NCBI RefSeq assembly: GCF_026898115.1
Contig: NZ_CP114036.1
Span: forward strand, 124,001 to 188,000
Origin: Streptomyces sp. S465
GTDB lineage: Bacteria > Actinomycetota > Actinomycetes > Streptomycetales > Streptomycetaceae
DNA: 64,000 nucleotides
Direction of reading: 5' to 3'
The translations under genes and the position numbers were made by a program. Below are positions 1 to 64,000 of this stretch, piece after piece (the first letter of the stretch is position 1; every line of letters begins with the position of its first letter). The notes beneath the pieces were generated by a model that had not been told where the DNA came from, did not search any database, and saw only the letters and a list, made by a program, of their open reading frames with translations.

Positions 1-575
1 GGGTTGGCCAGGCCCTTGGGACCGATGATGTTGCCGATGCCGTTGTACTGGGTCATCGTCATCGCCGCGTCGGGCTGAGGCTCGGCGTAGGTGATGCGCA
101 CTTCCATGGGGCCGGTGGCCTTGATGTCCTTGATGGCGCCGACCTTGCCGACCAGGCCGCCACCGGCCTTGAGGAAGTATTTCATCGAGGCGGCGACCGC
201 GTCGGCGTCGAGCGCGGAGCCGTCGTAGAACCTGACGCCCTCGCGCAGTTCGAGCACGAAGACGGTGTTGGTGTCGTCGGTGTAGTGCCATTCGGTCGCC
301 AGGTCCGGTACCAGCTTCCCCTCGCCGCTGAGGTAGATCAGCGGATCGTAGGTGAGGGCGGTGAACACGGTCGAGCCTCCGTTGCCGGCCAGGGCCGGGT
401 TGAGGCTGATGGGCGGTCCGGCGAACTGCAGGGAGAGCTGGCCGTCGTCGGCGGCGACACTGCCGGTTCCGGAGCACGCGCCCACGAAGAGCGCCGAGAC
501 CAGGGCGAAGGCTGCGAGACGGTGGCGACCGGTCGGACGGCGGCTCCACCCGGTTGTACGAAGAGGCTCGTGCAT
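1..575 (-). CDS. ABC transporter substrate-binding lipoprotein (family 5, peptide/nickel type), C-terminus outside window
   Basis: The minus strand reads open from an ATG at 575 to the window edge, giving about 191 residues. A GGAG box lies six bases before the ATG. The protein starts with a basic, then hydrophobic, segment ending in a lipobox (LFVGAC, lipidated Cys34). It continues with text typical of family 5 solute-binding proteins: an ISLNPALAGNGG segment, then YDPLIYLSGEGKLVPDLA, then FVLELREGVRFYDGSALDADAV. Such proteins sit on the outer face of the membrane and hand oligopeptides, nickel or similar solutes to an ABC permease. The permease and ATPase genes would lie to the left, outside the window. 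It is transcribed away from the PaaX-type gene at 812, so the 236-base spacer holds both promoters. The substrate cannot be read from sequence. Confidence 0.9.
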   Translation of the reverse strand, partial: MHEPLRTTGWSRRPTGRHRLAAFALVSALFVGACSGTGSVAADDGQLSLQFAGPPISLNPALAGNGGSTVFTALTYDPLIYLSGEGKLVPDLATEWHYTDDTNTVFVLELREGVRFYDGSALDADAVAASMKYFLKAGGGLVGKVGAIKDIKATGPMEVRITYAEPQPDAAMTMTQYNGIGNIIGPKGLAN

Positions 576-759
576 CACGCACTCCGATGGGTGTGATTCG
601 GCCACAAGATGCAGCGAACGTATAGGCGCACCTGACGAGCGTCAATACAAGTGCAACATGTTGTTTCGCCGTCTGACACATGCGTATGAAAGTGCCGCGC
701 CGGAACATTGACGTACTGGCGCCCGACGGGAAATCATTCAGCGAGCACAGCCATCCGGA

Positions 760-786
760 CGTCAACGAATCTGTCTCACGTTGACG
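760..786. promoter_or_regulatory. Inverted repeat upstream of PaaX-type gene, candidate operator
   Basis: Arms CGTCAACG (760-767) and CGTTGACG (779-786) are exact reverse complements separated by 11 bases. They end 25 bases before the GTG start at 812, in the spacer shared with the divergent solute-binding protein gene. A second palindrome, CAACATGTTG, lies at 654-663. Autoregulation by the adjacent PaaX-family protein is an inference from position. Confidence 0.5.
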
Positions 787-811
787 ACGTTCGACGGTAA
801 GGACAGAGAGC

Positions 812-1777
812 GTGCAGACAGTATCCGCCTCAGCCCGGGATCTCACCGAGCCGGCGATGCCCCGCGCCCAGGGCGGTTCGTCGCCCCAGCATCTCCTGGT
901 CACGCTGCTCGGTGACTACTGGATACGGCACGAGCGGGATCTGCCCTCTGCCGGCCTCATCGATCTGCTGGCCGAGTTCGGCGTGACAAGGCCCAGCGCC
1001 CGCGCCGCCCTCAGCCGGTTGCTGCGCCGCGGTCTGGTCGAGGTGCGACGGGCCGGCCGGCAGACGTTCTACCGGCTGAGCGACCATGCGGCGGAGCGGA
1101 TGGCGGAGGGCGGCCGGCGCATCGCCTCCTTCGGCCTGGACTCCGACTGGGACGGCCGGTGGACCATCGTCGCGTTCTCCATCCCGGAGCACCGGCGCGA
1201 GAGCAGACATCTGCTGCGCTCCCGGCTGAGCTGGTTCGGCTTCGCCCCGCTGTACGACGCCGTCTGGGTGTCGGCCACGTCGACCGCGGCCGACGCCAGG
1301 GCCGTGCTGACCAGCTTGGACGTCTCCACGGCGACCGTCTTCACCGCGACCGCCGACACCACGGTCGACCGCTCTCCGTTGTCCGCCTGGGATCTGGAGC
1401 GTCTGGCGGCCGTGTACACGTCGTTCATCGACGAGACCCGTCCACTGCTGGAGGCCGTGCTCGCGGGGACCGTGACCCCCCGGCAGGCGCTCATCGCGCG
1501 GACCCGCTTGATGGACACCTACCGGCGTTTCCCCGGCACGGACCCTGGGCTGCCCAGTGCGCACATGCCCGCAGGCTGGCCGCGCGACCAGGCCCGTTCC
1601 CTGTTCACCGAGGTGTACAACGCCCTCGGTCCGCTGGCTGAGAGCCGGGTCAAGCAGATCATGGGAGCGCACGACGCCGAGGCGGCCGCCCGGGCGCGGT
1701 TCCAGTCCGTCGACCAGCTCTGCGCCGCCCCTGACCGGCGGCCGGAAGACGGGCCGGGGAATCGTACCCGCCGGTGA
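812..1777 (+). CDS. PaaX family transcriptional regulator
   Basis: This 321-residue protein has the PaaX family layout. A winged-helix N-terminus (SSPQHLLVTLLGDYW, then LIDLLAEFGVTRPSARAALSRLL at about 27-70) is followed by the family core (WTIVAFSIPEHRRESRHLLR, then LSWFGFAPLYDAVWVSA). The C-terminal part ends in the conserved FTEVYNALGPL segment. PaaX proteins repress phenylacetate-type catabolic operons and are released by an aryl-CoA ligand. The GTG start at 812 follows an AAGGACAGAG purine run. No phenylacetate genes are visible, so its target is unknown; the divergent transporter gene is the nearest candidate. Its stop codon lies five bases from that of a second PaaX homologue on the other strand. 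Confidence 0.9.
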   Translation: MQTVSASARDLTEPAMPRAQGGSSPQHLLVTLLGDYWIRHERDLPSAGLIDLLAEFGVTRPSARAALSRLLRRGLVEVRRAGRQTFYRLSDHAAERMAEGGRRIASFGLDSDWDGRWTIVAFSIPEHRRESRHLLRSRLSWFGFAPLYDAVWVSATSTAADARAVLTSLDVSTATVFTATADTTVDRSPLSAWDLERLAAVYTSFIDETRPLLEAVLAGTVTPRQALIARTRLMDTYRRFPGTDPGLPSAHMPAGWPRDQARSLFTEVYNALGPLAESRVKQIMGAHDAEAAARARFQSVDQLCAAPDRRPEDGPGNRTRR

Positions 1778-1782
1778 TCCCC

Positions 1783-2739
1783 TCAATCCCCGGGGTTACC
1801 TGAAGACAACGCCGCCCAGTCACCCGTCGTGCGGTGCTTCGCCAGGTCCGCGAGGCCGGCGTCATGGGTCCCGACGATCTGGCGGAAACGCAGCTCGGCG
1901 AGGGGGCCGAGGCCGTCGTACAGCTCCTCGAACACCGCTCTGGCCTCAGCCCTCGGCCAGTTCGACGGCAGCAGCTCGTCGGGTAGGTCGGCATCGATTC
2001 CGGGAAAGGCACGCCAGGCGTCGAAGGCCCGCAGCCGCACGGCAAGCGCCTCCGCGAGGTTCAGGTCCCCCGAGGCCAGACGCGCCGCGGCCGGCCGGTA
2101 CTCGTCCACGAACGCCCGGTAGGCCCTGGCGACCGCGTCGAGATCCCACGCGGTCAGAGGTGACGTCCCTCCGGCCTCGGTGGCCCGCAGCACGGTCAGG
2201 TCACCGACGCCGGCCGCCCGGAAGATGGCGTCCAGCGCCTCCGGATCGGCGTGCGGGGACACCCATAGGCCGTCGAAGAGCGGCGCGAACCCGAGCCACC
2301 GCAGGTAACTGCGCACCCGGTGCCGTACGGCGCGCTGTTGCTCGGGGATGCTGAATCCGGCCACCGTCCACAGCCCGTCCCACTCACGCGGCCCCGCGCC
2401 GAACCGGATGATGCTGGCGGTCTTCTGCCGGCTGTCCTCCCGGCCCGTCTCGCTGAACCGCAGGTACGCCTGGCGCCCGGCACGTTCCGCCGCGAGCACT
2501 CCGCGCTTGACGAGCCGGTTGGCAGTGGCCCGCGCGCTGGTCTCACTGATGCCGAACTCGGCGAGCAGGGAGATGAGCGCCGCCATCGGCAGCGCCGCCG
2601 GCGCGTCCAGCCAGTACTCGCCCAGGAGTGTGGTCAGCAGACGTTGCGGCGAGGTTCCCGTCTGCTGGCGCGGCAGGAGGGTCCCCTCTTCAGCACGCCG
2701 GAGGACGAGTGCTTCGATGGACGGCTTCGACGATGACAC
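1783..2739 (-). CDS. PaaX family transcriptional regulator (second copy)
   Basis: This 318-residue protein starts at a GTG (2737-2739). It is colinear with the protein at 812-1777: SPQRLLTTLLGEYW against SPQHLLVTLLGDYW, LLAEFGISETSARATANRLV, VAGFSIPEQQRAVRHRV, LRWLGFAPLFDGLWVS, and a C-terminal FEELYDGLGPLAELRFRQI. It is therefore a paralogue of the neighbouring PaaX protein, facing it tail to tail. The region upstream of its start holds two 11-base palindromes (2887-2931) and then a broken SDR gene on the plus strand, which may be what is left of its target operon. The ligand is unknown. Confidence 0.9.
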   Translation of the reverse strand: MSSSKPSIEALVLRRAEEGTLLPRQQTGTSPQRLLTTLLGEYWLDAPAALPMAALISLLAEFGISETSARATANRLVKRGVLAAERAGRQAYLRFSETGREDSRQKTASIIRFGAGPREWDGLWTVAGFSIPEQQRAVRHRVRSYLRWLGFAPLFDGLWVSPHADPEALDAIFRAAGVGDLTVLRATEAGGTSPLTAWDLDAVARAYRAFVDEYRPAAARLASGDLNLAEALAVRLRAFDAWRAFPGIDADLPDELLPSNWPRAEARAVFEELYDGLGPLAELRFRQIVGTHDAGLADLAKHRTTGDWAALSSGNPGD

Positions 2740-2886
2740 CAGCTCAGCTTAGCGGGGGTGGCGCCGCCCCTCCCCCGGTGTGCCGGACGTGGTCATCGCT
2801 CGCGGCGGTTGCCGGCATTCGGGCGGCGCGAGATGCGGCCGCGGGTCTCCAGCACGCGAACCATGTCCGCCACGGACTGCCATCGA

Positions 2887-2931
2887 CAGGAATCCTGCCG
2901 ATAGCGAGACTGTTGCTCGACAGGATTCCTG
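2887..2931. promoter_or_regulatory. Pair of near-identical 11-base palindromes upstream of PaaX-type gene and SDR remnant
   Basis: CAGGAATCCTG (2887-2897) and CAGGATTCCTG (2921-2931), each preceded by CGA, lie 34 bases apart in the divergent spacer between the PaaX-type gene (start 2739) and the SDR remnant. Their regular spacing, about three helical turns, suggests a two-site operator. The binding protein is not identified; PaaX is the nearest candidate. Confidence 0.45.
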
Positions 2932-2967
2932 GCAATGGTCTCAACGAGGAGCGTCACTCAGGGGACC

Positions 2968-3165
2968 CGCCGGAAAGGTCGCCGTCGTCACCGGGAGCGG
3001 CCGCGGACTGGACCTGGCGTACGCCCGCGCTCTCGGCGCGGCCTGCGCGTCCGTCGTCGTCAACGACGTGGACGCGCAGGCGGTCCAGGAGGCGGTGCGG
3101 GTCGTGGAAGCGGCCGGCGGCCAAGCGGTCGGAGTCACCGTGGCCGTCGGGGAGACCCCGACGGC
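2968..3165 (+). pseudogene. N-terminal fragment of a short-chain dehydrogenase
   Basis: One plus-strand frame reads GKVAVVTGSGRGLDLAYARA and then VVVNDVDAQAVQEAVRVVEAAG. This is the first beta-alpha-beta unit of a classical SDR, with the TGxxxGxG cofactor motif slightly altered (GSGRGLDL). No in-frame ATG or GTG sits close upstream, and the similarity stops near 3165, well before the NAG and YxxxK motifs. The remainder is replaced by unrelated carboxylesterase sequence. It is a truncated remnant, not a working enzyme. Confidence 0.7.
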
Positions 3166-3202
3166 CGACCGGCTCGGCGGCGCCCACCGCGTGGGCACCG
3201 GC

Positions 3203-3772
3203 AACGGCGTCGGCTGGGTGCCCTGCGATGGGTCCACTTCGGACTCTTGACCGGCGATCTGCCGCACGCGGTGAACCTCGGCGTGCAGGACCAGTTCGCC
3301 GCGCTGAAGTGGGTGCACGAAAACATGGGGCGTTCGGCGGCGATCCCGGCAACATCACCATCGGCGGGGAGTCCGCCGGCGCCACCGCGGTCTCCCACCT
3401 GCTCACCCATCCGAACGCCCACAGGTACTTCCGGCGTGCGGTGCTGCAGTCGCTGTCCCCGTTCACCCCCTGGTGCACCCAGCAGCGTCCGAAGGCCGCC
3501 GCCGTCGCACGCGTGCACCTCGATCCGCTGCGTATTGACGACCCGGCCCAGCTGCGGAACATCGATCCGAACCGCCTGCTGGCCGTTCAGAACGTACTCA
3601 CCCGCTACTTCCCCCCGGACCGGCATCTGGCCTGGCGCCCACTGGGGGGCGTCATCGACGGGAACTGGATCCCCCAGGCTTCCAGCAACACGGGTTCGGC
3701 TCCGTGCGATCCATGGAGAACGTGCTGGTGGGCAACGTTCGCGAAGCGCCGGCGCACACTGCGGCAACCTGA
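3203..3772 (+). pseudogene. Type B carboxylesterase fragment, frameshifted
   Basis: Three plus-strand frames together spell part of a carboxylesterase. The first gives [20 protein letters not shown] and then [12 protein letters not shown]. The second, from about 3333, gives [20 protein letters not shown] with the nucleophile elbow GESAG. The third, from about 3690, gives [19 protein letters not shown] and ends at a stop at 3770-3772. Both the N-terminal and C-terminal parts of the roughly 500-residue family are missing. At least two frameshifts make it non-functional. It is fused directly to the SDR fragment on its left. Confidence 0.75.
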
Positions 3773-3864
3773 GAACGACGCCGGCGGGGCGGGTCCCGGG
3801 CCGATGCCGACCGGCCCGATCCGCACACGGGCTCGGGCACTCACGCGGCGGCCTGACCACCAAG

Positions 3865-4362
3865 GTGGCCGGGTCCATGACGAGGGTGATGTCGGTGCCG
3901 GGCCGGTAGCCGGTCTGTTCGATGGCGCGTACGACGCAGTCGAGGGCTTCCTCGGCGCTGCGCAGTTGGGGTGCGAAGCCCCCTTCGTCGCCGACGTTCA
4001 CGCTGTGGCCGGCGGCGAGCAGGTGGGTGCGCAGGGTGTGGAAGACTTCCGAGCCCATGCGGACGGCCTCGGCGAAGGTGTCCGCGCCGATGGGGGCGAT
4101 CATGAATTCCTGGAAGTCGAGCGGATTGTGGGCGTGGGCGCCGCCGTTGATGATGTTCATCATCGGCACCGGCAGCAGCCGGGCGTCGACTCCGCCGACG
4201 TAGCGGTACAGCGGTAGCCGGTGGGCCGCGGCCGCGGCCTTGGCAGTGGCCAGGGAGACACCGAGCAGGGCGTTGGCGCCCAACCGTGACTTGGTGGCTG
4301 TCCCGTCCAGTTCGATCATGGTGCGGTCGACCGTCGCCTGGTCCTCGGCGGCCGCACTTGGC
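3865..4362 (-). pseudogene. Internal fragment of enolase
   Basis: The minus strand encodes about 165 residues of enolase text without its ends: [20 protein letters not shown], then [20 protein letters not shown], then EFMIAPIGA, then [18 protein letters not shown]. The frame keeps the loop segment and the GDEGGFAP segment, but lacks the N-terminal SRGNPT region and the C-terminal catalytic half. A full-length enolase has about 430 residues and is normally a housekeeping gene elsewhere on the chromosome, so this is a stray copy. It abuts a SpoIIE-phosphatase fragment on the same strand. Confidence 0.8.
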
Positions 4363-4434
4363 CGTCGAGCAGCGTCAGAACCCATGTCGATCGTGATCAT
4401 GGGTGGACAGCGCGGCGACTCCCCGCAGTTCGAG

Positions 4435-4972
4435 GTCGTCCTCGGGACGAGGAGACTTCCTTCGGCGAGGTCCAGTTCGGCGCGTGCGAAGGGCAGACCG
4501 CCCAGGCCGAGTGGCGAGCCCGCAGGCAGCTCCGGGAAGTCGACGGAGCCGTCCGGGCGCACGACGGCGGGAAGGGGATGCCCGGCGCGGGCGGTACTGC
4601 ACCTGTCGGGAGATCGGGTCGTACACCGCGTACAGGCAGGTGACGCCGATGTCACCGTCGCCGCAGTGGCCATCGGCGCTGTCGGATGCACCGGACAGGC
4701 GGATGACCAGGTCGTCGAGGTGGGTGATGAGCTCTTCAGGGCTGAGGTCCACGTCAGCGAGGGTGCGTACGGCGGTGCGCAAACGTCCCATGGTGGCGGA
4801 GGCCTGGACGCCGTGTCCGACGACATCACCAACGACCAGGGCGACACGGGTGCCTGAAAGGGGAATGACGTCGAACCAGTCGCCGCCCACGCCGGCTGGG
4901 GAGCCAGCCGGAAGGCGCCGGGAGGCCAGCTCTACGGCAGGGTGCGCAGGCGGCCAGCTGGGGACGTCATAT
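4435..4972 (-). pseudogene. SpoIIE-type PP2C phosphatase fragment, frameshifted
   Basis: The minus strand reads [20 protein letters not shown] and then [20 protein letters not shown], the metal-binding start of an actinomycete SpoIIE/RsbU phosphatase domain with its GGDW and GDVxGHG motifs. It runs on to [14 protein letters not shown]. Near 4600 the frame shifts and continues with [20 protein letters not shown] and [20 protein letters not shown]. Sensor domains, the C-terminus and any anti-sigma kinase part are absent. It is a decayed remnant. Confidence 0.75.
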
Positions 4973-5529
4973 CGTCCGACTCACGGGCGGCCCGCGCGGG
5001 GACCGTGAGCCGGCGACAACGCCGGGCTCATGGCCCGGGGCCGATTCACCGCCGGTGACGCCGACCGGCGAACGGACTGCTACGCAGGGCCCAGGCAGCT
5101 CCCGGCTCCTTCAGTCGCTGTCCGAGCGCGGGCGCCGTCGACATCGTCTTCCACGGCAACGTCGGTGACACCCGCATCGTGAATCGCCCCTTGCCCATCG
5201 ACGAATTCCTGACCGCCGGATAAGGCGGATTCTCCCGGCCCTCCCCTTTCCGCTGTTCCTCCCGCTCGTCCACCGACCGGAGCGAGAGGGGGGCCGCCTG
5301 GCTTCAGGCATAGAGGCGGCCGGAGTGCCGCCGCCCGGCACGCTGTGAAATCGCCGGGCCGGAGCGCCGTGCTGTCCGGAGACCCGCAAGGGACCGCGCC
5401 GTCGGTGCCGAGGTGCTCGACGGCATGGGCGCGCAGGTCGTCACGGACAGCGTCGGCGTCCCGCCCGTACGCACAGCCTCGCCCCGGACGGTGCTCGCCC
5501 AGAGGAGACCCAGTGCCCCGGCGGGGGCC
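4973..5529. other. Non-coding or decayed stretch
   Basis: There is no complete gene here. One plus-strand frame ends with VFHGNVGDTRIVNRPLPIDE followed by FLTAG and a stop at about 5221-5223, and another around 5402 reads VGAEVLDGMGAQVVTDSVG. Both look like tails of decayed genes, but I cannot assign them to families. Confidence 0.35.
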
Positions 5530-5910
5530 TCAGTCGCTATGGACGACCGGCGCGGGATCGGCGTCGAGCGCGTCGAGCACTGCGTCGCCGTTCGCCCTCG
5601 CCCACTCGGTCAGCACGTGGATCGGATCGATCAACGTCGTCCCGAGCGGGGTGAGCTCGTACTCGACGCGAGGCGGCACCTCGGCGTAGGCGTGGCGGCG
5701 GACGAGTCCGTGCGCCTCGAGCCGCCGGAGTGTCTGGGTGAGCATCTTGCGGGAGATGCCGCCGATCAGCTCGATCAGTTCCCCATGGCGCACCGGTCCC
5801 TCGCTGAGGCCGTAGAGCACGACCACCGTCCACTTGTCGGCGATCAGCTCGACCGCCAGACGCGCCGGACAGTCGGCGAGAAAGACATCACCGGGACCGA
5901 AACCGCTCAT
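5530..5910 (-). CDS. HxlR family transcriptional regulator
   Basis: This 126-residue winged-helix protein has the HxlR pattern: LIADKWTVVVLYGLSEGPVR, then GGISRKMLTQTLRRLEAHGL, then the wing segment VPPRVEYELTPLG. The N-terminal Cys in LADCPARL matches the redox- or electrophile-sensing cysteine common in the family. It starts at an ATG at 5908-5910 and is divergent from an NADP-dependent oxidoreductase gene 75 bases away. Regulators of this type often control such quinone- or aldehyde-handling enzymes, so that neighbour is the likely target. Confidence 0.92.
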   Translation of the reverse strand: MSGFGPGDVFLADCPARLAVELIADKWTVVVLYGLSEGPVRHGELIELIGGISRKMLTQTLRRLEAHGLVRRHAYAEVPPRVEYELTPLGTTLIDPIHVLTEWARANGDAVLDALDADPAPVVHSD

Positions 5911-5918
5911 GGCGCCAA

Positions 5919-5946
5919 AGGTACCTGCCGGTTCCTATCGGAAACA
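5919..5946. promoter_or_regulatory. Candidate HxlR operator in divergent spacer
   Basis: The spacer carries the palindrome AGGTACCT (5919-5926) and, from 5930, GGTTCCTATCGGAAACA. The latter resembles GGTTCCTTACCAGAAGA from 30650 in the spacer of the other HxlR gene of this window. Shared GGTTCCT cores beside two HxlR genes suggest a family-type half-site. No binding data were available. Confidence 0.4.
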
Positions 5947-5985
5947 TAGCCTGGGTTCTCTCCCCCTGCCACAACTAGGAGAGTC

Positions 5986-6918
5986 ATGCGAGTCATCACC
6001 CAGCAGGCGTTCGGCGGTCCCGAGGTGCTCACCATCGTGGACGCGCCCGAGCCCCAGCCGCTCCCGACCGAGGTTCTCGTCCGCGTCAAGGCGATCGGGC
6101 TGAACCCGCTGGAGGCGCTCATACGCGCCGACGAGTTCCCCCCGCTGATCGGCCAGCCGCCGTTCGTCCTCGGCTGGGACATCAGCGGCGTGGTCGAGGA
6201 GGCGCCACAGACGTGGCGGTTCAGGCCCGGTGACGAGGTGTTCGGAATGCCGCTGTTCCCGCGGGCGGCGAGCGCGTACGCCGAGGTCGTGGCTGCGCCG
6301 GCGTTGCACCTGGCGCGCAAGCCGGCGTCGCTCTCGCATGTCGAGGCGTCGGCGCTGCCGGTCGTCGGGCTGACGGCGTGGCAGGGCCTGGTTGACCTCG
6401 GCGGCGTGACCGAGGGCGACCGGGTCCTGGTGCACGGCGGTGGTGGCGGGGTCGGCCACGTCGCGATCCAGATCGCGAAAGCGCTCGGCGCGCACGTGAT
6501 CGCGACCGCCGGCGGGAGCAAGCGGAAGTTCGTCGAGGGGTTCGGCGCCGACGAGGTGATCGACTACACGGCGGTCGACTTCACCGAGGCGGTCCGCGAC
6601 ATCGACGTCGTGCTCGACACGATCGGCGGCGACACCGCCGAGCGGTCGCTCGACGTGCTCCGCCCAGGTGGGCACCTGGTGACGGCGGTCGCCATGCAGG
6701 ATGCGAAGCTGGCCGCCCTGTACGAGGCGGCCGGCAGGCGCTTCAGCGGCATCGCGGTCGACCCCGATCCGGTCGCCCTGCGAGGTCTCGTCGAACTCGT
6801 CGAACAGGGCAGGCTCCGGGTCCATGTGCAGCAGACGTTCCCGTTCGAGCGCGTCGCCGACGCGCACCGGCTGCTCGACGAGGGCCACCTCCAGGGCAAG
6901 CTCGTCCTCACCATCTGA
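5986..6918 (+). CDS. NADP-dependent quinone oxidoreductase-like protein (zinc-independent MDR family)
   Basis: This 310-residue protein has the N-terminal GroES-like fold (VLVRVKAIGLNPLEALIRAD, then GWDISGVVEE) and a Rossmann domain with the nucleotide motif VLVHGGGGGVGHVAIQIAK at about residues 148-166. It has no zinc-binding cysteine set, which fits the quinone reductase branch rather than alcohol dehydrogenases. The likely role is NADPH-dependent reduction of quinones or enones in the cytoplasm. It is divergent from the HxlR gene and followed by a GC-rich hairpin (6930-6949), so it is probably a single-gene unit controlled by that regulator. The substrate is unknown. Confidence 0.88.
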   Translation: MRVITQQAFGGPEVLTIVDAPEPQPLPTEVLVRVKAIGLNPLEALIRADEFPPLIGQPPFVLGWDISGVVEEAPQTWRFRPGDEVFGMPLFPRAASAYAEVVAAPALHLARKPASLSHVEASALPVVGLTAWQGLVDLGGVTEGDRVLVHGGGGGVGHVAIQIAKALGAHVIATAGGSKRKFVEGFGADEVIDYTAVDFTEAVRDIDVVLDTIGGDTAERSLDVLRPGGHLVTAVAMQDAKLAALYEAAGRRFSGIAVDPDPVALRGLVELVEQGRLRVHVQQTFPFERVADAHRLLDEGHLQGKLVLTI

Positions 6919-6929
6919 TCCCGTCGTGG

Positions 6930-6949
6930 GGCCTCGCGTGGGCGAGGCC
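6930..6949 (+). terminator. Hairpin terminator after the oxidoreductase gene
   Basis: GGCCTCGC and GCGAGGCC form a perfect 8-bp stem with a four-base loop, 11 bases after the stop codon at 6918. There is no T-run, as is usual for GC-rich actinomycetes. Confidence 0.6.
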
Positions 6950-7110
6950 GACCGGAACACCAGCACACCGCCCGCGCCCCGGCAGCCTCTCGGAGCGGCC
7001 GGTCCCCCGCGGAGGCGGTCGGTTCGTGGACGCCCAGCGCTGAGCGGCATCACACGCCGCCGCACCATCGGACCCGCCGGTCTCCGGGGCGTACCGGTGG
7101 CAGGCTCGCC

Positions 7111-7277
7111 TTGAGCCGTTGCGGGGTGCCTCGCCTCAGCACCGCCGGGGTCACCACCGAACTGGTCCAGGTCCCCGGCGCCGTGCACGGATATGACCTG
7201 CTGGTCCGAACGCCCGGATCAGCGAGCGCAGCCTGGCGGACCAAGTACGTGCCCTGCGCGAAGCCCTCCACCCGTGA
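7111..7277 (+). pseudogene. C-terminal remnant of an alpha/beta hydrolase (esterase fold-3 type)
   Basis: One frame reads TTELVQVPGAVHGYDLL, which contains the catalytic His segment (PGxxHGxDLL) of hormone-sensitive-lipase-type esterases. The next part of the family's C-terminus, ARISERSLADQVRALREALH plus P and a stop at 7275-7277, is in the next frame. A one-base frameshift near 7210 separates the two. Nothing of the nucleophile half remains. The rest of the 6950-7625 spacer contains no gene that I can see. Confidence 0.7.
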
Positions 7278-7305
7278 CCGACCCCCGGACACACCGGGTC
7301 ACTCT

Positions 7306-7349
7306 CCGCCCGGGTGCCCCTGCCTGTACGGGCGGGGGTACCCGGGCGG
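7306..7349. terminator. Long GC-rich hairpin
   Basis: The 15-base arms 7306-7320 and 7335-7349 pair at 14 of 15 positions (CCGCCCGGGT against ACCCGGGCGG, plus a GCCCC/GGGGT extension) around a 14-base loop. It lies 29 bases after the esterase remnant stop and about 275 bases beyond the end of the minus-strand GntR gene, so it could have served either. A terminator role is inferred. Confidence 0.55.
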
Positions 7350-7625
7350 CGGCGTCCGGACGGGGGCTCCCCAGGCCGCCGGCAGTGCGGCGTGCCCAGA
7401 CCCCGACAACCGCACCAGAGCCGGGCGTGGTCCCCGACCAGTGGGACATCGGCGCACGCGGCCCGCTGAGAACACCGGCCGCGTCCCCACGAACCCATGG
7501 CTCACCACGCCTGGCCGGCACCGCCTGGTGGCTGCCCGCCCAGCGCATCAGCCCCCACCGAACCGTCCGCGGCGGCCGGAGAGACGGTGGTGACCCGGTT
7601 CACGCGACGTACCCGGGTTCGGTCC

Positions 7626-8333
7626 TCACGCGGAGGAGGGGCCGCGGTGCTGCTCGCTCTCCTCCTCGCGCCGCCCGTAGGCGTCGAGCAGCAGGTGTGT
7701 GGTGCTGTTGATGTGCCGGCTGAGCGCCTCGACGACGCCTGGTACATCCCGTTCGATGGCGCGATCGCAGATGGTCTTGTGCTCTGCCGCGATATCGCGG
7801 TCGCTGTGCTCGGTCGGTGTGCGGGCCCAGCAGCGGTAGACCTCCGCCACCTCGCGCAGCTGTGTGGCGATGTCCCGCAGCTGCCGGTTGGGGCATCCCT
7901 CCAGCAGGACGCGGTGGAAGCGGGCGTGGGCGTTCAGCCAGCGTTCGTTGATTTCGCCGGCGTCGTCGAGGAAGGGAACGCGGGCGAGATGGTGGTGTGC
8001 GGCGAGCAGATCGGATTCCCATTCGATGGTGCCGGCGGTGACGGACTCCCGGACGAGGTGGGTCTCGATGAACACGCGGGCCTCGGTCAGCTCCTCCAGG
8101 TGCTCGGGCGAGACGGTGACGACCCGGAACCCCTGCTGCGGCGCGAAGGTCGCCAGTCCCTGGCCGACCAGCCGGGGCAGCGCCTCCCGCAGCACCCCGC
8201 TGCTGGCGCCGTACGTCTCCTTCAGCGCCTCCACGCGCAGACGTGAACCGGGTTCGTGCCGTCCGTTGAGGATGTCCGCGCGCAGCCGCTGGTAGATCTC
8301 CTCGGCACGGGTCATGGAGCTGGTAGTTGCCAT
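7626..8333 (-). CDS. GntR family transcriptional regulator (FadR/FCD subfamily)
   Basis: The 235-residue protein starts at an ATG at 8331-8333. The winged-helix N-terminus reads EEIYQRLRADILNGRHEPGS and LRVEALKETYGASSGVLREA. The C-terminal FCD ligand-binding domain has its metal or ligand histidines in NAHARFHRVLLEGCPN and the final DVPGVVEALSRHINSTTHLL. FCD regulators respond to small organic acids. The gene is divergent from the FAH-family gene that opens catabolic cluster A, and a 16-base perfect palindrome lies 34 bases upstream of its start. It is the likely repressor of that cluster. The inducer may be the imported aromatic acid or an intermediate. Confidence 0.92.
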   Translation of the reverse strand: MATTSSMTRAEEIYQRLRADILNGRHEPGSRLRVEALKETYGASSGVLREALPRLVGQGLATFAPQQGFRVVTVSPEHLEELTEARVFIETHLVRESVTAGTIEWESDLLAAHHHLARVPFLDDAGEINERWLNAHARFHRVLLEGCPNRQLRDIATQLREVAEVYRCWARTPTEHSDRDIAAEHKTICDRAIERDVPGVVEALSRHINSTTHLLLDAYGRREEESEQHRGPSSA

Positions 8334-8366
8334 GTCGCAGATTCTAGCGCACCTAGATATTTTCAA

Positions 8367-8382
8367 AAAATCTCGAGATTTT
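8367..8382. promoter_or_regulatory. Candidate GntR operator between the GntR gene and cluster A
   Basis: AAAATCTCGAGATTTT is a perfect 16-base palindrome in an AT-rich patch of an otherwise GC-rich sequence. A -35-like TTGACG follows at 8384-8389, on the strand reading into the FAH gene. Position beside a FadR-type GntR gene suggests it is the operator for both directions. Confidence 0.6.
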
Positions 8383-8452
8383 ATTGACGTGTCGACTGAG
8401 GAGGGCGTTGACTCCAGTCATCCAGAAACAGGAAGACCGGAGGCGGCGCGCT

Positions 8453-9289
8453 ATGCGGACGACGACCAGAGCAGGACGGATGTGCCTGGTGACCGGAGAG
8501 GCGGTGATCGATGTCGAGCAGGCCAGTGGAGGCCGGTTCCCGGCTGATCCGCTGACCGTGTTCCAGGAGTGGGACACGTTCCGGTCCTGGGCCGCCGGGC
8601 TGGGGCCCACGGGTGTCCAGGCGCCGACGGGGCCGGACGGCGGTGTCTCGCCGACACCGCGGCAGGTGTTCGCGATCGGGCTGAACTACCGCGACCATGC
8701 CGAGGAAGCCGGCCTGGCGCTGCCTGAGTCCCCGTCGGTCTTCACCAAGTTCGCCACGGCCCTCACCGGCCCGGACACGCTGCTGCGGCTGCCCGGCGGC
8801 CGCGTCGACTGGGAAGCCGAGTTGGTGGTGGTGATGGGGCGCCGGGCGGAGCACGTTGCGCCCAAGGACGCCTGGTCCTACGTGGCCGGGCTGACCGTGG
8901 GCCAGGACTACTCCGAGCGCGGGGTGCAGTCCGTGGGCCCCGTGCCGCAGTTCTCGCTCGGCAAGTCCTTCCCCGGATTCGCGCCGACCGGCCCGGTGCT
9001 GGTCACCCCCGACGAGTTCGCCGATCCGGACGATCTGGCGATCGAGTGCCTCGTCAACGGGGAGAGCGTCCAGAAGTCCCGGACCTCTTCGATGGTCTTC
9101 CCCGTCCCGGAACTGATCGCACGGCTGTCCGCGGTGTGCCCGCTGCTGCCGGGCGACCTGATCTTCACCGGCACCCCCTCAGGAGTCGGACACGCCCGCA
9201 CTCCCCAGCGCTACCTGCGGCCGGGAGATGAGGTCGTCACCCGTATCGAGGGCATCGGACAGCTCCGGCAGACCTGCGTCGCCGCCTGA
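8453..9289 (+). CDS. Fumarylacetoacetate hydrolase family protein, probable acylpyruvase
   Basis: The ATG at 8453 (preceded by GGAGG at 8440) gives 278 residues; a longer frame upstream lacks family sequence. Hallmarks of the FAH superfamily are FAIGLNYRDHAEEAG, then VDWEAELVVVMGR with the acidic metal ligands, then GYVAGLTVGQDYSER-type text, and the C-terminal GDLIFTGTPSGVG. These enzymes use a divalent metal to hydrolyse or isomerise 2-oxo-4-keto acids. Members of this size include fumarylpyruvate and acylpyruvate hydrolases and 2-keto-4-pentenoate hydratase-type enzymes. Next to an extradiol dioxygenase and an acetoacetyl-CoA synthetase, hydrolysis of an acylpyruvate ring-cleavage product is the likeliest job. 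The exact substrate is inferred. Confidence 0.88.
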   Translation: MRTTTRAGRMCLVTGEAVIDVEQASGGRFPADPLTVFQEWDTFRSWAAGLGPTGVQAPTGPDGGVSPTPRQVFAIGLNYRDHAEEAGLALPESPSVFTKFATALTGPDTLLRLPGGRVDWEAELVVVMGRRAEHVAPKDAWSYVAGLTVGQDYSERGVQSVGPVPQFSLGKSFPGFAPTGPVLVTPDEFADPDDLAIECLVNGESVQKSRTSSMVFPVPELIARLSAVCPLLPGDLIFTGTPSGVGHARTPQRYLRPGDEVVTRIEGIGQLRQTCVAA

Positions 9290-9303
9290 GAGAAGGGCAC
9301 CCC

Positions 9304-10230
9304 ATGGCATTGCACAGGCTTCAGTCACTCACCGTCGGAGTGCCGGATGTGGCCGGGGCGGCCGACTACTACGCCGACTTCGGACTCGAGCAGGTGGCAC
9401 CCGGGAGGTTCGCCACCGTCGAGGGCGGTGAGCAGTTCGTCCTCGAGCACTCCCCCACCCGGCGGCTGCTGGGGATGGCGGTCGCCGCCGACGACGGCGA
9501 CGACCTGGACCGGATCGCCGCGAACCTGGACCGGCTCCACCTGCCGTGCGAACGCGACGCCGGCACCCTGCGCACCAGGGAACCCATCGCCGGTATCTCG
9601 GTCCAGGTCCATGTCGCACCCCGGCTGACCCGGGCCACCGTTGCGGCCACCCCGTACAACGGCCCCGGACGCCCGGACCGCGCCGGCACCCGGGCGCCCG
9701 TGCTCTCCCGCACCGGCCCGGTCCGGCCCCTGGCCCTGGGCCACGTCGTCATCGGCTCGGTGGAGCAGGAGTCGACCCAGCGGTTCTTCACCGACGGGCT
9801 CGGCTTCAAGGTCAGCGACGTCGTCCCCGGCACGGCCGCGTTCCTGCGCTGCTCCACCGACCACCACAACGTCCTGGTGCAGCAGGCGCCGCTGAACTTC
9901 CTCCACCACACCTCGTGGCAGGTGACGGATGTCGACGAGGTGGGCCGGGGCGCCACGCGCATGCTCGCCGAGCACCCGGAACGCCATGTGTGGGGGCTCG
10001 GCCGCCACCACATCGGGTCCAACTTCTTCTGGTACCTGAAGGATCCGGCCGGCAACTTCAGCGAGTACTACGCCGACATGGACTGCATCGTCGACGACCA
10101 GCTGTGGACGCCGCGCTCCTTCGAGGGCATGCAGGCGCTCTACACCTGGGGGCCGCCGCCTCCGCCGTCGTTCCTCGCCCCCGAGGACCTGGCCGCGCTG
10201 ATGACCGGCGCCCACCAGGCCAACGTCTGA
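9304..10230 (+). CDS. VOC family extradiol ring-cleavage dioxygenase (biphenyl-2,3-diol dioxygenase type)
   Basis: This 308-residue two-domain vicinal-oxygen-chelate protein starts 14 bases after the FAH gene. The C-terminal domain keeps the Fe(II) ligands in typical places: His147 in LALGHVVIGS, His201 or His202 in FLHHTSWQV, and Glu254 in NFSEYYADMD, with the family motif GSNFFWYLKDPAGN before it. The N-terminal domain is degenerate, as usual. Such enzymes open catechol-type rings next to the diol. The likely substrate is the product of the FAD hydroxylase at 11754. Confidence 0.87.
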   Translation: MALHRLQSLTVGVPDVAGAADYYADFGLEQVAPGRFATVEGGEQFVLEHSPTRRLLGMAVAADDGDDLDRIAANLDRLHLPCERDAGTLRTREPIAGISVQVHVAPRLTRATVAATPYNGPGRPDRAGTRAPVLSRTGPVRPLALGHVVIGSVEQESTQRFFTDGLGFKVSDVVPGTAAFLRCSTDHHNVLVQQAPLNFLHHTSWQVTDVDEVGRGATRMLAEHPERHVWGLGRHHIGSNFFWYLKDPAGNFSEYYADMDCIVDDQLWTPRSFEGMQALYTWGPPPPPSFLAPEDLAALMTGAHQANV

Positions 10231-10440
10231 GAGTGCCCGACACCGTGCAGCGCGGCGAGGCACACGGCCCCGCCGCACCGGACACGGCCGCCCTGCCCGC
10301 TCCACCCGGATGAGGCCCGCACCGCCCCTCCCCCAGCCGATGCGCCGTCGGCACACCGCACAGAGGTACCTCCGCCCTCCCCCGCAGCGCCGCGGTCACT
10401 GGCCGCGACGGGGGAGAGCGCCAAGATCGGAGTCGGAACA

Positions 10441-11742
10441 TTGAGCACACCAGCGTTCGCCCGCCGGGGCGGCCGATCGTCCCCGGGGGCTTCGTCGCCG
10501 GCAGGCACCGCGCTGGCCGTCGGCCTGGCCGTGATGACACTGGAGGGTTTCGACCTTGTCGCCTTCGGCGCGACGACACCCCTGCTGCTGGACTACCGTC
10601 CCTGGCACCTCTCCGTCGCCTTCGTCGGCCTGCTCGGCAGCCTCACCCCCATCGGCATGCTCGTCGGCTCCTTGCTGGTCGGCCAGTTCACCGACCGGTT
10701 CGGCCGGCGCCGCACGACGCTGATCAGTATCGGGGTGGTCAGCGCCGGGATGTTCGCCTGCGCCGTGGCCCCGATTCCGCCGCTGTTCGGCGCGGGCCGA
10801 TTCGTCGTCGGGCTCGGTGTCGGTGCGATCTATCCGGCGATGGGCCCACTGATCTTCGAACTCGCCCCGGCCCGGCGGAAGAACCTGTTCTCGGGAATCG
10901 TGCAGTGCGGGACCGCCGTCGGCGGTTCGTTCGCGGCCCTTGTCGCCAACACCGCGCTGACCGGGCGCAGCTTTCATCTGGAGTACCTGGTCGGCGGCAT
11001 CGCCGGTCTGCTTCTGCTGCCCCTGGCCTTCGCCTGGCTGCCCGAGTCCGCGGAGTACCACCGGGCGGTCAGCGCGTCGGCCACGGTCCCTGACAGCCGC
11101 GGTGGGTGGCTCGTGCTCAAGCCGCCCTACCTCGGCACCACCGTGATGTTCTGCGCCATGGCGGCCCTGTCGTTCCTGCTCATCTTCGGCGTGAACACCT
11201 GGCTGCCGCAGCTGATGCAGACCGCGGACTATCCGTTGCAGGACTCACAGACCTTCCTCGTGCTGCTGAACCTCGGCGCCACCGTCGGCGGGCTCGCCAT
11301 GGCGCTGCTGGCCGACCGGGCCGGATCACGCGGGCCGATCACGGCCTGTTTCCTCCTCGGAGCCGCTGCGATCATCGCCATGAGCGCCCGGCTTCCGCTG
11401 CCGGTGCTCTACGCCATCGTGGTCATCGGCGGCTGCGGCGCGGTCGGGGTCCAGGGACTGATCAACGTGTACATCTCGCGTTCCTACCCGGTGACCATGA
11501 GGGCCGGCGCGGTGGGCGTCGCGCTCGGAGTGGGCCGCCTCGGCGCCATCGCCGGCCCGACGCTCGGCGGCTGGGTCCTCGCGGCCGGGCTCCAGCCCCG
11601 GTGGAACTTCGTCTCCTTCGCCGTCCCCGCCGTCCTCGGCGCGGCCCTCACCCTGGCCGCCGGCGGACGAGCACTCCCGCATCAGGGCCGTTCCGCTCCT
11701 TCGCCGCGCGCCAAGGAGCCGACGGCCGGACACACACATTGA
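10441..11742 (+). CDS. MFS transporter, aromatic acid:H+ symporter (AAHS) type
   Basis: This 433-residue protein has about twelve hydrophobic segments. TTG at 10441, with GGAG nine bases upstream, is the best start. The AAHS signature reads TLEGFDLVAFGATTPLLLDY in the first helix (Asp in EGFD), followed by GQFTDRFGRRRTTLISIG, the loop 2-3 motif, and PALGP-like text in helix 4. AAHS carriers such as PcaK and MhpT bring benzoate-like acids in with protons. Its place between the dioxygenase and hydroxylase genes supports uptake of the aromatic acid that cluster A degrades. A 210-base spacer before it may hold its own promoter. Confidence 0.88.
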   Translation: MSTPAFARRGGRSSPGASSPAGTALAVGLAVMTLEGFDLVAFGATTPLLLDYRPWHLSVAFVGLLGSLTPIGMLVGSLLVGQFTDRFGRRRTTLISIGVVSAGMFACAVAPIPPLFGAGRFVVGLGVGAIYPAMGPLIFELAPARRKNLFSGIVQCGTAVGGSFAALVANTALTGRSFHLEYLVGGIAGLLLLPLAFAWLPESAEYHRAVSASATVPDSRGGWLVLKPPYLGTTVMFCAMAALSFLLIFGVNTWLPQLMQTADYPLQDSQTFLVLLNLGATVGGLAMALLADRAGSRGPITACFLLGAAAIIAMSARLPLPVLYAIVVIGGCGAVGVQGLINVYISRSYPVTMRAGAVGVALGVGRLGAIAGPTLGGWVLAAGLQPRWNFVSFAVPAVLGAALTLAAGGRALPHQGRSAPSPRAKEPTAGHTH

Positions 11743-11753
11743 GAGAGCACATC

Positions 11754-13241
11754 ATGGACACCTACGACGTCGCCGTCGTCGGCTGCGGCCCGGTGGGGCT
11801 GACCCTCGCACGGCTGCTGGCGATGAAGGGCCTGCGGGTCGCCGCCATCGATCCCAACCGGCTCGTCTGCCATCATCCGCGCGCCACCCATCTCGACGAC
11901 GAGATCATGCGCCTTCTGCAGACCCTCGGCGCGCAGGACATGGAACAACGGTTCCTGCGCCAGACCGCCTGGACACTGCACCGGGAGGACGGACAGCCCT
12001 TCCTCCAGCAGATGCTGTCCGAGGAGGAGTCGGACCAGGGCTGGCGCACCGACTACCAGTTCCACCAGCCGGACTTCGAGTCCCGGCTGCGGGGCCTGCT
12101 CGCGTCCGACGCGAACGTGGACCTCTGGTTCGGCTGGACGGTCAGCGCGATCGAGCAGACGGACACAGCGGTGCGGCTGACGCTGCTCGACCGGTCGACC
12201 GGAGCCGAAACCACTCTCACGGCCGGCTACGCCGTCGGCTCGGACGGCGCCAACTCCTTCGTCCGGCAGGCGATGAACGCCGAGGTCGAGGACCTCCACG
12301 GCACTCAGCGCTCCCTCATCATCGACGTCCACCCCTTCGAACGCCCCGCACAGCTCCCAGCGGACAGCGGGTTCATCCTGTGCCGGGGGAAGCGGCCGGT
12401 GACCTACCTGCCGATCTTCCCGCCGATGCTCCGCTTCGAGTTCATGCTGCTCGACGAGGACGACGCCGCACAGCTGGAACAACCGCGGTCGGTGTACGAC
12501 CTGCTGGGCCGCTGGCTGGAACCGGGCAGCTACCGGATCATGCGCACCGACACCTACCAGTGGCACGCCCGGCTCGTGCACGGCTGGCGGTCCGGCCACC
12601 TGCTGCTCGCCGGCGACGCCGCCCACCAGATGCCTCCCATGCTCGGCCAGGGCATGTGCTCCGGGCTGCGCGACGCCGCGAACCTGGCGTGGAAGCTCGC
12701 CGCCGTCGTGAAGGGCGAGAGCCCCTCAGCGCTGCTCGATACCTACGAAAGTGAGCGCGCCCCGCACGTGCGCCCCTACATCGAGGAATCCGCCCGGCAG
12801 TCCAATCTGATCGAAGCGCTCGGTACGGGCGCGGTTCCCGAGCCGAACGGAACGCAGACGGTCAAGAGGTTCCGGCCGCCGCTGGGACCGGGCCTGGCCG
12901 CCCAGCCCGGCGGTGCCGCCGGACAGCTGAGCCCGCAGCCGCGCGGTGTGAACGGGGAGCGGCTGGACGATGTGAGCGGATACGGCTTCACCGTCGTCGG
13001 CAACCGGGCCCTGACCTCCGCCGTGTCCGAGGAGGTGCGGCAGATGTGGCATCGGCTCGGCGTGGTGGTCGTCCCGGAGACCGGACCGGCCGTCGACCGC
13101 TGGCTGACCGCCCGCGCGGCGGCCGCGGCGATCATCCGTCCGGACCGCTACACCTTCGCGCTGGCCGCCGACACGGCGGAACTGGAGCAGGCCACCAGGA
13201 ACCTGGCGCGGACGGTACTGACGCAGGAGGTGAGCGCGTGA
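11754..13241 (+). CDS. FAD-dependent aromatic monooxygenase (MhpA-like)
   Basis: The ATG at 11754 gives 495 residues; the open frame extends much further left, but that part overlaps the MFS gene in another frame. The FAD motifs of class A flavoprotein hydroxylases are clear: VAVVGCGPVGLTLARLLAMKG at the N-terminus, VGSDGANSFVRQAM in the middle, and HLLLAGDAAHQMPPMLGQGM followed by SGLRDAANLAWKL. Such enzymes hydroxylate phenolic rings with NAD(P)H and O2. It resembles 3-(3-hydroxyphenyl)propionate and resorcinol hydroxylases but is shorter than E. coli MhpA (about 550). In this cluster it would make the catechol-type substrate for the VOC dioxygenase. Confidence 0.9.
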   Translation: MDTYDVAVVGCGPVGLTLARLLAMKGLRVAAIDPNRLVCHHPRATHLDDEIMRLLQTLGAQDMEQRFLRQTAWTLHREDGQPFLQQMLSEEESDQGWRTDYQFHQPDFESRLRGLLASDANVDLWFGWTVSAIEQTDTAVRLTLLDRSTGAETTLTAGYAVGSDGANSFVRQAMNAEVEDLHGTQRSLIIDVHPFERPAQLPADSGFILCRGKRPVTYLPIFPPMLRFEFMLLDEDDAAQLEQPRSVYDLLGRWLEPGSYRIMRTDTYQWHARLVHGWRSGHLLLAGDAAHQMPPMLGQGMCSGLRDAANLAWKLAAVVKGESPSALLDTYESERAPHVRPYIEESARQSNLIEALGTGAVPEPNGTQTVKRFRPPLGPGLAAQPGGAAGQLSPQPRGVNGERLDDVSGYGFTVVGNRALTSAVSEEVRQMWHRLGVVVVPETGPAVDRWLTARAAAAAIIRPDRYTFALAADTAELEQATRNLARTVLTQEVSA

Positions 13242-14080
13242 AGACGTACGCGGCCGGGATGAGGTGGGGGGAAGGTCCCCGCTGGCAGCGCGGTGCGCTG
13301 TGGCTGTCCGATACGCAGGGCGGGAAGCTGTGGACCGACCACGACGGTCCCTGGCGGGGCATCCCGCTGGAGGCGGTCCCCAACGGCCTGTGGTTCCTGC
13401 CGGACGGGCGGCTGGTCGGCGCCATGATGCATGAGCGGCGCATCGGTGTGTGGACCGGTGAGCGGTTCGCCCCCTACGCGGACCTGAGCGCGGTGGCCAC
13501 CGGTCCGCTCGGCGACATGGTCGGCGACCCGCACGGCAACCTCTACGTGGACGATGTCGGCTTCGCCGCGCACGCCGGTGAGCCGCCGAGGCCGGGCCGG
13601 CTGGTGCGCGTCGCCCCGGACGGATCGGCAGGCGTGGCCGCCGAAGACGTCGAGTTCCCCAACGGCCTGGCCTTCGTCGACGACGGCCGCACCCTGCTCG
13701 TCGCCGAGACCACCCGGCAACGGCTGACCGCCTTCACCGTCGCGGACGACGGGGCGCTGACCAACCGGCGCACCTACGCCGACCTCGCCCACCTGGTCGG
13801 TGGTGATGCCCGGCCGGACGGGATCTGGGCGACACGGGACGGCGTATGGGTGGCCACCACGACCGGGCACACCCTCGCCCTGGTCCGGGAGAGAGAGCTG
13901 GTCACCTCGGTGGACACCGGGAGGCTGCTGCCGATCGCGTGCTGCGGCGACGGCGGGAACCGGCTGTTCGTCACCCTCGCCGACACCCAGGGCCTCCCGC
14001 TGGGCGAGGCCATGGCCGCGAAGGCGGTGCGCACGACGGTCGCGCTGCTGGAGACCACGAAGGCGGGGAACGCCGGGTGA
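13238..14080 (+). CDS. SMP-30/gluconolactonase family protein
   Basis: The GTG at 13238 overlaps the hydroxylase stop (GTGA), showing translational coupling, and gives 280 residues. The six-bladed propeller text is typical: RWGEGPRWQRGALWLSDTQG at the start, VPNGLWFLPDGRLVG, GPLGDMVGDPHGNLYVDDVG with the metal-binding Asp region, and EFPNGLAFVDDGRTLLVAET. Family members hydrolyse lactones with a divalent metal. Here it may open a lactone formed spontaneously from the ring-cleavage product. That role is inferred from context. Confidence 0.85.
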   Translation: MKTYAAGMRWGEGPRWQRGALWLSDTQGGKLWTDHDGPWRGIPLEAVPNGLWFLPDGRLVGAMMHERRIGVWTGERFAPYADLSAVATGPLGDMVGDPHGNLYVDDVGFAAHAGEPPRPGRLVRVAPDGSAGVAAEDVEFPNGLAFVDDGRTLLVAETTRQRLTAFTVADDGALTNRRTYADLAHLVGGDARPDGIWATRDGVWVATTTGHTLALVRERELVTSVDTGRLLPIACCGDGGNRLFVTLADTQGLPLGEAMAAKAVRTTVALLETTKAGNAG

Positions 14081-16077
14081 GCACACAGCGGCCGGACTGG
14101 ACCCCGACGCCACAGGCCGTCGAGCGCGCCCGGATCACCGACTTCGCGCGGTTCGCCGCGCGGCGCGCCGGATCGGACCTGAGCGGTGACTACCACGCGC
14201 TGTGGGCGTGGTCGGTCGACGACGTGAACGGCTTCTGGGCCACGGTGTGGGACTACTTCCGCCTGCCCGAGCGCCCGGCGGGACCCGCGCTGGCGGCCGA
14301 GTCACTGCCGGGAAGCGTGTGGTTTCCCGGCAGCACGCTGAACTACACGGCCGAAGTCTTCCGCGACCGGACCGGCACCGACACCGCCGTCATCACGGTG
14401 ACCGAGGACACCGGCCCGGTGGCCATCACCTGGGATGAACTGCGCCATGACGTCGCCTCACTCGCACAGGCGCTCACCGAACTCGGGGTGCGCAGGGGTG
14501 ACCGGGTGGTGGGATACCTGCCCAACGGCGCGCAGGCCATCGTGGCCTTCCTCGCCACCGCCGGCCTGGGCGCGACCTGGGCGGTGTGCGGGCAGGACTA
14601 CACCGCCGCCGCGGCCGAGGCGCGGTTCGCACAGCTCCGGCCGACCGTGCTGATCGCCGCGACCGGCTGCCGCCACGGCGGAAAGCACATCGACCGCCGC
14701 GCCGATGTACAGGCCCTGCGCGACGCACTGCCGACCCTCACGGCGACCATCGTGGTGGGAGACGGGACACCGGCGGTGCCCGATGCCCTCCCGTGGTCCG
14801 CGCTCACCGAGCACGAGGCCGAACTGGCCCCCGTACCCGTCCCGTTCGACCATCCGCTGTGGGTCGTGTTCTCCTCGGGCACGACGGGACAGCCGAAGGG
14901 CATCGTGCACGGGCACGGCGGAGTCGTGCTCGAGCAGCTCAAGAACCTGGGCCTGCACCTGGGCCTGCGCGCCGGGGACCGCTTGCTGTGGCACACCACA
15001 CCGAGCTGGATGATGTGGAACGTCCTGGTGGCCGGCCTGCTGCTGGGCGCCACGGCCGTCTGTTACGAGGGCAGCCCGACGTATCCCGCCACCGACGCGC
15101 TCTGGCGGCTCGCGGCCCGCCTGGAAGTGAACGTCCTGGGCACCAGCCCCGGCTACCTGGCGGCCTGCCGCACGGCCGGTGTGCGGCTCGCCGACCACCA
15201 CCCGGCCTCGCTCGAGCGTCTGGGGGTCACCGGCTCGGCGTTCCCCGCCGACCTCCAGCACTGGGTCGCCGGCGAGCTCGGGCCCCGGACGCAGGTGGTG
15301 TGCACCAGCGGCGGCACCGACGTGGTCACCGCGTTCCTCGGCGCCGCACCCACCACACCGGTCCGGGCCGGTGAGCTGTCCGCCCCCTGCCTGGGCGTGG
15401 CCGTGGAAGCGTTCGGCCCGCACGGCAAGCCGGTGCGGGGCGAGGTGGGAGAGCTGGTGGTGCTCCGGCCGATGCCGTCGATGCCGCTGTACTTCTGGGA
15501 CGATCCGGACGGCTCGCGCTACCGCGGCGCCTACTTCGACGTCTACCCCGGGGTATGGCGCCACGGTGACTGGATCACCATCACCGGCCACGGCTCGGTG
15601 ATCATGCACGGCCGGTCCGACGCGACGCTGAACCGCCACGGCGTACGCATGGGAAGCGGCGACATCTACGGCCCGGTGGAGCGGCTCCAGGAGATCGCGG
15701 AAGCCCTCGTCGTCGGGGTCGAGCAGGATGGCGGCGGCTACTGGATGCCGCTGTTCGTCACCACCACCGACGGCACCGACCTCGATGACGTACTGCGTGA
15801 GAAGATCCGCGACGCGATACGCCACGGCGCTTCCCCCCGCCACGTCCCCGACGAGATCATCCAGGCCCCCGGCATACCGCACACCCGCACCGGCAAGAAA
15901 CTCGAAGTCCCGGTGAAACGTCTGCTGCGCGGAGACCCCCCGCACACCGTGGCCGACCCCGGCAGCGTCGACCGACCCGAGCTCATCGACTGGTACGCCC
16001 GTACCGGCGCCGCCCACCGCATGCGCAACGGCCCCGCTGCCCCCGGCTCCGTTGCGCCCCGGTCACCGAACGGCTGA
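14077..16077 (+). CDS. Acetoacetyl-CoA synthetase (acetoacetate-CoA ligase)
   Basis: The GTG at 14077 overlaps the preceding stop and gives 666 residues, the normal size of acetoacetyl-CoA synthetases. The N-terminal segment (LWAWSVDDVNGFWATVWDYF, then GSVWFPGSTLNYTAEVF) is characteristic of this family. The AMP-binding loop VVFSSGTTGQPKGIVHGHGG lies at about residue 264. The C-terminal catalytic lysine lies in HTRTGKKLEVPVKRLL. The enzyme would activate acetoacetate, or a related 3-oxo acid, with ATP and CoA. Its presence at the end of an aromatic pathway suggests that acetoacetate is a ring-cleavage product. Confidence 0.93.
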   Translation: MSTQRPDWTPTPQAVERARITDFARFAARRAGSDLSGDYHALWAWSVDDVNGFWATVWDYFRLPERPAGPALAAESLPGSVWFPGSTLNYTAEVFRDRTGTDTAVITVTEDTGPVAITWDELRHDVASLAQALTELGVRRGDRVVGYLPNGAQAIVAFLATAGLGATWAVCGQDYTAAAAEARFAQLRPTVLIAATGCRHGGKHIDRRADVQALRDALPTLTATIVVGDGTPAVPDALPWSALTEHEAELAPVPVPFDHPLWVVFSSGTTGQPKGIVHGHGGVVLEQLKNLGLHLGLRAGDRLLWHTTPSWMMWNVLVAGLLLGATAVCYEGSPTYPATDALWRLAARLEVNVLGTSPGYLAACRTAGVRLADHHPASLERLGVTGSAFPADLQHWVAGELGPRTQVVCTSGGTDVVTAFLGAAPTTPVRAGELSAPCLGVAVEAFGPHGKPVRGEVGELVVLRPMPSMPLYFWDDPDGSRYRGAYFDVYPGVWRHGDWITITGHGSVIMHGRSDATLNRHGVRMGSGDIYGPVERLQEIAEALVVGVEQDGGGYWMPLFVTTTDGTDLDDVLREKIRDAIRHGASPRHVPDEIIQAPGIPHTRTGKKLEVPVKRLLRGDPPHTVADPGSVDRPELIDWYARTGAAHRMRNGPAAPGSVAPRSPNG

Positions 16078-16133
16078 CCGCGCGGCGCCGCCCCCACACC
16101 ACACACAAGGACACCTGACGAAGGAGCCCTGCC

Positions 16134-17096
16134 ATGACCTACATCGCGCTGGAAGAAGCGTTCATCATCCCGGAGCTGTTCGCGCGCCAGCCCTCGACGC
16201 CCCAGAAGATCCGGGTCAGCGACCAGTACGCCAAGGACTGCCGGCGCCGCCTGTGCGACTTCGAGGAGCACCGTCTTCCCGAGATGGACGCGCACGGCAT
16301 CGACATCCAGGTCCTGTCGCTGAGCGTTCCCGGCATCCAGGCCGACACCGACGCCGGCGCCGCCGTCGACAACGCCCGGTTCGCCAACGACCACCTGGCC
16401 CGGACCATCGCCCGCCACCCGACCCGCTTCATGGGGTTCGCCGCCCTGCCCCTACAGGACCCCGCCGCCGCCGTGACCGAGCTCGAACGCTGCGTCCAGC
16501 AGCTCGGCTTCAGGGGAGCGCTGGTCAACGACCACACCCAGGGCCGGTACCTGGACGACCGGGCGTACGGGGAGCTGTGGAGCGCACTGGAGGAGCTGCG
16601 TGTGCCGTTGTACCTCCACCCCGGCTCACTGCCCCAGGACGACTGGTACGTGATGCGCGGGCGGCCCGAGATGTACGGGGCCAGCTGGAGTTGGCAGGCC
16701 GAAACCGGCGGCCACGCCATGCGGCTGATCCATGGCGGAGTGTTCGACCGGCACCCCGGTGCGACCCTGATCCTCGGGCACCTCGGCGAGTTCCTGCCGT
16801 TCCAGCGCTCCCGCTTCGACTCGCGCTACCGCTCGCTCCAGGTCGACGCGCCGCTTGAGCGGATGCCGTCGCAGTATTTCGGGAGCAACATCCTGATCAC
16901 CACGAGCGGGGTACTGGCCCCGGAGGCCGTGCAGGCCGCCGTGCTGACCATCGGGGCCGACGCGGTCATGTTCGCGATCGACTACCCGTACGAGTCCACC
17001 GCCGAAGCGGTGGCCTCGATCGAGAAGTGCGACCTTCCGCCCGAGGTGAAGGAGAAGATCGCCCATCTCAATGCCCGGCGCGTGCTGGGCATCTGA
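16134..17096 (+). CDS. Amidohydrolase family decarboxylase (gamma-resorcylate / dihydroxybenzoate decarboxylase type)
   Basis: This 320-residue TIM-barrel protein matches the nonoxidative hydroxybenzoate decarboxylase group of the amidohydrolase superfamily. Metal ligands fall in the expected order: Glu8 in IALEEAF, His162 in PLYLHPG, His216 in LILGHLGE, and Asp283 in FAIDYPYES, the last being the signature of gamma-resorcylate and 2,3-dihydroxybenzoate decarboxylases. Such enzymes remove CO2 from ortho-hydroxylated benzoates. It is the last gene of cluster A, 56 bases after the acetoacetyl-CoA synthetase. It probably performs the first step, making a resorcinol- or orcinol-type phenol for the FAD hydroxylase. 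Confidence 0.9.
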   Translation: MTYIALEEAFIIPELFARQPSTPQKIRVSDQYAKDCRRRLCDFEEHRLPEMDAHGIDIQVLSLSVPGIQADTDAGAAVDNARFANDHLARTIARHPTRFMGFAALPLQDPAAAVTELERCVQQLGFRGALVNDHTQGRYLDDRAYGELWSALEELRVPLYLHPGSLPQDDWYVMRGRPEMYGASWSWQAETGGHAMRLIHGGVFDRHPGATLILGHLGEFLPFQRSRFDSRYRSLQVDAPLERMPSQYFGSNILITTSGVLAPEAVQAAVLTIGADAVMFAIDYPYESTAEAVASIEKCDLPPEVKEKIAHLNARRVLGI

Positions 17097-17099
17097 CCA

Positions 17100-17116
17100 G
17101 CGCGAAACGGTCGCGC
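17100..17116 (+). terminator. Short hairpin at the end of cluster A
   Basis: GCGCGA and TCGCGC can pair around AACGG directly after the amidohydrolase stop codon (17094-17096). The stem is only six pairs, so this is a weak terminator candidate. Confidence 0.35.
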
Positions 17117-17246
17117 CAGGGCCGGGTGGGACGTATGGCCGCCCCTCCGGTCACCGGTGCGGCGCCAGGTCCGCCCTCAGGGGCGGAAACCGGCTGGGCA
17201 GGCCCATGCCGCAGCCCTGCGCGCCTCGAAGACCGGCAGGCTCGCA

Positions 17247-17912
17247 TCACTCCTGGCACTGGGTCAGCAGGGCCGCGATCTCGGCCGCCGGCCGGCCGGT
17301 GTGCACACTGATCAGATCGGTGATCAGGTCGTCCAAGGGCGGCCAGGCGATGGCGCCGTGGTCGTTGTAGAGACTGACCAGACCGTGCAGGGCGGTCCAG
17401 AGCATGAGTCCGGCCTGCCACCGCTGATCCGCCGCGGACCGCTTCCGCTCCCCGGTGGCCGCGGCCGCCAGGGAGGCGACGACGGCGCCGAGCAGCTCGG
17501 CTCCGGCACCGTGGGCCGCCCCGGGGACGAGGTCGGCAGGCATCCGGCCGCCGAAGAGGGTGCGGTAGTGGCCGGGCTGGTCGACTCCCCAGCGCACGTA
17601 GGCCGCGCACCGGGCGACGAGGTCGGCCAGTGGGCTCGCGGTGGGCTGCGCGGCCTCGTCCATCAGCCGGGCCAGTTCCTCATAGCGCAGCCGCAGCACG
17701 TGCTGGATCAGTGCGCTCAGGTCGGGGAAGTGGCTGTAGATGCTGGCCGGCGCCACTCCGACCTCACGCGCGACCTGCCGGAGCGTCAGCGTCTCCGGTT
17801 GGTCGAGGGTGGCCAGCAGCTTGGCCGCGGCGTCCACGAGCTGGGCCTTGAGCACCTGTCCCTGCCCGCGCGGATTACGGCGACGGGGAGCGGACCGCTC
17901 CTGAGGCGACAC
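17247..17912 (-). CDS. TetR family transcriptional regulator
   Basis: This 221-residue protein starts at a GTG at 17910-17912. The helix-turn-helix reads LTLRQVAREVGVAPASIYSH followed by FPDLSALIQHV, the usual TetR N-terminal domain. The C-terminal domain contains GLMLWTALHGLVSLYND, typical of the TetR subgroup with a WHG-type ligand domain. It is divergent from a small NAD(P)-binding protein gene, and two copies of a CCAACNGTTGTT element lie between them. It probably represses that gene and itself. Confidence 0.9.
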   Translation of the reverse strand: MSPQERSAPRRRNPRGQGQVLKAQLVDAAAKLLATLDQPETLTLRQVAREVGVAPASIYSHFPDLSALIQHVLRLRYEELARLMDEAAQPTASPLADLVARCAAYVRWGVDQPGHYRTLFGGRMPADLVPGAAHGAGAELLGAVVASLAAAATGERKRSAADQRWQAGLMLWTALHGLVSLYNDHGAIAWPPLDDLITDLISVHTGRPAAEIAALLTQCQE

Positions 17913-17994
17913 CTTCGTCCCCCCTTCCGACCAGTGTGAATGGCTCAGCGACAGATGTTCACCCTACAGGTCGCTCGCCCTTTGACATTGCTAA

Positions 17995-18031
17995 CCAACA
18001 GTTGTTTACTCAAGTCACCAACGGTTGTTCA
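17995..18031. promoter_or_regulatory. Repeated TetR-type operator
   Basis: CCAACAGTTGTTTA (17995-18008) and CCAACGGTTGTTCA (18018-18031) are near-identical, each with a CAAC/GTTG dyad, and start 23 bases apart. They lie between the TetR gene and the NAD(P)-binding protein gene, ending 17 bases before the start chosen for the latter (18049). Confidence 0.6.
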
Positions 18032-18048
18032 GTTAAGGAACGATGATC

Positions 18049-18660
18049 ATGCGCATCGCAGTACTCGGAGCCTCGGGCCGCACCGGCGGCACGCTCGTCG
18101 GCCAGGCGCTGGAGCGCGGACACGAGATCGTGGCCCTGGTCCGCACACCGGCCAAGGTCACCGTGCCCGCGCCGCGGCAGGTCGAGATCCGGCAGGCCGA
18201 CGTCACCGCCCCGCAGAGCTTCCCCGACCTGACCGACGTCGACGTGGCCGTCTCGGCCATCGGCATCGGCAAGGGCGACGGCCCAGGCGCGCTGGCCGCC
18301 GGGGCCAGGAGGCTCGCCGCGGCGAACGTCCGCACGGTGTGGCTCGGAGCACTGGGCTCGGGCGTGTCGAGCCGGTCCGGCGGACTGATCTACGCAGGGG
18401 TGATGCGGATGTTCGTCGGCTCGGAACTGGCCGAGAAGGCCGAGGCCGACGACATCGCCCTGAACGCCGGCGCCACGGTGTTCCACGCCCCAGACGTAAC
18501 GGACGGCCCCCTCAGCCCCACCCGCCGCATCGTGCCGCTGGCGGAGCTGCGGCGACCGCTGCTGCCGCCCAGGATCTCCCGCACCACGCTGGCCGCGCTG
18601 CTGCTGGACGAGGCGGAGACGGGCAAGCACGGCAACGGCATCGTCGTACCCCTCAGCTGA
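18049..18660 (+). CDS. NAD(P)-binding oxidoreductase, atypical SDR / NmrA-like
   Basis: The ATG at 18049 is preferred over one at 18043 because the AAGGA box at 18035-18039 is nine bases from the former and only three from the latter. The 203-residue protein begins MRIAVLGASGRTGGTLVGQA, the GxSGxTG dinucleotide motif of atypical SDRs. It continues with text like that of NAD(P)H-binding flavin- or quinone-reductase-like proteins (VDVAVSAIGIGKGDGPGALA, then NVRTVWLGALGSGVSSRSGG). The likely role is a cytoplasmic reductase induced through the divergent TetR. The substrate is unknown. Confidence 0.8.
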   Translation: MRIAVLGASGRTGGTLVGQALERGHEIVALVRTPAKVTVPAPRQVEIRQADVTAPQSFPDLTDVDVAVSAIGIGKGDGPGALAAGARRLAAANVRTVWLGALGSGVSSRSGGLIYAGVMRMFVGSELAEKAEADDIALNAGATVFHAPDVTDGPLSPTRRIVPLAELRRPLLPPRISRTTLAALLLDEAETGKHGNGIVVPLS

Positions 18661-18680
18661 CCGCCGGGCCGGCGGGGAGG

Positions 18681-18803
18681 CACGAGTTCGAGCGCGTGGT
18701 CCGCGTCAACCTGGCCGGGACCTTGCTCTGCACGGACGCCGCGTCCTACGTCACCGGGATCGCGCTGTCGGTCGACGGCGGGCTCGTCGGGCGGCGGGCA
18801 TGA
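18681..18803 (+). pseudogene. SDR remnant with internal deletion
   Basis: One frame reads HEFERVVRVNLAGTLLC, from the middle of an SDR (FxxVxxVNLxGT), followed directly by DAASYVTGIALSVDGGLV, the extreme C-terminus of an SDR, with a stop at 18801-18803. The roughly 110 residues that normally lie between, including the Ser-Tyr-Lys catalytic site, are missing. It is a deletion product of a former gene. Confidence 0.7.
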
Positions 18804-18847
18804 GGGTCGTCGCGGTCGAGGAGCGACGGCGACCTCCGGACCGAGGT

Positions 18848-19495
18848 CTACGCCTTGCGGGCGAGGAGCTGGACCTCTTGGAACTGCCGCTGGTCGGTGG
18901 GCTTCGGCTCGATCACCGTACGGGCCGCCTCAGCCAATCCGTGGTCACGCAGGAGCGCGGCGAGACGGTCGGGGCACCAGCGGTAGGCCGTTGTCACCGC
19001 ATGGTCGTAGGCCTGCGTCTCGTGGTGGGGGCCGTCGGTGGCGGGGAAGCCGATCAACAGGTGCCCGCCGGGAGCCAGGACCCGGGCGATCTCGGCCAGG
19101 ACGGCGGGAACGTCCTGCGGCGGGGTGTGGATGACGGACCACCGCGAGAGCACCCCGCCCAGCGCGCCGTCCTCGATGTCCAGCGCGGCCATCGAGCCGA
19201 CCTCGAACCGCAGTCCGGGGTTCGCCTCGCGAGCGAGCTCGACCATCACCGGGGAGGCGTCGACACCGAAGGCGTTCAGGCCCAGCCCGTGCAAGTGAGC
19301 TGTGACGTACCCCGGCCCGCAGCCGAGGTCTGCGACCTCGCCGTCGCCGTCCGTCCGCACCAGCTCCGCGAAGGCGCTCAGCAGGGCGCGCTCCAGGGGA
19401 CGGTCGCGCAAGGAGTCGTTGAACAGCTGGGCGTAGGTGTGTGCGATGGCGTCGTAGGACTCACGGGTGGCACGCAAGGTCTGAAGTTCGGTCAC
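18848..19495 (-). CDS. Class I SAM-dependent methyltransferase
   Basis: This 215-residue protein starts at a GTG at 19493-19495. It has the Rossmann methyltransferase motifs: motif I VADLGCGPGYVTAHLHGLGL, the acidic ribose-binding FGVDASPVMVELAREA, and post-I GSMAALDIEDGALGGVLSRW. It ends with ARVLAPGGHLLIGFPA. It resembles the UbiE/Methyltransf_11 group. The substrate is unknown and no pathway partner is adjacent. Confidence 0.88.
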   Translation of the reverse strand: MTELQTLRATRESYDAIAHTYAQLFNDSLRDRPLERALLSAFAELVRTDGDGEVADLGCGPGYVTAHLHGLGLNAFGVDASPVMVELAREANPGLRFEVGSMAALDIEDGALGGVLSRWSVIHTPPQDVPAVLAEIARVLAPGGHLLIGFPATDGPHHETQAYDHAVTTAYRWCPDRLAALLRDHGLAEAARTVIEPKPTDQRQFQEVQLLARKA

Positions 19496-19995
19496 CCGGA
19501 GACCGTAGCGAGTGGAGGGCGCCTGCGCACCACGGCAGCGGCAGCCCGGCCTCGGCTCAGCCCACCCCGGTCGCGGCGGCTCGGGCCCAGACCCTGGTGT
19601 GGGAGTTCGATTCCACGACGCCCGAGATCCCCGGCGATGAGCTCGTCTCCTGGCTCGCTCGCGAGCTCTTCGAGACGATCGTCACCGAGATCACCGGGTC
19701 GCCCGGAATCCCACCCGTTCTCGCCTACGCCAAGGACTTTCCCCTGAATCGGTCCTGGACGGCGAGGGGCATTCCTGCCTCCTCCTGGTCGGGGCACAAC
19801 GCAGGGCTAGTACTGCGACTGCATCGGTTTGCCGGGTTGGTCAGGCTGCGGCTGCGAGGGGGCGTCCGCCTCAGCGGAGGGCTTCCTCGCTGCGGATGCG
19901 GGCGCGTTCCTTGCGCTGGGAGGTGGGGTCAGGGCCGACCGGGCCGAGACCGGCAGAAGCCTGCGGGACCCGCGGGGCAGCAGGGCGTCGGACGG
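19496..19995. other. Spacer with possible gene remnants
   Basis: There is no complete gene. One plus-strand frame (about 19595-19750) reads LVWEFDSTTPEIPGDELVSW and then ETIVTEITGSPGIPPVLAYA, which looks like genuine protein text that I cannot assign. On the minus strand around 19882-19940 the frame ends SQRKERARIRSEEALR and a stop, which resembles the tail of a lost gene. Confidence 0.35.
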
Positions 19996-20883
19996 TCAGG
20001 CTGTGTCGATGCGTCCGGTGAAGTCCAGGATGGCCTTCGCCAGTTCGGCTGGAGCCTCCATGGCGGCGTAGTGGCCGACGCCGTCGAGGGTCACCGAGCT
20101 GACCTGGCTCGCCGCGGCGTTGGTCATGGTGGCGAGGGTGAAGGAGCCTCCGCCGGCGCCGACCGCGAGTACGGGCACGATCAAACCCGGAGTGTCGGCC
20201 AGGGCTTTGATCTCGGAGCCCTCGCGCAGCATCGACTGGTAGAGGCCGATCGCTCCGCGCCAGCCATCGGGCCGCGCGTAGGCGCGGGCGAACTCGTCGA
20301 TGTCGGCGTCAGTGATCGCTCCCGGGGTCGCGCTCATGGCCGGGAAGGCGAACTGTCCCAGGAATTCGCGCTCGCGGCCGGCCAGCAGCAACTCGGGGAT
20401 GCCGGGCGCGGCGAGAACGCCGATGTGCCAGGTGCCGCCGTGGGTGATGTCGGCCAGCGCCTCCAGGCCGAACCCGGGCAGCCCCATCTCGATCGCGGTG
20501 AGGCTGAGCACGTCCTGCGGGTGGTTGGCCGCGAGGCGGAAGACGCTCGCCCCGCTGATGTCCTGTCCGGTGAGGTGGACCGGGCCGATGTCGAGGTGTT
20601 CGATCAGACGGTGCAGGTCTTCGGCCGAGGTGGTGCTGTCGTACGCGCCCGGTGCGTTGTCGGAGTCGCCGAAGCCGCGCAGATCGACGGCGAAGACGCG
20701 GTGGTGCTCTGCGAGCAGCGGGATGAGTTTGCGGAAAGCCCACCATGTCTCGGGGAATCCGTGGACCAGCAGGATCGGGGTTCCACTGGTTCCCGCCGCC
20801 ACGTAGTGCAGCGTGGTCCCGTTGACCTCGACGTGGTGGTGGGTGATTCCCTCAAGCGTGGCCCCGGCTGGTGTGGTGCTCAT
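19996..20883 (-). CDS. Alpha/beta hydrolase (epoxide hydrolase / haloalkane dehalogenase-like)
   Basis: The ATG at 20881-20883 gives 295 residues; the frame extends further upstream but would cross the operators. The fold-1 hydrolase motifs are [20 protein letters not shown] (oxyanion HGFP), [14 protein letters not shown], the nucleophile segment [15 protein letters not shown] (Asp nucleophile, as in epoxide hydrolases) and the catalytic His in [15 protein letters not shown]. It is divergent from a MarR gene and the two share a pair of CAACCTGGTTG palindromes, so it is probably repressed by that MarR protein. The substrate is not known. Confidence 0.87.
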
Positions 20884-20900
20884 CGCTACGCTCCTCAGTT

Positions 20901-20941
20901 CGACAACCTGGTTGTCGGAACAGTAGGCAACCTGGTTGTCG
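20901..20941. promoter_or_regulatory. Two MarR-type operators between hydrolase and MarR genes
   Basis: CGACAACCTGGTTGTCG (20901-20917) is a perfect palindrome around its central T. A second copy, AGGCAACCTGGTTGTCG (20925-20941), differs only in the outer left arm. Their centres are 24 bases apart. They sit immediately upstream of both divergent start codons, as expected for a self-repressing MarR switch. Confidence 0.75.
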
Positions 20942-20971
20942 ATGTCCAGCCGGTTGCCGTACCCTCCTGCC

Positions 20972-21451
20972 ATGTCTCGCTCCGGCGCCGATCTCGCACT
21001 GCTTCTGCTGGAAGGCTTCCGCTCACTGGTGGACGCCGCGGTCGACGAGCTGGCCCGGCGCGGCTACGAGGATGTGCGCCCCGTCCACGACTTCGCCATG
21101 CGCGCCATTGCCGCGGGCGCCGACAACGCCTCGGAGCTCGGCCGCCGCATGTCGGTCTCCAAGCAGGCGGCGGCGAAGACGATCGCGGTGCTACAGGAGC
21201 GCGGATACGTGACCCGCGACACGGATCCCCTCGACGCCCGCCGTAAGCGCATCCAGGTCACCGACCTGGGTTTCGACGTACTGCGCCAAGGTGAAGCGGT
21301 CTTCGACGAGTTGCGCGACCGATGGGAGCGGCAGATCGGCGCCGCCGAGCTCGAGAGCCTGGAGGCGCACCTTTCAGCGCTGGTCGGCACTTCGGCCATC
21401 CGCTTCGACACACCCGGCTGGATGGCGCGCGACCTCGGCGAGCCGGCCTAG
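20972..21451 (+). CDS. MarR family transcriptional regulator
   Basis: The ATG at 20972 gives 159 residues. The MarR winged helix is clear: [20 protein letters not shown] then [20 protein letters not shown] and [16 protein letters not shown], with the conserved wing DxRRK. It is divergent from the alpha/beta hydrolase gene, with two strong palindromes between them. It probably represses both genes until a small lipophilic or phenolic ligand binds. Confidence 0.92.
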
Positions 21452-21894
21452 AAAGCACCGTCCGCATGGCCGGCCCGCATCTGGACCGGCGTCGAGCGAT
21501 GTCCGCTTCCGGCACGGTCGACAACGCAGGCCGCGGTCTCCTCACGCTCGACCAGGACCCCGCTGCCGAACCTCGCGCCGGCGCGGACGAGGGCGACGAG
21601 GTAGGCTCCGGTGATTGCGCGCCGGCGAGCCTGGGCGGGCAGGGCCGCGACCTCGACGGACTTACGGCGGTGGTCACCGTGCGGGGCCGGTGATGGCCGT
21701 TACCGACCACCAGGCGACGCCAGGCCGCGTCCGTCTCCGGCACGCCTGGTGCACTGGCTCGGCTGATCCGTCCAGCGTGTCCACCGCTCAGGGGAGCCTG
21801 CAAGGACTCTTCGCGCCACCGCCTGTGCACCGATGTACCCGTCGGCGGTCCGGACCGCCTGAGCAGTCCCGCCCTGATCACGTAAGCTCGATAG
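21452..21894. other. Spacer with a minus-strand coding-like remnant
   Basis: On the minus strand from about 21690 to a stop at 21448-21450, an open frame reads KSVEVAALPAQARRRAITGA followed by YLVALVRAGARFGSGVLVER. It looks like the C-terminus of a lost protein and overlaps the MarR stop. I cannot name its family. Nothing else is visible. Confidence 0.35.
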
Positions 21895-22515
21895 ATGGCG
21901 AAGTATTTCGACGTGCACCCCGATAACCCTCAGCAGCGCATCATCGGCAATGTGACGGACAGGATCCGCTCCGGCGCGCTCGTCGCCTATCCGACGGACT
22001 CCTGCTTCGCGCTCGGGTGCCAGCTGGGCAATCGTGATGGCATGGACCGGATCCGGTCGATCCGTAATCTTGACGAGCGGCACCACTTCACTCTGGTGTG
22101 CCAGGACTTCGCGCAGCTGGGTCAGTTCGTGCACATCGACAAAGACGTGTTCCGTGCGGTCAAAGCAGCGACGCCCGGCAGCTACACCTTCATCCTTCCC
22201 GCCACGAAGGAGGTGCCGCGCCGGCTCCTGCACCCGAAGAAAAAGACAGTCGGAGTCCGCATTCCGGACCATGTCATCACCCAGGCCTTGCTCGCTGACC
22301 TCGGTGAGCCACTCCTTTCCAGCACCCTGCTCCTCCCCGGCGAGGACGAGCCGATGACGCAGGGCTGGGAGATCAAGGAACAGCTCGACCACGTGGTTGA
22401 TGTCGTGGTCGACTCAGGTGAGTGCGGAACCGAGCCCACCACGGTCATCGACTTCTCCGGCGGCGAAGCAGAGATCGTACGCCGAGGAGCAGGCGACACA
22501 GCACGGTTCGAATAG
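21895..22515 (+). CDS. YrdC/Sua5-like protein (L-threonylcarbamoyladenylate synthase family, YciO type)
   Basis: This 206-residue protein carries the YrdC fold: RIRSGALVAYPTDSCFALGC, the KRxxxxPl-like stretch replaced by IRNLDERHHFTLVCQDFAQL, and PGSYTFILPATKEVPRRLLH followed by KTVGVRIPDH. That last motif pair is diagnostic for the family. YrdC/Sua5 makes threonylcarbamoyl-AMP for the t6A base of tRNA. The YciO branch is related but its role is less certain. It stands alone, with no operon partner. Confidence 0.85.
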   Translation: MAKYFDVHPDNPQQRIIGNVTDRIRSGALVAYPTDSCFALGCQLGNRDGMDRIRSIRNLDERHHFTLVCQDFAQLGQFVHIDKDVFRAVKAATPGSYTFILPATKEVPRRLLHPKKKTVGVRIPDHVITQALLADLGEPLLSSTLLLPGEDEPMTQGWEIKEQLDHVVDVVVDSGECGTEPTTVIDFSGGEAEIVRRGAGDTARFE

Positions 22516-23004
22516 CCGCGCCGACGGCATCACCACGTGTCCGGAGGTAAGCGCAGGCGCCGTGGCGGGCCAGGGAGGCGCAGTTCGGCACTCACCGGCC
22601 CGGTGTGCGCACCTGCTGGGGGCCGGCCACCGGCTTCCTCACCATCAGCAGCGAGACGACCTGATGCGGCCGAGGACCGGACTCGCACCGAGCCGCCCAG
22701 ACCTCCAACGAGCGCGCCAAAGCATCGAGCAGCTCTTCACCGACACCAACCGCGGCCTCCGCTGTCCAGCCAGATGAACCGCGCATGGACCGGTCGCAGG
22801 CCGGATGCGCCTCCCGCGCCCAGGATGCGCATCCGCCCAACTCGCCTCCGCCCTGACCGAGCGGCCCCGCAGCCCCGCAGGCCGCGCACCAGGACAAGGG
22901 GCGCCCCCGCTGGCGCGAGGGTGACCCGTCGCCGGGGCGCACGGGCCCCCTTCCTCCGCCGGGGCTACGGCCACCTCGGGCCCGAACTCCCCCCGTCCGG
23001 AGGG
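22516..23004. other. Spacer without recognisable gene
   Basis: Open frames exist on both strands, but none shows family motifs, a ribosome binding site or conserved-looking text. GC-rich runs around 22920-22980 could form hairpins at the end of the minus-strand secreted-protein gene. Confidence 0.4.
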
Positions 23005-23817
23005 CTACGTGCGAGGGAGCGAGGTGTTGGTGATCGGGAGCGGCTGGTCCGCGCCCGCCACGTACAGGTCCGTCGGAGCCGTACGCAGCTCGAACGTGTC
23101 GTCCTCGCGCGAGACGCGCACGGACAGCACGAAGAAGCCGTCGTCCTCGGCGGTGGTCTTCACGTGGTACTCCTGCTCCCAGTAGGTCTGGAGGAAGACC
23201 TCCGTGCCTCCGGGCTCGACCCCTTTGGGGAGGGTGACCTTGCCCTGGACGGTGAGGATGTCGCCCGCCTTCACCTTGTTCTTGTTGACCCGGTAACTGA
23301 CGGAGCTGGACTTGGCGTTGGCGGCCACGGTGGTGTCCGCGTAGTAGCCGTCCTGCGGGGTGTTGAGGTCGCCGTCCTCGTCGTAGAAGGCCGTGATCTG
23401 CACCCCGTGCTGGACGTTGAGCAGGCTGCTGCCGGTCACGTGGTCGATGTCGACGTCGGGGACGGTGAACTTCCCGTTGGCGTCGGTGACCGGCGTGCCC
23501 AGGTCGCGCGGCTCGTAGGAGGTGGGGTCGATCGGGTCGCCCCACGGATTCCAGGTGGTGAAGCGAACGACCTCCTGGACGGTGACGGGGATGTTGGGCG
23601 CCGGGGTGCCGTCGGCCTTGGTGACGGTGCCGGTGACGTCGACGTTGCGGTTGTCGTAGTCGGTGCTGGTCGGGTTGGTGCTCACGGTCAGCGTGTAGGC
23701 GTCGCCGGGAGAGGCGTCCGAAGACTTCGCTGAGGCAGCGGGCGCGGACAAGGCGCCTGCGGTGAGCAGGAGCGCGGCGGTGGCGGCAAGCCGCGTCGGC
23801 AGGGACTTCCTGGGCAC
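23005..23817 (-). CDS. Secreted protein of unknown function with repeated Ig-like domains
   Basis: The GTG at 23815-23817, with GGAG nine bases upstream, gives 270 residues. The N-terminus is a standard Sec signal peptide: basic start, a hydrophobic run TAALLLTAGALSAPA and a cleavage site after ASA. The mature part shows two beta-sandwich-like units, the first with VDVTGTVTKADGTPAPNIPV and VTDANGKFTVPDV, the second with AGDILTVQGKVTLPKG. These resemble the big extracellular Ig-like or carboxypeptidase-regulatory-type domains of Streptomyces secreted proteins. No catalytic motif or cell-wall anchor is visible. Confidence 0.75.
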   Translation of the reverse strand: MPRKSLPTRLAATAALLLTAGALSAPAASAKSSDASPGDAYTLTVSTNPTSTDYDNRNVDVTGTVTKADGTPAPNIPVTVQEVVRFTTWNPWGDPIDPTSYEPRDLGTPVTDANGKFTVPDVDIDHVTGSSLLNVQHGVQITAFYDEDGDLNTPQDGYYADTTVAANAKSSSVSYRVNKNKVKAGDILTVQGKVTLPKGVEPGGTEVFLQTYWEQEYHVKTTAEDDGFFVLSVRVSREDDTFELRTAPTDLYVAGADQPLPITNTSLPRT

Positions 23818-23929
23818 GGGTCAACTCCAACTTCGATGGGCACTGGAGGAGTCGCGCCGGGCGGCACCGGTTCCGCCGCGGCGCAGATGTGCGACGCACC
23901 AGCTTCGACCGGCGGGGCGGGGCGGGAGT

Positions 23930-24140
23930 TGTCCCCTGTGCGATCGCTGTTACGCGGCTGTGGCAGGAGACGGGTTTGTCCGGGTTGCGGGTTCACCTGG
24001 AGGTCGACCGAAGGCCACCCCGCATTGCGCTGCTGCCTCTCCCCACGGCTGCCGCGTGGACTGAGGTGTCGTCGTCAACCAGGTCGAGCGATGGTTTCTG
24101 CCTCCTGACCGACAGAGCTCGCAACGCCGCGCCGCATATC
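23930..24140 (+). mobile_element. IS630-type transposase remnant
   Basis: Frameshifted pieces resemble the C-terminal half of an IS630-family DDE transposase. They include VTRLWQETGLSGLRVHLEVD (compare the family's VxRIWxxxGLxPxR), then in another frame VNQVERWF, the strongly conserved motif after the second catalytic Asp, and LLTDRARNAAPH (compare LLTDxxLRRGVH). No terminal inverted repeats or complete frame remain, so it is an inactive scar. The rest of 23818-24175 carries no gene. Confidence 0.55.
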
Positions 24141-24175
24141 TTGATCGAATTCCCGGCGCAGGACACGAGGAGCCC

Positions 24176-25015
24176 CTACGCGGACTCTTCCCGCACCGCG
24201 ACCGAGAGCGCGACGTCTCGATGCGCATCGTGTTCGGCGAGCCGGGCGACGAGGGACGCACGTACGTCCTTGTAGGTGTCGGGTCCGAGAGGGAGCCGCA
24301 GCGGCACCGCGCCGCTGTCGACGAGGTCGATCATCGCCTCCGCTATCTTCCGCGGGTCGTTGGGGAGCGGGAAGGCGCCGTCGGCGAGCGCGCGCCGTAC
24401 CTCGCCCGCCGGGGTGTCCTCGTACTCCGGCATGACCGGCGCGGTGGCGAGGGAGCCGCCGAATCCGGTCGGCGTCGCACCGGGTTCGACGATGGTCAGA
24501 CCGATGCCGAACGGGGCGATCTCGCGGGCCACCGTGTCGCAGAAGCCCTCGATTCCCCACTTCGAGGCGTGGTAGTAGCCGAAGTTCGGATAGGTGGTCT
24601 GGCCTCCGGCGGTCGAGACCTGGAGGATGCGTCCGTGCCCCTGGGCGCGCAGATGGGGCAGCGCGGCGCGGATGACGTGGATCGAGCCGAGCAGATTGGT
24701 GTCGATGACCTGGCGGATCTGCTCGTCGGATGCCTCCTCGACGGAGGCGAAGACGCCGTATCCGGCGTTGTTGACGACCACGTCGATCGTGCCGAGCGCC
24801 TTGAAGGCGTCGGTCACGACCCGGTGCACCTGCGCGGTGTCGGTGACGTCGAGCCGGGCGAGCCAGAGGCGGTCGCCGTACCGGTCGCGCAGAGCTTGCA
24901 GCGCCTCGGGCCGGCGCAAGGTCGCGGCGACCCGGTCGCCGCGTGCCAGCAGGTGCTCGGTGAGCAGGCGCCCGAAGCCGGAAGAGGTACCCGTAATGAA
25001 CCAAGTGGTGGGCAT
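24176..25015 (-). CDS. Short-chain dehydrogenase/reductase
   Basis: The ATG at 25013-25015 gives 279 residues. Classical SDR motifs are TWFITGTSSGFGRLLTEHLL (TGxxxGxG), DVVVNNAGYGVFA (NAG), and the catalytic site with ILQVSTAGGQ and YYHASKWGIEGFCDTVARE (YxxxK). After these come the usual EPGATPTGF and variable C-terminal region. It is an NADP(H)-preferring oxidoreductase by its Arg-containing second strand (LRRPEALQAL). It is divergent from a MerR gene, and its promoter has the 19-base spacer typical of MerR activation. The substrate is unknown. Confidence 0.9.
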   Translation of the reverse strand: MPTTWFITGTSSGFGRLLTEHLLARGDRVAATLRRPEALQALRDRYGDRLWLARLDVTDTAQVHRVVTDAFKALGTIDVVVNNAGYGVFASVEEASDEQIRQVIDTNLLGSIHVIRAALPHLRAQGHGRILQVSTAGGQTTYPNFGYYHASKWGIEGFCDTVAREIAPFGIGLTIVEPGATPTGFGGSLATAPVMPEYEDTPAGEVRRALADGAFPLPNDPRKIAEAMIDLVDSGAVPLRLPLGPDTYKDVRASLVARLAEHDAHRDVALSVAVREESA

Positions 25016-25044
25016 TGCCGTGCCTTTCGTCGATGTCGTCACCG

Positions 25045-25075
25045 ACGCTATGAGTTCAAGCCGACTTGAGGTCAA
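25045..25075 (-). promoter_or_regulatory. MerR-type promoter of the SDR gene (19-base spacer with dyad)
   Basis: Reading the minus strand, a -35 TTGACC (25075-25070) is separated by 19 bases from a -10-like TAGCGT (25050-25045). Inside the spacer lies the dyad TCAAG-TCGG-CTTGA (25056-25069). An overlong 19-base spacer with a central dyad is the hallmark of MerR-activated promoters. The dyad half-site CTCAAG is like those of SoxR-type regulators. The divergent MerR gene starts at 25094. Confidence 0.65.
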
Positions 25076-25093
25076 GCGGCCTACAGTGGGGAC

Positions 25094-25516
25094 ATGACGG
25101 CTGCGGAGATCACCCTGAGCATCGGCGAGGTCAGCGCACTGACCGGCCTGACCGCGCCCACCCTGCGCTTCTATGAGCAGGAGGGACTGCTCGCCGTACC
25201 GGTACGGCGCAACGCCGCGGGGCGGCGGGTGTTCACCGAGGAAGAGGTGAACTGGCTGAAGGTGTGCACGAAGCTGCGTTCGTCGGGGATGCCGTTGCCC
25301 GAGATCCGCCGCTACGCCCAGCTGGTCCTGGAGGGCCCCGGCAACGAGGCCGAGCGGTTCGAGATCCTGCGTCGACACGAGGCGAGGGTGCGGCAGCAGG
25401 TGGCAGACCTCCAGGAGGCCCTCGGCGTCATCCACCACAAGGTCGAGATCTACGCCCAGCACCTCAACACGGGCACGGCGGACGGCCTGTGGCGCGACGG
25501 CCCGGGGTGCGCCTGA
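25094..25516 (+). CDS. MerR family transcriptional regulator
   Basis: This 140-residue protein has the MerR DNA-binding head, LSIGEVSALTGLTAPTLRFY followed by EQEGLLAVPVRRNAAGRRVF, then the second helix set VNWLKVCTKLRSSGMPLPEI. A coiled-coil dimerisation helix (RRHEARVRQQVADLQEALGV) follows, and the C-terminus is short and without a cysteine sensor cluster. It is the AdhR/NmlR-like type usually found next to SDR or aldo-keto reductase genes. A TACAGT -10-like box at 25082 leaves almost no leader, so the transcript may be leaderless. Its target is probably the divergent SDR gene. Confidence 0.92.
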   Translation: MTAAEITLSIGEVSALTGLTAPTLRFYEQEGLLAVPVRRNAAGRRVFTEEEVNWLKVCTKLRSSGMPLPEIRRYAQLVLEGPGNEAERFEILRRHEARVRQQVADLQEALGVIHHKVEIYAQHLNTGTADGLWRDGPGCA

Positions 25517-25950
25517 GGCTTCAACGTCCGTCAAGCCGGCGCGGTACCGGCGGTGCCGAGCCGAGCCGCCGACCTGCTGGACGATACGGGCCGTGGCGCC
25601 GGCGTCCGGGACGCGGGCGCGACCGCCGGTCACCCGGGCCATGTGGGCGCGAGTCATCGTCGCCGCCTTCACCCTGCTCGTCGCCGCCCTCGCCTGAGCC
25701 TGCGGGCGGCCCCGTTTCGCGGCCCTTCCGCGCCGGGCCCGGTTGGCGGCCTGGCCCCGTTTCTCCGGGATGACGCCTCACTCCCTGAGCGGCGCGTACT
25801 GCCGCATCTCCCAGAAACCCGCACGTGACCTGCTCCCGCTGCGCGACCCGGACACCGACGAGTAGGTGTGAGACCAGCCCGCGAGTCAGCGCGTGATCAG
25901 GTCGGCGCCTCTTTCTTGAACGAGCGATCCAGTTAGGTTACGGTGGGGTC
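25517..25950. other. Spacer with a possible 31-codon ORF
   Basis: A short plus-strand frame at 25770-25865 starts with ATG after TCCGGG and reads MTPHSLSGAYCRISQKPARD followed by LLPLRDPDTDE and a stop. The text looks protein-like and may be either a small gene or the tail of a lost one; I do not recognise it. A short hydrophobic frame (MWARVIVAAFTLLVAALA) ends at about 25695. Nothing else is supported. Confidence 0.3.
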
Positions 25951-26529
25951 ATGGCAAGGACCCGGGAGTTCGATACCGAGGCGGTGGTGAGCCGCGCCAT
26001 GGAACTGTTCTGGACGCGCGGCTACGAGGCGACCTCGGTGCGCGATCTGACCCAGCACCTGGGGATCGGGCAGGGGTCCCTGTACGCCGCGTTCGGCGAC
26101 AAGGATGGCCTGTACCGGGCCGCGCTGGAGCACTACCGCACCACCCTCGCGGCGGCCGCCCTGCGCAGTCTGGAGGAGGGGGCGGACGCCCGCGCGGCGA
26201 TCCGTGCGCTGCTGACGGGGCGGATCCGCATCGCCGTCAGCAGCGGCGGCCAGGGCTGTCTGGCCGTCAACGCCGTCTGCGAGCGGCTGCCTCGGGACGC
26301 GGCGACCCGGCGCATCGTGCGCGACATGCAGGACGCGAGCCGGGAGGCGTTGACCGAGGTGCTGCGGGTCGCGATGGAGCGGGGCGAGATCGCGACCCGG
26401 CACGACCCGCACACGGTCGCCGCGTTCCTGGTCACCTTCCTCAACGGGCTGCTGGTCTCCTCGAAGATCACACCGGACGCACCCGCTCTCGAACCCCTCG
26501 TGGAGGTCGCGCTGTCCGCTCTCGACTGA
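25951..26529 (+). CDS. TetR family transcriptional regulator
   Basis: This 192-residue protein has the TetR DNA-binding domain FDTEAVVSRAMELFWTRGYE, ATSVRDLTQHLGIGQGSLYA and AFGDKDGLYRAALEHY. It belongs to the AcrR-like group with the C-terminal signature GGQGCLAVNAVCERLPRD followed by LVTFLNGLLVSSK, in which a conserved Cys lies in GCLxVN. It precedes an epoxide-hydrolase-like gene by 76 bases on the same strand and probably controls it. AACGAGCGAT occurs upstream of this gene and a related AACGCTCGAT upstream of the hydrolase. Confidence 0.92.
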   Translation: MARTREFDTEAVVSRAMELFWTRGYEATSVRDLTQHLGIGQGSLYAAFGDKDGLYRAALEHYRTTLAAAALRSLEEGADARAAIRALLTGRIRIAVSSGGQGCLAVNAVCERLPRDAATRRIVRDMQDASREALTEVLRVAMERGEIATRHDPHTVAAFLVTFLNGLLVSSKITPDAPALEPLVEVALSALD

Positions 26530-26605
26530 GCGGTCCCGCGGCCTCGGCCGGCCGTTTCTCATGCCCCGAATCTGTAACGCTCGATAAAGAAAAGGAAGCA
26601 CCCAC

Positions 26606-27490
26606 GTGATGATGTACGACCACACCACAACGCCCCTGCGCACCGGCCGTGCCGCCGTCAACGGGACGAGTCTGCACTACCGGACGGCCGGGTCCGGCCC
26701 CGCCGTGGTGCTGCTGCACGGCGTGCCCAAGACCGGCTACCACTGGCGCCACCTCGTCCCGAAGCTGACGCCCCACTACACCGTCGTCGTCCCCGACCTG
26801 CGCGGTCTCGGCGACTCCGCCCGCCCCGCGGACGGCTACGACTCCGCGACGATGAGCGACGACATCGCCGAGCTGATGGCCCGCCTCGGACACGAGACCT
26901 ACGCCGTGATCGGCGAGGACTGGGGAGCGGTGATCGGCTACCAGCTCGCCGCCCGCCACCGCGACCACGCCACCGCCCTGGTCTTCGCCGAGGCCCTGTT
27001 CCCCGGCTTCGGCTTCGAGGACCACACGGCCCTCACCCCCGAGAACGTCTCCAGTGGCATGCACCTGTGGCACCTGGGCTTCTACTTCCAGCCCGACGTT
27101 CCCGAGATGCTGATCGCCGGGCACGAACGCGAACTGATCACCTACATGATCAAGAACGAGCGCAGCCACCCCGACACCGCCACCCCCGACGCGATCGAGG
27201 AGTATGTGCGCTGCTACTCCATGCCCGGCGGCATCCGCGCGATGCTCGCCGTCTACCGGGCGATGCTCACCGACGCCGGACAGAACCGGCAGGCCGCACA
27301 GCAGAAGCTGGACATCCCGGTCCTGGCGCTCGGCGGCTCCGCCTTCATCGGCGAACGCAACGAGTCCCAGGCACGGCTCGTGGCCCACCACGTCACCGGA
27401 CACGTCTTCGACGCGGGCCACGACCTCGCGGAGGAAGTACCCGACGAGATGGCCGACGTCGTCCTGCCGTTCCTGGCAGCGCACCGGTAG
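26606..27490 (+). CDS. Alpha/beta hydrolase, epoxide hydrolase type
   Basis: The GTG at 26606 (AAGGAAG seven bases upstream; ATGs at 26609 and 26612 are alternatives) gives up to 294 residues. Motifs are VVLLHGVPKTGYHWRHLVPK (oxyanion HGxP), VVVPDLRGLGDSARPADGYD, the nucleophile elbow YAVIGEDWGAVIGYQLAARH with Asp in GxDWG, and the catalytic His in HVFDAGHDLAEEVPDE. The Asp nucleophile and the HGxP loop are typical of soluble epoxide hydrolases and fluoroacetate-dehalogenase-like enzymes. The gene ends just before a perfect 14-bp hairpin. Confidence 0.88.
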   Translation: MMMYDHTTTPLRTGRAAVNGTSLHYRTAGSGPAVVLLHGVPKTGYHWRHLVPKLTPHYTVVVPDLRGLGDSARPADGYDSATMSDDIAELMARLGHETYAVIGEDWGAVIGYQLAARHRDHATALVFAEALFPGFGFEDHTALTPENVSSGMHLWHLGFYFQPDVPEMLIAGHERELITYMIKNERSHPDTATPDAIEEYVRCYSMPGGIRAMLAVYRAMLTDAGQNRQAAQQKLDIPVLALGGSAFIGERNESQARLVAHHVTGHVFDAGHDLAEEVPDEMADVVLPFLAAHR

Positions 27491-27498
27491 CCGACGTC

Positions 27499-27530
27499 CG
27501 TCCGCCGGGGCCGGAAGGCCCCGGCGGACG
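27499..27530 (+). terminator. Strong hairpin terminator after the epoxide-hydrolase-type gene
   Basis: CGTCCGCCGGGGCC (27499-27512) and GGCCCCGGCGGACG (27517-27530) pair perfectly over 14 bases around a GGAA tetraloop, eight bases after the stop codon. Confidence 0.85.
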
Positions 27531-27714
27531 GAACCGGTCACCGTCGGCATGCAGATCGAATCTGCGCGGTCAGAAGTCGCTGCTGCGACCGGCTACCGCA
27601 CCGGGCAGGCACGTACAGGTGCGCTTTTTCGAATTACCGGATTTCTGATGCGGTTTTGGCACGCATGGGTGATCATCAGCTCATCTGAAGTCCCTTCACG
27701 GAAGGCTTACCTTT

Positions 27715-28317
27715 ATGAGACCGACGCGTGCCGCTCTGCTCGTCGTGGCCACCGCCCTGACACCAGCCCTCCTCTTCACCGCCCCGGCGTTTGCCAGCGA
27801 TTCGGCCGCCTCGGCCACCACCACTGCCGTGGCGGCCACCTCCGGCACCCCGGTGGACGAGATGTCGGAGGACGAACTGCGTGCCGCGATCGCCGCCATC
27901 CTGGCCGACGAGGACAGCGGCAAGGGGGTCATCAGAGAGGCCAATGAGGCCCTCAACGGCACCGTGGACGACATGCGGACCTTCTTGAAGACGGGCTATC
28001 GGCTGGCCCAGGCCGAGGACGACCGGGTCGCCATCACCCACATCCTGTACGTCGCAACACAGAACAACGACAAGCGGGTCATCGAGGAGGCCAACAAGCT
28101 CCTCGACGGCAACTCTCCGGAGGAGATGCGCGCCTGGCTGGAGACGGGCTATCGGCTGGCCCAGGCCGAGGACGACGCCGTCTACATCGTTCGCATGCTC
28201 GCGGACCCGAACATCAGCGATGCCCTGCGCGCCGCCGTCAACGCGGCCCTCGACGACGGCTCCCCAGAGACCCTGCGCTACTTCCGTGAGGTGGGGCAGT
28301 ACGAGGTGGACGGCTAG
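27715..28317 (+). CDS. Secreted ALF-repeat protein
   Basis: The ATG at 27715 gives 200 residues. A Sec signal peptide (RAALLVVATALTPALLFTAP, cleavage after AFA) is followed by about 150 residues of ALF-repeat type alpha-helical text. Two units contain FLKTGYRLAQAEDDRVAITH and WLETGYRLAQAEDDAVYIVR, each after an ALNG or LLDG turn, and a shorter third unit is RYFREVGQYEVDG. ALF repeats occur in Streptomyces exported proteins and often precede toxin or enzyme domains; here no C-terminal effector domain follows. It stands alone. The function is unknown. Confidence 0.8.
   Translation: MRPTRAALLVVATALTPALLFTAPAFASDSAASATTTAVAATSGTPVDEMSEDELRAAIAAILADEDSGKGVIREANEALNGTVDDMRTFLKTGYRLAQAEDDRVAITHILYVATQNNDKRVIEEANKLLDGNSPEEMRAWLETGYRLAQAEDDAVYIVRMLADPNISDALRAAVNAALDDGSPETLRYFREVGQYEVDG
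27989..28176 (+). repeat. 35-base direct repeats inside the ALF-repeat gene
   Basis: Positions 27989-28023 and 28142-28176 are identical over 35 bases and start 153 bases (51 codons) apart. They encode the TGYRLAQAEDD block of successive ALF units. Identity at synonymous positions points to recent duplication or gene conversion. Confidence 0.85.
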
Positions 28318-28963
28318 GCCAAGCGAGGGCCCTGCCACCCGACGCGGCCCGTGGTAATCCGGTCAATGGCTCGGTGGCGGCCGCCACCACAGACCGCGTG
28401 GACGTCCGGTCCGCCGGTCCGCTGTCCGACGTTGTCACGCTTGCAGCGGGACATGGACCCTCTCGGCGGACTGGGCCATCACGGGCGTGAGTAGTTGAGG
28501 TACGGGCAATCCCGGTGAGATCGATCTTGCCGGGGTTGTTGCCTTCCTACTTGGGGGATCGCCGAGTCCGGGATGCCAGCGGTCATCGACCGGGCAGTGG
28601 CCTCGCCCACAGGCGCCAGCGCCCGGCCCCCGACACTCCCGGTCCGGCTCGGGATGCGGCCATGAGCGGATCGCCCGAGCCTGGCGGTATGGCTCGTGCC
28701 CCGGTCGCCGTCGCCGTCGATCATGCCGGCGGCGGCAAGGTTTTCGAGGGCTTGGCGTTGAGCGATGTCGTTGGGGTCGTCGGTGTCGTTGGGGTCGAAG
28801 ATGCCGTCGATCCAGACGCGCAGGAGGGCCTCGGCACGCCGCCGGACCCGGCCCCCGCCGTCGGACCTGACCCTGACGCGCGGGTCAGGGGTTAGCGTCA
28901 CCGCCCTGCTGGTGCCGACGACGCTTCACACACCGTCCCGGCCGGACCGAACGGAGCCTCGCC
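28318..28963. other. Spacer with possible remnants
   Basis: There is no confirmed gene. A minus-strand frame between about 28500 and 28890 contains RRRAEALLRVWIDGIFDPND followed by IAQRQALENLAAAGMIDGDG, which could be the C-terminal part of a lost small protein, ending in text without family character (QVGRQQPRQDRSHRDC). I cannot name it. Confidence 0.3.
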
Positions 28964-29694
28964 ATGACCACCGCGCACGCCCGCCCCCTCCCCCGCACCG
29001 CCCGCGAGGTCCGCCTCGCCGCTGTGCCCGACGGCCTTCCCCGACCGGACGACTTCACCGTCACCCGCACACCGCTGCCCGAACCCGGCCCCAAAGAACT
29101 CCTCATACGTAACCGCCACTTCACCGTCATGTCGGGGTTGCGCACCTTCTCAGCGGCCGCGAGACGACGTCCTCGTTCCCGTCGATCCGGCCCGGCGACA
29201 CCGTGTTCGGTGCGGCCGTCGGCGAGGTGGCCGCCGCCCCGGACGGCGGACGGTTCCGGCCCGGCGACGCGGTCGTCCACCCCTACGGCTGGCGCGAGTA
29301 CGCCGCCGTCGCCGAGACCGACTGCGTCCCCGTCGACCCGCGCTTCCCCGATGCCACCGCACACCTTGCGCCCAGCAGCCCCGCCTACGGCGCGCTCACC
29401 CGGCTCGCCGCCGTACGCGACGGCGACACCGTCCTGGTCACCGGTGCGACCGGCGGCATCGGCTCACTCGCCGGGCAGATTGCCCGGCTGCTGGGTGCGG
29501 GCCGGGTTATCGCACCACCCGCTCGCCGCACAAGGCCGCCCGGCTGACGCAGGAGTTGGGTTACGACGCCGTCCTCGTCCCGGGAAAGGTGCCGCTCGCC
29601 GGCAACTGGCTGGGGCCGCGCCGGGCGGACTCGACGTCGTCCTCGACCTGGTGGGCGGCGAGCAACTCCGCGCTTCGACGGGGGAGGTGCTCCC
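28964..29694 (+). pseudogene. NADP-dependent medium-chain oxidoreductase, multiply frameshifted
   Basis: The start is intact (ATG 28964; PDDFTVTRTPLPEPGPKELL, then IRNRHFTVMSGLRT), but the rest is spread over several frames. SIRPGDTVFGAAVGEVAAAP and VLVTGATGGIGSLAGQIARL (cofactor site) are in one, TTRSPHKAARLTQELGYDAV in the next, and GGLDVVLDLVGGEQLRAST in another. At least three frameshifts and a missing segment near 29160 show that it is dead. It resembles leukotriene-B4-dehydrogenase-like reductases. It runs directly into a MerR tail. Confidence 0.8.
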
Positions 29695-29919
29695 GTCGTC
29701 GACCCGGCCCTGGACGTCGTCAACCGCCGCCTCACCGTCATCGACGCCGAAATCGCCCGCCTGACCCGGCTGCGCGACAGCCTCGCCGCCCAGCCCGCCC
29801 GGCAGACGGTGAACACGAACGCCACAGGAACGACCAGGACAAGGAAAGCCGGGCCCACCCTGCCCGACACTTCCATGACCCCCGGCACCAGCAGACCGTC
29901 TCCGACCGGCACCGGCTGA
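29695..29919 (+). pseudogene. C-terminal tail of a MerR family regulator
   Basis: From 29695 an open frame reads VVDPALDVVNRRLTVIDAEI followed by ARLTRLRDSLAAQ, the coiled-coil dimerisation helix found at the end of MerR proteins. It ends in a low-complexity tail (stop at 29917-29919). The DNA-binding head is absent. It is joined to the broken oxidoreductase without a gap. Confidence 0.6.
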
Positions 29920-30059
29920 CGATGCCACCCCATCTGCCGGCCGACGGCCGGGCCCGCCCGCTGACTTGGCAGACCACGCGGGCCGGCGGGGCGACAGTCC
30001 CGTGCTCATCCCAGTGCTGCGGGTTCTGCACGTCCGGCGCCGCGGACCCGGTCGCCCAC

Positions 30060-30165
30060 GCCGCGCGCCCGGACCGGGCGCGCGGCGACAACTCCAGCCG
30101 CGACAACCGCGCCCACCTCTGCCGTCGGGGCGTCAAGGCGACCATCGCCGCGATCGTCATCCGGC
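30060..30165 (+). mobile_element. DDE transposase remnant (IS5-like)
   Basis: One frame reads RGDNSSRDNRAHLCRRGVKA followed by TIAA. This resembles the segment around the second catalytic Asp in IS5-type transposases (GDKAYSSRANRxxLRxRGIxATIP). Only about 35 residues remain and the catalytic context is altered, so it is an inactive fragment. It lies between the pseudogene pair and the HxlR gene. Confidence 0.5.
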
Positions 30166-30178
30166 TCCGCGACACCGT

Positions 30179-30610
30179 TCAGGAGCCGTCAGAAACACCC
30201 TGACCCTTTTCGGCGCGGCCGTCGTACTCCTCACGGGCGGCGAGGACTTCTTCGATGTGCCGCACCGACCACTGCGTGAGCGCCCTCAGGGGACCTCGCA
30301 ACGTCTGGCCGAGCGGGGTCAACTCGTACTCCACGCGGGCCGGCACCTCGGGGTAGACGGTCCGCAGGACCAGTCCGTCGCGTTCGAGGGTGCGCAGCGT
30401 CTGGGTGAGCATCTTCTCGCTCACTCCCGCGAGCCGCTGGCGCAGTTGGGTGAACCGGCACGCCCCGTGCCTGCCGAGTTCGCCCAGTACGAGAACCGCC
30501 CATTTGCTGCCGATCTGGTCGAGGAGGTCACGCGAGGGACAGCCACGCGCGTACGGGTCCCATGACGGTATGGGCTCGGTCACATTCTCGGCGGTCGTCA
30601 CACTGCTCAC
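30179..30610 (-). CDS. HxlR family transcriptional regulator
   Basis: The GTG at 30608-30610 gives 143 residues. The HxlR winged helix reads LLDQIGSKWAVLVLGELGRH then RQRLAGVSEKMLTQTLRTLE and VPARVEYELTPLGQTLRGPL. A Cys occurs in YARGCPSRD, at the sensing position of the family. It is divergent from a QorB-type quinone oxidoreductase gene. HxlR/QorR-type pairs of this kind respond to electrophiles such as diamide or quinones, so the neighbour is the expected target. Confidence 0.92.
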   Translation of the reverse strand: MSSVTTAENVTEPIPSWDPYARGCPSRDLLDQIGSKWAVLVLGELGRHGACRFTQLRQRLAGVSEKMLTQTLRTLERDGLVLRTVYPEVPARVEYELTPLGQTLRGPLRALTQWSVRHIEEVLAAREEYDGRAEKGQGVSDGS

Positions 30611-30635
30611 CTCGATACTTTCTTCCGGGTTGCCA

Positions 30636-30660
30636 CCTTACCTTCAAGTGGTTCCTTACC
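30636..30660. promoter_or_regulatory. Candidate HxlR/QorR operator
   Basis: CCTTACC occurs at 30636-30642 and again at 30654-30660, 18 bases apart. The second copy is part of GGTTCCTTACCAGAAGA. The element sits between the divergent HxlR and quinone oxidoreductase genes and resembles the element at 5930 beside the other HxlR gene. Confidence 0.45.
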
Positions 30661-30729
30661 AGAAGAGAGTGACCAGGTCATCCTGGGGTTCGTGCCGCGG
30701 GAGGTCCGCGGCAGGAAGGGAGCGTCCCC

Positions 30730-31587
30730 ATGTCGATCGTTGTCACCGGAGCCTCCGGACAGCTGGGCAGGCTCACCGTCGAAGCGCTGCTGGAGCGCGG
30801 GGTGCCGGCCCCGGACATCGTCGCGACCAGCCGGGACGTCGCCCGGCTCAAGGAGTTCGCCGACCGCGGTGTCGTGGTGCGCCGGGCCGACTTCGCGGAC
30901 CCGGACAGCCTCGCGGCGGCCTTCGAGGGCGCGGACAAGCTGCTGCTGATCTCGACCACGACCGTGGACGAGCGGGTCGCCAATCACCGCCGGGCCATCG
31001 ACGCCGCGGTGGCGGCAGGCGTGTCGCTGGTGGCGTACACGAGCATGGCGCACGCGGACACGGCCACCACGATCCTCGCCGCCACCCATCGCGCCACCGA
31101 GGAATACCTGCGGGGGCGCGCAGTGCCCAGCGTGCTGCTGCGCAACAGCTGGTACCTGGAGAACTACACCGGCCAGCTGCCGCTGGTGCTGAAGAGCGGC
31201 TCCGTGGCCGGGGCCGCCGGCCAGGGGCGGATCAGCGCCGCGGCCCGTGCCGACTACGCCGAGGCCGCGGCGGTCGTGCTGACCACCGAAGGTCATGCCG
31301 GAAAGGTGTACGAGCTGGGCGGCGACGAGGCGTTCACCCTGGCCGGGCTTGCCACGGCGATCTCGGCTGCCACCGGGCGGCAGATCACCTACACCCACCT
31401 CCCGGCCGACGAGTTCGCCCACGCGCTGACCGGCGCCGGCCTGCCCGCCGAGCTGGCGCACGTCCTCGCCGACGCGGACCTCGGCATGAGCCGTGGGGAG
31501 CTGTTCACCGCTTCCGGTGACCTGCGGCGCCTGATCGGCCACCCGACGACGCCCCTGGCCGACGCGATCGCCGACGCACTGCGCTGA
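30730..31587 (+). CDS. NmrA-like NAD(P)H:quinone oxidoreductase (QorB type)
   Basis: This 285-residue atypical SDR begins MSIVVTGASGQLGRLTVEAL with the TGASGQLG dinucleotide motif. It continues with VVVRRADFADPDSLAAAFEG, KLLLISTTTVDERVANHRRA and LLRNSWYLENYTGQLPLVLK, the pattern of E. coli QorB (YtfG). It lacks the SDR Tyr-Lys pair, as QorB does. It would reduce quinones with NADPH in the cytoplasm, probably induced through the divergent HxlR protein when electrophiles build up. Confidence 0.9.
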   Translation: MSIVVTGASGQLGRLTVEALLERGVPAPDIVATSRDVARLKEFADRGVVVRRADFADPDSLAAAFEGADKLLLISTTTVDERVANHRRAIDAAVAAGVSLVAYTSMAHADTATTILAATHRATEEYLRGRAVPSVLLRNSWYLENYTGQLPLVLKSGSVAGAAGQGRISAAARADYAEAAAVVLTTEGHAGKVYELGGDEAFTLAGLATAISAATGRQITYTHLPADEFAHALTGAGLPAELAHVLADADLGMSRGELFTASGDLRRLIGHPTTPLADAIADALR

Positions 31588-31663
31588 CAGGCCGACGAGG
31601 CGCCGGTTCACCTTCCCGATTCACTCACATCCCTCCCGCTCACCCGGGGAAAGGTCCTTCACG

Positions 31664-32650
31664 ATGTCCACCCGTACCACCGCACGCGCCACATGGCCCC
31701 GCCCGCTCCTCACCCTCACCGCGGCGTCCGCCGCCCTGGCAGCCCTTACGCTCCCCGCCGCCGCCGCGCCGGTCCATGACCGCGAGGACAGCGGCCACAC
31801 GATCACGGTGGGCGGCAGCCAGGCCTTCCCCGAGAGCGTCGCGGCCGACCGCCACTACGTCTACACCGCCAGCATCGCCGACGGCACCGTCTACCGCGGG
31901 CGCCCCGGGGCGAAGACGCTCGACCCCTTCCTGCCCGGCGGCCAGGACGGCCGTACCCAGGCCACCGGGGTCAAGACCACCGGCGACCGGCTGCTGGTCG
32001 CCGGCGCCTTCACCGGGCGCTTCTTCGTCTACACCACCGCCGGAGGGCTCGTTTCCTCCTACACCGTCCCCGATACGGGCGAGCCGACCCTCCTCAACGA
32101 CGCGGCCGTCACCCCCGACGGGGACGTCTACATCACCGACTCCCTGCGCGCCGTGGTCTACCGGATACCGGCCGCCGAGGTGAACGCCCCTGCCACCGGC
32201 GCCCAGCGGACCCTGGAGGTGGCCTACCACCTGCCGGACTACGTGGCCGGCCAGTCCAACGGCAACGGCATCGTCACCTCCCCCGACGGCAAGTCGCTGA
32301 TCATCGGCTACTGGTACAGCGGCGCGCTCTACCGGCTCACCCTCGCCACCGGCGAGATCACCAAGATCGCAGCGCCGGCGCTGACCAGCGCCGACGGGAT
32401 AGCACGGCGGGGGGACACCCTGTACGTCGCCCGTTCCGTGGACAACGAGGTCGACACCCTGCGGCTGTCCGGCGACAACACCCGGGCCACCGTCATCTCC
32501 GAACGCACCTACCCCGGAGCCGACACCGTCACCGGCGTCGCCGTGAGCCGGGACCGGCTGCTGGTGACCAACTCCCAGATGGACACCTTCCTCTACGGCG
32601 ATCCGCAGACCAGCCCGGTGTTCACCCTCGAAAGCCTGCCGCTGCGCTGA
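31664..32650 (+). CDS. Secreted SMP-30/gluconolactonase-like beta-propeller protein
   Basis: The ATG at 31664 gives 328 residues. The first 35 form a signal peptide (LLTLTAASAALAALTLPAAA, cleavage near AAA-APV). The mature part repeats propeller blades: FPESVAADRHYVYTASIADG, LLNDAAVTPDGDVYITDSLR and GNGIVTSPDGKSLIIGYWYS. This is the layout of exported SMP-30-like proteins common in Streptomyces. A metal-dependent lactonase activity is possible, but the catalytic residues are not confirmed. It starts 76 bases after the quinone reductase on the same strand and may be cotranscribed. Confidence 0.82.
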   Translation: MSTRTTARATWPRPLLTLTAASAALAALTLPAAAAPVHDREDSGHTITVGGSQAFPESVAADRHYVYTASIADGTVYRGRPGAKTLDPFLPGGQDGRTQATGVKTTGDRLLVAGAFTGRFFVYTTAGGLVSSYTVPDTGEPTLLNDAAVTPDGDVYITDSLRAVVYRIPAAEVNAPATGAQRTLEVAYHLPDYVAGQSNGNGIVTSPDGKSLIIGYWYSGALYRLTLATGEITKIAAPALTSADGIARRGDTLYVARSVDNEVDTLRLSGDNTRATVISERTYPGADTVTGVAVSRDRLLVTNSQMDTFLYGDPQTSPVFTLESLPLR

Positions 32651-33037
32651 CCCCGCGGTCAGAACCTCTCGAAGCGGATCTGCCCCGCAACCGTTTCCCG
32701 GCCAGGACTGGCGAATCCTGGAATCACAGCGGCGGTTTGCGGCCCAGGGCCGTCGACGCACGGTCATGTTCGCTTCATCAAGGGGCTGAATTCCAGCCAG
32801 CTGACTGTTGCGTTGTGATGCCTGCCGGAGAAAACGGTCGGTGCGGTCTACATCTGCCGATCCGCGGGCCCACGGTGCAGGTCACATCCCTGATGTGGGT
32901 ATCTGTACGGAGGGCGGACGCAAGGTCGCTCTTTACGCTGCACAAGCGCCGACAGTAAGATCCGATTGGCTTGATGGGGGCGCTGGATTCCAGCCATTTG
33001 ACCGTTGAGGTCTGATGACTATCGGAGGTAGCGGCTA
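32651..33037 (+). promoter_or_regulatory. Upstream region of the polyketide operon with a duplicated palindromic element
   Basis: This 387-base spacer has no gene. It contains two related segments of about 47 bases, at about 32784-32830 and 32980-33026, some 196 bases apart and matching at roughly three quarters of positions. Each has the dyad GCTG(A/G)ATTCCAGC, a TGAC(T/C)GTTG block and a CGGAG element. In the second copy GCTGGATTCCAGC is a perfect palindrome and the CGGAGG (33022-33027) serves as ribosome binding site for the first synthase gene. The dyads are candidate operators for an unlinked activator or repressor, since no regulator gene lies in the PKS operon. Confidence 0.5.
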
Positions 33038-36000
33038 GTGGGGTCTGAATCTGCTGAGTCGCTGCGGGGGTGGCTCATTTCACGGGTGGCCGAGCTGAGC
33101 GGCGTGGACCCGGAAGTCATCGACGGCCATGAGGTGTTCACCCGCTACGGGCTCGACTCACGTGGCCTCACCGGCCTCGCGGAGGAGCTCAGCGGGCTGC
33201 TCGGCCGGGCCGTACCGCCGACCCTGGTCTGGCGGTATCCCAGCCCGTTCGCGCTCGCCGACCACCTCGCCGGTGCCGCCGAGCAGGCGGCGGAACCGGC
33301 CGCGGAACCGCTCCTGGCGTGGGAGGGGGGCGGGCAAGAGCCGGTCGCCGTCATCGGACTGGCCTGCCGTTTTCCCAAGGCGCCGTCGGCCGGGGCGTTC
33401 TGGCGGCTGCTCAGCGGCGAGGCGGACGCGGTCGGTGACCTGCCGGACGGCCGGTGGAGTGGTCGGGCCCGGGGCGGGTTCCTGGACCGGGTGGACCTGT
33501 TCGACCCGGAGTTCTTCGACATCTCCCCACGGGAGGCCGTCCACATGGATCCGCAGCAGCGGCTCGCCCTGGAACTGGCGTGGGAGGCGCTGGAGGACGC
33601 CGGGATCGCGCCCGGCAGCCTCGCGGGCAGCCGCACCGGGGTGTTCGCCGGGGCGATGTGGAGTGAGTACGGTGCCGGCATCCGCGCCGATCCGGATCTG
33701 ATCACCCAGCACACGCTGGCCGGCGGCGACCCGAGCGTGATACCTGCCCGCATCTCCTACGCTCTGGGTCTGCGAGGCCCCAGCCTCCAGGTGAACACCG
33801 CCTGTTCGTCGTCCCTGGTCGCCGTCCACCTCGCGGCACGCAGCCTCCGGGACGGCGAATGCGACCTGGCGCTGGCCTGCGGGGTGAGCCTGATGCTGGC
33901 CGGGGACACGATGACCGCGCTGACCCGGCTCGGCGCGCTGGCGCCGGACGGCCGGACGAAGGCTTTCGACGCCCGCGCGGACGGCTACGGCCGGGGCGAG
34001 GGCGCCGGGACGGTCGTACTGAAGCCCCTCAGCCGTGCCCTGGCCGACGGTGATCCGGTGCACTGCGTGATCCGGGGCAGCGCGGTGAACAACGACGGGG
34101 CCACCAACGGGCTGACCGCGCCGAGCCCGCAGGCGCAGGAGGCGGTGCTGCGCGAGGCCTGTGCCCGCGCGGGCGTGGCGCCCGCCGACATCCAGTACGT
34201 GGAAGCACACGGCACGGGTACCGCGCTGGGCGACCCCATCGAGGCGGGCGCGCTGAACGCGGTGCTGTGCGACGGCCGCCCGGCCGGCCGGCCGCTGGTG
34301 ATCGGCTCGGTCAAGAGCAGCATCGGCCACCTGGAGCCGGCGGCCGGGATCGCGGGGCTGATCAAGGTCATCATGGCGATGCGTCACCGCGCGCTCCCGC
34401 CGAGCGCTCAGTTCGACGAGCCCAATCCGCACATTCCGTTCGAGGACTGGGGGCTGCGCGTGCCCCGCCGGCTGGAGGCGTGGAGTCCCGACAGCGAGGG
34501 CCGTCTGCTCGCCGGGGTCAGCGCGTTCGGCTTCGGCGGGACGAACTGCCATGTCGTCCTCGAGGGCAGCGGCGAGGACCCCATGCACCTGGCGCGGCTG
34601 TCCGCCGAGTCGGCGGAGGCCCTGCGGGACGCTGCCCGCCGGCTGGCGTCCGCCGCCGATCCGTGGTCCGCCGCCCGCGCCTTGGCTGCCGATCCGGCAT
34701 CGGGGCCGCACCGTCTCGCGCTGTCCTTCCGCGACCGCAGCGACCTCATCCGCGGGGTGGACAGTTTCCTCGCCGGCCGGGAAGCTCCCGGTGTCGCAGC
34801 CGGCCAGTGCGACGGGGACCGGCCGCGGATCGCGTTCCTCTTCGGTGGCCAGGGATCCCAGTGGGCCGGTATGGGGGCGCGGCTGATGCGTCAGGAACCG
34901 GTGTTCCGGGCGGCGTTCACCCGCTGCGAGGCAGCGATGAGCCCGTACCTGGACTGGTCCCCGAGCCGACTGCTGACGTCGCAGGACACCCAGTGGACGA
35001 CGTCGACCGAGCTCGCCCAGCCCGCGATCTTCGCCGTACAGGTCGCTCTGGCCGAACTGTGGCGTCACTGGGGCGTCGAGCCGGACGCCGTCGCCGGGAT
35101 GAGCGTGGGAGAGGTCGCCGCCGCGCATGTGGCCGGCGCTCTCGGCCTTCAGGAGGCGGCCATGGTCATGTGCCATCGCAGCCGGCTCGCCCACCAGCTC
35201 ACCGGCCGGGGCGGTATGGCAGTGGTCGAGCTGCCGGAGGCGGAGACGGGCGAACTGGTGCGGGAGCACGAGGGCCGACTGTGGACGGCCGGCACGGCGG
35301 GGCCTTCCTCCACCGTGGTCTCCGGCGACCGGGACGTCCTGCGCGGCGTCCTTGACCGGCTCGCCTCGCGCGGGGTCCGCTGCGGGCTGATCAACGTCAG
35401 CTATGCCTCGCACAGCCCGTACGTCGAGGAGATACTGCCCGATCTGCGCCAGGCCCTGGCCGGGCTGCGCCCCGGGCCCTGCCACACCCCGTTCTACTCC
35501 TCCGTCACCGGGGGGCGGATGGACGGCGCCGCGCTGGACGCCGAGCACTGGGTGCGGAGCGAACGCGAACCGTGGCGGTTCTCCGACGCTGTCCGCAGCC
35601 TGCTCGCCGACGGCTACCGCGTTTTCGTCGAAGCCGACCCCCACCCGATCCTCACCGACGCGGTCCGGCAGCACGGCGCCCGAGCCCTGCCGTCACTGCG
35701 CCGGGACGACCGCGGACGCTCCACACTGATCGACTCCCTGGGCGCCCTGCACGCTCTCGGCGCGCCCTGGCGCCCCCGTGCCGCGGGGTGCGAACTGCTC
35801 GTCGTCTCGGGACGGACCCGTCAGGCGCTGCTCGCCTCGGCCGCGGCGATGGCCGGCCACCTCGATGCCCGTCCGGACGACGAACTCCACGACATCTGCC
35901 ACACCGCGGGAGCACGGCGCACCCATCACGAGTACCGGCTCGCGGTCACCGCCACCACCACCCAGGAGGCGGCCGGGGCGCTGCGCGCCGCGGCCTCCGC

Positions 36001-39000
36001 CGCCGGCGCCGGTGGGGCGGAGGAGCCCCGCAAAGCCGACCCGGCCGGCGGTGTGGTGTTCGTCTTCCCCGGCCAGGGCTCGGAGTGGGCCGGGATGGGC
36101 CGGACCCTGCTGCGGGACGAGCCCGTCTTCCGGGCAGCCGTCGAGGAGTGCGATCAAGCGCTGCGCCCGCTGACCGGCTGGTCGCTGACCGGGGAACTGA
36201 ACGCGCCCGTGGAGGCGAGCCGTCTGGGGCGGACCGCGGTGGCGCAACCCGTGCTGTTCGCGGTCGAGGTCGCCCTGGCCAGGCTGTGGCAGTCCTGGGG
36301 CATCACTCCCGCCGCCGTGATCGGCCACAGCGTGGGGGAGATCGCGGCAGCCCACATCGCGGGCGTGCTGACCCTCCCCGAAGCGGCGCGCATCGTCCAC
36401 CACCGGGCCCGGCTCATGGAGGGCGCGTCCGGCACGGGCCGGATGGCAGCCGTGGACCGGCCGGCCGGACAAGTGCGGCCGCTGCTGGCCGGCTACGCGG
36501 GCCGCCTCGACATCGCGGCGGTCAACGACCCCGGCTCGGTCGTGCTCTCCGGCGAGGCCGATGCCCTGGCCGATGCCCTTGAGCGGCTGCGCGGCGAGGG
36601 CGCCCACTGCCGCGAGCTGCGGGTGCACCACGCCTTCCACAGCCACCAGATGGAGGCGGCGGCCGACGAGCTGGAACGCACGCTCGGTCCCGTGGACGCA
36701 CATCCGGCCGCCCTGCCCTTCTACAGCACCGTCGCCGGCGCCCTGGTCACCGGCGAGGATCTGGACGCCGGGCACTGGGCCCGCAACGTCAGGCGTCCGG
36801 TACGGTTCGCCGACGCGGTGGACGCGGCGATATCCGGCGGGAGCCGGGTCTTCCTCGAAGTGGGCGCCCACCCGGTCCTGATGGAGAACGTGCACAACTG
36901 CCTCGCGGCGCGTGAGGTGCGCGGTGCGTCCGTGGGGAGCCTCAGGCGCGGCGAGGCGGAGCGCGCCGCGCTGCTCCGGGCGGCCGGAGCCCTGCACGCA
37001 CGAGGCGCTCCGGTCGACTTCGAGGGGCTGCTCGGGCCGGGCCGGCCCGTGCCGCTGCCTCCCTACCCGTGGCAGCGCGAGCGGTACTGGCTCACCGCGT
37101 CCTCGGCCGGTTCCGGGCATCCGCTGCTGGGTGAGGGGCTGTCCTCCTCCGTGACGCCGGGCACGTATTTCTGGCAGCGCGAGCTGAGCCCGGTACGGCT
37201 GCCTGCCATCGCGCATCTGCGCCTGCGCGGCAAGACCGTGGTGCCCGGTGCCGTGTTCGTCGAGATGGCCCTGGCCGCCGCGGCGGAGGCGTACCGGACC
37301 GGGGACGTTGAGCTCGCCGACATCGTCTTCGAGCAGGCGCTGTTCGTCGACGAGGCCGACGCGCCGACCGTGCAGACCGTCCTGGGCGAGGGGATCGTGC
37401 AGATCTCCAGCCACGCCCAGGAGGGGTGGGTGCGACACGCGAGGGCCGTTGTGCGTACCGGCTCAGGGCCGGTGGCGGACGAGCCACAGGCGCCGCCGGG
37501 TCCGCAGTGCCTGCCGCAGGAGCGCGACGGCGCGGAGCACTACCGCCGGCTGGCCGCGGCCGGCCAGGAGATGGGTGCGGGCCTCAAGACCGTCAGGCGT
37601 CTGCGGCTCGGGCCGGGTGAGGTGCTGGCGGATGTGCGGCTCCCCGAGGAGGAACAGCGCCGCGCCGACCGTTTCCACCTCCATCCCGCCCTGCTCGACG
37701 CCTGCCTCCAGGTGGCGGTCGTGCTGCGTGCGGAGGCCACGGGCGGTGCGCATCTGGTCACCGGGATCGGCCGGCTGCGGGTGGTGCGTCCGCCGCTGGG
37801 TGCGGTGCGCGTGCACGGCCGGGTGTGCGGTGACGACCTGGAGGTGTGTCTGCTGGATGAGCACGACCGGATCCTGGTGCGGGTCGAGGGTGTGCGGACC
37901 CGGCCGCTGCCCGGCGGACCCGACCGGCTGGACGAGTGTCTGTTCACGCTTGCGTGGCAGCGGCAGGACGCGCACTCGCGGCCGCTGGAGGGTGTGGGGG
38001 CGCCGGCGGCCGGCGGGCCGTGGCTGGTGCTGGCCGAGGAGGACGACGGCATCGGGGCGGCGCTTGCCGGGGAACTGCGCGCCCAGGGCGCGCGGTGCAT
38101 CCTGGTCACGCCCCGGCAGGCCGGGCGGGACGACCCCGGCGCCCTGCGGTCGGTGCTCGAGGACACCGTCCCTGCCGGGGTGGTGCACACCTGGAACAGC
38201 GGCACCGCCGGCGCGTTGGCGCTCGTGGACGCCGTGGTGGGACTGGGGTGGCGGGACACACCGCGGATCTGGTGGGTGACCAGGGCGGCGCAGGCGGCCG
38301 GCGAGGGGCGGCACCCGGTGCGGGTGGAGCAGGCTCCGCTGTGGGGAGTGGGCCGTGCCGCGGCCCTGAGCCATCCGGACCTGGGGTGCGCCAGGATCGA
38401 TCTCGCGGCCGATCCCGGCGCCGGTGAGGCGGCCGCCCTCGCGGCCGAACTGCTGCACGAGGACCGGGAGACCGATATCGCCCTGCGTCCCGAGGGCCGT
38501 TACGTGGCCCGCTTGGTACCGGCGGGCCGTCTGGCCGACCGGGAGGTCGTGCTGCCGGGTACGGGAACCTATCTCGTGGTCACCGGCGACGCCGAGCTGG
38601 CCGAGGCGCTGACCGGGTGGCTGACCGAGCATGGCGCCAGGAACGTCGTGGTATCCGCGCCGGCGGGAGACGACGAGGTGGCCGCTGTGGTCGCGGACTG
38701 CGCTACCGCCCGCACGCCGCTGCGCGGCGTCATCTGTGCCGACGCGCGCAGCGCATGGCAGCTCCACCAGCACACCCTGGGGTGTGAGCTGGAGCTGTTC
38801 GTGCTGTACTCCTCGACTGCCGCACTGCTCGGCCATGGTGGTGACGCGCCGGGGGACGCGCTCCTCGACGCCGTCGCACACCACCGCCGGGCCCTGGGTC
38901 TGCCCGGCGTGAGCGTGAACTGGGCCCCGGCGGGGGCGGACGGCATGGGGATCGGGCAGGTGACCCGGGCCGAGGGCTCGCGCGCGCTGAGCCGCGCCCT

Positions 39001-39580
39001 GGGTTCGGGCCTGGGCCAGCTGGCGGTGATGCGGCTGAACCTCAGGCACTGGTTCGAGTCCTGTCCCAGCGCTACGGGGACGCCTGTGCTGGAGGGGCTG
39101 GAGCACTCCGGTGACGAGAGCGGATCGTTCAGCGAGCGCCTCGCCGCGGCCGGCGCCGGGCAGCGGCCGGCGCTCCTCGAGGAACATCTGGTGGAGCAGC
39201 TGGCCCTGACGCTCGGTCAGGACGCCGCCCGGCTGGACCGTTCGGTGCCGTTCCGCTCCATGGGCCTGGAGTCGCTGATGGCGGTGGAACTGCGCAACCG
39301 GCTGGAATCGACGCTTGGTGTGCGGCTGCCTGTGGCGCTGCTGTTCACCTGCTCCACGGTCGCCGCGCTGAGGGACCACGTGTGGGATGCCCTTGGCCTC
39401 GCCAGTTCGCCGGCGCGGACCGATGGCGTGGCGGAGCGGGTGTCAGCGGCGGACAGGGACGTGGCAGGCCCCGACTGGTCCGGTTTGGAAGAGGAAATCG
39501 ACCGCATGTCCGACGCAGAGGCCGAACGGCTCCTGCTGGAGAGTATCCGGCTCGCCGATGAGGAGTCGCCCCATGAGTGA
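33038..39580 (+). CDS. Type I polyketide synthase, ACP-KS-AT-AT-DH*-KR*-ACP
   Basis: GTG at 33038 after GGAGG; 2180 residues. In order: ACP (phosphopantetheine Ser41, GLDS); KS from about 100, with Cys256 (NTACSSS), His391 (EAHGTGT) and His431 (SSIGHLEP); AT1 from about 594, with Ser689 in an unusual GMSVGE and a YASHS motif at 789 that normally signals methylmalonyl-CoA; a second KS-AT-linker-like segment; AT2 from about 1004, with Ser1098 (GHSVGE) and HAFH at 1198 (malonyl type); DH, KR and C-terminal ACP (Ser2079). In DH the HxxxGxxxxP histidine is Leu1394, with a His one residue earlier, though DACLQ is kept. The KR lacks the GGxGxxG motif and the catalytic Tyr. Both are judged inactive. 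There is no loading AT or KSQ. The C-terminal acidic helix (LEEEIDRMSDAEAERLLLES) looks like a docking segment. The stop overlaps the next start by eight bases. Confidence 0.93.
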   Translation: MGSESAESLRGWLISRVAELSGVDPEVIDGHEVFTRYGLDSRGLTGLAEELSGLLGRAVPPTLVWRYPSPFALADHLAGAAEQAAEPAAEPLLAWEGGGQEPVAVIGLACRFPKAPSAGAFWRLLSGEADAVGDLPDGRWSGRARGGFLDRVDLFDPEFFDISPREAVHMDPQQRLALELAWEALEDAGIAPGSLAGSRTGVFAGAMWSEYGAGIRADPDLITQHTLAGGDPSVIPARISYALGLRGPSLQVNTACSSSLVAVHLAARSLRDGECDLALACGVSLMLAGDTMTALTRLGALAPDGRTKAFDARADGYGRGEGAGTVVLKPLSRALADGDPVHCVIRGSAVNNDGATNGLTAPSPQAQEAVLREACARAGVAPADIQYVEAHGTGTALGDPIEAGALNAVLCDGRPAGRPLVIGSVKSSIGHLEPAAGIAGLIKVIMAMRHRALPPSAQFDEPNPHIPFEDWGLRVPRRLEAWSPDSEGRLLAGVSAFGFGGTNCHVVLEGSGEDPMHLARLSAESAEALRDAARRLASAADPWSAARALAADPASGPHRLALSFRDRSDLIRGVDSFLAGREAPGVAAGQCDGDRPRIAFLFGGQGSQWAGMGARLMRQEPVFRAAFTRCEAAMSPYLDWSPSRLLTSQDTQWTTSTELAQPAIFAVQVALAELWRHWGVEPDAVAGMSVGEVAAAHVAGALGLQEAAMVMCHRSRLAHQLTGRGGMAVVELPEAETGELVREHEGRLWTAGTAGPSSTVVSGDRDVLRGVLDRLASRGVRCGLINVSYASHSPYVEEILPDLRQALAGLRPGPCHTPFYSSVTGGRMDGAALDAEHWVRSEREPWRFSDAVRSLLADGYRVFVEADPHPILTDAVRQHGARALPSLRRDDRGRSTLIDSLGALHALGAPWRPRAAGCELLVVSGRTRQALLASAAAMAGHLDARPDDELHDICHTAGARRTHHEYRLAVTATTTQEAAGALRAAASAAGAGGAEEPRKADPAGGVVFVFPGQGSEWAGMGRTLLRDEPVFRAAVEECDQALRPLTGWSLTGELNAPVEASRLGRTAVAQPVLFAVEVALARLWQSWGITPAAVIGHSVGEIAAAHIAGVLTLPEAARIVHHRARLMEGASGTGRMAAVDRPAGQVRPLLAGYAGRLDIAAVNDPGSVVLSGEADALADALERLRGEGAHCRELRVHHAFHSHQMEAAADELERTLGPVDAHPAALPFYSTVAGALVTGEDLDAGHWARNVRRPVRFADAVDAAISGGSRVFLEVGAHPVLMENVHNCLAAREVRGASVGSLRRGEAERAALLRAAGALHARGAPVDFEGLLGPGRPVPLPPYPWQRERYWLTASSAGSGHPLLGEGLSSSVTPGTYFWQRELSPVRLPAIAHLRLRGKTVVPGAVFVEMALAAAAEAYRTGDVELADIVFEQALFVDEADAPTVQTVLGEGIVQISSHAQEGWVRHARAVVRTGSGPVADEPQAPPGPQCLPQERDGAEHYRRLAAAGQEMGAGLKTVRRLRLGPGEVLADVRLPEEEQRRADRFHLHPALLDACLQVAVVLRAEATGGAHLVTGIGRLRVVRPPLGAVRVHGRVCGDDLEVCLLDEHDRILVRVEGVRTRPLPGGPDRLDECLFTLAWQRQDAHSRPLEGVGAPAAGGPWLVLAEEDDGIGAALAGELRAQGARCILVTPRQAGRDDPGALRSVLEDTVPAGVVHTWNSGTAGALALVDAVVGLGWRDTPRIWWVTRAAQAAGEGRHPVRVEQAPLWGVGRAAALSHPDLGCARIDLAADPGAGEAAALAAELLHEDRETDIALRPEGRYVARLVPAGRLADREVVLPGTGTYLVVTGDAELAEALTGWLTEHGARNVVVSAPAGDDEVAAVVADCATARTPLRGVICADARSAWQLHQHTLGCELELFVLYSSTAALLGHGGDAPGDALLDAVAHHRRALGLPGVSVNWAPAGADGMGIGQVTRAEGSRALSRALGSGLGQLAVMRLNLRHWFESCPSATGTPVLEGLEHSGDESGSFSERLAAAGAGQRPALLEEHLVEQLALTLGQDAARLDRSVPFRSMGLESLMAVELRNRLESTLGVRLPVALLFTCSTVAALRDHVWDALGLASSPARTDGVAERVSAADRDVAGPDWSGLEEEIDRMSDAEAERLLLESIRLADEESPHE

Positions 39581-42500
39581 GCAGCTGCCGGCCGTCAAAC
39601 AGGCTCTGGTGACCATCAGGAAACTCCAGGCCCAGCTCGCCGCCGAACAGCGCGCGAAGAGCGAACCGATCGCCATCATCGGCATGGGCTGCCGCTTCCC
39701 CGGTGGTGTGACGGACCCGGAGGGGTTCTGGCGTCTGGTGGACGGTGGTGTGGACGCGGTCACCGAGGTCCCCGCGGACCGCTGGCGGGGCGGCGCCGTC
39801 CGCTGGGGCGCCTTCCTTTCGGACGTGGACGCCTTCGACGCCGCGTTCTTCGGCATCACGCCCCGTGAGGCGGCTGCCATGGACCCGCAGCAGCGGCTGC
39901 TCCTGGAAGTGGCCTGGGGTGCCCTGGAAAACGCCGGGCTGCCACCGGACCGGCTGGCCGGCTCGCGCACCGGGGTGTTCGTCGGAGTCGTGGTGAACGA
40001 CTACGACAAGCTCAGCACCGGCGCACGCGACATCTACACCGTGACAGGCAACGGCCACTCCTTCCCGGCCGGCCGGCTGTCCTACGTACTGGGCCTGGAA
40101 GGACCGTCCATGGCCGTGGACACGGCCTGCTCCTCCTCCCTGGTCGCGGTGCACCTGGCCTGCCAGTCCCTGCGCTCGGGTGAGTCCACGACGGCGCTGG
40201 CCGGCGGCGTCAACCTGATGCTGGCCCCCGACATGACCGACATGATGGCCACCGCCCAGGCGCTGTCCCCCGACGGCCGGTGCAAGACCTTCGACGCACG
40301 GGCCAACGGCTACGTCCGCGGCGAGGGCTGCGGGGTGCTGGTGCTCAAGCGCCTGTCCGACGCCGTCGCCGACGGTGACCCGATCCACGCGGTCATCCGC
40401 GGCAGTGCGGTGAACTCCGACGGCCGCTCCTCCGGACTCACCGCCCCCAACGTCTCCGCCCAGCGGGACCTGCTGCGGCAGGCCCTGCGCACCGCGGGTG
40501 CCCAGGCTTCGGACATCGGCTACGTCGAGACGCACGGCACGGGCACGCCACTGGGCGACCCCATCGAGGTCGACGCCCTCAGCGATGTGCTCGGCGCCCC
40601 GCGTCCGGACAGCTCCCGCTGTGTGCTCGGCGCCGTCAAGACCAACATCGGGCACCTGGAGGCCGCCGCCGGAGTGGCAGGCATCATCAAGGCCGTACTG
40701 GCCCTGCGGCACGACCGGATACCAGCCAACCTGCACCTGCGTACGCCCAATCCCCGTATCGACCTCACCTCCACCGCGCTCACCCTGGCCGGTGAACCCA
40801 CCCCCTGGCCGAAGCGGGAGGGCCGGGCGCGGATGGCCGGGGTCTCTTCGTTCGGCATCAGCGGCACCAACGCGCACCTCGTCCTGGCCGACCCTCCCGC
40901 CGAGGCGGCGCCCGCCGCACCGCACCCCCAGCCGCCCGCCGGCCGGGCGGTCCTCGTTCCCCTCTCGGCACGCGACACCGGCGCGCTCGGCCGGCTGACC
41001 GACACCTGGCGGGACCTGCTGGCTGGGAAGCCGGAGAACGTGGCGGACCTCGCCTACACGGCGGCCGTCCGCCGCCAGCACCATCCGCACCGGGCGGCCT
41101 TCCTCCTGACCGGGCAGGCCGAGCCCCGCCTGGTCACCACCACCGCACCACAGCCGTCCAAGGTGGTGTTCGTCTTCCCCGGACAAGGCTCCCAGTGGCT
41201 CGGTATGGGCCGCGACCTGTACGCGCACGAGCCCGTCTTCCGTCAGACGTTCGTGGCGTGCGACGAGGCGGTGCGTGCGGAGACCGGCTGGTCCCTGATC
41301 GAGGAACTGCACGCCGATGCGGCCGCGTCGCGGCTGGAGCGCATCGATGTCGTCCAGCCCCTGCTCTTCGCCATGCAGGTGTCGCTGGCCGCCCTGTGGC
41401 GCGCGGCGGGCGTGGAGCCGGACGCGGTCGTGGGCCACAGCATGGGTGAGGTGGCCGCCGCCCATGTCGCCGGAGCGCTCACCCTGACCGACGCGGCACG
41501 CATCATCTGCCGCCGCAGCCGGCTGATGCGGCGGCTGAGCGGGCAGGGCGCCATGCTGCTGGTCGACCTGCCCGCCGAGGACGTCCAGCGGGCCCTTTCC
41601 CCCTACGCCGACCGGGTCTCCGTCGCCGCCGGTAACAGCCGCCGGACAACCGTGGTGTCCGGCGACCGGGACGCGGTGGAGGAACTGCGGGCCCAGTGGG
41701 CCGACGCGGACGTCTTCTGCCGCCTGATCAAGGTCGAGGTCGCCTCGCACAGCCCGCAGGTCGAGGTGCTCGACGAGGACCTGCGGCAGGCGCTCGCAGA
41801 ACTCGAGCCGGCCACCGCGAAGGTGCGGATGTACTCCACCGTGCTGGCCCGGGACTGCGACGGCAGCGAACTCGGCCCCGACTACTGGCTACGGAACCTG
41901 CGCGCGCCGGTGCTGTTCTCCCAGGCGGTCGGCGCGCTCATGGCCGAGGGCGACACCGTCTTCGTGGAAATCGCCCCGCACCCGGTGCTGCTGCCGGCCA
42001 TCGAGGAAGACGGGGGGAGGGTGCTGCCGTCATCGCGCCGGGACCACGACGAACGGTCGGTGTTCCTGGAGTCTCTGGCCTGCCTGTATACCGCGGGCCA
42101 CACCATCGATTGGCGGGCCCTGCACCCGGGCGGCGGCCGGTGTGTGGACCTGCCCCCCTACCCCTTTCAGCGTGAGCGGTACTGGGTGGACACCGCCCCG
42201 CCACCACACCCCACGACGGGCCACCCGCTGCTGGGTGAGCCGGTCAGTCCGGCGACCGCGCCCGGCACCCGTATCCGCCAGCGCACGCTGCGGCTGCCCT
42301 ACCTCGCCGACCACCGGGTCGGCGGCTCGGCGATCCTGCCCGCGGCGGCCTATCTGGAAATGGCCCTCAGCGCGGCGCGGACTCCGCCCCTGCTGCGGGA
42401 TGTGTCCTTCGAGCAGATGGCGGTGCTGGACCAGGACGGTACCGGGACCGTGCAACTCGTCCAGGAGCAGGCCACCTTCACCATCTTCGCCCGCGCCGCG

Positions 42501-44918
42501 GACGGCGGGAGCTGGACGCGCTGCGCCCGCGGCACGGCCCTTGCCGCGGAGACGGACGTCGCGCCGCCGCCTTCGGCCGAGTCCCCGCACACCATCCGGT
42601 CGCGCTGCCCCACCCGCGTCACAGCGGATGAGCACTACGACGGTTACGCGCGGCGCGGCATCGACTACGGTCCCGCCTTCCGTCAGGTGGCGCAGATGTG
42701 GACCGGTGACGCCGAGGCGCTCGGGCGGATCTCCCTGTCCGGCTCCCCGGCCGGTTACCTGTGCCACCCGGCGCTGCTGGACTCCTGCTTCCAGGTGCTG
42801 GGCGCCCTCGTGCCGGACCAGGGTCCGCCCGCCCCCGTCGTACCGGTGGGCGTCGGCCGGATGCGCGTGTACCGGCGGCCCGGGGACCAGGTGTGGGTGC
42901 ACGCCCGCCTCAGCGACACCGGCGACACCGGCGATCTCCGTGTCCTCGACGACGACGGGCAGGTGCTCATCGAGGTCGACCAGCTCGCGGTACGGCGGCT
43001 GGCCGCCGCGCCTTCCCTGCGGGAGGTGTGCTACGAGGTGGCCTGGCGCCCGGTGGAACGGCCCGCGCTTCCGTCCGCCGCCCGCCCCGCGAGCGGCCCG
43101 TGGCTGGTGCTGGCCGACCGGTCGGGCGTGGGGACGGCGCTGGTGTCCCTGCTGGAGGCGCGGGGTGAGGAATGCGCCGTGGTCCAGGCGCACGAGATGG
43201 ACCCGGCCGACGACGCGGCGTGGGAAAGCCTGCTGGACCGGGTCCTGGATGAGCGGCGGGAGTGCGCCGGAGTGGTGCACCTGTGGAGCCTGGATACCAC
43301 CCCCACCGGGCACACCACCGCACAGACACTCATGGCGGACCAGCGCCTGACCGGCCTGAGCACGCTGAGCCTGGTCCGGGCCCTCGCGCGTCGCCGATGG
43401 CGCGACCATCCCCGGCTGTGGCTGGTCACCGCCGGGGCGCAGGACGCCGGTGGCACACCGGTCGCGGTGTCCCAGGCTCCGCTGTGGGGACTGGCCAGGA
43501 CACTCGGCCTGGAGCACCCCGAGGTGGCCTGCACCCGGGTGGACCTGGCCCCGCGGCCGGAAGCCGACCAGGCAGCCCGGGACCTGGTGCTGGAGTTGAC
43601 CGCCCCCGACGGCGAGGACGAGATCGCCCTGCGGCCCGCCGGACGCTACGCCGCCCGGCTCCTGCGGTCCTCACCCGGCGCCGTGGCCACCCAGCCGGCG
43701 TTCACTTCCGAGGGCACCTTCCTGATCACCGGCGGTCTGGGCGGCCTGGGCCTGGGCCTGGCCGAATGGCTGGCCGCACACGGTGTCCGGCACCTGGTGC
43801 TGACCGGCCGGAGCGCCCCCTCCCCGGAAGCCCGGCAGCGGCTCGCGTCGCTCACCGCGTCCGGCACCGAGATCGTCGTCCACACCGCCGACGTGACCCG
43901 CCGTGAGGATCTGGCCCGCGTGCTCGCCGACATCGACACCCGGCTCCCACCGCTGCGCGGTGTCGTGCACGCGGCCATGGTGCTGGATGACCGCACCGTC
44001 ATGGAACTCGACGCCGAGCGATACGACCGCGTCATGGCGCCCAAGGTGCAGGGCGCCTGGAATCTGCACGAGCTGACCTGGGACCGGCAGCTGGACCACT
44101 TCGTGCTGTACTCCTCGGCCGCGACCCTCCTCGGATCGCCCGGCCAGGCAAACTACGCCGCGGCCAACGCCTTCCTCGGCGCCCTCGCCCGGCACCGGCG
44201 GTCACTCGGCGCCCCCGCCCTGTGCATCGACTGGGGGCTGTTCTCCCAGGCGGGCATCATGGCCGGACGCGACAGGGACGGGCAACGGCTGGCACACCGC
44301 GGCATCGGCACACTCACCCCCGAGGATGGCACCGAGATCCTCGGCCACCTGCTGCCCGGCACCACCGCGCACCTGGCGGCCCTGCGGGTGAACCTGCGGC
44401 AGTGGCTGGAGTTCTACCCGGCCGCCGCCAGAGCGTCGCTCTTCACCGAACTGCGCGGCGAGGAATGGGCCACACCGCCTGACCCGGCGGCCGACCCGGA
44501 TCTTGCCGCCCGGCTGCGCGACGCGGCCCCCGCCCAGCGCCGCCGCCTGGTCCAGGAAGCGGTCACCGGACAGCTGGGGAAGATCATGCGGATCGACGCG
44601 GCACGGATCGACACGACCGCCGCGTTCACCAGCATGGGCATCGACTCGCTGATGGCACTGGAACTCCGCAACCGTCTGGAGTCGGTCTTCGGCATCCGGC
44701 TGCCGGTAACGGCGCTGTTCGCCTCCCCGACCGTGGCCGATCTGGCCGAGCAGGTCGTTGCGCTGCTCGGCATCGCCGAAGAGACCCCAGGACCCGTCGC
44801 GCGGGAGACCCCGGGGAAGGCCGCCGAAGCGGCCCCGGGAGACCTCGATGAGCTGGGAACCGACGCGTTGCTCGCGCTGATCGACGACGCGGTCGACCGG
44901 ATAGAAGGAGGCGAATAG
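39573..44918 (+). CDS. Type I polyketide synthase, KS-AT-DH-KR-ACP
   Basis: The ATG at 39573 overlaps the previous stop and gives 1781 residues. A coiled-coil docking helix (QALVTIRKLQAQLAAEQRAK) precedes the KS (Cys186, His321, His361). AT from about 530 has GHSMGE (Ser623) and VASHS at 723, a form seen in iterative and mycobacterial-type ATs and not decisive between extenders. DH has an intact HxxxGxxxxP (His914, DHRVGGSAILP) and Asp1070 (HPALLDSCFQ). KR has GGLGGLGLGL at about 1385, an LDD motif (VLDDRT, B-type) and Tyr1528 in QANYAAANAF, and looks active. ACP Ser1692 lies in GIDSLMALEL. There is no ER or TE. Size and domain order match 6-methylsalicylate-type synthases, but the docking ends place it in a chain. 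It would add one or more units reduced to an alkene. Confidence 0.93.
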   Translation: MSEQLPAVKQALVTIRKLQAQLAAEQRAKSEPIAIIGMGCRFPGGVTDPEGFWRLVDGGVDAVTEVPADRWRGGAVRWGAFLSDVDAFDAAFFGITPREAAAMDPQQRLLLEVAWGALENAGLPPDRLAGSRTGVFVGVVVNDYDKLSTGARDIYTVTGNGHSFPAGRLSYVLGLEGPSMAVDTACSSSLVAVHLACQSLRSGESTTALAGGVNLMLAPDMTDMMATAQALSPDGRCKTFDARANGYVRGEGCGVLVLKRLSDAVADGDPIHAVIRGSAVNSDGRSSGLTAPNVSAQRDLLRQALRTAGAQASDIGYVETHGTGTPLGDPIEVDALSDVLGAPRPDSSRCVLGAVKTNIGHLEAAAGVAGIIKAVLALRHDRIPANLHLRTPNPRIDLTSTALTLAGEPTPWPKREGRARMAGVSSFGISGTNAHLVLADPPAEAAPAAPHPQPPAGRAVLVPLSARDTGALGRLTDTWRDLLAGKPENVADLAYTAAVRRQHHPHRAAFLLTGQAEPRLVTTTAPQPSKVVFVFPGQGSQWLGMGRDLYAHEPVFRQTFVACDEAVRAETGWSLIEELHADAAASRLERIDVVQPLLFAMQVSLAALWRAAGVEPDAVVGHSMGEVAAAHVAGALTLTDAARIICRRSRLMRRLSGQGAMLLVDLPAEDVQRALSPYADRVSVAAGNSRRTTVVSGDRDAVEELRAQWADADVFCRLIKVEVASHSPQVEVLDEDLRQALAELEPATAKVRMYSTVLARDCDGSELGPDYWLRNLRAPVLFSQAVGALMAEGDTVFVEIAPHPVLLPAIEEDGGRVLPSSRRDHDERSVFLESLACLYTAGHTIDWRALHPGGGRCVDLPPYPFQRERYWVDTAPPPHPTTGHPLLGEPVSPATAPGTRIRQRTLRLPYLADHRVGGSAILPAAAYLEMALSAARTPPLLRDVSFEQMAVLDQDGTGTVQLVQEQATFTIFARAADGGSWTRCARGTALAAETDVAPPPSAESPHTIRSRCPTRVTADEHYDGYARRGIDYGPAFRQVAQMWTGDAEALGRISLSGSPAGYLCHPALLDSCFQVLGALVPDQGPPAPVVPVGVGRMRVYRRPGDQVWVHARLSDTGDTGDLRVLDDDGQVLIEVDQLAVRRLAAAPSLREVCYEVAWRPVERPALPSAARPASGPWLVLADRSGVGTALVSLLEARGEECAVVQAHEMDPADDAAWESLLDRVLDERRECAGVVHLWSLDTTPTGHTTAQTLMADQRLTGLSTLSLVRALARRRWRDHPRLWLVTAGAQDAGGTPVAVSQAPLWGLARTLGLEHPEVACTRVDLAPRPEADQAARDLVLELTAPDGEDEIALRPAGRYAARLLRSSPGAVATQPAFTSEGTFLITGGLGGLGLGLAEWLAAHGVRHLVLTGRSAPSPEARQRLASLTASGTEIVVHTADVTRREDLARVLADIDTRLPPLRGVVHAAMVLDDRTVMELDAERYDRVMAPKVQGAWNLHELTWDRQLDHFVLYSSAATLLGSPGQANYAAANAFLGALARHRRSLGAPALCIDWGLFSQAGIMAGRDRDGQRLAHRGIGTLTPEDGTEILGHLLPGTTAHLAALRVNLRQWLEFYPAAARASLFTELRGEEWATPPDPAADPDLAARLRDAAPAQRRRLVQEAVTGQLGKIMRIDAARIDTTAAFTSMGIDSLMALELRNRLESVFGIRLPVTALFASPTVADLAEQVVALLGIAEETPGPVARETPGKAAEAAPGDLDELGTDALLALIDDAVDRIEGGE

Positions 44919-44921
44919 CCG

Positions 44922-47900
44922 GTGAGCGACCACCAGGACATCGAGGCCACGTACCGGTCGCGGCTGCTGAAGGCGGCCACCGCACTGCGCGAGATGGAAA
45001 AGCGCATCGGACAACTCCAGCGGCGGGACAGCGAACCGGTCGCCGTGATCGGCATGGGCTGCCGCTTCCCCGGCGGCGCCGACCGCCCCGCAAACTACTG
45101 GCGGATGCTGTCGGAGGGAACCGACCCGGTCTCGGCACGCCCCGCCCGCTCCCCAGCGGACGGGGAGGCAGCAGACGCCCCGCTCCCGGGGGCGGAATGG
45201 GGCGCCTTCATCCCGGACACGGACACCTTCGACGCCGCGTTCTTCGGCATCTCCCCACGCGAAGCGGCCCAGATGGACCCCCAGCAGCGGCTGCTCCTCG
45301 AAGTGGCCTGGGAAGCGCTCGAAGACGCCGGAACCGTCCCCCAACAGCTCGCCGGCAGCGACACCGGCGTGTTCATGGGCATGAGCACCAACGACTACCT
45401 CCTGCTCAGCAACGAAGCAGGCGCCCGGGACGGCTACACCGGCACCGGCACCGCCCACTGCTTCGGGCCCGGCCGCCTGTCCTACGTCCTGGGACTGCGC
45501 GGACCGAGCATGGCGATCGACACCGCGTGCTCCTCCTCGCTGGTGGCCATACATCTGGCCATGCGCAGCCTGCGCAGCAAGGAAAGCTCCCTCGCCCTGG
45601 CCGGCGGGGTGAACCTCATCCTCACCGACACCACCACCGAGATGGTGGCCGACCTGCAGGCCCTCTCCCCCGACGGCCGCTGCCGCACCTTCGATGCACA
45701 GGCAGGCGGTTTCGTCCGCGGCGAGGGCTGCGGAGTGGTGATACTCAAACGGCTCTCGGACGCCCTCGCCGCCCGGGACCGGGTACTGGCCGTCCTGCAC
45801 GGCAGCGCGGTCAACTCCGACGGACGGTCGGTGGGGCTGACCGCCCCCAACCTCGCGGCACAGCGCGAGGTACTGCGCACAGCACTGGCCGACGCGCACA
45901 TCTCCGCCTCCGACATCAGCTACGTGGAAACCCACGGCACCGGAACACCGCTGGGCGATCCGATCGAGGTGCAGGCGCTGGCGGACGTCCTGGGCGCCCC
46001 GCGGCCGGACGGGTCCCGCTGCGTCCTCGGGGCGGTGAAGAGCAACATCGGACACCTGGAAGCGGCGGCGGGCATCGCCGGCCTGATCAAAGCCATCCTC
46101 GCGCTGCACCACCAGGAAATACCGGGCAACCTGCACTTCAACACGCTCAATCCCAGAATCTCCCTCGCCGGCACACCGCTTGAGATTCCCACCGGCTCCG
46201 TGCCCTGGCCCGCGGGCGAGCGCCCCCGGCTCGCCGGTGTCAGCTCCTTCGGCATGAGCGGCACCAACGCACACGTCATCCTCGGCGAAGCACCCGAGGC
46301 CGAGCCGGCCGAAGACGCCACGGACACCAATCCCGCCGGGCAGCGCCGGGCGCCGGGCTCCCCGGTGCTGCTGCCGCTGTCCGCCCGCACCCCCGAGGCC
46401 CTGACCGATCTGACACAGGCGTACGCGGACACCCTCGCCCAGACCGCCGACAGCGACCTGCGGTCCCTCGCCTGCACCGCCGCGACCCGGCGCCAGCACC
46501 ACCCGCACCGGCTCGCCGTCGTCGGCACGACCGCGACCGAACTCGCCGACGCACTGCGCACCGCCGCCGCCACGGCGCCCGCCGCCGCCACCAGCCCCAC
46601 ACTCACCTTCGTCTTCTCCGGCCAGGGCACACAGTGGGCCGGCATGGCAGCCGAACTCCGGGCCAAGGAGGCGGTGTTCGCCGCCGCACTCGCCGAGTGC
46701 GACCGGCTGATCGCCCTACACGCCCCCATCTCCGTGCTGGAGGAACTCGATGCGCCCGCTCGCCTGCACCTGACCGACGTCGCCCAACCCGCCATCTTCG
46801 CCGTGCAGGTGGCGCTGGCGGCGCTGCTCGCCTCCTGGGGAGTCGAACCCGACGCCGTGATCGGCCACAGCGTCGGCGAGATCGCGGCCGCTCACCTCTC
46901 CGGCGCACTGGACCTTCCCGAAGCCGCCCGCCTGGCCGTACTGCGCGGCCGGGCCATGGCGCAAGGACATGGGCGCGGCGCGATGTCCGCCGTCGCACTC
47001 GGGCCGGAGGAGACAGCCGCCGAGCTGTCCGCCATGGACACCGGCGTCGTCGTGGCCGCGGTCAACGACGACCATTCCGTCGTACTGTCCGGAGACGCCG
47101 ACGAGCTCGCCGCCGTCGTGGCACACCTGCAACAGCGCGGTGCGCGCTGCCGCGCACTGGACGTCGACTACGCCTTCCACTCACCCCAGATGGCCCCGAT
47201 GGCCGAACAGTTCGCCCACGACCTCGGCCACGTCACCACACAGCCAGGCAGCCGGCCGCTGTACAGCACCGTCCACGGCAAACGCTGCACGGGAGAAGAA
47301 CTGACCGCCGCGTACTGGGCGGACAACATACGGCAACCGGTGCTGTTCGCGGAGGCGGTACGGGCCGCGGGCACCGACGGGCACACCGTCTTCCTCGAAG
47401 TGACACCGCACTCGGTCCTGTCCGGCCACCTCAGCAACCTCCAGCCGCAGGCCACCGTGATCCCCACCCTCAGGCGGAACCGGCCAGAGGTGCCGGCCAT
47501 GCTCACCGCCCTGGGCGCCCTCCACACCAGCGGCTGCCCGGTGGACTTCGCCGCCCTGTACCCCGAACGTCCCCGCCCGGTGACCCTGCCCACCTACCCG
47601 TGGCAGCGCAGACGCCACTGGCTGCACACCCCGCCCGCATCCACCACGGCCACGGCCACTGCTGCTGCCCGGCATCCGCTGCTCGGCACCCGGCTGGACA
47701 TCGCGGGCACCTGGGCGGTGTTCGAGACGCGGTGGGCCGCGGTGGACGAACCCCTGATACACAAAGCCGTGCAGGCGGCAGCGGAAGCGGCCTGGGACGC
47801 CGGGCCGGTGCGGATCGAGGACTTCACCATCCAGGGAACCCCTCCCGCGCCGGGCCGGGTCCAGCTCGTAGTCAGCGGCTCCCCCCAGGACGGTGCCGTG

Positions 47901-48287
47901 GTGACCGTCCACGGCCGGGGGGACGACGGCAGGTGGACACCGTGCGCCACCGCACGCGCCCAGGCGCAGTCCGCCGGCGCCTCATGGCCCCAGGAGCTGC
48001 TCGCCCTGCCCGCCGACCAGCGCGAGGACGCCATCGCCCTGGCCGTACGCACCGACACCGCGACCGTCCTGCAACTGCCCTCGCCCTCCGAGGTCGGGGA
48101 CGATCAGCCGCTGATGGACCTGGGCATGGACTCGCTGATGACCGTACAGCTGCGGCACGAGCTGGCCGCGCGCACAGGGTGGGCGCTCCCCTCGACACTC
48201 GCGTTCGACCACCCCACCCCCCGGGCCATCGCCCGCTACCTGATGGACGTACTCGACGCCGGCGGAATCCAGGAGGACACACCATGA
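44922..48287 (+). CDS. Type I polyketide synthase, KS-AT-(residual DH)-ACP
   Basis: The GTG at 44922 (AGAAGGAGG upstream) lies three bases after the previous stop; 1121 residues. The N-terminal docking coiled coil (YRSRLLKAATALREMEKRIG) leads into the KS (Cys203 in DTACSSS; ETHGTGT; SNIGHLEA). AT has GHSVGE (Ser650) and DYAFHSPQM at 750, usually a malonyl-CoA motif. Between AT and ACP are about 150 residues that start like a DH (HPLLGTRLDI) and contain GPVRIEDFTIQG, but the catalytic His region and the second hot-dog half are gone, so no dehydration is expected. ACP Ser1071 lies in GMDSLMTVQL. There is no thioesterase, reductase or condensation-type release domain. It adds a beta-keto unit. 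The ATGA overlap couples it to the GST gene. Confidence 0.92.
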   Translation: MSDHQDIEATYRSRLLKAATALREMEKRIGQLQRRDSEPVAVIGMGCRFPGGADRPANYWRMLSEGTDPVSARPARSPADGEAADAPLPGAEWGAFIPDTDTFDAAFFGISPREAAQMDPQQRLLLEVAWEALEDAGTVPQQLAGSDTGVFMGMSTNDYLLLSNEAGARDGYTGTGTAHCFGPGRLSYVLGLRGPSMAIDTACSSSLVAIHLAMRSLRSKESSLALAGGVNLILTDTTTEMVADLQALSPDGRCRTFDAQAGGFVRGEGCGVVILKRLSDALAARDRVLAVLHGSAVNSDGRSVGLTAPNLAAQREVLRTALADAHISASDISYVETHGTGTPLGDPIEVQALADVLGAPRPDGSRCVLGAVKSNIGHLEAAAGIAGLIKAILALHHQEIPGNLHFNTLNPRISLAGTPLEIPTGSVPWPAGERPRLAGVSSFGMSGTNAHVILGEAPEAEPAEDATDTNPAGQRRAPGSPVLLPLSARTPEALTDLTQAYADTLAQTADSDLRSLACTAATRRQHHPHRLAVVGTTATELADALRTAAATAPAAATSPTLTFVFSGQGTQWAGMAAELRAKEAVFAAALAECDRLIALHAPISVLEELDAPARLHLTDVAQPAIFAVQVALAALLASWGVEPDAVIGHSVGEIAAAHLSGALDLPEAARLAVLRGRAMAQGHGRGAMSAVALGPEETAAELSAMDTGVVVAAVNDDHSVVLSGDADELAAVVAHLQQRGARCRALDVDYAFHSPQMAPMAEQFAHDLGHVTTQPGSRPLYSTVHGKRCTGEELTAAYWADNIRQPVLFAEAVRAAGTDGHTVFLEVTPHSVLSGHLSNLQPQATVIPTLRRNRPEVPAMLTALGALHTSGCPVDFAALYPERPRPVTLPTYPWQRRRHWLHTPPASTTATATAAARHPLLGTRLDIAGTWAVFETRWAAVDEPLIHKAVQAAAEAAWDAGPVRIEDFTIQGTPPAPGRVQLVVSGSPQDGAVVTVHGRGDDGRWTPCATARAQAQSAGASWPQELLALPADQREDAIALAVRTDTATVLQLPSPSEVGDDQPLMDLGMDSLMTVQLRHELAARTGWALPSTLAFDHPTPRAIARYLMDVLDAGGIQEDTP

Positions 48288-48946
48288 AGGTCTACGGAAC
48301 GACCACCAGCGCCTGCACACACAAGGTCTTGATGGTGCTGGCCGAGAAAGGCTGCGAAGCGGAACTGGTCGAAGTCAGCGTGCTCAAAGGCGAGGACAAG
48401 TCCCCCGAGCACCGGGTCCGCCAGCCCTTCGGGGAGATCCCCGTCCTGGAGGACGACGGCTACCTGCTGTATGAGTCCCGGGCCATCATCCGCTACCTGG
48501 ACCAGCGGCTCCCGGGCCCCTCACTGACCCCCGCCGACCTCCGCTCGCGGGGACTGATGGAGCAGTGGATCAGCATCGAGCAGTCCTACGTCAGTGGTCC
48601 GGTATGGGAACTGGTCAGGTCAGGTCCCGTCTACGACGTAATCCGCAACAGCCCGGGAGCCGCGCTGATGCCGCCCCCGCCGGACGCGGCGGCCATCACC
48701 GCGGCCCGAGCCGAACTCGCCCAGGCCTTCGACGTCGCCGACACCCGTCTGGCCGAACACCCCTACCTGGCCGGCCCCGACTTCTCCCTCGCCGAGATCA
48801 CCTGGCTGCCCTACCTCCAGTACCTGTTCGCCTCCGGCGGCGGCGACCTGGTCACCCAACGCCCCCACCTGGCCCGATGGTGGCAGCAGATCAGCAACCG
48901 CCCCACCTGGCAGGCCGTCGGCAAGGTACTGGACCGGCCCGAATGA
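48284..48946 (+). CDS. Glutathione S-transferase-like protein (zeta / maleylacetoacetate isomerase-like)
   Basis: The ATG at 48284 overlaps the stop of the third synthase; 220 residues. The N-terminal thioredoxin fold has the zeta-like active site TTTSACTHKVLMVLAEKG (Ser-x-Cys) and the gamma-Glu-binding segment GEIPVLEDDGYLLYESRAII with the cis-Pro and the ES pair. The C-terminal helical domain follows (LAEHPYLAGPDFSLAEITWL). Zeta GSTs isomerise cis double bonds of maleylacetoacetate. Actinomycetes use mycothiol rather than glutathione, so the thiol cofactor is open. In this operon it may isomerise a double bond or add a thiol to the polyketide. Confidence 0.85.
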   Translation: MKVYGTTTSACTHKVLMVLAEKGCEAELVEVSVLKGEDKSPEHRVRQPFGEIPVLEDDGYLLYESRAIIRYLDQRLPGPSLTPADLRSRGLMEQWISIEQSYVSGPVWELVRSGPVYDVIRNSPGAALMPPPPDAAAITAARAELAQAFDVADTRLAEHPYLAGPDFSLAEITWLPYLQYLFASGGGDLVTQRPHLARWWQQISNRPTWQAVGKVLDRPE

Positions 48947-50142
48947 ACACCTACGACCTGTGGAGCGACCACACCAGCGCCGACCCGCTGCCCACCCTCG
49001 CCCGGATGCGTTCCGACGCACCCGCCATACGACTGTTCAACCCATACCAGGGCGCACCTGAGTGGTGGGTGACCCGGTACGACGACGTGGCCGCCCTCCT
49101 CCACGACCCGCGCTTCAGCAGAGACAAACGCAAACTCTCCGAGCAGGCCCGCGCCCGCTACTTCCGGGTGACCGAACTGGACCAGCTCGACCAGCACGTG
49201 CTCTACTCCGACCCTCCCGAACACACCCGACTCCGCTCCCTGGTCGGCAAAGCCTTCACCCCACGCCGCATCGCCGACCTGACACCGCGCATCGAAGAGG
49301 CCGTCGAAAGGCTGCTGGACCAGGCAGAACAGCACGACACCACCGACCTGCTGGAGACCCTCGCCTTCCGGCTCCCCCTCGCCGTCCTCACCGAACTGAT
49401 CGGCATCCCCGAAGAAGACCGGGAGAAGTTCCGCGAGTGGACGGGCATCCTGGTGGCCCCCGCCGACTTCACCGCCCTGGCACGGATGGCCACCGAGTTC
49501 CAGGAGTACCTGGAACGGTTCCTCGCCCAGCGCCGCACCAGCCCCCGCCCAGACCTCACCAGCGCGCTGATCGCAGCCGAGGAGAGCGGCGAGCGGCTGA
49601 CCCCGGCCGAGCTGATGAGCATGGTCTTCCTCCTCATCGCGGCGGGCTTCGAAACCACCGGCAACCTCATCGGCAACAGCGTATGGGCCCTCCTGACACA
49701 CCCCGACCAGCTCAGGCGCCTGCGCGCCGACCCCGCTCTGACCGGCTCCGCGGTCGAAGAAGTCCTGCGCTACTGCCCACCGGTGAAAAACACCACCGGT
49801 GCCTTCCCCCTGGAAGACACCGAATTTTGCGGAGTGACCATCCCGGCGGAAGAAATGATCGTCGGCTCCCTCCTCTCCGCACACCACGACCCCACCCACT
49901 TCCCCGACCCCGGGCGCTTCGACATCACCCGCACACCCAACCGCCACCTCGCCTTCGGCCACGGCATCCACTTCTGCCTGGGCGCCGCACTCGCCCGCCT
50001 GGAAACCACCATCACCCTCAACGCACTCCTGCGCCGCTACCCCCACCTCACCCTCGCCGCCGACCCCGACACACTGCGCTGGAAAGACGGCGTATTCGTC
50101 CGAGGCATGGAAACCCTGCCCGTCACCTGGGGAGACCGGTAA
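48943..50142 (+). CDS. Cytochrome P450
   Basis: The ATG at 48943 overlaps the GST stop (ATGA); 399 residues, a normal bacterial P450 size. The I-helix reads FLLIAAGFETTGNLIGNSVW with AGxET at the oxygen-activation site. The K-helix ExxR is EEVLR. The heme loop is AFGHGIHFCLGAALARLE with the Cys ligand. It resembles the CYP105/CYP107 group that hydroxylates or epoxidises Streptomyces polyketides. It needs ferredoxin and reductase partners encoded elsewhere. Coupling to the synthase operon makes it a tailoring enzyme. Confidence 0.95.
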   Translation: MNTYDLWSDHTSADPLPTLARMRSDAPAIRLFNPYQGAPEWWVTRYDDVAALLHDPRFSRDKRKLSEQARARYFRVTELDQLDQHVLYSDPPEHTRLRSLVGKAFTPRRIADLTPRIEEAVERLLDQAEQHDTTDLLETLAFRLPLAVLTELIGIPEEDREKFREWTGILVAPADFTALARMATEFQEYLERFLAQRRTSPRPDLTSALIAAEESGERLTPAELMSMVFLLIAAGFETTGNLIGNSVWALLTHPDQLRRLRADPALTGSAVEEVLRYCPPVKNTTGAFPLEDTEFCGVTIPAEEMIVGSLLSAHHDPTHFPDPGRFDITRTPNRHLAFGHGIHFCLGAALARLETTITLNALLRRYPHLTLAADPDTLRWKDGVFVRGMETLPVTWGDR

Positions 50143-50204
50143 AACACCACCACCACGACAGCCCCCCTCCCGGGGCTTCAACCCGACCACAAACGCGGAG
50201 CAAG

Positions 50205-50837
50205 GTGAAAACGGTGCAGATACGTCAGGCAACACCGGACGACATCGAAGCCATCATGGCCGTGGAACAAGACTGGGAAGAATCACAACGCGCAACCCGC
50301 GAACACATGCTCACCCGCCTGCGCGTCTTCCCCGAAGGCTTCTGGCTCTTCAACAACACCGACGGGGAAACCGTGGGAACCCTCATGGGCTTCCCCCTCC
50401 ACTACTCCCCCGCCACAGTATCCGAACTCAGCAGCTGGGACGCCGTCACCAACCACGGCCACTACCCCGACATCGACCTCACCACAGCCAACGCGCTCTA
50501 CCTCGCCTCCGGATCACTCAAGCGCTCCGCCAGAGGCGGCACAGCCTACGCAGCCATGATGGAAACCCCAGTCGGCCTCGCCCAACGCCTCGGCCTCGAC
50601 TACGTGCTCGCCGGCGCCAAAATCCCCGGCTATGACGCCTACTGCCGCCGATACGGCGAAATCGACGCGCGCGACTACGCCTTCAAGGAACTCAACGGCT
50701 GCCTCATCGACCCGTTCCTGGAGATGTACCGGGGCCACCACTACACCGTCCCCGACCGCGATCACATCATCCCCGACTACTACCCCGACCCGCCCAGCCG
50801 CGACTACGGAGCCCTCGTCGTACGCCACATACAATAA
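50205..50837 (+). CDS. GNAT family acyltransferase
   Basis: GTG at 50205 is used here; GTG at 50214, with AAGG eight bases upstream, is equally plausible. The protein has about 210 residues and begins VQIRQATPDDIEAIMAVEQD, the usual first strand and helix of the GNAT fold. It continues with FWLFNNTDGETVGTLMGFPL and the acetyl-CoA region LYLASGSLKRSARGGTAYAA, then GLDYVLAGAKIPGYDAYCRR. It lies 62 bases after the P450 and ends the polyketide operon. Since no thioesterase is present, acyl transfer from the synthase to a small acceptor is a possible role, besides simple acetylation. That is inference. Confidence 0.75.
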   Translation: MKTVQIRQATPDDIEAIMAVEQDWEESQRATREHMLTRLRVFPEGFWLFNNTDGETVGTLMGFPLHYSPATVSELSSWDAVTNHGHYPDIDLTTANALYLASGSLKRSARGGTAYAAMMETPVGLAQRLGLDYVLAGAKIPGYDAYCRRYGEIDARDYAFKELNGCLIDPFLEMYRGHHYTVPDRDHIIPDYYPDPPSRDYGALVVRHIQ

Positions 50838-50859
50838 ATCCATTCCATCCAGCTCACGT

Positions 50860-51102
50860 CTCACAGCCGCTCACGGATGCGGACAGGGGCACCCCGTCCG
50901 GGCGTACCACCCGGAGGTGAACGTCTTGCCCTTCACATTCGGAAGGGCCTGCTGGAGCAGCGGCTTGAGGGTTTCGGTGGGGCGCGTCGATGCCACGGCC
51001 GCGGTCGGCGTCTTGGCATGGGCGGTCTGGTCCGAGGACGAGCAGGCCGTGGCCGCGCGTGGTGACGGCCAGCAGGCCACCGGCGATCCGTATCCCGATC
51101 AC
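50860..51102 (-). pseudogene. N-terminal remnant of a secreted cupin protein
   Basis: A GTG at 51100-51102 overlaps the stop of the upstream oxidoreductase gene and starts IGIRIAGGLLAVTTRGHGLL, a signal-peptide-like run. In the next frame the text becomes TETLKPLLQQALPNVKGKTF followed by TS, which is the conserved start of small cupin-domain proteins that precedes the metal-binding PHRH segment. The cupin barrel is missing because the sequence ends near 50870, next to the polyketide operon. It is both truncated and frameshifted. Confidence 0.55.
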
Positions 51103-52037
51103 GATCGGTCTCCTGTTCCGTCTTGCGTGACGCGGATGATCGTCTTGCCCGGGGTGCGCTTGCCGGGGGCGAACGCGGCGGGCGCTTCGGCAAGCGGCCG
51201 CACAGCACCGACGACCGGCTTGAGCCGGCCGTCCCTCAGCCGCGCGGCCAGATCGGTGAGCCGAGCGCGGTCGGGTTCGACGACGAAGAAGATGGCCCGC
51301 CCCTCTTTGGGCTGGACCTTGGGCGGCATGGCGATGGTGACGAGCGTGCCGCCGGCCCGGACCAGGGCGGCCGAGCGGTCGAGGATGTCGCCGCCGATCA
51401 CATCGAACACGACGTCGGCCTCGCCGGCGTCCTCCAGCTCCTCGGTCTGCAGGTCCAGGAAGGTGTCGACGCCCAGGGCGAGAGCCCTGTCCCGGTCGGC
51501 GGACCGGCCGGTGCCGATGACCCGGGCGCCGGCCTCGCGGGCGAGCTGTACCGCGATCGACCCGACGCCGCCCGCGGCACCGTGGATCAGGACGGTCTGG
51601 CCGGTGGTAAGGCGGCCGTGGTCGAACAGGCCCTGCCAGGCGGTCAGCCCGGAGATCGGCAGGGCGGCGGCCAGGGTGTGGTCGATGTCCGCCGGCAGCG
51701 GCGCGAGATTGCGGGCCTCCACCGCGGCGTACTCGGCGAGCGAGCCGTTGCGGGTCCAGTCGGCGAGGCCGAACACCCGCTGGCCGACCCTCAGGCCGGT
51801 GGTGCCGTACCCCAGCTCTGCGACGACACCGGACAGGTCGTGCCCGGGTACGCTCGGCGTCCGGTCGCGGCCGGCACGATCGGTCCACGTGCCGGGCCAG
51901 TCCAGCTCTCCGGGGGTGAAGCCCGCCGCGTGCACCCGCACGATGACGTCGTTCTCGGCCGCGTGGGGGTAGGGCATGTCCGTCAGGGAGATCCCGGCGA
52001 GACCGGCGTCACGGTCTCGCACAGTGATGGCTTGCAT
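51099..52037 (-). CDS. Zinc-independent NADP-dependent oxidoreductase (quinone oxidoreductase-like MDR)
   Basis: The ATG at 52035-52037 gives 312 residues. GroES-like domain: VIVRVHAAGFTPGELDWPGT, VPGHDLSGVVAELG. Cofactor site: VLIHGAAGGVGSIAVQLARE at about 150-170. It continues with ADVVFDVIGGDILDRSAALV and a C-terminal GKTIIRV. It lacks a structural zinc cysteine cluster. It reduces quinones or enones with NADPH. The remnant of a cupin gene follows with overlapping stop and start, so this pair was once an operon. No regulator is directly beside it. Confidence 0.88.
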   Translation of the reverse strand: MQAITVRDRDAGLAGISLTDMPYPHAAENDVIVRVHAAGFTPGELDWPGTWTDRAGRDRTPSVPGHDLSGVVAELGYGTTGLRVGQRVFGLADWTRNGSLAEYAAVEARNLAPLPADIDHTLAAALPISGLTAWQGLFDHGRLTTGQTVLIHGAAGGVGSIAVQLAREAGARVIGTGRSADRDRALALGVDTFLDLQTEELEDAGEADVVFDVIGGDILDRSAALVRAGGTLVTIAMPPKVQPKEGRAIFFVVEPDRARLTDLAARLRDGRLKPVVGAVRPLAEAPAAFAPGKRTPGKTIIRVTQDGTGDRS

Positions 52038-52149
52038 ACAGGTCCTTACTGGGAGGGGTGGTTCAGGCGCGCAGTCCGTTCGGCGCAGCCCGTTCACGCA
52101 CAGGGCTCGCCGTCGGAAAGACGCGGGCAGGTGGATGTATGCCACTTCG

Positions 52150-52490
52150 TACGATCGATCTCACCTGCTCGCGCACGCCTTCGCGGTAGAACACCTGGGC
52201 GAGCTCGCCACCGACCTCGGCGATGTCGACGCGGTCCGGGTGCCGCTGGCGCCCCCACACGCGCGTGCCGCGGAGACCTTGCCGCCCCGTCGGTGACGTA
52301 GACGGCGTCCGGGTGCAGGAGCTGACCAGGCCGGCCAGGGCCCCGGCCTCGTAGGCGGCGCGGAAGACCGCGAGGACGCGTTCGCGTTCCGCCTTCGACG
52401 CCTGCGGCATGGACTGCTTCGCTTTGGCCACCCGCCGTCGCACCCGCGCAAGAGCATCGCCGAACTGACGGACTCATCGACGAGTACCGG
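52150..52490 (-). pseudogene. SigJ-type ECF sigma factor C-terminal fragment, frameshifted
   Basis: The minus strand reads RQFGDALARVRRRVAKAKQS followed by SKAERERVLAVFRAAYEAGA. This is the end of sigma region 4 and the linker into the SnoaL-like domain of SigJ-type ECF sigma factors. The expected next text, LLHPDAVYVTDG, is in a second frame and GGKVSAARV in a third. Sigma regions 2 and most of 4 are missing. It is a dead fragment. The 113 bases between it and the oxidoreductase start hold that gene's promoter. Confidence 0.6.
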
Positions 52491-52563
52491 TTATGCACGG
52501 CCGCGGGGAGCGAGAAGTCGGTGCAGGGCCGTACACGCGATCGTGCGCGGCCTTGGCGGCGGT

Positions 52564-53457
52564 TCAGGCGGTCGAAGTGATCGCTCGGGTGACGGCCGTG
52601 ATCGCCGGGGCGGGGTGGCCGGGGAGGCGTGCCACGAGCACCCGGCGGATCTCGGGGGGTGCGCCGTCGACGCGCAGCAGGCTCACCCCGGGCGGCAGCA
52701 CGGTTGAGAGCCGGTTCGGCACCGTCGTCACGCCGAACCCGCCGGCGACCAGCTGGAGCTTCGTCAGCCAGTCGCGCGCGGAGTGGAGGATGCGCGGCCG
52801 TCCGGGCAGGCCGGGCCAGACGCCGAGCAGCGGCTCGGAGCTCGATGACGGGGTGGCGATCCACGCGGCGTCGACCAGCTCGTCGACGTGCACCGTGGTG
52901 CGTCCGGCGAACTCTCCGGTCGACGCCGCCGCCACGACCAGTTCGGTGTCCGCGACGGTCTCGACGTGCAGGCGCGGCGAGTCGCCGTCGAAGGGCCGGT
53001 GGGGTGGGCGGGACGTCAGCACGGCGAGGTCGAGCGAGCCCGCGCGCAGCGCCCGGATCAGCGTGGGCGTGGTGCCCTCGCTGGTGGTGACCGTGATCTG
53101 CGGGCCGGCCGCCGCGAGGTGTGCGAGCGCGGCGGGCAGGACCACCGCGCCCGCGCTCAGGAACACCCCGAGCCGCACCAGTTCGGTCCGCGGGACGGTG
53201 CCGGTGAGTTCCCGCTCGGCCGCCGCGAGCGAGGCCAGGACCGTGTGGGCGTGCCGCAGCAGGGTCAAGCCGGCGGGGGTGAGCCGCACCCCGTCCGGTC
53301 GGCGTTCGAACAGGGTGGTGCCCACGCTGCGTTCGAGGGCGGCGGCCTGGCGTGAGACGGCCGACTGCGTGTAGCCGAGTCGGGCAGCTGCCGCGGTGAA
53401 GCTGCCGGACTCGGCGATCTGCCGCAGGACCCGCAGTCCCGCGCTGGAGATGTCCAT
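52564..53457 (-). CDS. LysR family transcriptional regulator
   Basis: The ATG at 53455-53457 gives 297 residues. The N-terminal helix-turn-helix is canonical: LRVLRQIAESGSFTAAAARL followed by GYTQSAVSRQAAALERSVGT and LFERRPDGVRLTPAGLTLLR. The effector domain follows, with TVTTSEGTTPTLIRALRAGS and LDLAVLTSRPPHRPF. It is divergent from an alcohol-dehydrogenase-like gene, and the 100-base spacer contains GCAT-N7-ATGC, a fit to the LysR T-N11-A rule. It probably controls that neighbour. Confidence 0.93.
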   Translation of the reverse strand: MDISSAGLRVLRQIAESGSFTAAAARLGYTQSAVSRQAAALERSVGTTLFERRPDGVRLTPAGLTLLRHAHTVLASLAAAERELTGTVPRTELVRLGVFLSAGAVVLPAALAHLAAAGPQITVTTSEGTTPTLIRALRAGSLDLAVLTSRPPHRPFDGDSPRLHVETVADTELVVAAASTGEFAGRTTVHVDELVDAAWIATPSSSSEPLLGVWPGLPGRPRILHSARDWLTKLQLVAGGFGVTTVPNRLSTVLPPGVSLLRVDGAPPEIRRVLVARLPGHPAPAITAVTRAITSTA

Positions 53458-53466
53458 GCGACCTAC

Positions 53467-53481
53467 GCATACCACGAATGC
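53467..53481. promoter_or_regulatory. LysR-type box
   Basis: GCAT (53467-53470) and ATGC (53478-53481) form a dyad with seven bases between, containing T-N11-A-like spacing. It lies ten bases upstream of the LysR start and about 75 bases upstream of the divergent dehydrogenase. Confidence 0.4.
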
Positions 53482-53557
53482 CAGATCATCGCTTCCCGCA
53501 TGCCTACCCAGCTCCTAGTGTCGATCCCACAGCACGGACGAACATGGAGGTCATCAC

Positions 53558-54646
53558 GTGCGAGCAGCAGTTCTGACGCGGTTCGGCGCCCCGCTCGCGG
53601 TGCGGGAGGTGCCGGACCCCGAGGCCGGGGGCGGTGAGGTGGTGGTCGAGGTCCTGGCCGCCGGCGTGGCTCCCTACGCGGCCGAGGTCTTCAGCGGCAA
53701 GCGGAAGTACCCCCTTGTCCCTCCTGTCGTGCCCGGTGTCGGCGCGGTGGGGCGGATCGTCCACATCGGCCCTGACGCCACCCGGCTGCGGGTCGGCGAC
53801 CTGGTGTGGTGCGACTCGACGGTGCGCTCGCGGGACGATGCCCTGACGCCCGACATCACGCTCCAGGGCTGGAGTTCGCGCGGCGAGGGCGGCGCGCGGC
53901 TCGCCGAGTACCTGCACGACGGCGCGTTCGCCGAGCTCATGCGGGTCCCGACGGAGAACGTCTTTCCGCTGCCCGCCGCGGCCGGGGAGGATCCGGCCCG
54001 CTGGGCCGCGCTCACCGTGCACACCATCTCCTACGGCGGGCTGCTGGCGGGCGGGCTCGCGGCCGGCGAGACGCTGCTCGTCAGCGGGGCCACGGGCAAT
54101 CTCGGCAGTAGCGCGGTCGCGGTCGCGTTCGCGATGGGAGCGGGCCGCGTGGTCGCCCCGGGCCGCAACCAGGCCGCGCTGGACCTCCTCGCCGACCGGT
54201 TCGGTCCGCGTCTGCGCCCGGTCCCGCTGACCGGGGACGAGGCCACCGACCGCGCGGCGCTGTCCGCGGCGGCCGGCGGCCCGATCGACATGGTGATCGA
54301 CCTGCTCCCGCCGAGCGCACCCAGCTCGGCGTCGCGCGCGGCGGCCATGACCGTGCGCGAGTACGGCCGCGTCGTCCTCATGGGCGGCGTCGGCATGCTC
54401 GGTGGCGACGACCTCGCACTCCCGTACCCATGGATCATGCGCAACTCGATCACCGTGCGTGGGCAGTGGATGTATCCGCGCACCGCCAACGTCGGCATCA
54501 TCCGGCTCCTCGCCGCGGGGACTTTGGATCTTGCCCCCGAACGGGTCCGGTCGTTCGACCTCGATGCCGTCAACGACGCCATCGCGTACGCCGCCGCGCA
54601 CGGCGGCCCGTTCGACCGCACCAGCCTCACCCCATCGGCCGGCTGA
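53558..54646 (+). CDS. Zinc-type alcohol dehydrogenase-like protein (MDR superfamily)
   Basis: The GTG at 53558 (GGAGG eight bases upstream) gives 362 residues. GroES-like text is VVVEVLAAGVAPYAAEVFSG and VVPGVGAVGRIVHIGPDATR. The Rossmann motif TLLVSGATGNLGSSAVAVAF is present. It ends with YPWIMRNSITVRGQWMYPRT, which matches the zinc-binding-dehydrogenase-like subgroup regulated by LysR proteins in Streptomyces. The usual catalytic zinc Cys/His set is not evident, so it may be zinc-free. The substrate is unknown. Confidence 0.87.
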   Translation: MRAAVLTRFGAPLAVREVPDPEAGGGEVVVEVLAAGVAPYAAEVFSGKRKYPLVPPVVPGVGAVGRIVHIGPDATRLRVGDLVWCDSTVRSRDDALTPDITLQGWSSRGEGGARLAEYLHDGAFAELMRVPTENVFPLPAAAGEDPARWAALTVHTISYGGLLAGGLAAGETLLVSGATGNLGSSAVAVAFAMGAGRVVAPGRNQAALDLLADRFGPRLRPVPLTGDEATDRAALSAAAGGPIDMVIDLLPPSAPSSASRAAAMTVREYGRVVLMGGVGMLGGDDLALPYPWIMRNSITVRGQWMYPRTANVGIIRLLAAGTLDLAPERVRSFDLDAVNDAIAYAAAHGGPFDRTSLTPSAG

Positions 54647-54750
54647 CAGGGCCCGCTGATCCCCACCACGGGGATGGCCACGACCGCATGGTGTCCTGAC
54701 CCCTGAGGTGCACCTGCCAAGCCATGGCAGCACTTGTCGCGGAACCAGCG

Positions 54751-54773
54751 TGGCGCGGTCCTGGACCGCGCCA
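54751..54773. terminator. Perfect 23-base palindrome between convergent genes, bidirectional terminator candidate
   Basis: TGGCGCGGTCC and GGACCGCGCCA are perfect reverse complements with a single T between them. As RNA they give a 10-bp stem with a three-base loop. It lies between the plus-strand dehydrogenase (end 54646) and the minus-strand IclR gene (end 54863), where a terminator acting in both directions is expected. A protein-binding palindrome is the alternative. Confidence 0.6.
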
Positions 54774-54862
54774 TCCGCCACTGCGAAACGCCGTGGAGAC
54801 CCACTGAGCGGTCAGAGCGCCCGGCCAGGACCGCTGTCGCCGACAGGGACAGGTCGGCCGGC

Positions 54863-55612
54863 TCAGTTGGCCCAGCGGGCGATGCCCAGCGCCGCCGTGC
54901 GCACGGCCGGAGTGAGCCGGTCGAGGGCGGCTCGAGAATGCGCCACGATGCCGAGCGCGGCCAGGACCCGGCCGTCCAGGCCGAGCACCGGGGCGGCGAC
55001 GGACACGGCTCCCAAGGTCATCTCCTCGTGGGAGTAGGCGACTTTGGACTTGCGGACCTCCGCCAGTGCGGCCGCGAGCCGGCCGGGCTGGGTGATCGTG
55101 TGCGGGGTCATCCGGGTCAGCCCCGCTTCGGTGACGGAACTGAACAGCTCCTCGCCGGAAAAGGCCAGGATGGCCTTCCCGACCCCGGTCGCGTGCAGGG
55201 GGAGGCGGCCACCGACGTGGGTCAGTGTGGGAACGGCCTTGGTGCTGGAGATCTTCTCGATGCAGAGGGCCTGGGTGCCCTCCAGGACCGTCAGCTGAAC
55301 GTTCTCCTGTGTGGCCTGGTACAGATCATGCATGTAGGGCAGGGCCGCTTCTCTCAGCCCCCGCTGCTGGGGGGCCAGCGCGCCGATCGTCCATAGGCGC
55401 ATCCCGATGTGGTAGCGGCCGTCGTCAAGCCGCTCCAGGCCGCCCCAGGTGCGGAGTTCGCTGATCAGACGGCGCGCGGTGGAGACCGGCAGGCCGCTTC
55501 GCGTGGCCACTTCGGTGAGGGTCAACGCGGGGTGGGCCACGTCGAAGGTGTCCAGGACGGCGAGCAGTCGCCGGGAAACGGTCTGACCGGGGGTGTTGGT
55601 TCTGCCTGCCAC
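54863..55612 (-). CDS. IclR family transcriptional regulator
   Basis: The GTG at 55610-55612 gives 249 residues. The N-terminal winged helix reads QTVSRRLLAVLDTFDVAHPA followed by LTLTEVATRSGLPVSTARRL and ISELRTWGGLERLDDGRYHI. The effector domain has the IclR motifs GGRLPLHATGVGKAILAF and SVAAPVLGLDGRVLAALGI. It is divergent from operon B, and ATTGCCACTGG repeats lie between them. IclR proteins commonly control aromatic catabolic operons in response to a pathway metabolite, so it is the likely regulator of operon B. Confidence 0.93.
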   Translation of the reverse strand: MAGRTNTPGQTVSRRLLAVLDTFDVAHPALTLTEVATRSGLPVSTARRLISELRTWGGLERLDDGRYHIGMRLWTIGALAPQQRGLREAALPYMHDLYQATQENVQLTVLEGTQALCIEKISSTKAVPTLTHVGGRLPLHATGVGKAILAFSGEELFSSVTEAGLTRMTPHTITQPGRLAAALAEVRKSKVAYSHEEMTLGAVSVAAPVLGLDGRVLAALGIVAHSRAALDRLTPAVRTAALGIARWAN

Positions 55613-55630
55613 ACCGGCAGCCTAAAGCTG

Positions 55631-55773
55631 ATTGCCACTGGACGGCAATGAATGGTGGCGTGGGCGGCGGATGGTCTGCATGATCGCTGCAGCACGGCGA
55701 GATCGGCACAGAACAAGGAGGTTCTGCACATGTCGGCGAGCGACAACGGAGCCCGCGTCCGCATTGCCACTGG
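55631..55773. promoter_or_regulatory. Repeated IclR operator candidate upstream of operon B
   Basis: ATTGCC-N7-GGCAAT (55631-55649) is an inverted repeat whose left part, ATTGCCACTGG, recurs exactly at 55763-55773. The first copy lies 18 bases upstream of the IclR start. The second lies directly before the ribosome binding site of the permease gene. This fits control of both directions by the IclR protein. Confidence 0.5.
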
Positions 55774-55789
55774 GTGGGAGAACCAATGA
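55730..55789 (+). CDS. Leader ORF of 19 codons coupled to the operon B permease
   Basis: ATG at 55730 follows a very strong ribosome binding site (AAGGAGG at 55715-55721, spacing eight). The frame reads MSASDNGARVRIATGWENQ and stops with TGA at 55787-55789, overlapping the permease ATG at 55786 (ATGA). The peptide has no known domain. The strong start and exact overlap suggest a translated leader that couples or tunes translation of the permease. An alternative is that it is the remnant 3' end of a former first gene with a coincidental start. Confidence 0.5.
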   Translation: MSASDNGARVRIATGWENQ

Positions 55790-57048
55790 CTGGATTCTGG
55801 ACACGCCAGGGCATCGTCCCGAATCTCCGCTGGGGGTTCGTGGCACTCACCTTGTTCATGATCGGCGACGGGATCGAGTCCGGCTTCCTGTCTCCCTACC
55901 TGGCCGAGCACGGCTTCGGCTCGGGCCAGATGTCCCTGCTGTGGAGCGTCTACGGGTTCGTCGTCGCCGTCGCGGCCTGGCTCTCCGGCGCCCTTGCCGA
56001 AGCCTTCGGCCCTCGGCGGGTGATGCTCGCCGGATTCGGCATCTGGGTCGTTTTCGAGATCGCGTTCCTGGCCGCGCTCGCCCAGGAGAACTTCACCTTC
56101 ATGCTGATCAGCTTCGGCATACGCGGCCTGGGATACCCCCTGTTCTCGTACGCGTTCCTCGTCTGGCTGGCCATGGACACGCCGGAAGAGGTGATGGGCA
56201 AGGCGGTCGGGTGGTACTGGTTCTTCTTCGTGCTCGGCCTCGGAGTGGTCAGCTCCTACTACGCGGGCGCCGTCATCCCGCTCATCGGTGAGTTCGCCAC
56301 CCTCGCCTCGTCGCTGGTCTTCATCGGGATCGGCGGGATCATGCTGGCTTTCCTGGTCAAGGCCCGCCGGCCGGATCCGGGCGGCCTCCAGACCAGCCTG
56401 CGCTCGATTCTCGGCGCGTTCACCATCGTCGTCGAACGGCCGAAGGTGGGAATCGGCGGGATCGTGCGCGTGATCAACACATTGGGCTTCTACGCGTTCG
56501 TCGTCTTCCTGAGCACCTTCATGGTCCACGATGTCGGGCTGTCCACCTCCGAGTGGCAGACCGTGTGGGGGACGCTGACGCTGACCAACATCATCGCCAA
56601 CGTGGTGTTCGGGTACGTCGCCGACAAGATCGGCCGCATCCGCACCGTGGCATGGTTCGGCGGACTTCTCTGCGCGGTGAGCGTTCCCGCCTTCTACTAT
56701 GTGCCGAAACTGCTCGGCTCGGGCTTCTGGGCCATCCTCGTGGTCGGCATCGTGTACGGCGCCGGGCTCTCCGGTTACGTCCCGCTGTCCGCGATCATGC
56801 CCGCGCTGGCTCCGCACCGCATCGGCGGCGCCATCGCCATCCTCAACCTCGGTGCGGGTGTGAGCCAGTTCCTGGGCCCTGTGGTGGCCGGACTGGTGAC
56901 GCCGCTCGGAGTCGCCGGAACGCTGTGGGTCCTTGCCGGCATCCACCTCGTCGGCATGGCACTCACCTACTGTCTGCGCGACCGCCCCTCACCCCCGAAG
57001 GAGAAGCCCGCCATGGACCGCGAACTGGCCGAGAGGACCGCGCTGTGA
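55786..57048 (+). CDS. MFS transporter, RbtT/DalT/CsbX (polyol permease) type
   Basis: The ATG at 55786 has GGGAG five to six bases upstream and is preferred over GTG at 55774; it gives 420 residues with about twelve membrane helices. The subfamily pattern is LTLFMIGDGIESGFLSPYLA in helix 1, AAWLSGALAEAFGPRRVMLA, GIRGLGYPLFSYAFLVWLAM and AVGWYWFFFVLGLGVVSSYY, which matches the ribitol/arabitol permease group including CsbX. This suggests import of a polyol or cyclitol-like compound. It is the first large gene of operon B and its stop overlaps the next start (57045). Confidence 0.88.
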   Translation: MTGFWTRQGIVPNLRWGFVALTLFMIGDGIESGFLSPYLAEHGFGSGQMSLLWSVYGFVVAVAAWLSGALAEAFGPRRVMLAGFGIWVVFEIAFLAALAQENFTFMLISFGIRGLGYPLFSYAFLVWLAMDTPEEVMGKAVGWYWFFFVLGLGVVSSYYAGAVIPLIGEFATLASSLVFIGIGGIMLAFLVKARRPDPGGLQTSLRSILGAFTIVVERPKVGIGGIVRVINTLGFYAFVVFLSTFMVHDVGLSTSEWQTVWGTLTLTNIIANVVFGYVADKIGRIRTVAWFGGLLCAVSVPAFYYVPKLLGSGFWAILVVGIVYGAGLSGYVPLSAIMPALAPHRIGGAIAILNLGAGVSQFLGPVVAGLVTPLGVAGTLWVLAGIHLVGMALTYCLRDRPSPPKEKPAMDRELAERTAL

Positions 57049-57791
57049 CCACCCTTCCCACCATCGTTCTCGTCCACGGGATGTGGCACGGCTCCTGGGC
57101 CTGGGAACGGGTCGCGACGCTGCTCGAAGCGGCCGGCCATCCCTGTGTCCAGGTCACGTTGCCGGGCAAGGACCGTTCACCGGGCGATCCGACATTCCAG
57201 GGACACTGCGACCATCTCGTCCGCGTCCTCGCCGATGTGCGCGGTGACGTCGTACTCGTCGGGCATTCCTATTCCGGAGCTCTGCTGACCGAGGTCGGTG
57301 ACGCCCCCCAGGTGCGGGCCATGGTCTTCGTGAGCGCGTTCTGTCTGGAACCCGGGGAGTCGGTCGCATCCGTCAACGACGCCGAGGCGGGCTCGCAGGC
57401 GGGCAAGGACGACATCCGTCAGGTCGGTGACTACCTGGTCATCGATCCCGACATCGCGCGGAACGCCTTCTACCACGACTGCACGCCGGCCGATGCGACC
57501 AGGGCCGTCGAGCGCCTCACACCCGAACACGCCGGCACGCGGGCGGCGGTCGTCTCCAACGCGGCCTGGCGCACCGTCCCCTCGCACTACGTGGTGTGCA
57601 CCCTGGACCGGGCCTGCACACCGGAGGTCCAGCGGATGATGGCGAGCCGGGTGGAATCGTCGAGTGAGCTGGTCTCGAGCCACTCCCCGATGTTGTCGAT
57701 GCCGCAGGCCCTGGCGCGCACGATCACCGAGTTCGCGTCGCGGCACCGGGGAACGGCCCAGCGGAGCCACGCGTCGGAGCGCATCTCGTGA
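57045..57791 (+). CDS. Alpha/beta hydrolase (small esterase, methylesterase/hydroxynitrile-lyase-like)
   Basis: The GTG at 57045 overlaps the permease stop; 248 residues. It begins TIVLVHGMWHGSWAWERVAT, the HGxxHGxWxW motif of the plant methylesterase / hydroxynitrile lyase-like clan, also common in actinomycetes. The nucleophile elbow is VVLVGHSYSGALLTEV (Ser in GHSYSG) and a late His lies in LVSSHSPMLSMPQALA, the SHSPMLSxP pattern of this group. It probably hydrolyses an ester or cleaves a C-C or C-O bond in the imported compound. Its exact reaction is unknown. Confidence 0.85.
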   Translation: MTTLPTIVLVHGMWHGSWAWERVATLLEAAGHPCVQVTLPGKDRSPGDPTFQGHCDHLVRVLADVRGDVVLVGHSYSGALLTEVGDAPQVRAMVFVSAFCLEPGESVASVNDAEAGSQAGKDDIRQVGDYLVIDPDIARNAFYHDCTPADATRAVERLTPEHAGTRAAVVSNAAWRTVPSHYVVCTLDRACTPEVQRMMASRVESSSELVSSHSPMLSMPQALARTITEFASRHRGTAQRSHASERIS

Positions 57792-58540
57792 CCGCGCCCG
57801 TCGCGATCGTGACCGGCGGCGCCGGCGGGATGGGCACGGCCATCGCCACCGTCCTGCTCGACGACGGCTTCCGGGTCGCGCTGCTCGACCGCCGCGGGGC
57901 GCAGGAAGCCGCCGGCCGGCTGGCCGGCACCGGCGAGGTGCTCGGTGTCGAGGCCGATGTCTCCGACGAGGAGTCGGTCCGGGCCGCCATCGACCACGTG
58001 GACATGGTGTGGGGCCGCGTCGACGCCCTGGTCAACAACGCCGGTATCGAGCCGCCGCATGCGGTGCGGAGCATGGAGTCGGACACCTGGCGGGCGACGC
58101 TGGAGGTCAACCTGACCGGACCGGCACTCATGATCAAACATTGTGTGCCCCTGTGGCGGCGCCAGGGCGGCGGCCGGGTGGTCTCCATCGGCTCACGTGT
58201 GTGGCTCGGTGGTGGTGTGACACCCGCGTATGCCGCGTCGAAGGCGGGGATCGTCGGCCTGACCCGCACGGCGTGCCATGAGCTCGGCCCGCTCGGGGTC
58301 ACCGTCAACGTCGTCGCACCGAGCTTCGTGGACACCTCGTTCAACACCCAGAAGGCCGACGCCGGGGTTCTCCAGGCCCGTGTCGACCGATTCACCGAGG
58401 CCTCGCCACTGGGCAGGCTCGTGGAGCCGGTGGACGTCGCGCACGCCGTGGCGTTCCTGGTGTCGGAGCGAGCCCGGAACATCACCGGTGAAGTGATTCA
58501 CGTGGCCGCCGGGACACAACTGGCGCCGACGATCCAATGA
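57788..58540 (+). CDS. Short-chain dehydrogenase/reductase
   Basis: The GTG at 57788 overlaps the hydrolase stop; 250 residues. Motifs: VAIVTGGAGGMGTAIATVLL (TGxxxGxG), ALLDRRGAQEAA with Asp selecting NAD(H), VDALVNNAGIEPPHAVRSME, VVSIGSRVWLGGGVTPAYAA then SKAGIVGLTR (Ser, Tyr, Lys), and the C-terminal ARNITGEVIHVAAG. It is an NAD-dependent alcohol dehydrogenase acting on a small hydroxylated ring or chain. In operon B it would oxidise a hydroxyl of the imported substrate. Confidence 0.9.
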   Translation: MTAPVAIVTGGAGGMGTAIATVLLDDGFRVALLDRRGAQEAAGRLAGTGEVLGVEADVSDEESVRAAIDHVDMVWGRVDALVNNAGIEPPHAVRSMESDTWRATLEVNLTGPALMIKHCVPLWRRQGGGRVVSIGSRVWLGGGVTPAYAASKAGIVGLTRTACHELGPLGVTVNVVAPSFVDTSFNTQKADAGVLQARVDRFTEASPLGRLVEPVDVAHAVAFLVSERARNITGEVIHVAAGTQLAPTIQ

Positions 58541-58560
58541 ACATCAAGGAGGTTCTGAGC

Positions 58561-59184
58561 GTGTCGACACGTCTCGAAGACAAACTGGCACTGCGCGAGT
58601 TGGTCGAGAACTGGGCCGTGTGGCGCGACGCCGCGGACTGGGAGCGTTTCGCCACGGTGTGGCATCCGACCGAGGGATGGATGAGCGCCACATGGTTCCA
58701 GGGACCGGCGGCCGAGTTCATCGACGTCAGCCGGGCGGGTTTCGACAGCGGCGTGAGCATTCTGCACTTCCTGGGGGGACACACCGCCGACATCAACGGC
58801 GACCGGGCCATCGCCCAGACGAAGATGACGATCAACCAGCGCGCGAGCATCGACGGGGTCGAGGTCGACGTGGTCTGCGTCGGCCGCTTCTACGACTTCT
58901 GCGGCCGGTACGACGGTCAGTGGAAGGTCGTCCGCCGGCAACCGATCTACGAGAAGGACCGGCTCGATCCGGTCGACCCGTCCACGCGGCTGGAACTCGA
59001 CCCGGAGCTGCTCGGCCGGTTCCCCATCGGCTATCGCCACCTGGGCTATCTGCAGACCAAGGCCGGGTTCACGGTCAAGACCGGATTGCCCGGTCTGACC
59101 GGGGAGGCGGTGCAGCGCCTGTACGACGAGGGTTCGAAGTGGCTGGCGGGATCAGCCACCCCGGGCCACCCCGGCGAAGAGTGA
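58561..59184 (+). CDS. SnoaL/NTF2-like protein (SnoaL_4 type)
   Basis: GTG at 58561 is preferred because AAGGAGG (58546-58552) lies eight bases before it; the ATG at 58537 would put that box inside the gene. The result is 207 residues. The cone-fold text reads LRELVENWAVWRDAADWERF, VWHPTEGWMSATWFQGPAAE and GGHTADINGDRAIAQTKMTI, followed by WKVVRRQPIYEKDRLDPVDP. Members act as dehydratases, cyclases, isomerases or hydroxylases on ring compounds, and similar proteins serve as ring-hydroxylating dioxygenase beta subunits. In operon B a dehydratase or isomerase role before ring aromatisation is plausible. Confidence 0.8.
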   Translation: MSTRLEDKLALRELVENWAVWRDAADWERFATVWHPTEGWMSATWFQGPAAEFIDVSRAGFDSGVSILHFLGGHTADINGDRAIAQTKMTINQRASIDGVEVDVVCVGRFYDFCGRYDGQWKVVRRQPIYEKDRLDPVDPSTRLELDPELLGRFPIGYRHLGYLQTKAGFTVKTGLPGLTGEAVQRLYDEGSKWLAGSATPGHPGEE

Positions 59185-59194
59185 GGGCATCGAG

Positions 59195-60025
59195 ATGACC
59201 ACGGTATTCCTGAACTGCAGCGCCAACACGCTGCGTACCGCCGACCTGCCCACCCGGGTGGCCGCGGCGGCCAGGGCCGGGTTCGCCGGCATCGGCCTGC
59301 GGGTGAGCGACTATCTCCACGCGAACATGCCCGACGGGCAGATCCGCGATCTGCTCGACCAACACGGCCTGCGGGTCCTTGAGATGGAGCACAACTGGGA
59401 CTGGGCCAAGGGCGAGGATCCGGTGGAGGAAGCCATGTTCTCCTTCGCCGACCGGATCGGCATCCGCCACCTCAACGTCCCGATGTTCGCCGAGCATCCG
59501 TTGCCGGAACTCGTGGAGCCGTTCGGGGCGTTGTGCGACCGCGCCGCCGAGCACGGCGTTCTGGTCGGGTTCGAGTTCCTCCCCTACAGCCATGTCCGCA
59601 CGCTGGACGAGGCGTGGCGGGTGGTCTCGGCGGCCAACCGGCCGAACGGCGGAATCACCCTCGACCTGTGGCACTGGTTCCGTTCCGGCGCCAGGACCCA
59701 GGATCTCGCCGGCATTCCACCCTCCGCGATCACCACCCTTCAGCTGTGCGACGTGCTCCCCCAGCCCGGCCCCGATCTGACCGACGAGGCCCGGCACCGG
59801 CGGCTGCTCCCCGGCCGGGGAGCCGGGGACACACTCGGCGTGCTCCGCGCTCTGCGGGAACACGGTGTCAACGCGCCGGTCTCGGTGGAGGTCTTCTCCG
59901 ACGATCTCGACGCCCGGCCCGCCGCGGAAGCGGCCCGGCTCGCCTTCGACGCGGGCGCCCTCACACTCGGCCGCGCCGGTGTCACCGCACCGTCCTGGAC
60001 CACCACGCTCGAGGAGGGTCGATGA
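59195..60025 (+). CDS. Sugar phosphate isomerase/epimerase-like TIM-barrel protein
   Basis: This 276-residue xylose-isomerase-like TIM-barrel (AP endonuclease family 2) protein has metal-ligand-like segments VLEMEHNWDWAKGEDPVEEA, LVGFEFLPYSHVRTLDEAWR (Glu), GGITLDLWHWFRSG (Asp, His) and SVEVFSDDLDARPAAEAARL (Glu). The family includes 2-keto-myo-inositol dehydratase (IolE), inosose isomerase and 3-dehydroshikimate dehydratase. A dehydratase or isomerase that moves a cyclic polyol ketone toward an aromatic ring would fit operon B. The stop overlaps the dioxygenase start (ATGA at 60022). Confidence 0.85.
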   Translation: MTTVFLNCSANTLRTADLPTRVAAAARAGFAGIGLRVSDYLHANMPDGQIRDLLDQHGLRVLEMEHNWDWAKGEDPVEEAMFSFADRIGIRHLNVPMFAEHPLPELVEPFGALCDRAAEHGVLVGFEFLPYSHVRTLDEAWRVVSAANRPNGGITLDLWHWFRSGARTQDLAGIPPSAITTLQLCDVLPQPGPDLTDEARHRRLLPGRGAGDTLGVLRALREHGVNAPVSVEVFSDDLDARPAAEAARLAFDAGALTLGRAGVTAPSWTTTLEEGR

Positions 60026-60903
60026 CCACCCCGACCACCGGCTTCTCCGAGGAAGCTTCGGTCGAGATCGTCACGGAGAGCTTCGCCGGCACTCCGGACG
60101 CACGGCTGAAACAGGTCATGACGAGCCTGGTCGAGCACCTGCACGCTTTCGTGAAGGACATCGAGCCCACCGAGGCGGAATGGCAACAAGCGATCGACTT
60201 CCTCACCGCGATCGGGCACATGTGCGACGACACCCGCCAGGAGTTCGTCCTGCTGTCCGATGTGCTGGGGGTGTCGATGCTGGTCGACGCGATCAACAAC
60301 CGTAGATCGGCGGCCGCCACCGACACCACCGTCCTCGGCCCGTTCCACATGGTCGACTCACCGCCCCGCGAGCTGGGCGCGAACATCTCACTCGACGGCG
60401 AGGGTGAGCCCTGTGTGTTCGCCGGACAGGTCCGGTCGTCCGACGGAACGCCGCTGCCCGGAGCCCGGGTGGACGTGTGGCAGGCCAACGGGGCCGGCTT
60501 CTACGACGTCCAGCAACCCGGGACACAGCCCGAGCGCAACCTCCGGGGGCTGTTCACCGCTGACGACGACGGCCGTTTCTGGTTGCGGACCGTGGTCCCC
60601 CGCTACTACCCGATCCCGGACGACGGACCGGTCGGCCGACTGCTCACCGCCACCAAGCGCCACCCCAACCGTCCCGCGCACATCCACGTCATCGCCGAAG
60701 CCGACGGGCACGCCCCCATCACCACCCACGTCTTCGTCGAAGGCAGCCCGTATCTGGACTCCGACACGGTGTTCGGGGTGAAGGAGTCGCTGATCAGGCC
60801 GGTCACAACCGTTGACGATCCACTCCGCGCCGAGCGGTACGGTGTCGCCAGCCCCTTCCGGCTGCTGACGTTCGACGTCGTCCTGGACCGGGTACGGCCA
60901 TGA
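60022..60903 (+). CDS. Hydroxyquinol 1,2-dioxygenase (intradiol)
   Basis: The ATG at 60022 gives 293 residues, the length of hydroxyquinol dioxygenases. The N-terminal helical linker (WQQAIDFLTAIGHMCDDTRQ, then EFVLLSDVLGVSMLVDAIN) is followed by the catalytic domain with TDTTVLGPFHMVDSPPRELG and GARVDVWQANGAGFYDVQQP. The Fe(III) ligands are Tyr161 (FYDVQ), Tyr195/196 (RYYPIPDDGPVG), and His220 and His222 (RPAHIHVIAE). It opens 1,2,4-trihydroxybenzene to maleylacetate. The next gene encodes the reductase for that product. Confidence 0.95.
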   Translation: MTTPTTGFSEEASVEIVTESFAGTPDARLKQVMTSLVEHLHAFVKDIEPTEAEWQQAIDFLTAIGHMCDDTRQEFVLLSDVLGVSMLVDAINNRRSAAATDTTVLGPFHMVDSPPRELGANISLDGEGEPCVFAGQVRSSDGTPLPGARVDVWQANGAGFYDVQQPGTQPERNLRGLFTADDDGRFWLRTVVPRYYPIPDDGPVGRLLTATKRHPNRPAHIHVIAEADGHAPITTHVFVEGSPYLDSDTVFGVKESLIRPVTTVDDPLRAERYGVASPFRLLTFDVVLDRVRP

Positions 60904-61961
60904 GCCACCACTTCATCCACGAGAACCGTCCAGGCCGGGTCGTCTTCGCGGCGGGCGCGAGAGCACGGCTGCCCGAGGAGACCGACCGACTCGGTCTGCA
61001 CCGGCTCATCGTGGTGTGCACACCCGGACACGCGGACCTCGCCGCTGAACTGGCGGCCCCGCTCGGCGACCGGATCGCCGATCTGCACCCGCACGCCACG
61101 ATGCACGTGCCGGCACCCGTCGCGGCGGAAACCGTGGCGCGAGCGCGGGAGATCGGCGCGGACGGTTGCCTCGCGATCGGCGGCGGTTCCGCGATCGGTC
61201 TGGCGAAGGCCGTCGCGAAGGACACCGGCCTGCCGATCGTCGCTGTGCCGACCACCTACGCCGGATCGGAGATGACGCCGATCTGGGGCCTGACCACCGA
61301 TGGCCGGAAGACCACCGGACGGGACCCCCGCGTCCTGCCGTCCGTTGTGGTCTACGACCCGGAACTGACCGCGACGCTCCCGTCCGCGCTGTCGGTGACC
61401 AGTGGCGTGAACGCCCTCGCACACGCCGCGGAGGCCCTGTACGCGCCCGACCGTTCACCGATCCACACGCTGATGGCGGCGGAAGCGGCGCGGGCCCTGG
61501 CCGACGCCCTGCCTCGTGTGGTCGCCGATCCGCACGACATCGACGCCCGCTCCGACGCCCTGTACGGGGCCTGGCTCGCCGGCAGCGTACTGGGCGCGAC
61601 CACGATGTCCTTGCACCACAAGCTCTGCCACATTCTCGGCGGCACCTTCAACCTGCCGCACGCCGAGACCCACACCGCGGTCCTCCCCCACGTTCTCGCC
61701 TTCAACCTCCCAGCGGCGCCGGCGGCGCGGACCGCACTGGAGACGGCACTCTACACCACCGAGCCGGCTTCCCAGCTGTTCCACCTTGCGCGGAGCCTCG
61801 GCGCCGACATGTCACTCACGGCGCTGGGCATGCCCGAGGACGGTGTGGAGACCGTGGTCTCCCAAGCACTCGCCCATCCCTACGCCAATCCCAGGCTCAT
61901 CACGGAGGCCGACATCCGCCGCATCCTCGGCCGCGCGCTCACCGGCGCCGCACCCGCATAG
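60900..61961 (+). CDS. Maleylacetate reductase
   Basis: The ATG at 60900 overlaps the dioxygenase stop; 353 residues. It belongs to the iron-alcohol-dehydrogenase-like group with maleylacetate reductase features: GRVVFAAGARARLPEETDRL, CLAIGGGSAIGLAKAVAKDT (cofactor), IVAVPTTYAGSEMTPIWGLT, and SLHHKLCHILGGTFNLPHAE with the conserved His pair and Cys. It reduces maleylacetate to 3-oxoadipate with NAD(P)H, completing the hydroxyquinol branch. 3-Oxoadipate then needs thiolase and CoA-transferase encoded elsewhere. It is the last tightly coupled gene of operon B. Confidence 0.95.
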   Translation: MSHHFIHENRPGRVVFAAGARARLPEETDRLGLHRLIVVCTPGHADLAAELAAPLGDRIADLHPHATMHVPAPVAAETVARAREIGADGCLAIGGGSAIGLAKAVAKDTGLPIVAVPTTYAGSEMTPIWGLTTDGRKTTGRDPRVLPSVVVYDPELTATLPSALSVTSGVNALAHAAEALYAPDRSPIHTLMAAEAARALADALPRVVADPHDIDARSDALYGAWLAGSVLGATTMSLHHKLCHILGGTFNLPHAETHTAVLPHVLAFNLPAAPAARTALETALYTTEPASQLFHLARSLGADMSLTALGMPEDGVETVVSQALAHPYANPRLITEADIRRILGRALTGAAPA

Positions 61962-62103
61962 CAGCGCACTCACCCGGTCCTCGTTTCGCTCACCATCTGG
62001 ACCGGGTTCGTCATCCTCGCTCCGACTGCCAACGCACGGTATGGGCCAAGCAAGCCGCCCCGCCACACAAGAGCCGGCTCCGGCCGGCCAAGAAAGGACA
62101 CTC

Positions 62104-62856
62104 ATGCGCCTGCACGACAAGGTAGCCCTGATCACCGGTGCCTCCAGCGGCATGGGGCGTGCCACCGCCGAAACGTTCAGTCGTGAGGGCGCGACCGTTG
62201 TCATCGCCGACATCGCCGACGAGGACGGCGCCTTGGTCGTCGACGGGATCCGGACCGCCGGCGGGCAGGCCCGTTACCTGCACCTCGATGTCACGGACGA
62301 GAGCTCATGGACCGCCGCGATCGAGGTGATCCTCGCGGAGTTCGGACGGCTCGACATCCTGGTCAACAACGCGGGGATCAGCGGCACCTTCGACCCCGAC
62401 CTGACCAGCACCCGGTTCTTCGACCAGCTCATGCAGGTCAACGCGAAGGGTGTGTTCCTCGGCATCAAGCACGGCGCCGCAGCCATGGCCCGCTCCGGCG
62501 GCGGCTCGATCGTCAACCTGTCCTCCATCTCGGCCTCCATCGGCCAGATCGGCGTGCACCTGGGCTACGGCGCGTCAAAGGCCGCCGTGAAGTCGATGAC
62601 GACCACCGCGGCGGTGCACTACGCCGATGCCGGGATCCGCGTCAACGCGGTCGCACCGGGCATGCTGCCGGCGATGCGCACCTCCCGCGGCTCCGCGGAC
62701 CCGGTGTGGCGGGCCAAGCAGATCGACGGGGTGCCGATGAAGCGGGCCGGGGAGGTACGGGAGGTCGCCGACGCCGTCCTCTTCCTCGCCAGCGAAGAGG
62801 CCTCGTATATCACCGGGGTTGAGATTCTGGTCGACGGCGGACTGACCGCCGTCTGA
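62104..62856 (+). CDS. Short-chain dehydrogenase/reductase
   Basis: The ATG at 62104 (AAAGGA upstream) gives 250 residues. The motifs are VALITGASSGMGRATAETFS, VVIADIADEDGALVVDGIR (Asp, NAD-preferring), LDILVNNAGISGTFDPDLTS, IVNLSSISASIGQIGVHLGY, and GYGASKAAVKSMTTTAAVHY, ending with the family's ITGVEILVDGGLTAV. It lies 142 bases after maleylacetate reductase and is probably on the same transcript or a linked one. Close relatives oxidise cyclic diols to aromatic or keto products, such as LinC-type dehydrogenases. An aromatising dehydrogenase role in operon B is possible. Confidence 0.9.
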   Translation: MRLHDKVALITGASSGMGRATAETFSREGATVVIADIADEDGALVVDGIRTAGGQARYLHLDVTDESSWTAAIEVILAEFGRLDILVNNAGISGTFDPDLTSTRFFDQLMQVNAKGVFLGIKHGAAAMARSGGGSIVNLSSISASIGQIGVHLGYGASKAAVKSMTTTAAVHYADAGIRVNAVAPGMLPAMRTSRGSADPVWRAKQIDGVPMKRAGEVREVADAVLFLASEEASYITGVEILVDGGLTAV

Positions 62857-63075
62857 CGCTCGCCGTCCAGGCCGATCACACCGGACGCCCTGCCGAGGCA
62901 GTCCGCATCACCGCGCGCCGTCCGACCGGTTTGCCGGTTCAGCAAAGTACGTTGCCGCCATGGACACATGCGCGCAGGCTGCATCCAGAAAGTGCCGGCT
63001 CATCACCCGGAACCCCTCCGGCTCGAGCGGTACGTCAGAAGCGGCAATTGCGTCACAGAACAGAGGATGCGGCAG

Positions 63076-63756
63076 ATGGAAAACCGCCACGTCGTGATCA
63101 TTCCGATCGAGATCGACGAAGAGAAGGAAAGCGCTTATCTCGACGCCTGGCAGGGCGCTGCGGACGTGATGGCGGCTCAACCCGGTTTCATCCGGACGTA
63201 TATGTTCCGCACGATCGTTCCGGGGAGCACATTCCATCTCGTCAACGTGGCGGAATGGGAGTCCACCGCTCACTGGGAAGAGGCGATGAACGTCTGCCCG
63301 ATGATGGGACAGCAGATAGCCGTCGCCCATGCCTCCAACTACGAGGCGATCCGGACGGTCCTGCCCGCCACGAAGCAGAGCCTGGACTCCGGCGGCGGTC
63401 ACACGCCCGCTGAGCTGTCTCCTGCCGAGGCGTATCGCCGCCTCGCGGACGGGGAACTCACTCTGGTCGATGTCCGCGAGGACGATGAATGGGCAGCGCG
63501 TCACCCGACCGGCGCCGTGCACGCCGCGCTCAGCACGTTGCCGGCCGCGCTGTCGGATCTGCCTGACGGTCCACTGGCCTTCGTATGCCGCACGGGCGCA
63601 CGCAGCGTGCAGGGCGGCGCGCTGGCGATCCGCGCAGGCCGGTCCTCCGTCCACAGCGTGGCGGGCGGCCTTGAGGCATGGGAAGCGGCAGGGCTGCCGG
63701 TCACCACCCCCGACCGCGCGGACGCGGTGAACAACGGCCTTGGGAAACACCGGTAG
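63076..63756 (+). CDS. ABM (antibiotic biosynthesis monooxygenase) - rhodanese fusion protein
   Basis: ATG at 63076 is preferred: GAGG at 63063-63066 gives a nine-base spacing, whereas it abuts the ATG at 63067. Of 226 residues, about 1-100 form an ABM-like dimeric ferredoxin fold (HVVIIPIEIDEEKESAYLDA, ADVMAAQPGFIRTYMFRTIV, FHLVNVAEWESTAHWEEAMN). A rhodanese domain follows (LSPAEAYRRLADGELTLVDV, active loop FVCRTGARS with the Cys nucleophile, VHSVAGGLEAWEAAGLPV). ABM proteins of the YgiN kind oxidise quinols. A quinol-handling role beside a hydroxyquinol pathway is plausible. The rhodanese partner is unusual. Confidence 0.82.
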   Translation: MENRHVVIIPIEIDEEKESAYLDAWQGAADVMAAQPGFIRTYMFRTIVPGSTFHLVNVAEWESTAHWEEAMNVCPMMGQQIAVAHASNYEAIRTVLPATKQSLDSGGGHTPAELSPAEAYRRLADGELTLVDVREDDEWAARHPTGAVHAALSTLPAALSDLPDGPLAFVCRTGARSVQGGALAIRAGRSSVHSVAGGLEAWEAAGLPVTTPDRADAVNNGLGKHR

Positions 63757-63873
63757 CGGTTAACGCTAAGCCGTTGATCTTGCGGGCTCCGTGCGCCGAG
63801 GTGTCCGCCGGTGGCGGGCGTGAGCCGCGTCGTCGTGGTCACGCCTCCGTCAGCGCTGTCTGCGCCGTCCGGG

Positions 63874-64000
63874 TTACTTGGGGCCCTCGCCAGCGGCGGG
63901 GCGCCAGCGGGTGAAGACGCCCGCTTGAGCAGTAGGGTCATGGCTTTGTTCGGCGGTGAAGCCGTTGTTCATGGCCATGTCGACGAGGGTGCCGGGGCCG
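63874..64000 (-). CDS. C-terminal end of an unidentified protein, start outside window
   Basis: The minus strand is open from the window edge to a TAA at 63874-63876 and reads GTLVDMAMNNGFTAEQSHDP followed by TAQAGVFTRWRPAAGEGPK. The text looks like a genuine conserved C-terminus, but I cannot name the family from 41 residues. It converges on the ABM-rhodanese gene. A small dyad, TAGCG-GTTAA-CGCTA, lies at about 63754-63768 across that gene's stop. Confidence 0.55.
   Translation of the reverse strand, partial: GPGTLVDMAMNNGFTAEQSHDPTAQAGVFTRWRPAAGEGPK

Follow-up and report, generated by a model that had tools for sequence, protein, structure and literature searches.

Organisation and conservation of the operon

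The window, a stretch of 64,000 nucleotides from Streptomyces sp. S465, contains seven tightly coupled genes on the forward strand that encode a permease, an alpha/beta hydrolase, a dehydrogenase of the SDR type (SDR1), a SnoaL protein, a TIM barrel, a dioxygenase of the hydroxyquinol 1,2-dioxygenase type (HQD) and a reductase of the maleylacetate reductase type (MAR). From the permease to MAR, neighbouring genes either overlap by 4 bp or are spaced by 10 bp. Together with a second dehydrogenase, SDR2, and a divergent IclR-family regulator, they make up a nine-gene set that 12 distinct genomes share (the window, L005-L013, L135 and L175; L134, L136 and L164-L167 were left out of the count as duplicates of earlier loci). 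SDR2 starts 142 bp after MAR in the window and also adjoins it in L005 and L007, while one or two genes intervene in the other nine complete operons. The operon is a genuine conserved bacterial unit. Gene calls and domain searches recovered every gene that had been named in the initial annotation, which had placed the operon at 55786-63756 and thereby included a gene with ABM and rhodanese domains (62968-63756). This gene had no match in 80 loci of other genomes, nor in two further sets of loci that were compared, and because it was absent from every other genome's locus examined, it was excluded from the operon. It adjoins further rhodanese-type matches beyond the window (L107), and its ABM domain is the sole monooxygenase-type domain close to the operon. 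Family searches and the locus comparison revealed no hydroxylase among the nine conserved genes in the 12 genomes, and thus the previously reported lack of such an enzyme in the operon extends to the whole set.

The regulator (54863-55612, reverse strand) has IclR_C and HTH_IclR domains and shares 83-95% identity with its counterparts in the other 11 complete operons. Its nearest curated family was PcaR/PcaU/PobR (TIGR02431), with 142 bits, which is under the cut-off of 285. An IclR gene also lies divergent to a SnoaL gene in six loci without HQD (L140, L142, L143, L145, L147 and L149). The MFS permease (55786-57048, forward strand; the reading frame opens at 55774 and the gene caller sets the start at 55786) passed the cut-off of the RbtT/DalT/CsbX family (TIGR00897) with 473 bits against 375, which bears out its original RbtT/CsbX-type assignment. 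Permeases of the RbtT family are polyol carriers. The hydrolase (57045-57791, forward strand; Abhydrolase_6) is a putative esterase, whose sequence relatives in the PDB were SABP2, polyneuridine-aldehyde esterase, pyrethroid hydrolase and hydroxynitrile lyases. Both the RbtT-type permease and the hydrolase occurred in 13 clusters and neither was found at E 1e-15 in six, one of which (L024) has a hydrolase relative at 30% identity. Because the two genes are present or absent together, an ester substrate is plausible.

SDR1 (57788-58540, forward strand; adh_short_C2) has an Asp that ends strand beta-2 and a YxxxK motif, both located by eye in the sequence, which suggest NAD as its cofactor. It is FabG/alcohol-dehydrogenase-like and reached no curated cut-off among the best 25 of 234 families; its PDB matches were mainly of the FabG type. 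Alicyclic-alcohol dehydrogenases are among the nearest relatives of SDR2 (62104-62856, forward strand). It matched cyclohexanol dehydrogenase 4ure at E 1.4e-45, the third of 11 PDB matches, and the hydroxycyclohexanecarboxylate dehydrogenase ChcB2 at E 9e-59, which is under the family cut-off.

The TIM barrel is related to QuiC

The gene at 59195-60025 (forward strand) encodes a xylose-isomerase-like TIM barrel (AP_endonuc_2), which is a putative ring dehydratase similar to QuiC and Lmo2234. Its sole NCBIfam match was QuiC (E 4e-20), and because it missed the equivalog cut-off of this model (72 bits against 1200; the model describes a 635-residue two-domain protein), it was classified as QuiC-like only. 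It matched Lmo2234 (2g0w) at E 4e-51. In the fold search, 2g0w came first, followed by QuiC 5hmq, ahead of IolI (1i60) and IolE, and the IolE family TIGR04379 gave no match at E 1e-3. Moreover, the metal ligands E127, D157, Q183 and E232 are the Glu-Asp-Gln-Glu set of QuiC, with the Gln kept in 16/16 aligned orthologues. By family, residues and fold, the TIM barrel is closer to the dehydroshikimate dehydratase QuiC than to IolE, to which it had initially been likened. In Listeria, Lmo2234, its nearest solved relative, adjoins a shikimate dehydrogenase that scores above the curated cut-off, and a relative from Ligilactobacillus (30% identity) stands with a shikimate dehydrogenase and AroD. The TIM barrels of the Pseudomonadota clusters are only 31-32% identical to that of the window, and for one of them, the NCBIfam search gave no match.

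The SnoaL protein resembles fungal decarboxylases

The SnoaL_4 protein of the NTF2-fold family that is encoded at 58537-59184 (forward strand) matched PPP2 (7jmr, E 3.6e-29) and AGDC1 (6w54, E 6e-26) in the PDB, and scytalone dehydratase at E 1e-3. The assignment as a dehydratase of the scytalone dehydratase type is disfavoured, since this match is more than 20 E-value orders worse than those to AGDC1 and PPP2, and Tyr30, an active-site residue of scytalone dehydratase, aligns by eye with Arg30 of the window protein. Eight ligand and catalytic residues of AGDC1, taken from excerpts of PMC7862292, were compared, namely the His-Asp dyad, the Trp clamp and the Arg, Thr, Tyr and Gln residues that contact the substrate. 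The window protein has 8/8 (W26, R30, D31, T52, W53, H77, Y138 and Q173 for W35, R39, D40, T60, W61, H86, Y150 and Q192 of AGDC1), as have 41 of the 45 aligned SnoaL sequences, the window included. The potassium site of AGDC1 (R87, E88) is replaced by F78 and L79, and Y146 by R134, and the chemistry may therefore differ from that of AGDC1; since the potassium site is absent, the protein is named AGDC1-like and not a strict member of the AGDC1 group. According to the same excerpts, homologues proposed earlier from lactic bacteria seemingly do not have the catalytic side chains. The window protein, which carries the residues of a hydroxybenzoate decarboxylase, can be regarded as a putative decarboxylase of the AGDC1 type. 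Loss of CO2 from a carboxylated precursor is more probable than a second removal of water.

This finding bears on the proposal of the initial annotation, taken here as a route in which a neutral cyclitol, e.g., a quercitol, would be oxidised once and dehydrated twice, by the TIM barrel and then by the SnoaL protein in the manner of scytalone dehydratase or LinA, to give hydroxyquinol. The balance closes (C6H12O5 - 2 H - 2 H2O = C6H6O3), and the family of the permease fits a polyol. Additionally, an inositol-dehydrogenase-like Gfo/Idh protein (under the cut-off) is present in L037, with a 90% relative in L133. The His-Asp dyad is also described in the excerpts of PMC7862292 as common to AGDC1, LinA and scytalone dehydratase. 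However, the preference of the SnoaL protein for AGDC1 and PPP2, and relatives with acid-transporter-like permeases and shikimate/quinate-type enzymes, make this route distinctly unlikely. From the proposal of a cyclic polyol or its ester, the ester is retained owing to the joint occurrence of the permease and hydrolase, while the neutral cyclitol and its aromatisation by two dehydrations are disfavoured by the SnoaL residues, the QuiC-like TIM barrel and the acid-type genes of the relatives.

Ring cleavage

The intradiol dioxygenase (60022-60903, forward strand; Dioxygenase_N and Dioxygenase_C) had hydroxyquinol and 6-chlorohydroxyquinol dioxygenases and PnpC as its best PDB matches, among them 8r2x (E 7e-93), 3n9t (PnpC) and 1tmx (hydroxyquinol 1,2-dioxygenase), and by these sequence matches it is assigned to the hydroxyquinol type. 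MAR (60900-61961, forward strand; Fe-ADH domain), the reading frame of which overlaps HQD by 4 bp, matched the iron-containing alcohol dehydrogenase 3jzd first, followed by the maleylacetate reductases 3hl0 (E 1e-95) and 3w5s (E 2e-92). Hydroxyquinol is usually reached through flavin hydroxylases. The missing hydroxylase concerns the upper pathway and does not exclude a hydroxyquinol lower pathway. HQD and MAR are 66-72% and 58-59% identical, respectively, to pairs that lie beside FAD monooxygenases (L015, L018 and L045; the family check of the monooxygenase covered L015), and in L025 and L056, no FAD monooxygenase neighbour was seen beside the pair. HQD-MAR pairs by themselves are no proof of phenol hydroxylation.

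These identities also weigh against a route through gallate. Here, gallate would arise when a shikimate/quinate-type acid is oxidised twice on the ring or, in the relatives, when syringate is demethylated; the SnoaL protein would turn it into pyrogallol, which the HQD-like enzyme and, after cleavage, the MAR-like enzyme would process. In favour of this route, a gallate decarboxylase is one of the two closest SnoaL relatives that have been characterised, syringyl compounds would suit the demethylation-type genes that lie near SnoaL in L101, L102 and L168, and the same C/H/O balance closes. Nevertheless, the closeness of the dioxygenase and reductase to hydroxyquinol dioxygenases and maleylacetate reductases renders this route quite improbable, and we know of no reductase that acts on the cleavage product of pyrogallol.

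Related clusters and other genes of the genome

Linkage of the SnoaL gene to those of the dioxygenase and reductase is seen in Actinomycetota, Alphaproteobacteria and Betaproteobacteria, both on chromosomes and on plasmids. Among the clusters with the SnoaL-HQD-MAR core, the permeases of L014, L137 and L173 were nearest to the metabolite/H+ and shikimate transporter families, under the cut-offs (in L173, the ProP score was nearly equal). An AroE-like dehydrogenase is present in L137 and a type II dehydroquinase in L169 and L171. Moreover, a permease similar to aromatic-acid symporters (AAHS; under the cut-offs) was found with 8/12 complete operons and in L024, L037, L133 and L138, the last of which has neither the RbtT permease nor the hydrolase, yet keeps SDR1 and SDR2. 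One genome has SDR1, SnoaL, the TIM barrel and SDR2 in one cluster (L132), with no HQD or MAR nearby, and HQD and MAR in another (L133); such a split is expected if the products of the former genes make the substrate of HQD. In the variants L014, L037, L133 and L137, one dehydrogenase was recognised and not two.

SnoaL also stands beside IclR alone or beside vanillate-demethylase-like genes, and it is therefore not specific to hydroaromatic substrates. In L168, SnoaL-HQD-MAR lies near P450, aminomethyltransferase-family and tetrahydrofolate genes, and in L102, genes for a Rieske oxygenase and an aldehyde dehydrogenase accompany it. A phenolic route into this core, which had been named as the case against the alicyclic proposal, thus seems to occur in these relatives; both are without operon-type SDRs and the TIM barrel (an SDR match of 33-35% lies about 6 kb off in L102). 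Such phenolic contexts would suit a hydroxylase encoded elsewhere that turns a phenolic substrate into hydroxyquinol, with the SDRs, TIM barrel and SnoaL unrelated to it. We regard this as very improbable, as the nine-gene set is kept without a hydroxylase in 12 genomes, and a second HQD-MAR pair in the window genome has its own IclR-type gene (named by eye), which makes the window pair look dedicated.

Within the HQD-linked clade, the SnoaL proteins of L101, L102 and L168 form one group. Because the same clade serves hydroaromatic-type and demethylation-type clusters, a common substrate, for example protocatechuate, is an attractive idea: the SDRs and the QuiC-like TIM barrel would produce it from a hydroaromatic acid, and the SnoaL protein would oxidise it to hydroxyquinol with O2 and no organic cofactor, replacing a flavin-dependent decarboxylating hydroxylase. 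The Geodermatophilus locus L015 has, ahead of HQD-MAR and in the place taken elsewhere by SnoaL, genes for a FAD monooxygenase and a syringate/vanillate-demethylase-like protein, and an oxidative decarboxylation of protocatechuate to hydroxyquinol was suggested for fungi in an excerpt of PMC10406623. However, AGDC1 and PPP2 are described as non-oxidative, forming catechol from protocatechuate (PMC7862292, in excerpt), no electron donor was identified for the SnoaL protein, and with pcaGH in the window genome and on the S. meliloti plasmid, protocatechuate would not depend on such a route. Conversion through protocatechuate is consequently unlikely.

Proposed pathway

The explanation that we favour, at a little short of an even chance, is that the operon funnels a hydroaromatic acid of the quinate/shikimate type into hydroxyquinol without a hydroxylase, followed by ring cleavage. 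In the window strain, the acid would probably enter the cell as a neutral conjugate, such as an ester, imported by the RbtT-type permease, from which the hydrolase would release the ring acid. SDR1 and SDR2 would use NAD to oxidise hydroxyl groups of the ring, the QuiC-like TIM barrel would take off water and the AGDC1-like SnoaL protein would take off CO2 to give hydroxyquinol. The last two steps are better supported, in which HQD would cleave hydroxyquinol to maleylacetate and MAR would convert this to 3-oxoadipate. Both the order of the steps and the exact substrate are inferences. The balance closes (C7H12O6 - 4 H by the two SDRs - H2O by the TIM barrel - CO2 by SnoaL = C6H6O3), and the C1, C3 and C4 oxygens of quinate, if kept, give the 1,2,4 pattern, so that no oxygenase would be needed before cleavage. 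The polyol-carrier family of the permease was counted against this pathway, as were the substitutions at the AGDC1 potassium site and Tyr146, the SnoaL genes in other contexts, the one dehydrogenase recognised in the variant clusters and the low identity of the Pseudomonadota TIM barrels. Quinate itself is uncertain as the substrate because the genome also encodes an ordinary QuiC/protocatechuate route (a separate pair of AroE-like and two-domain QuiC-like genes and protocatechuate 3,4-dioxygenase). The outline of the initial annotation, in which an alicyclic compound is oxidised, dehydrated and aromatised to hydroxyquinol, agrees with a conserved operon that has no hydroxylase.

More tentatively still, an NTF2-fold, cofactor-free enzyme may replace flavin hydroxylases by making hydroxyquinol from a carboxylated precursor, either through dehydrogenation, dehydration and decarboxylation or through oxidative decarboxylation of protocatechuate, and may thereby join hydroaromatic acids, and methoxylated aromatics in some relatives, to 3-oxoadipate without a ring hydroxylase. 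If true, alicyclic plant acids would enter hydroxyquinol with no such enzyme, and the AGDC1-type cofactor-free decarboxylases, characterised from fungi, would extend to a branch in bacteria whose role in a pathway is defined. The enzymes of the operon can be tested directly, and one of them is a candidate decarboxylase with no requirement for prenylated flavin.

Comparison with known systems

The operon shares with the hydroxyquinol lower pathway of resorcinol and nitrophenol catabolism the adjacent HQD and MAR genes. It differs in having no flavin or other hydroxylase in its conserved set and in its upper genes, which encode SDRs, a TIM barrel, a SnoaL protein, a hydrolase and an RbtT permease. 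With inositol catabolism (IolG, IolE, IolI), it has in common the TIM-barrel superfamily and, in the variants L037 and L133, a Gfo/Idh dehydrogenase; its TIM barrel, however, has Gln where IolI has His, and none of the operon's listed family matches (best 25 for each SDR) was to IolB, IolC or IolD. The quinate/shikimate catabolism of QuiC, QsuB and AsbF, to which Lmo2234 is an uncharacterised relative, shares with the operon the metal-ligand set of the TIM barrel, and relatives lie beside AroE-, AroD- and shikimate-transporter-like genes, although the window operon leads to hydroxyquinol genes and not to protocatechuate 3,4-dioxygenase. Finally, the SnoaL protein is a clear sequence homologue of the fungal cofactor-independent AGDC1 and PPP2 with the full set of ligand and catalytic residues, but, unlike them, it is bacterial, has substitutions at the potassium site and Tyr146, and is encoded inside a hydroxyquinol operon.

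Results and Discussion

In this part, operon B (54863-62856) is read as a candidate route by which a ring acid would be converted into hydroxyquinol without a hydroxylase. The genome measures 9.66 Mb, and the window spans 124-188 kb of its large contig. The genes of the operon were found as the initial annotation had described them, as judged by gene positions, Pfam and NCBIfam families and PDB sequence matches. From the permease gene (start 55786) to the maleylacetate reductase-type gene MAR (end 61961), each junction is either a 4 bp overlap or a 10 bp gap; SDR2 starts 142 bp after MAR, and an IclR gene is divergent from the operon. The permease scores over its cut-off in the NCBIfam RbtT/DalT/CsbX family, while Pfam and NCBIfam assigned the other products to an alpha/beta hydrolase, two SDRs (SDR1 and SDR2), a SnoaL_4 protein (hereafter SnoaL), an AP_endonuc_2 TIM barrel (TIM), an intradiol dioxygenase (HQD) and an Fe-ADH (MAR). 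In PDB sequence searches, the last two grouped with hydroxyquinol dioxygenases and maleylacetate reductases, and the PDB relatives of SDR1 and SDR2 permitted no reading of their substrates. Among named genomes, the top match of HQD was in Streptomyces hygroscopicus (95%).

The operon proteins were searched in 80 comparison loci (L005-L084) that had been fetched with the dioxygenase as the query, as well as in loci found independently via SnoaL and in plasmid records. The complete set, IclR-permease-hydrolase-SDR1-SnoaL-TIM-HQD-MAR-SDR2, is present in 12 distinct genomes including that of the window, the other carriers being L005-L013 (Streptomyces, Amycolatopsis, Prauserella), L135 and L175 (Embleya plasmid); in L050 (Pseudonocardia) the set is interrupted by a contig end. 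Eight of the 12 complete sets have an AAHS-like permease (aromatic-acid:H+ symporter) between MAR and SDR2, which was named after its best families, PcaK and TIGR00895, with both scores under the cut-off. Because L005-L084 were found by the dioxygenase, the link to HQD is biased there, and linkage can be judged fairly from the SnoaL-based sets. In these, HQD was found within about 10 kb of SnoaL in 12 of 25 Pseudonocardiaceae loci. Of 25 plasmid records with a match, 10 loci were examined, and 8 of these had HQD at about the same distance (the misses were L172 and L176). The class and phylum draws gave one of four loci with at least 53% identity (L102, but not L099, L100 or L101). By our own estimate, chance proximity would be expected in about 1% of cases if a genome of about 8 Mb holds a few genes of this kind. 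At E 1e-15, SnoaL matches occurred in 5 of 394 genomes in the class draw and 3 of 396 in the phylum draw, with the window's own genome in both.

Several neighbouring or similar genes were set apart from this unit. An ABM-domain and rhodanese fusion (62968-63756) lies downstream of SDR2, and the region continues outside the window in a locus of the same genome (L107:2775-4810). The fusion gene was rejected as the missing hydroxylase and left out of the unit because none of the searched loci from other genomes had a homologue; since three more rhodanese-type matches follow it beyond the window, it is probably part of a neighbouring sulfurtransferase group. Upstream, 33038-50142 holds large ORFs of 2180, 1843 and 1121 aa. 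When the translation was inspected by eye, the 1121-aa ORF read as a polyketide synthase, with glutathione-S-transferase-like and P450-like proteins after it. Because operon B also recurs in other genera, these ORFs are probably unrelated to it. The genome also carries a second MAR/HQD-type pair (L105:5834-7755, G000:C1 about 7.43 Mb; 48% and 46% identical) with an adjoining IclR-type gene and a Rieske-type oxygenase about 4-5 kb off, both identified by eye.

The initial annotation proposed that a cyclitol is oxidised, dehydrated and aromatised to hydroxyquinol, with SnoaL as a dehydratase-like part of the aromatisation. This role became less likely, as the solved relatives of SnoaL are two fungal gallate/protocatechuate decarboxylases, PPP2 at E 3.6e-29 and AGDC1 at E 6e-26, with scytalone dehydratase following only at E 1e-3. 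The AlphaFold model obtained for SnoaL was of low quality (pLDDT 50) and was left out of the analysis. In AGDC1, the residues that hold or act on the substrate are, according to PMC7862292, W35, R39, D40, T60, W61, H86, Y150 and Q192. All eight are kept in 41 of 45 aligned sequences, the window protein among them; the exceptions are L012 and L050 (start called short), L151 (T60S) and L106. In this count, L008 and L011 were represented by L136 and L134, with which they are identical; L138 and L150, with no full-length frame called, were left out. L106:9623-10234 (G000:C1:7464688) is a 35% paralogue from the window's own genome, and four of the eight residues are missing from it. The potassium site of AGDC1 is changed in the window protein (R87 and E88 to F and L), as is Y146 (to R). 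Read by eye, the alignment showed that scytalone dehydratase has the Trp pair, the Asp and also the His of AGDC1, but Tyr and Leu at R39 and T60. A plain dehydratase was thus demoted, given the weak match and R30 in place of Tyr30. The lactic-bacteria homologues proposed earlier were argued in the same paper to be without catalytic residues, which makes a bacterial branch with the full residue set noteworthy.

SnoaL also occurs in other gene contexts. In L101 its neighbours are a reductase, a PadR-family gene and a Rieske oxygenase with a VanA domain, and in L102 it is grouped with a Rieske oxygenase, a reductase, an aldehyde dehydrogenase, MAR and HQD. The VanA-type and PadR-type contexts suit hydroxybenzoate decarboxylation and favour the loss of CO2 over the loss of water. 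In six loci (L140, L142, L143, L145, L147, L149) the orthologue is divergent from an IclR gene with neither HQD nor MAR nearby, and may be a hydroxybenzoate decarboxylase that stands alone under a regulator of its own. A Rhodococcus plasmid (L168:3619-18464) combines SnoaL, IclR, MAR and a dioxygenase with P450, aminomethyltransferase-family and tetrahydrofolate genes, which looks like O-demethylation feeding a common SnoaL/MAR/dioxygenase core. SnoaL also occurs together with MAR and an intradiol dioxygenase on plasmids of Shinella, Sinorhizobium, Caballeronia and Agrobacterium; among the plasmid loci examined, Bradyrhizobium L172 and Cupriavidus L176 had no such pair beside it. In these distant clusters, the dioxygenase is 43-54% and the reductase 41-51% identical to those of the window. 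On the Agrobacterium plasmid (L174:2921-12152), gentisate-type genes (a cupin, a maleylpyruvate isomerase and a maleylacetoacetate isomerase) adjoin SnoaL, MAR and the dioxygenase. A Geodermatophilus cluster (L015:5835-12051) was regarded as the flavin-based equivalent of the SnoaL core: beside HQD and MAR it holds an FAD monooxygenase and a protein that resembles syringate/vanillate O-demethylases but scores below the cut-offs.

On the SnoaL tree, the HQD-link label changes 8 times, of which starred branches force at least 5, compared with 15 for shuffled labels, a count that is approximate because L177 and AGDC1 were both labelled 'noHQD'; AGDC1 is a very long branch, and L177 has HQD and MAR matches about 5-7 kb from SnoaL despite its label. 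Hydroaromatic-type and demethylation-type clusters have SnoaL proteins of a common clade, and both could therefore share one substrate, such as protocatechuate or gallate. This would demand either an oxidative SnoaL or a dioxygenase and reductase that act on pyrogallol and its product. The identity of these two enzymes would favour hydroxyquinol.

TIM, which the initial annotation had likened to IolE, was also found to be nearer to QuiC in its families, metal ligands and fold ranking. QuiC is its sole NCBIfam match, far under the cut-off, and its solved relatives by sequence are, in order, Listeria Lmo2234 (E 4e-51), QuiC (5hmq) and IolI. Foldseek with the AlphaFold model (pLDDT 85) returned the identical order, with IolE lower. 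The metal ligands are Glu, Asp, Gln and Glu, with the Gln in 16 of 16 aligned orthologues; QuiC likewise has Gln at this position, whereas IolI has His. The Listeria gene was identified as Lmo2234 (identical across the 257 residues compared), and its neighbours are a LysR-type gene, an old-yellow-enzyme-type flavoprotein and a shikimate dehydrogenase over its curated cut-off. A 30% relative in Ligilactobacillus lies beside a shikimate dehydrogenase and AroD. This type of TIM barrel therefore has relatives in hydroaromatic-acid operons; the sphingomonad relatives and that of Rhodococcus opacus stand in other contexts. A 'QuiC2' of Listeria is reportedly the subject of one published title, which PMC9324987 cites, and is not equated here with Lmo2234.

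Variant clusters that retain SnoaL, HQD and MAR have other permeases and dehydrogenases. Many of the names used for them are best family matches under curated cut-offs and, where there was no family call, were given by eye. L137 (same family as L006) pairs an MHS permease resembling shikimate transporters with an AroE-like dehydrogenase in which a Shikimate_dh_N domain was recognised; in L014 (Mycolicibacterium), a permease of similar shikimate-transporter type occurs together with SDR1 (51%). AAHS, a Gfo/Idh dehydrogenase and a different hydrolase occur in L037 and L133. L173 (Caballeronia) combines an MHS permease with almost equal shikimate and ProP transporter scores, an SDR and a TIM barrel, and L169 and L171 (Sinorhizobium) a TIM barrel and a type II dehydroquinase (the L169 enzyme exceeds three curated cut-offs and narrowly misses a fourth; that of L171 is named by its annotation). 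Taken together, these putative permeases and enzymes, most with names below cut-off, point to a hydroaromatic acid as the substrate. Leaving aside L050 and the Pseudomonadota clusters, 13 clusters, namely L132 and the 12 with the complete set, have the RbtT permease together with the hydrolase, and six (L014, L024, L037, L133, L137, L138) have neither at E 1e-15, with a 30% hydrolase relative in L024. L138 keeps AAHS, SDR1 and SDR2. We infer that the RbtT permease and the hydrolase act on an ester or some other conjugate, and AAHS on the free acid. L132 has SDR1, SnoaL, TIM and SDR2 with no HQD or MAR nearby, both of which are in L133 of the same genome, a split expected if these four proteins supply the substrate of HQD. 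An epoxide-hydrolase/haloalkane-dehalogenase-like alpha/beta hydrolase (c10) adjoins SDR2, mostly convergently, in L006 (14065-14934), L007-L013, L050, L132, L135 and L175; in the window, L107 and L005 no such gene was found close to the operon, the only matches there being distant relatives at window positions 20.0 and 26.7 kb.

By arithmetic and textbook chemistry, a quinate-type acid would yield C6H6O3 through two oxidations, one dehydration and one decarboxylation, and its oxygens on C1, C3 and C4 would correspond to the hydroxyquinol pattern. Elsewhere in the genome are an AroE-like gene, a two-domain QuiC-like protein and a protocatechuate 3,4-dioxygenase over its cut-off. Because these QuiC-like, AroE-like and pcaGH-type genes lie outside the operon, the standard quinate route was rejected as its plain identity, and this second route counts against quinate itself as the substrate. 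A search by title and the start of abstracts, mostly among journals without subscription, found no bacterial route from a cyclitol or quinate to hydroxyquinol. The lower pathway, in which HQD would cleave hydroxyquinol and MAR would reduce the cleavage product, is known, and the upper pathway that we propose here is, to our reading, a variant that is new.
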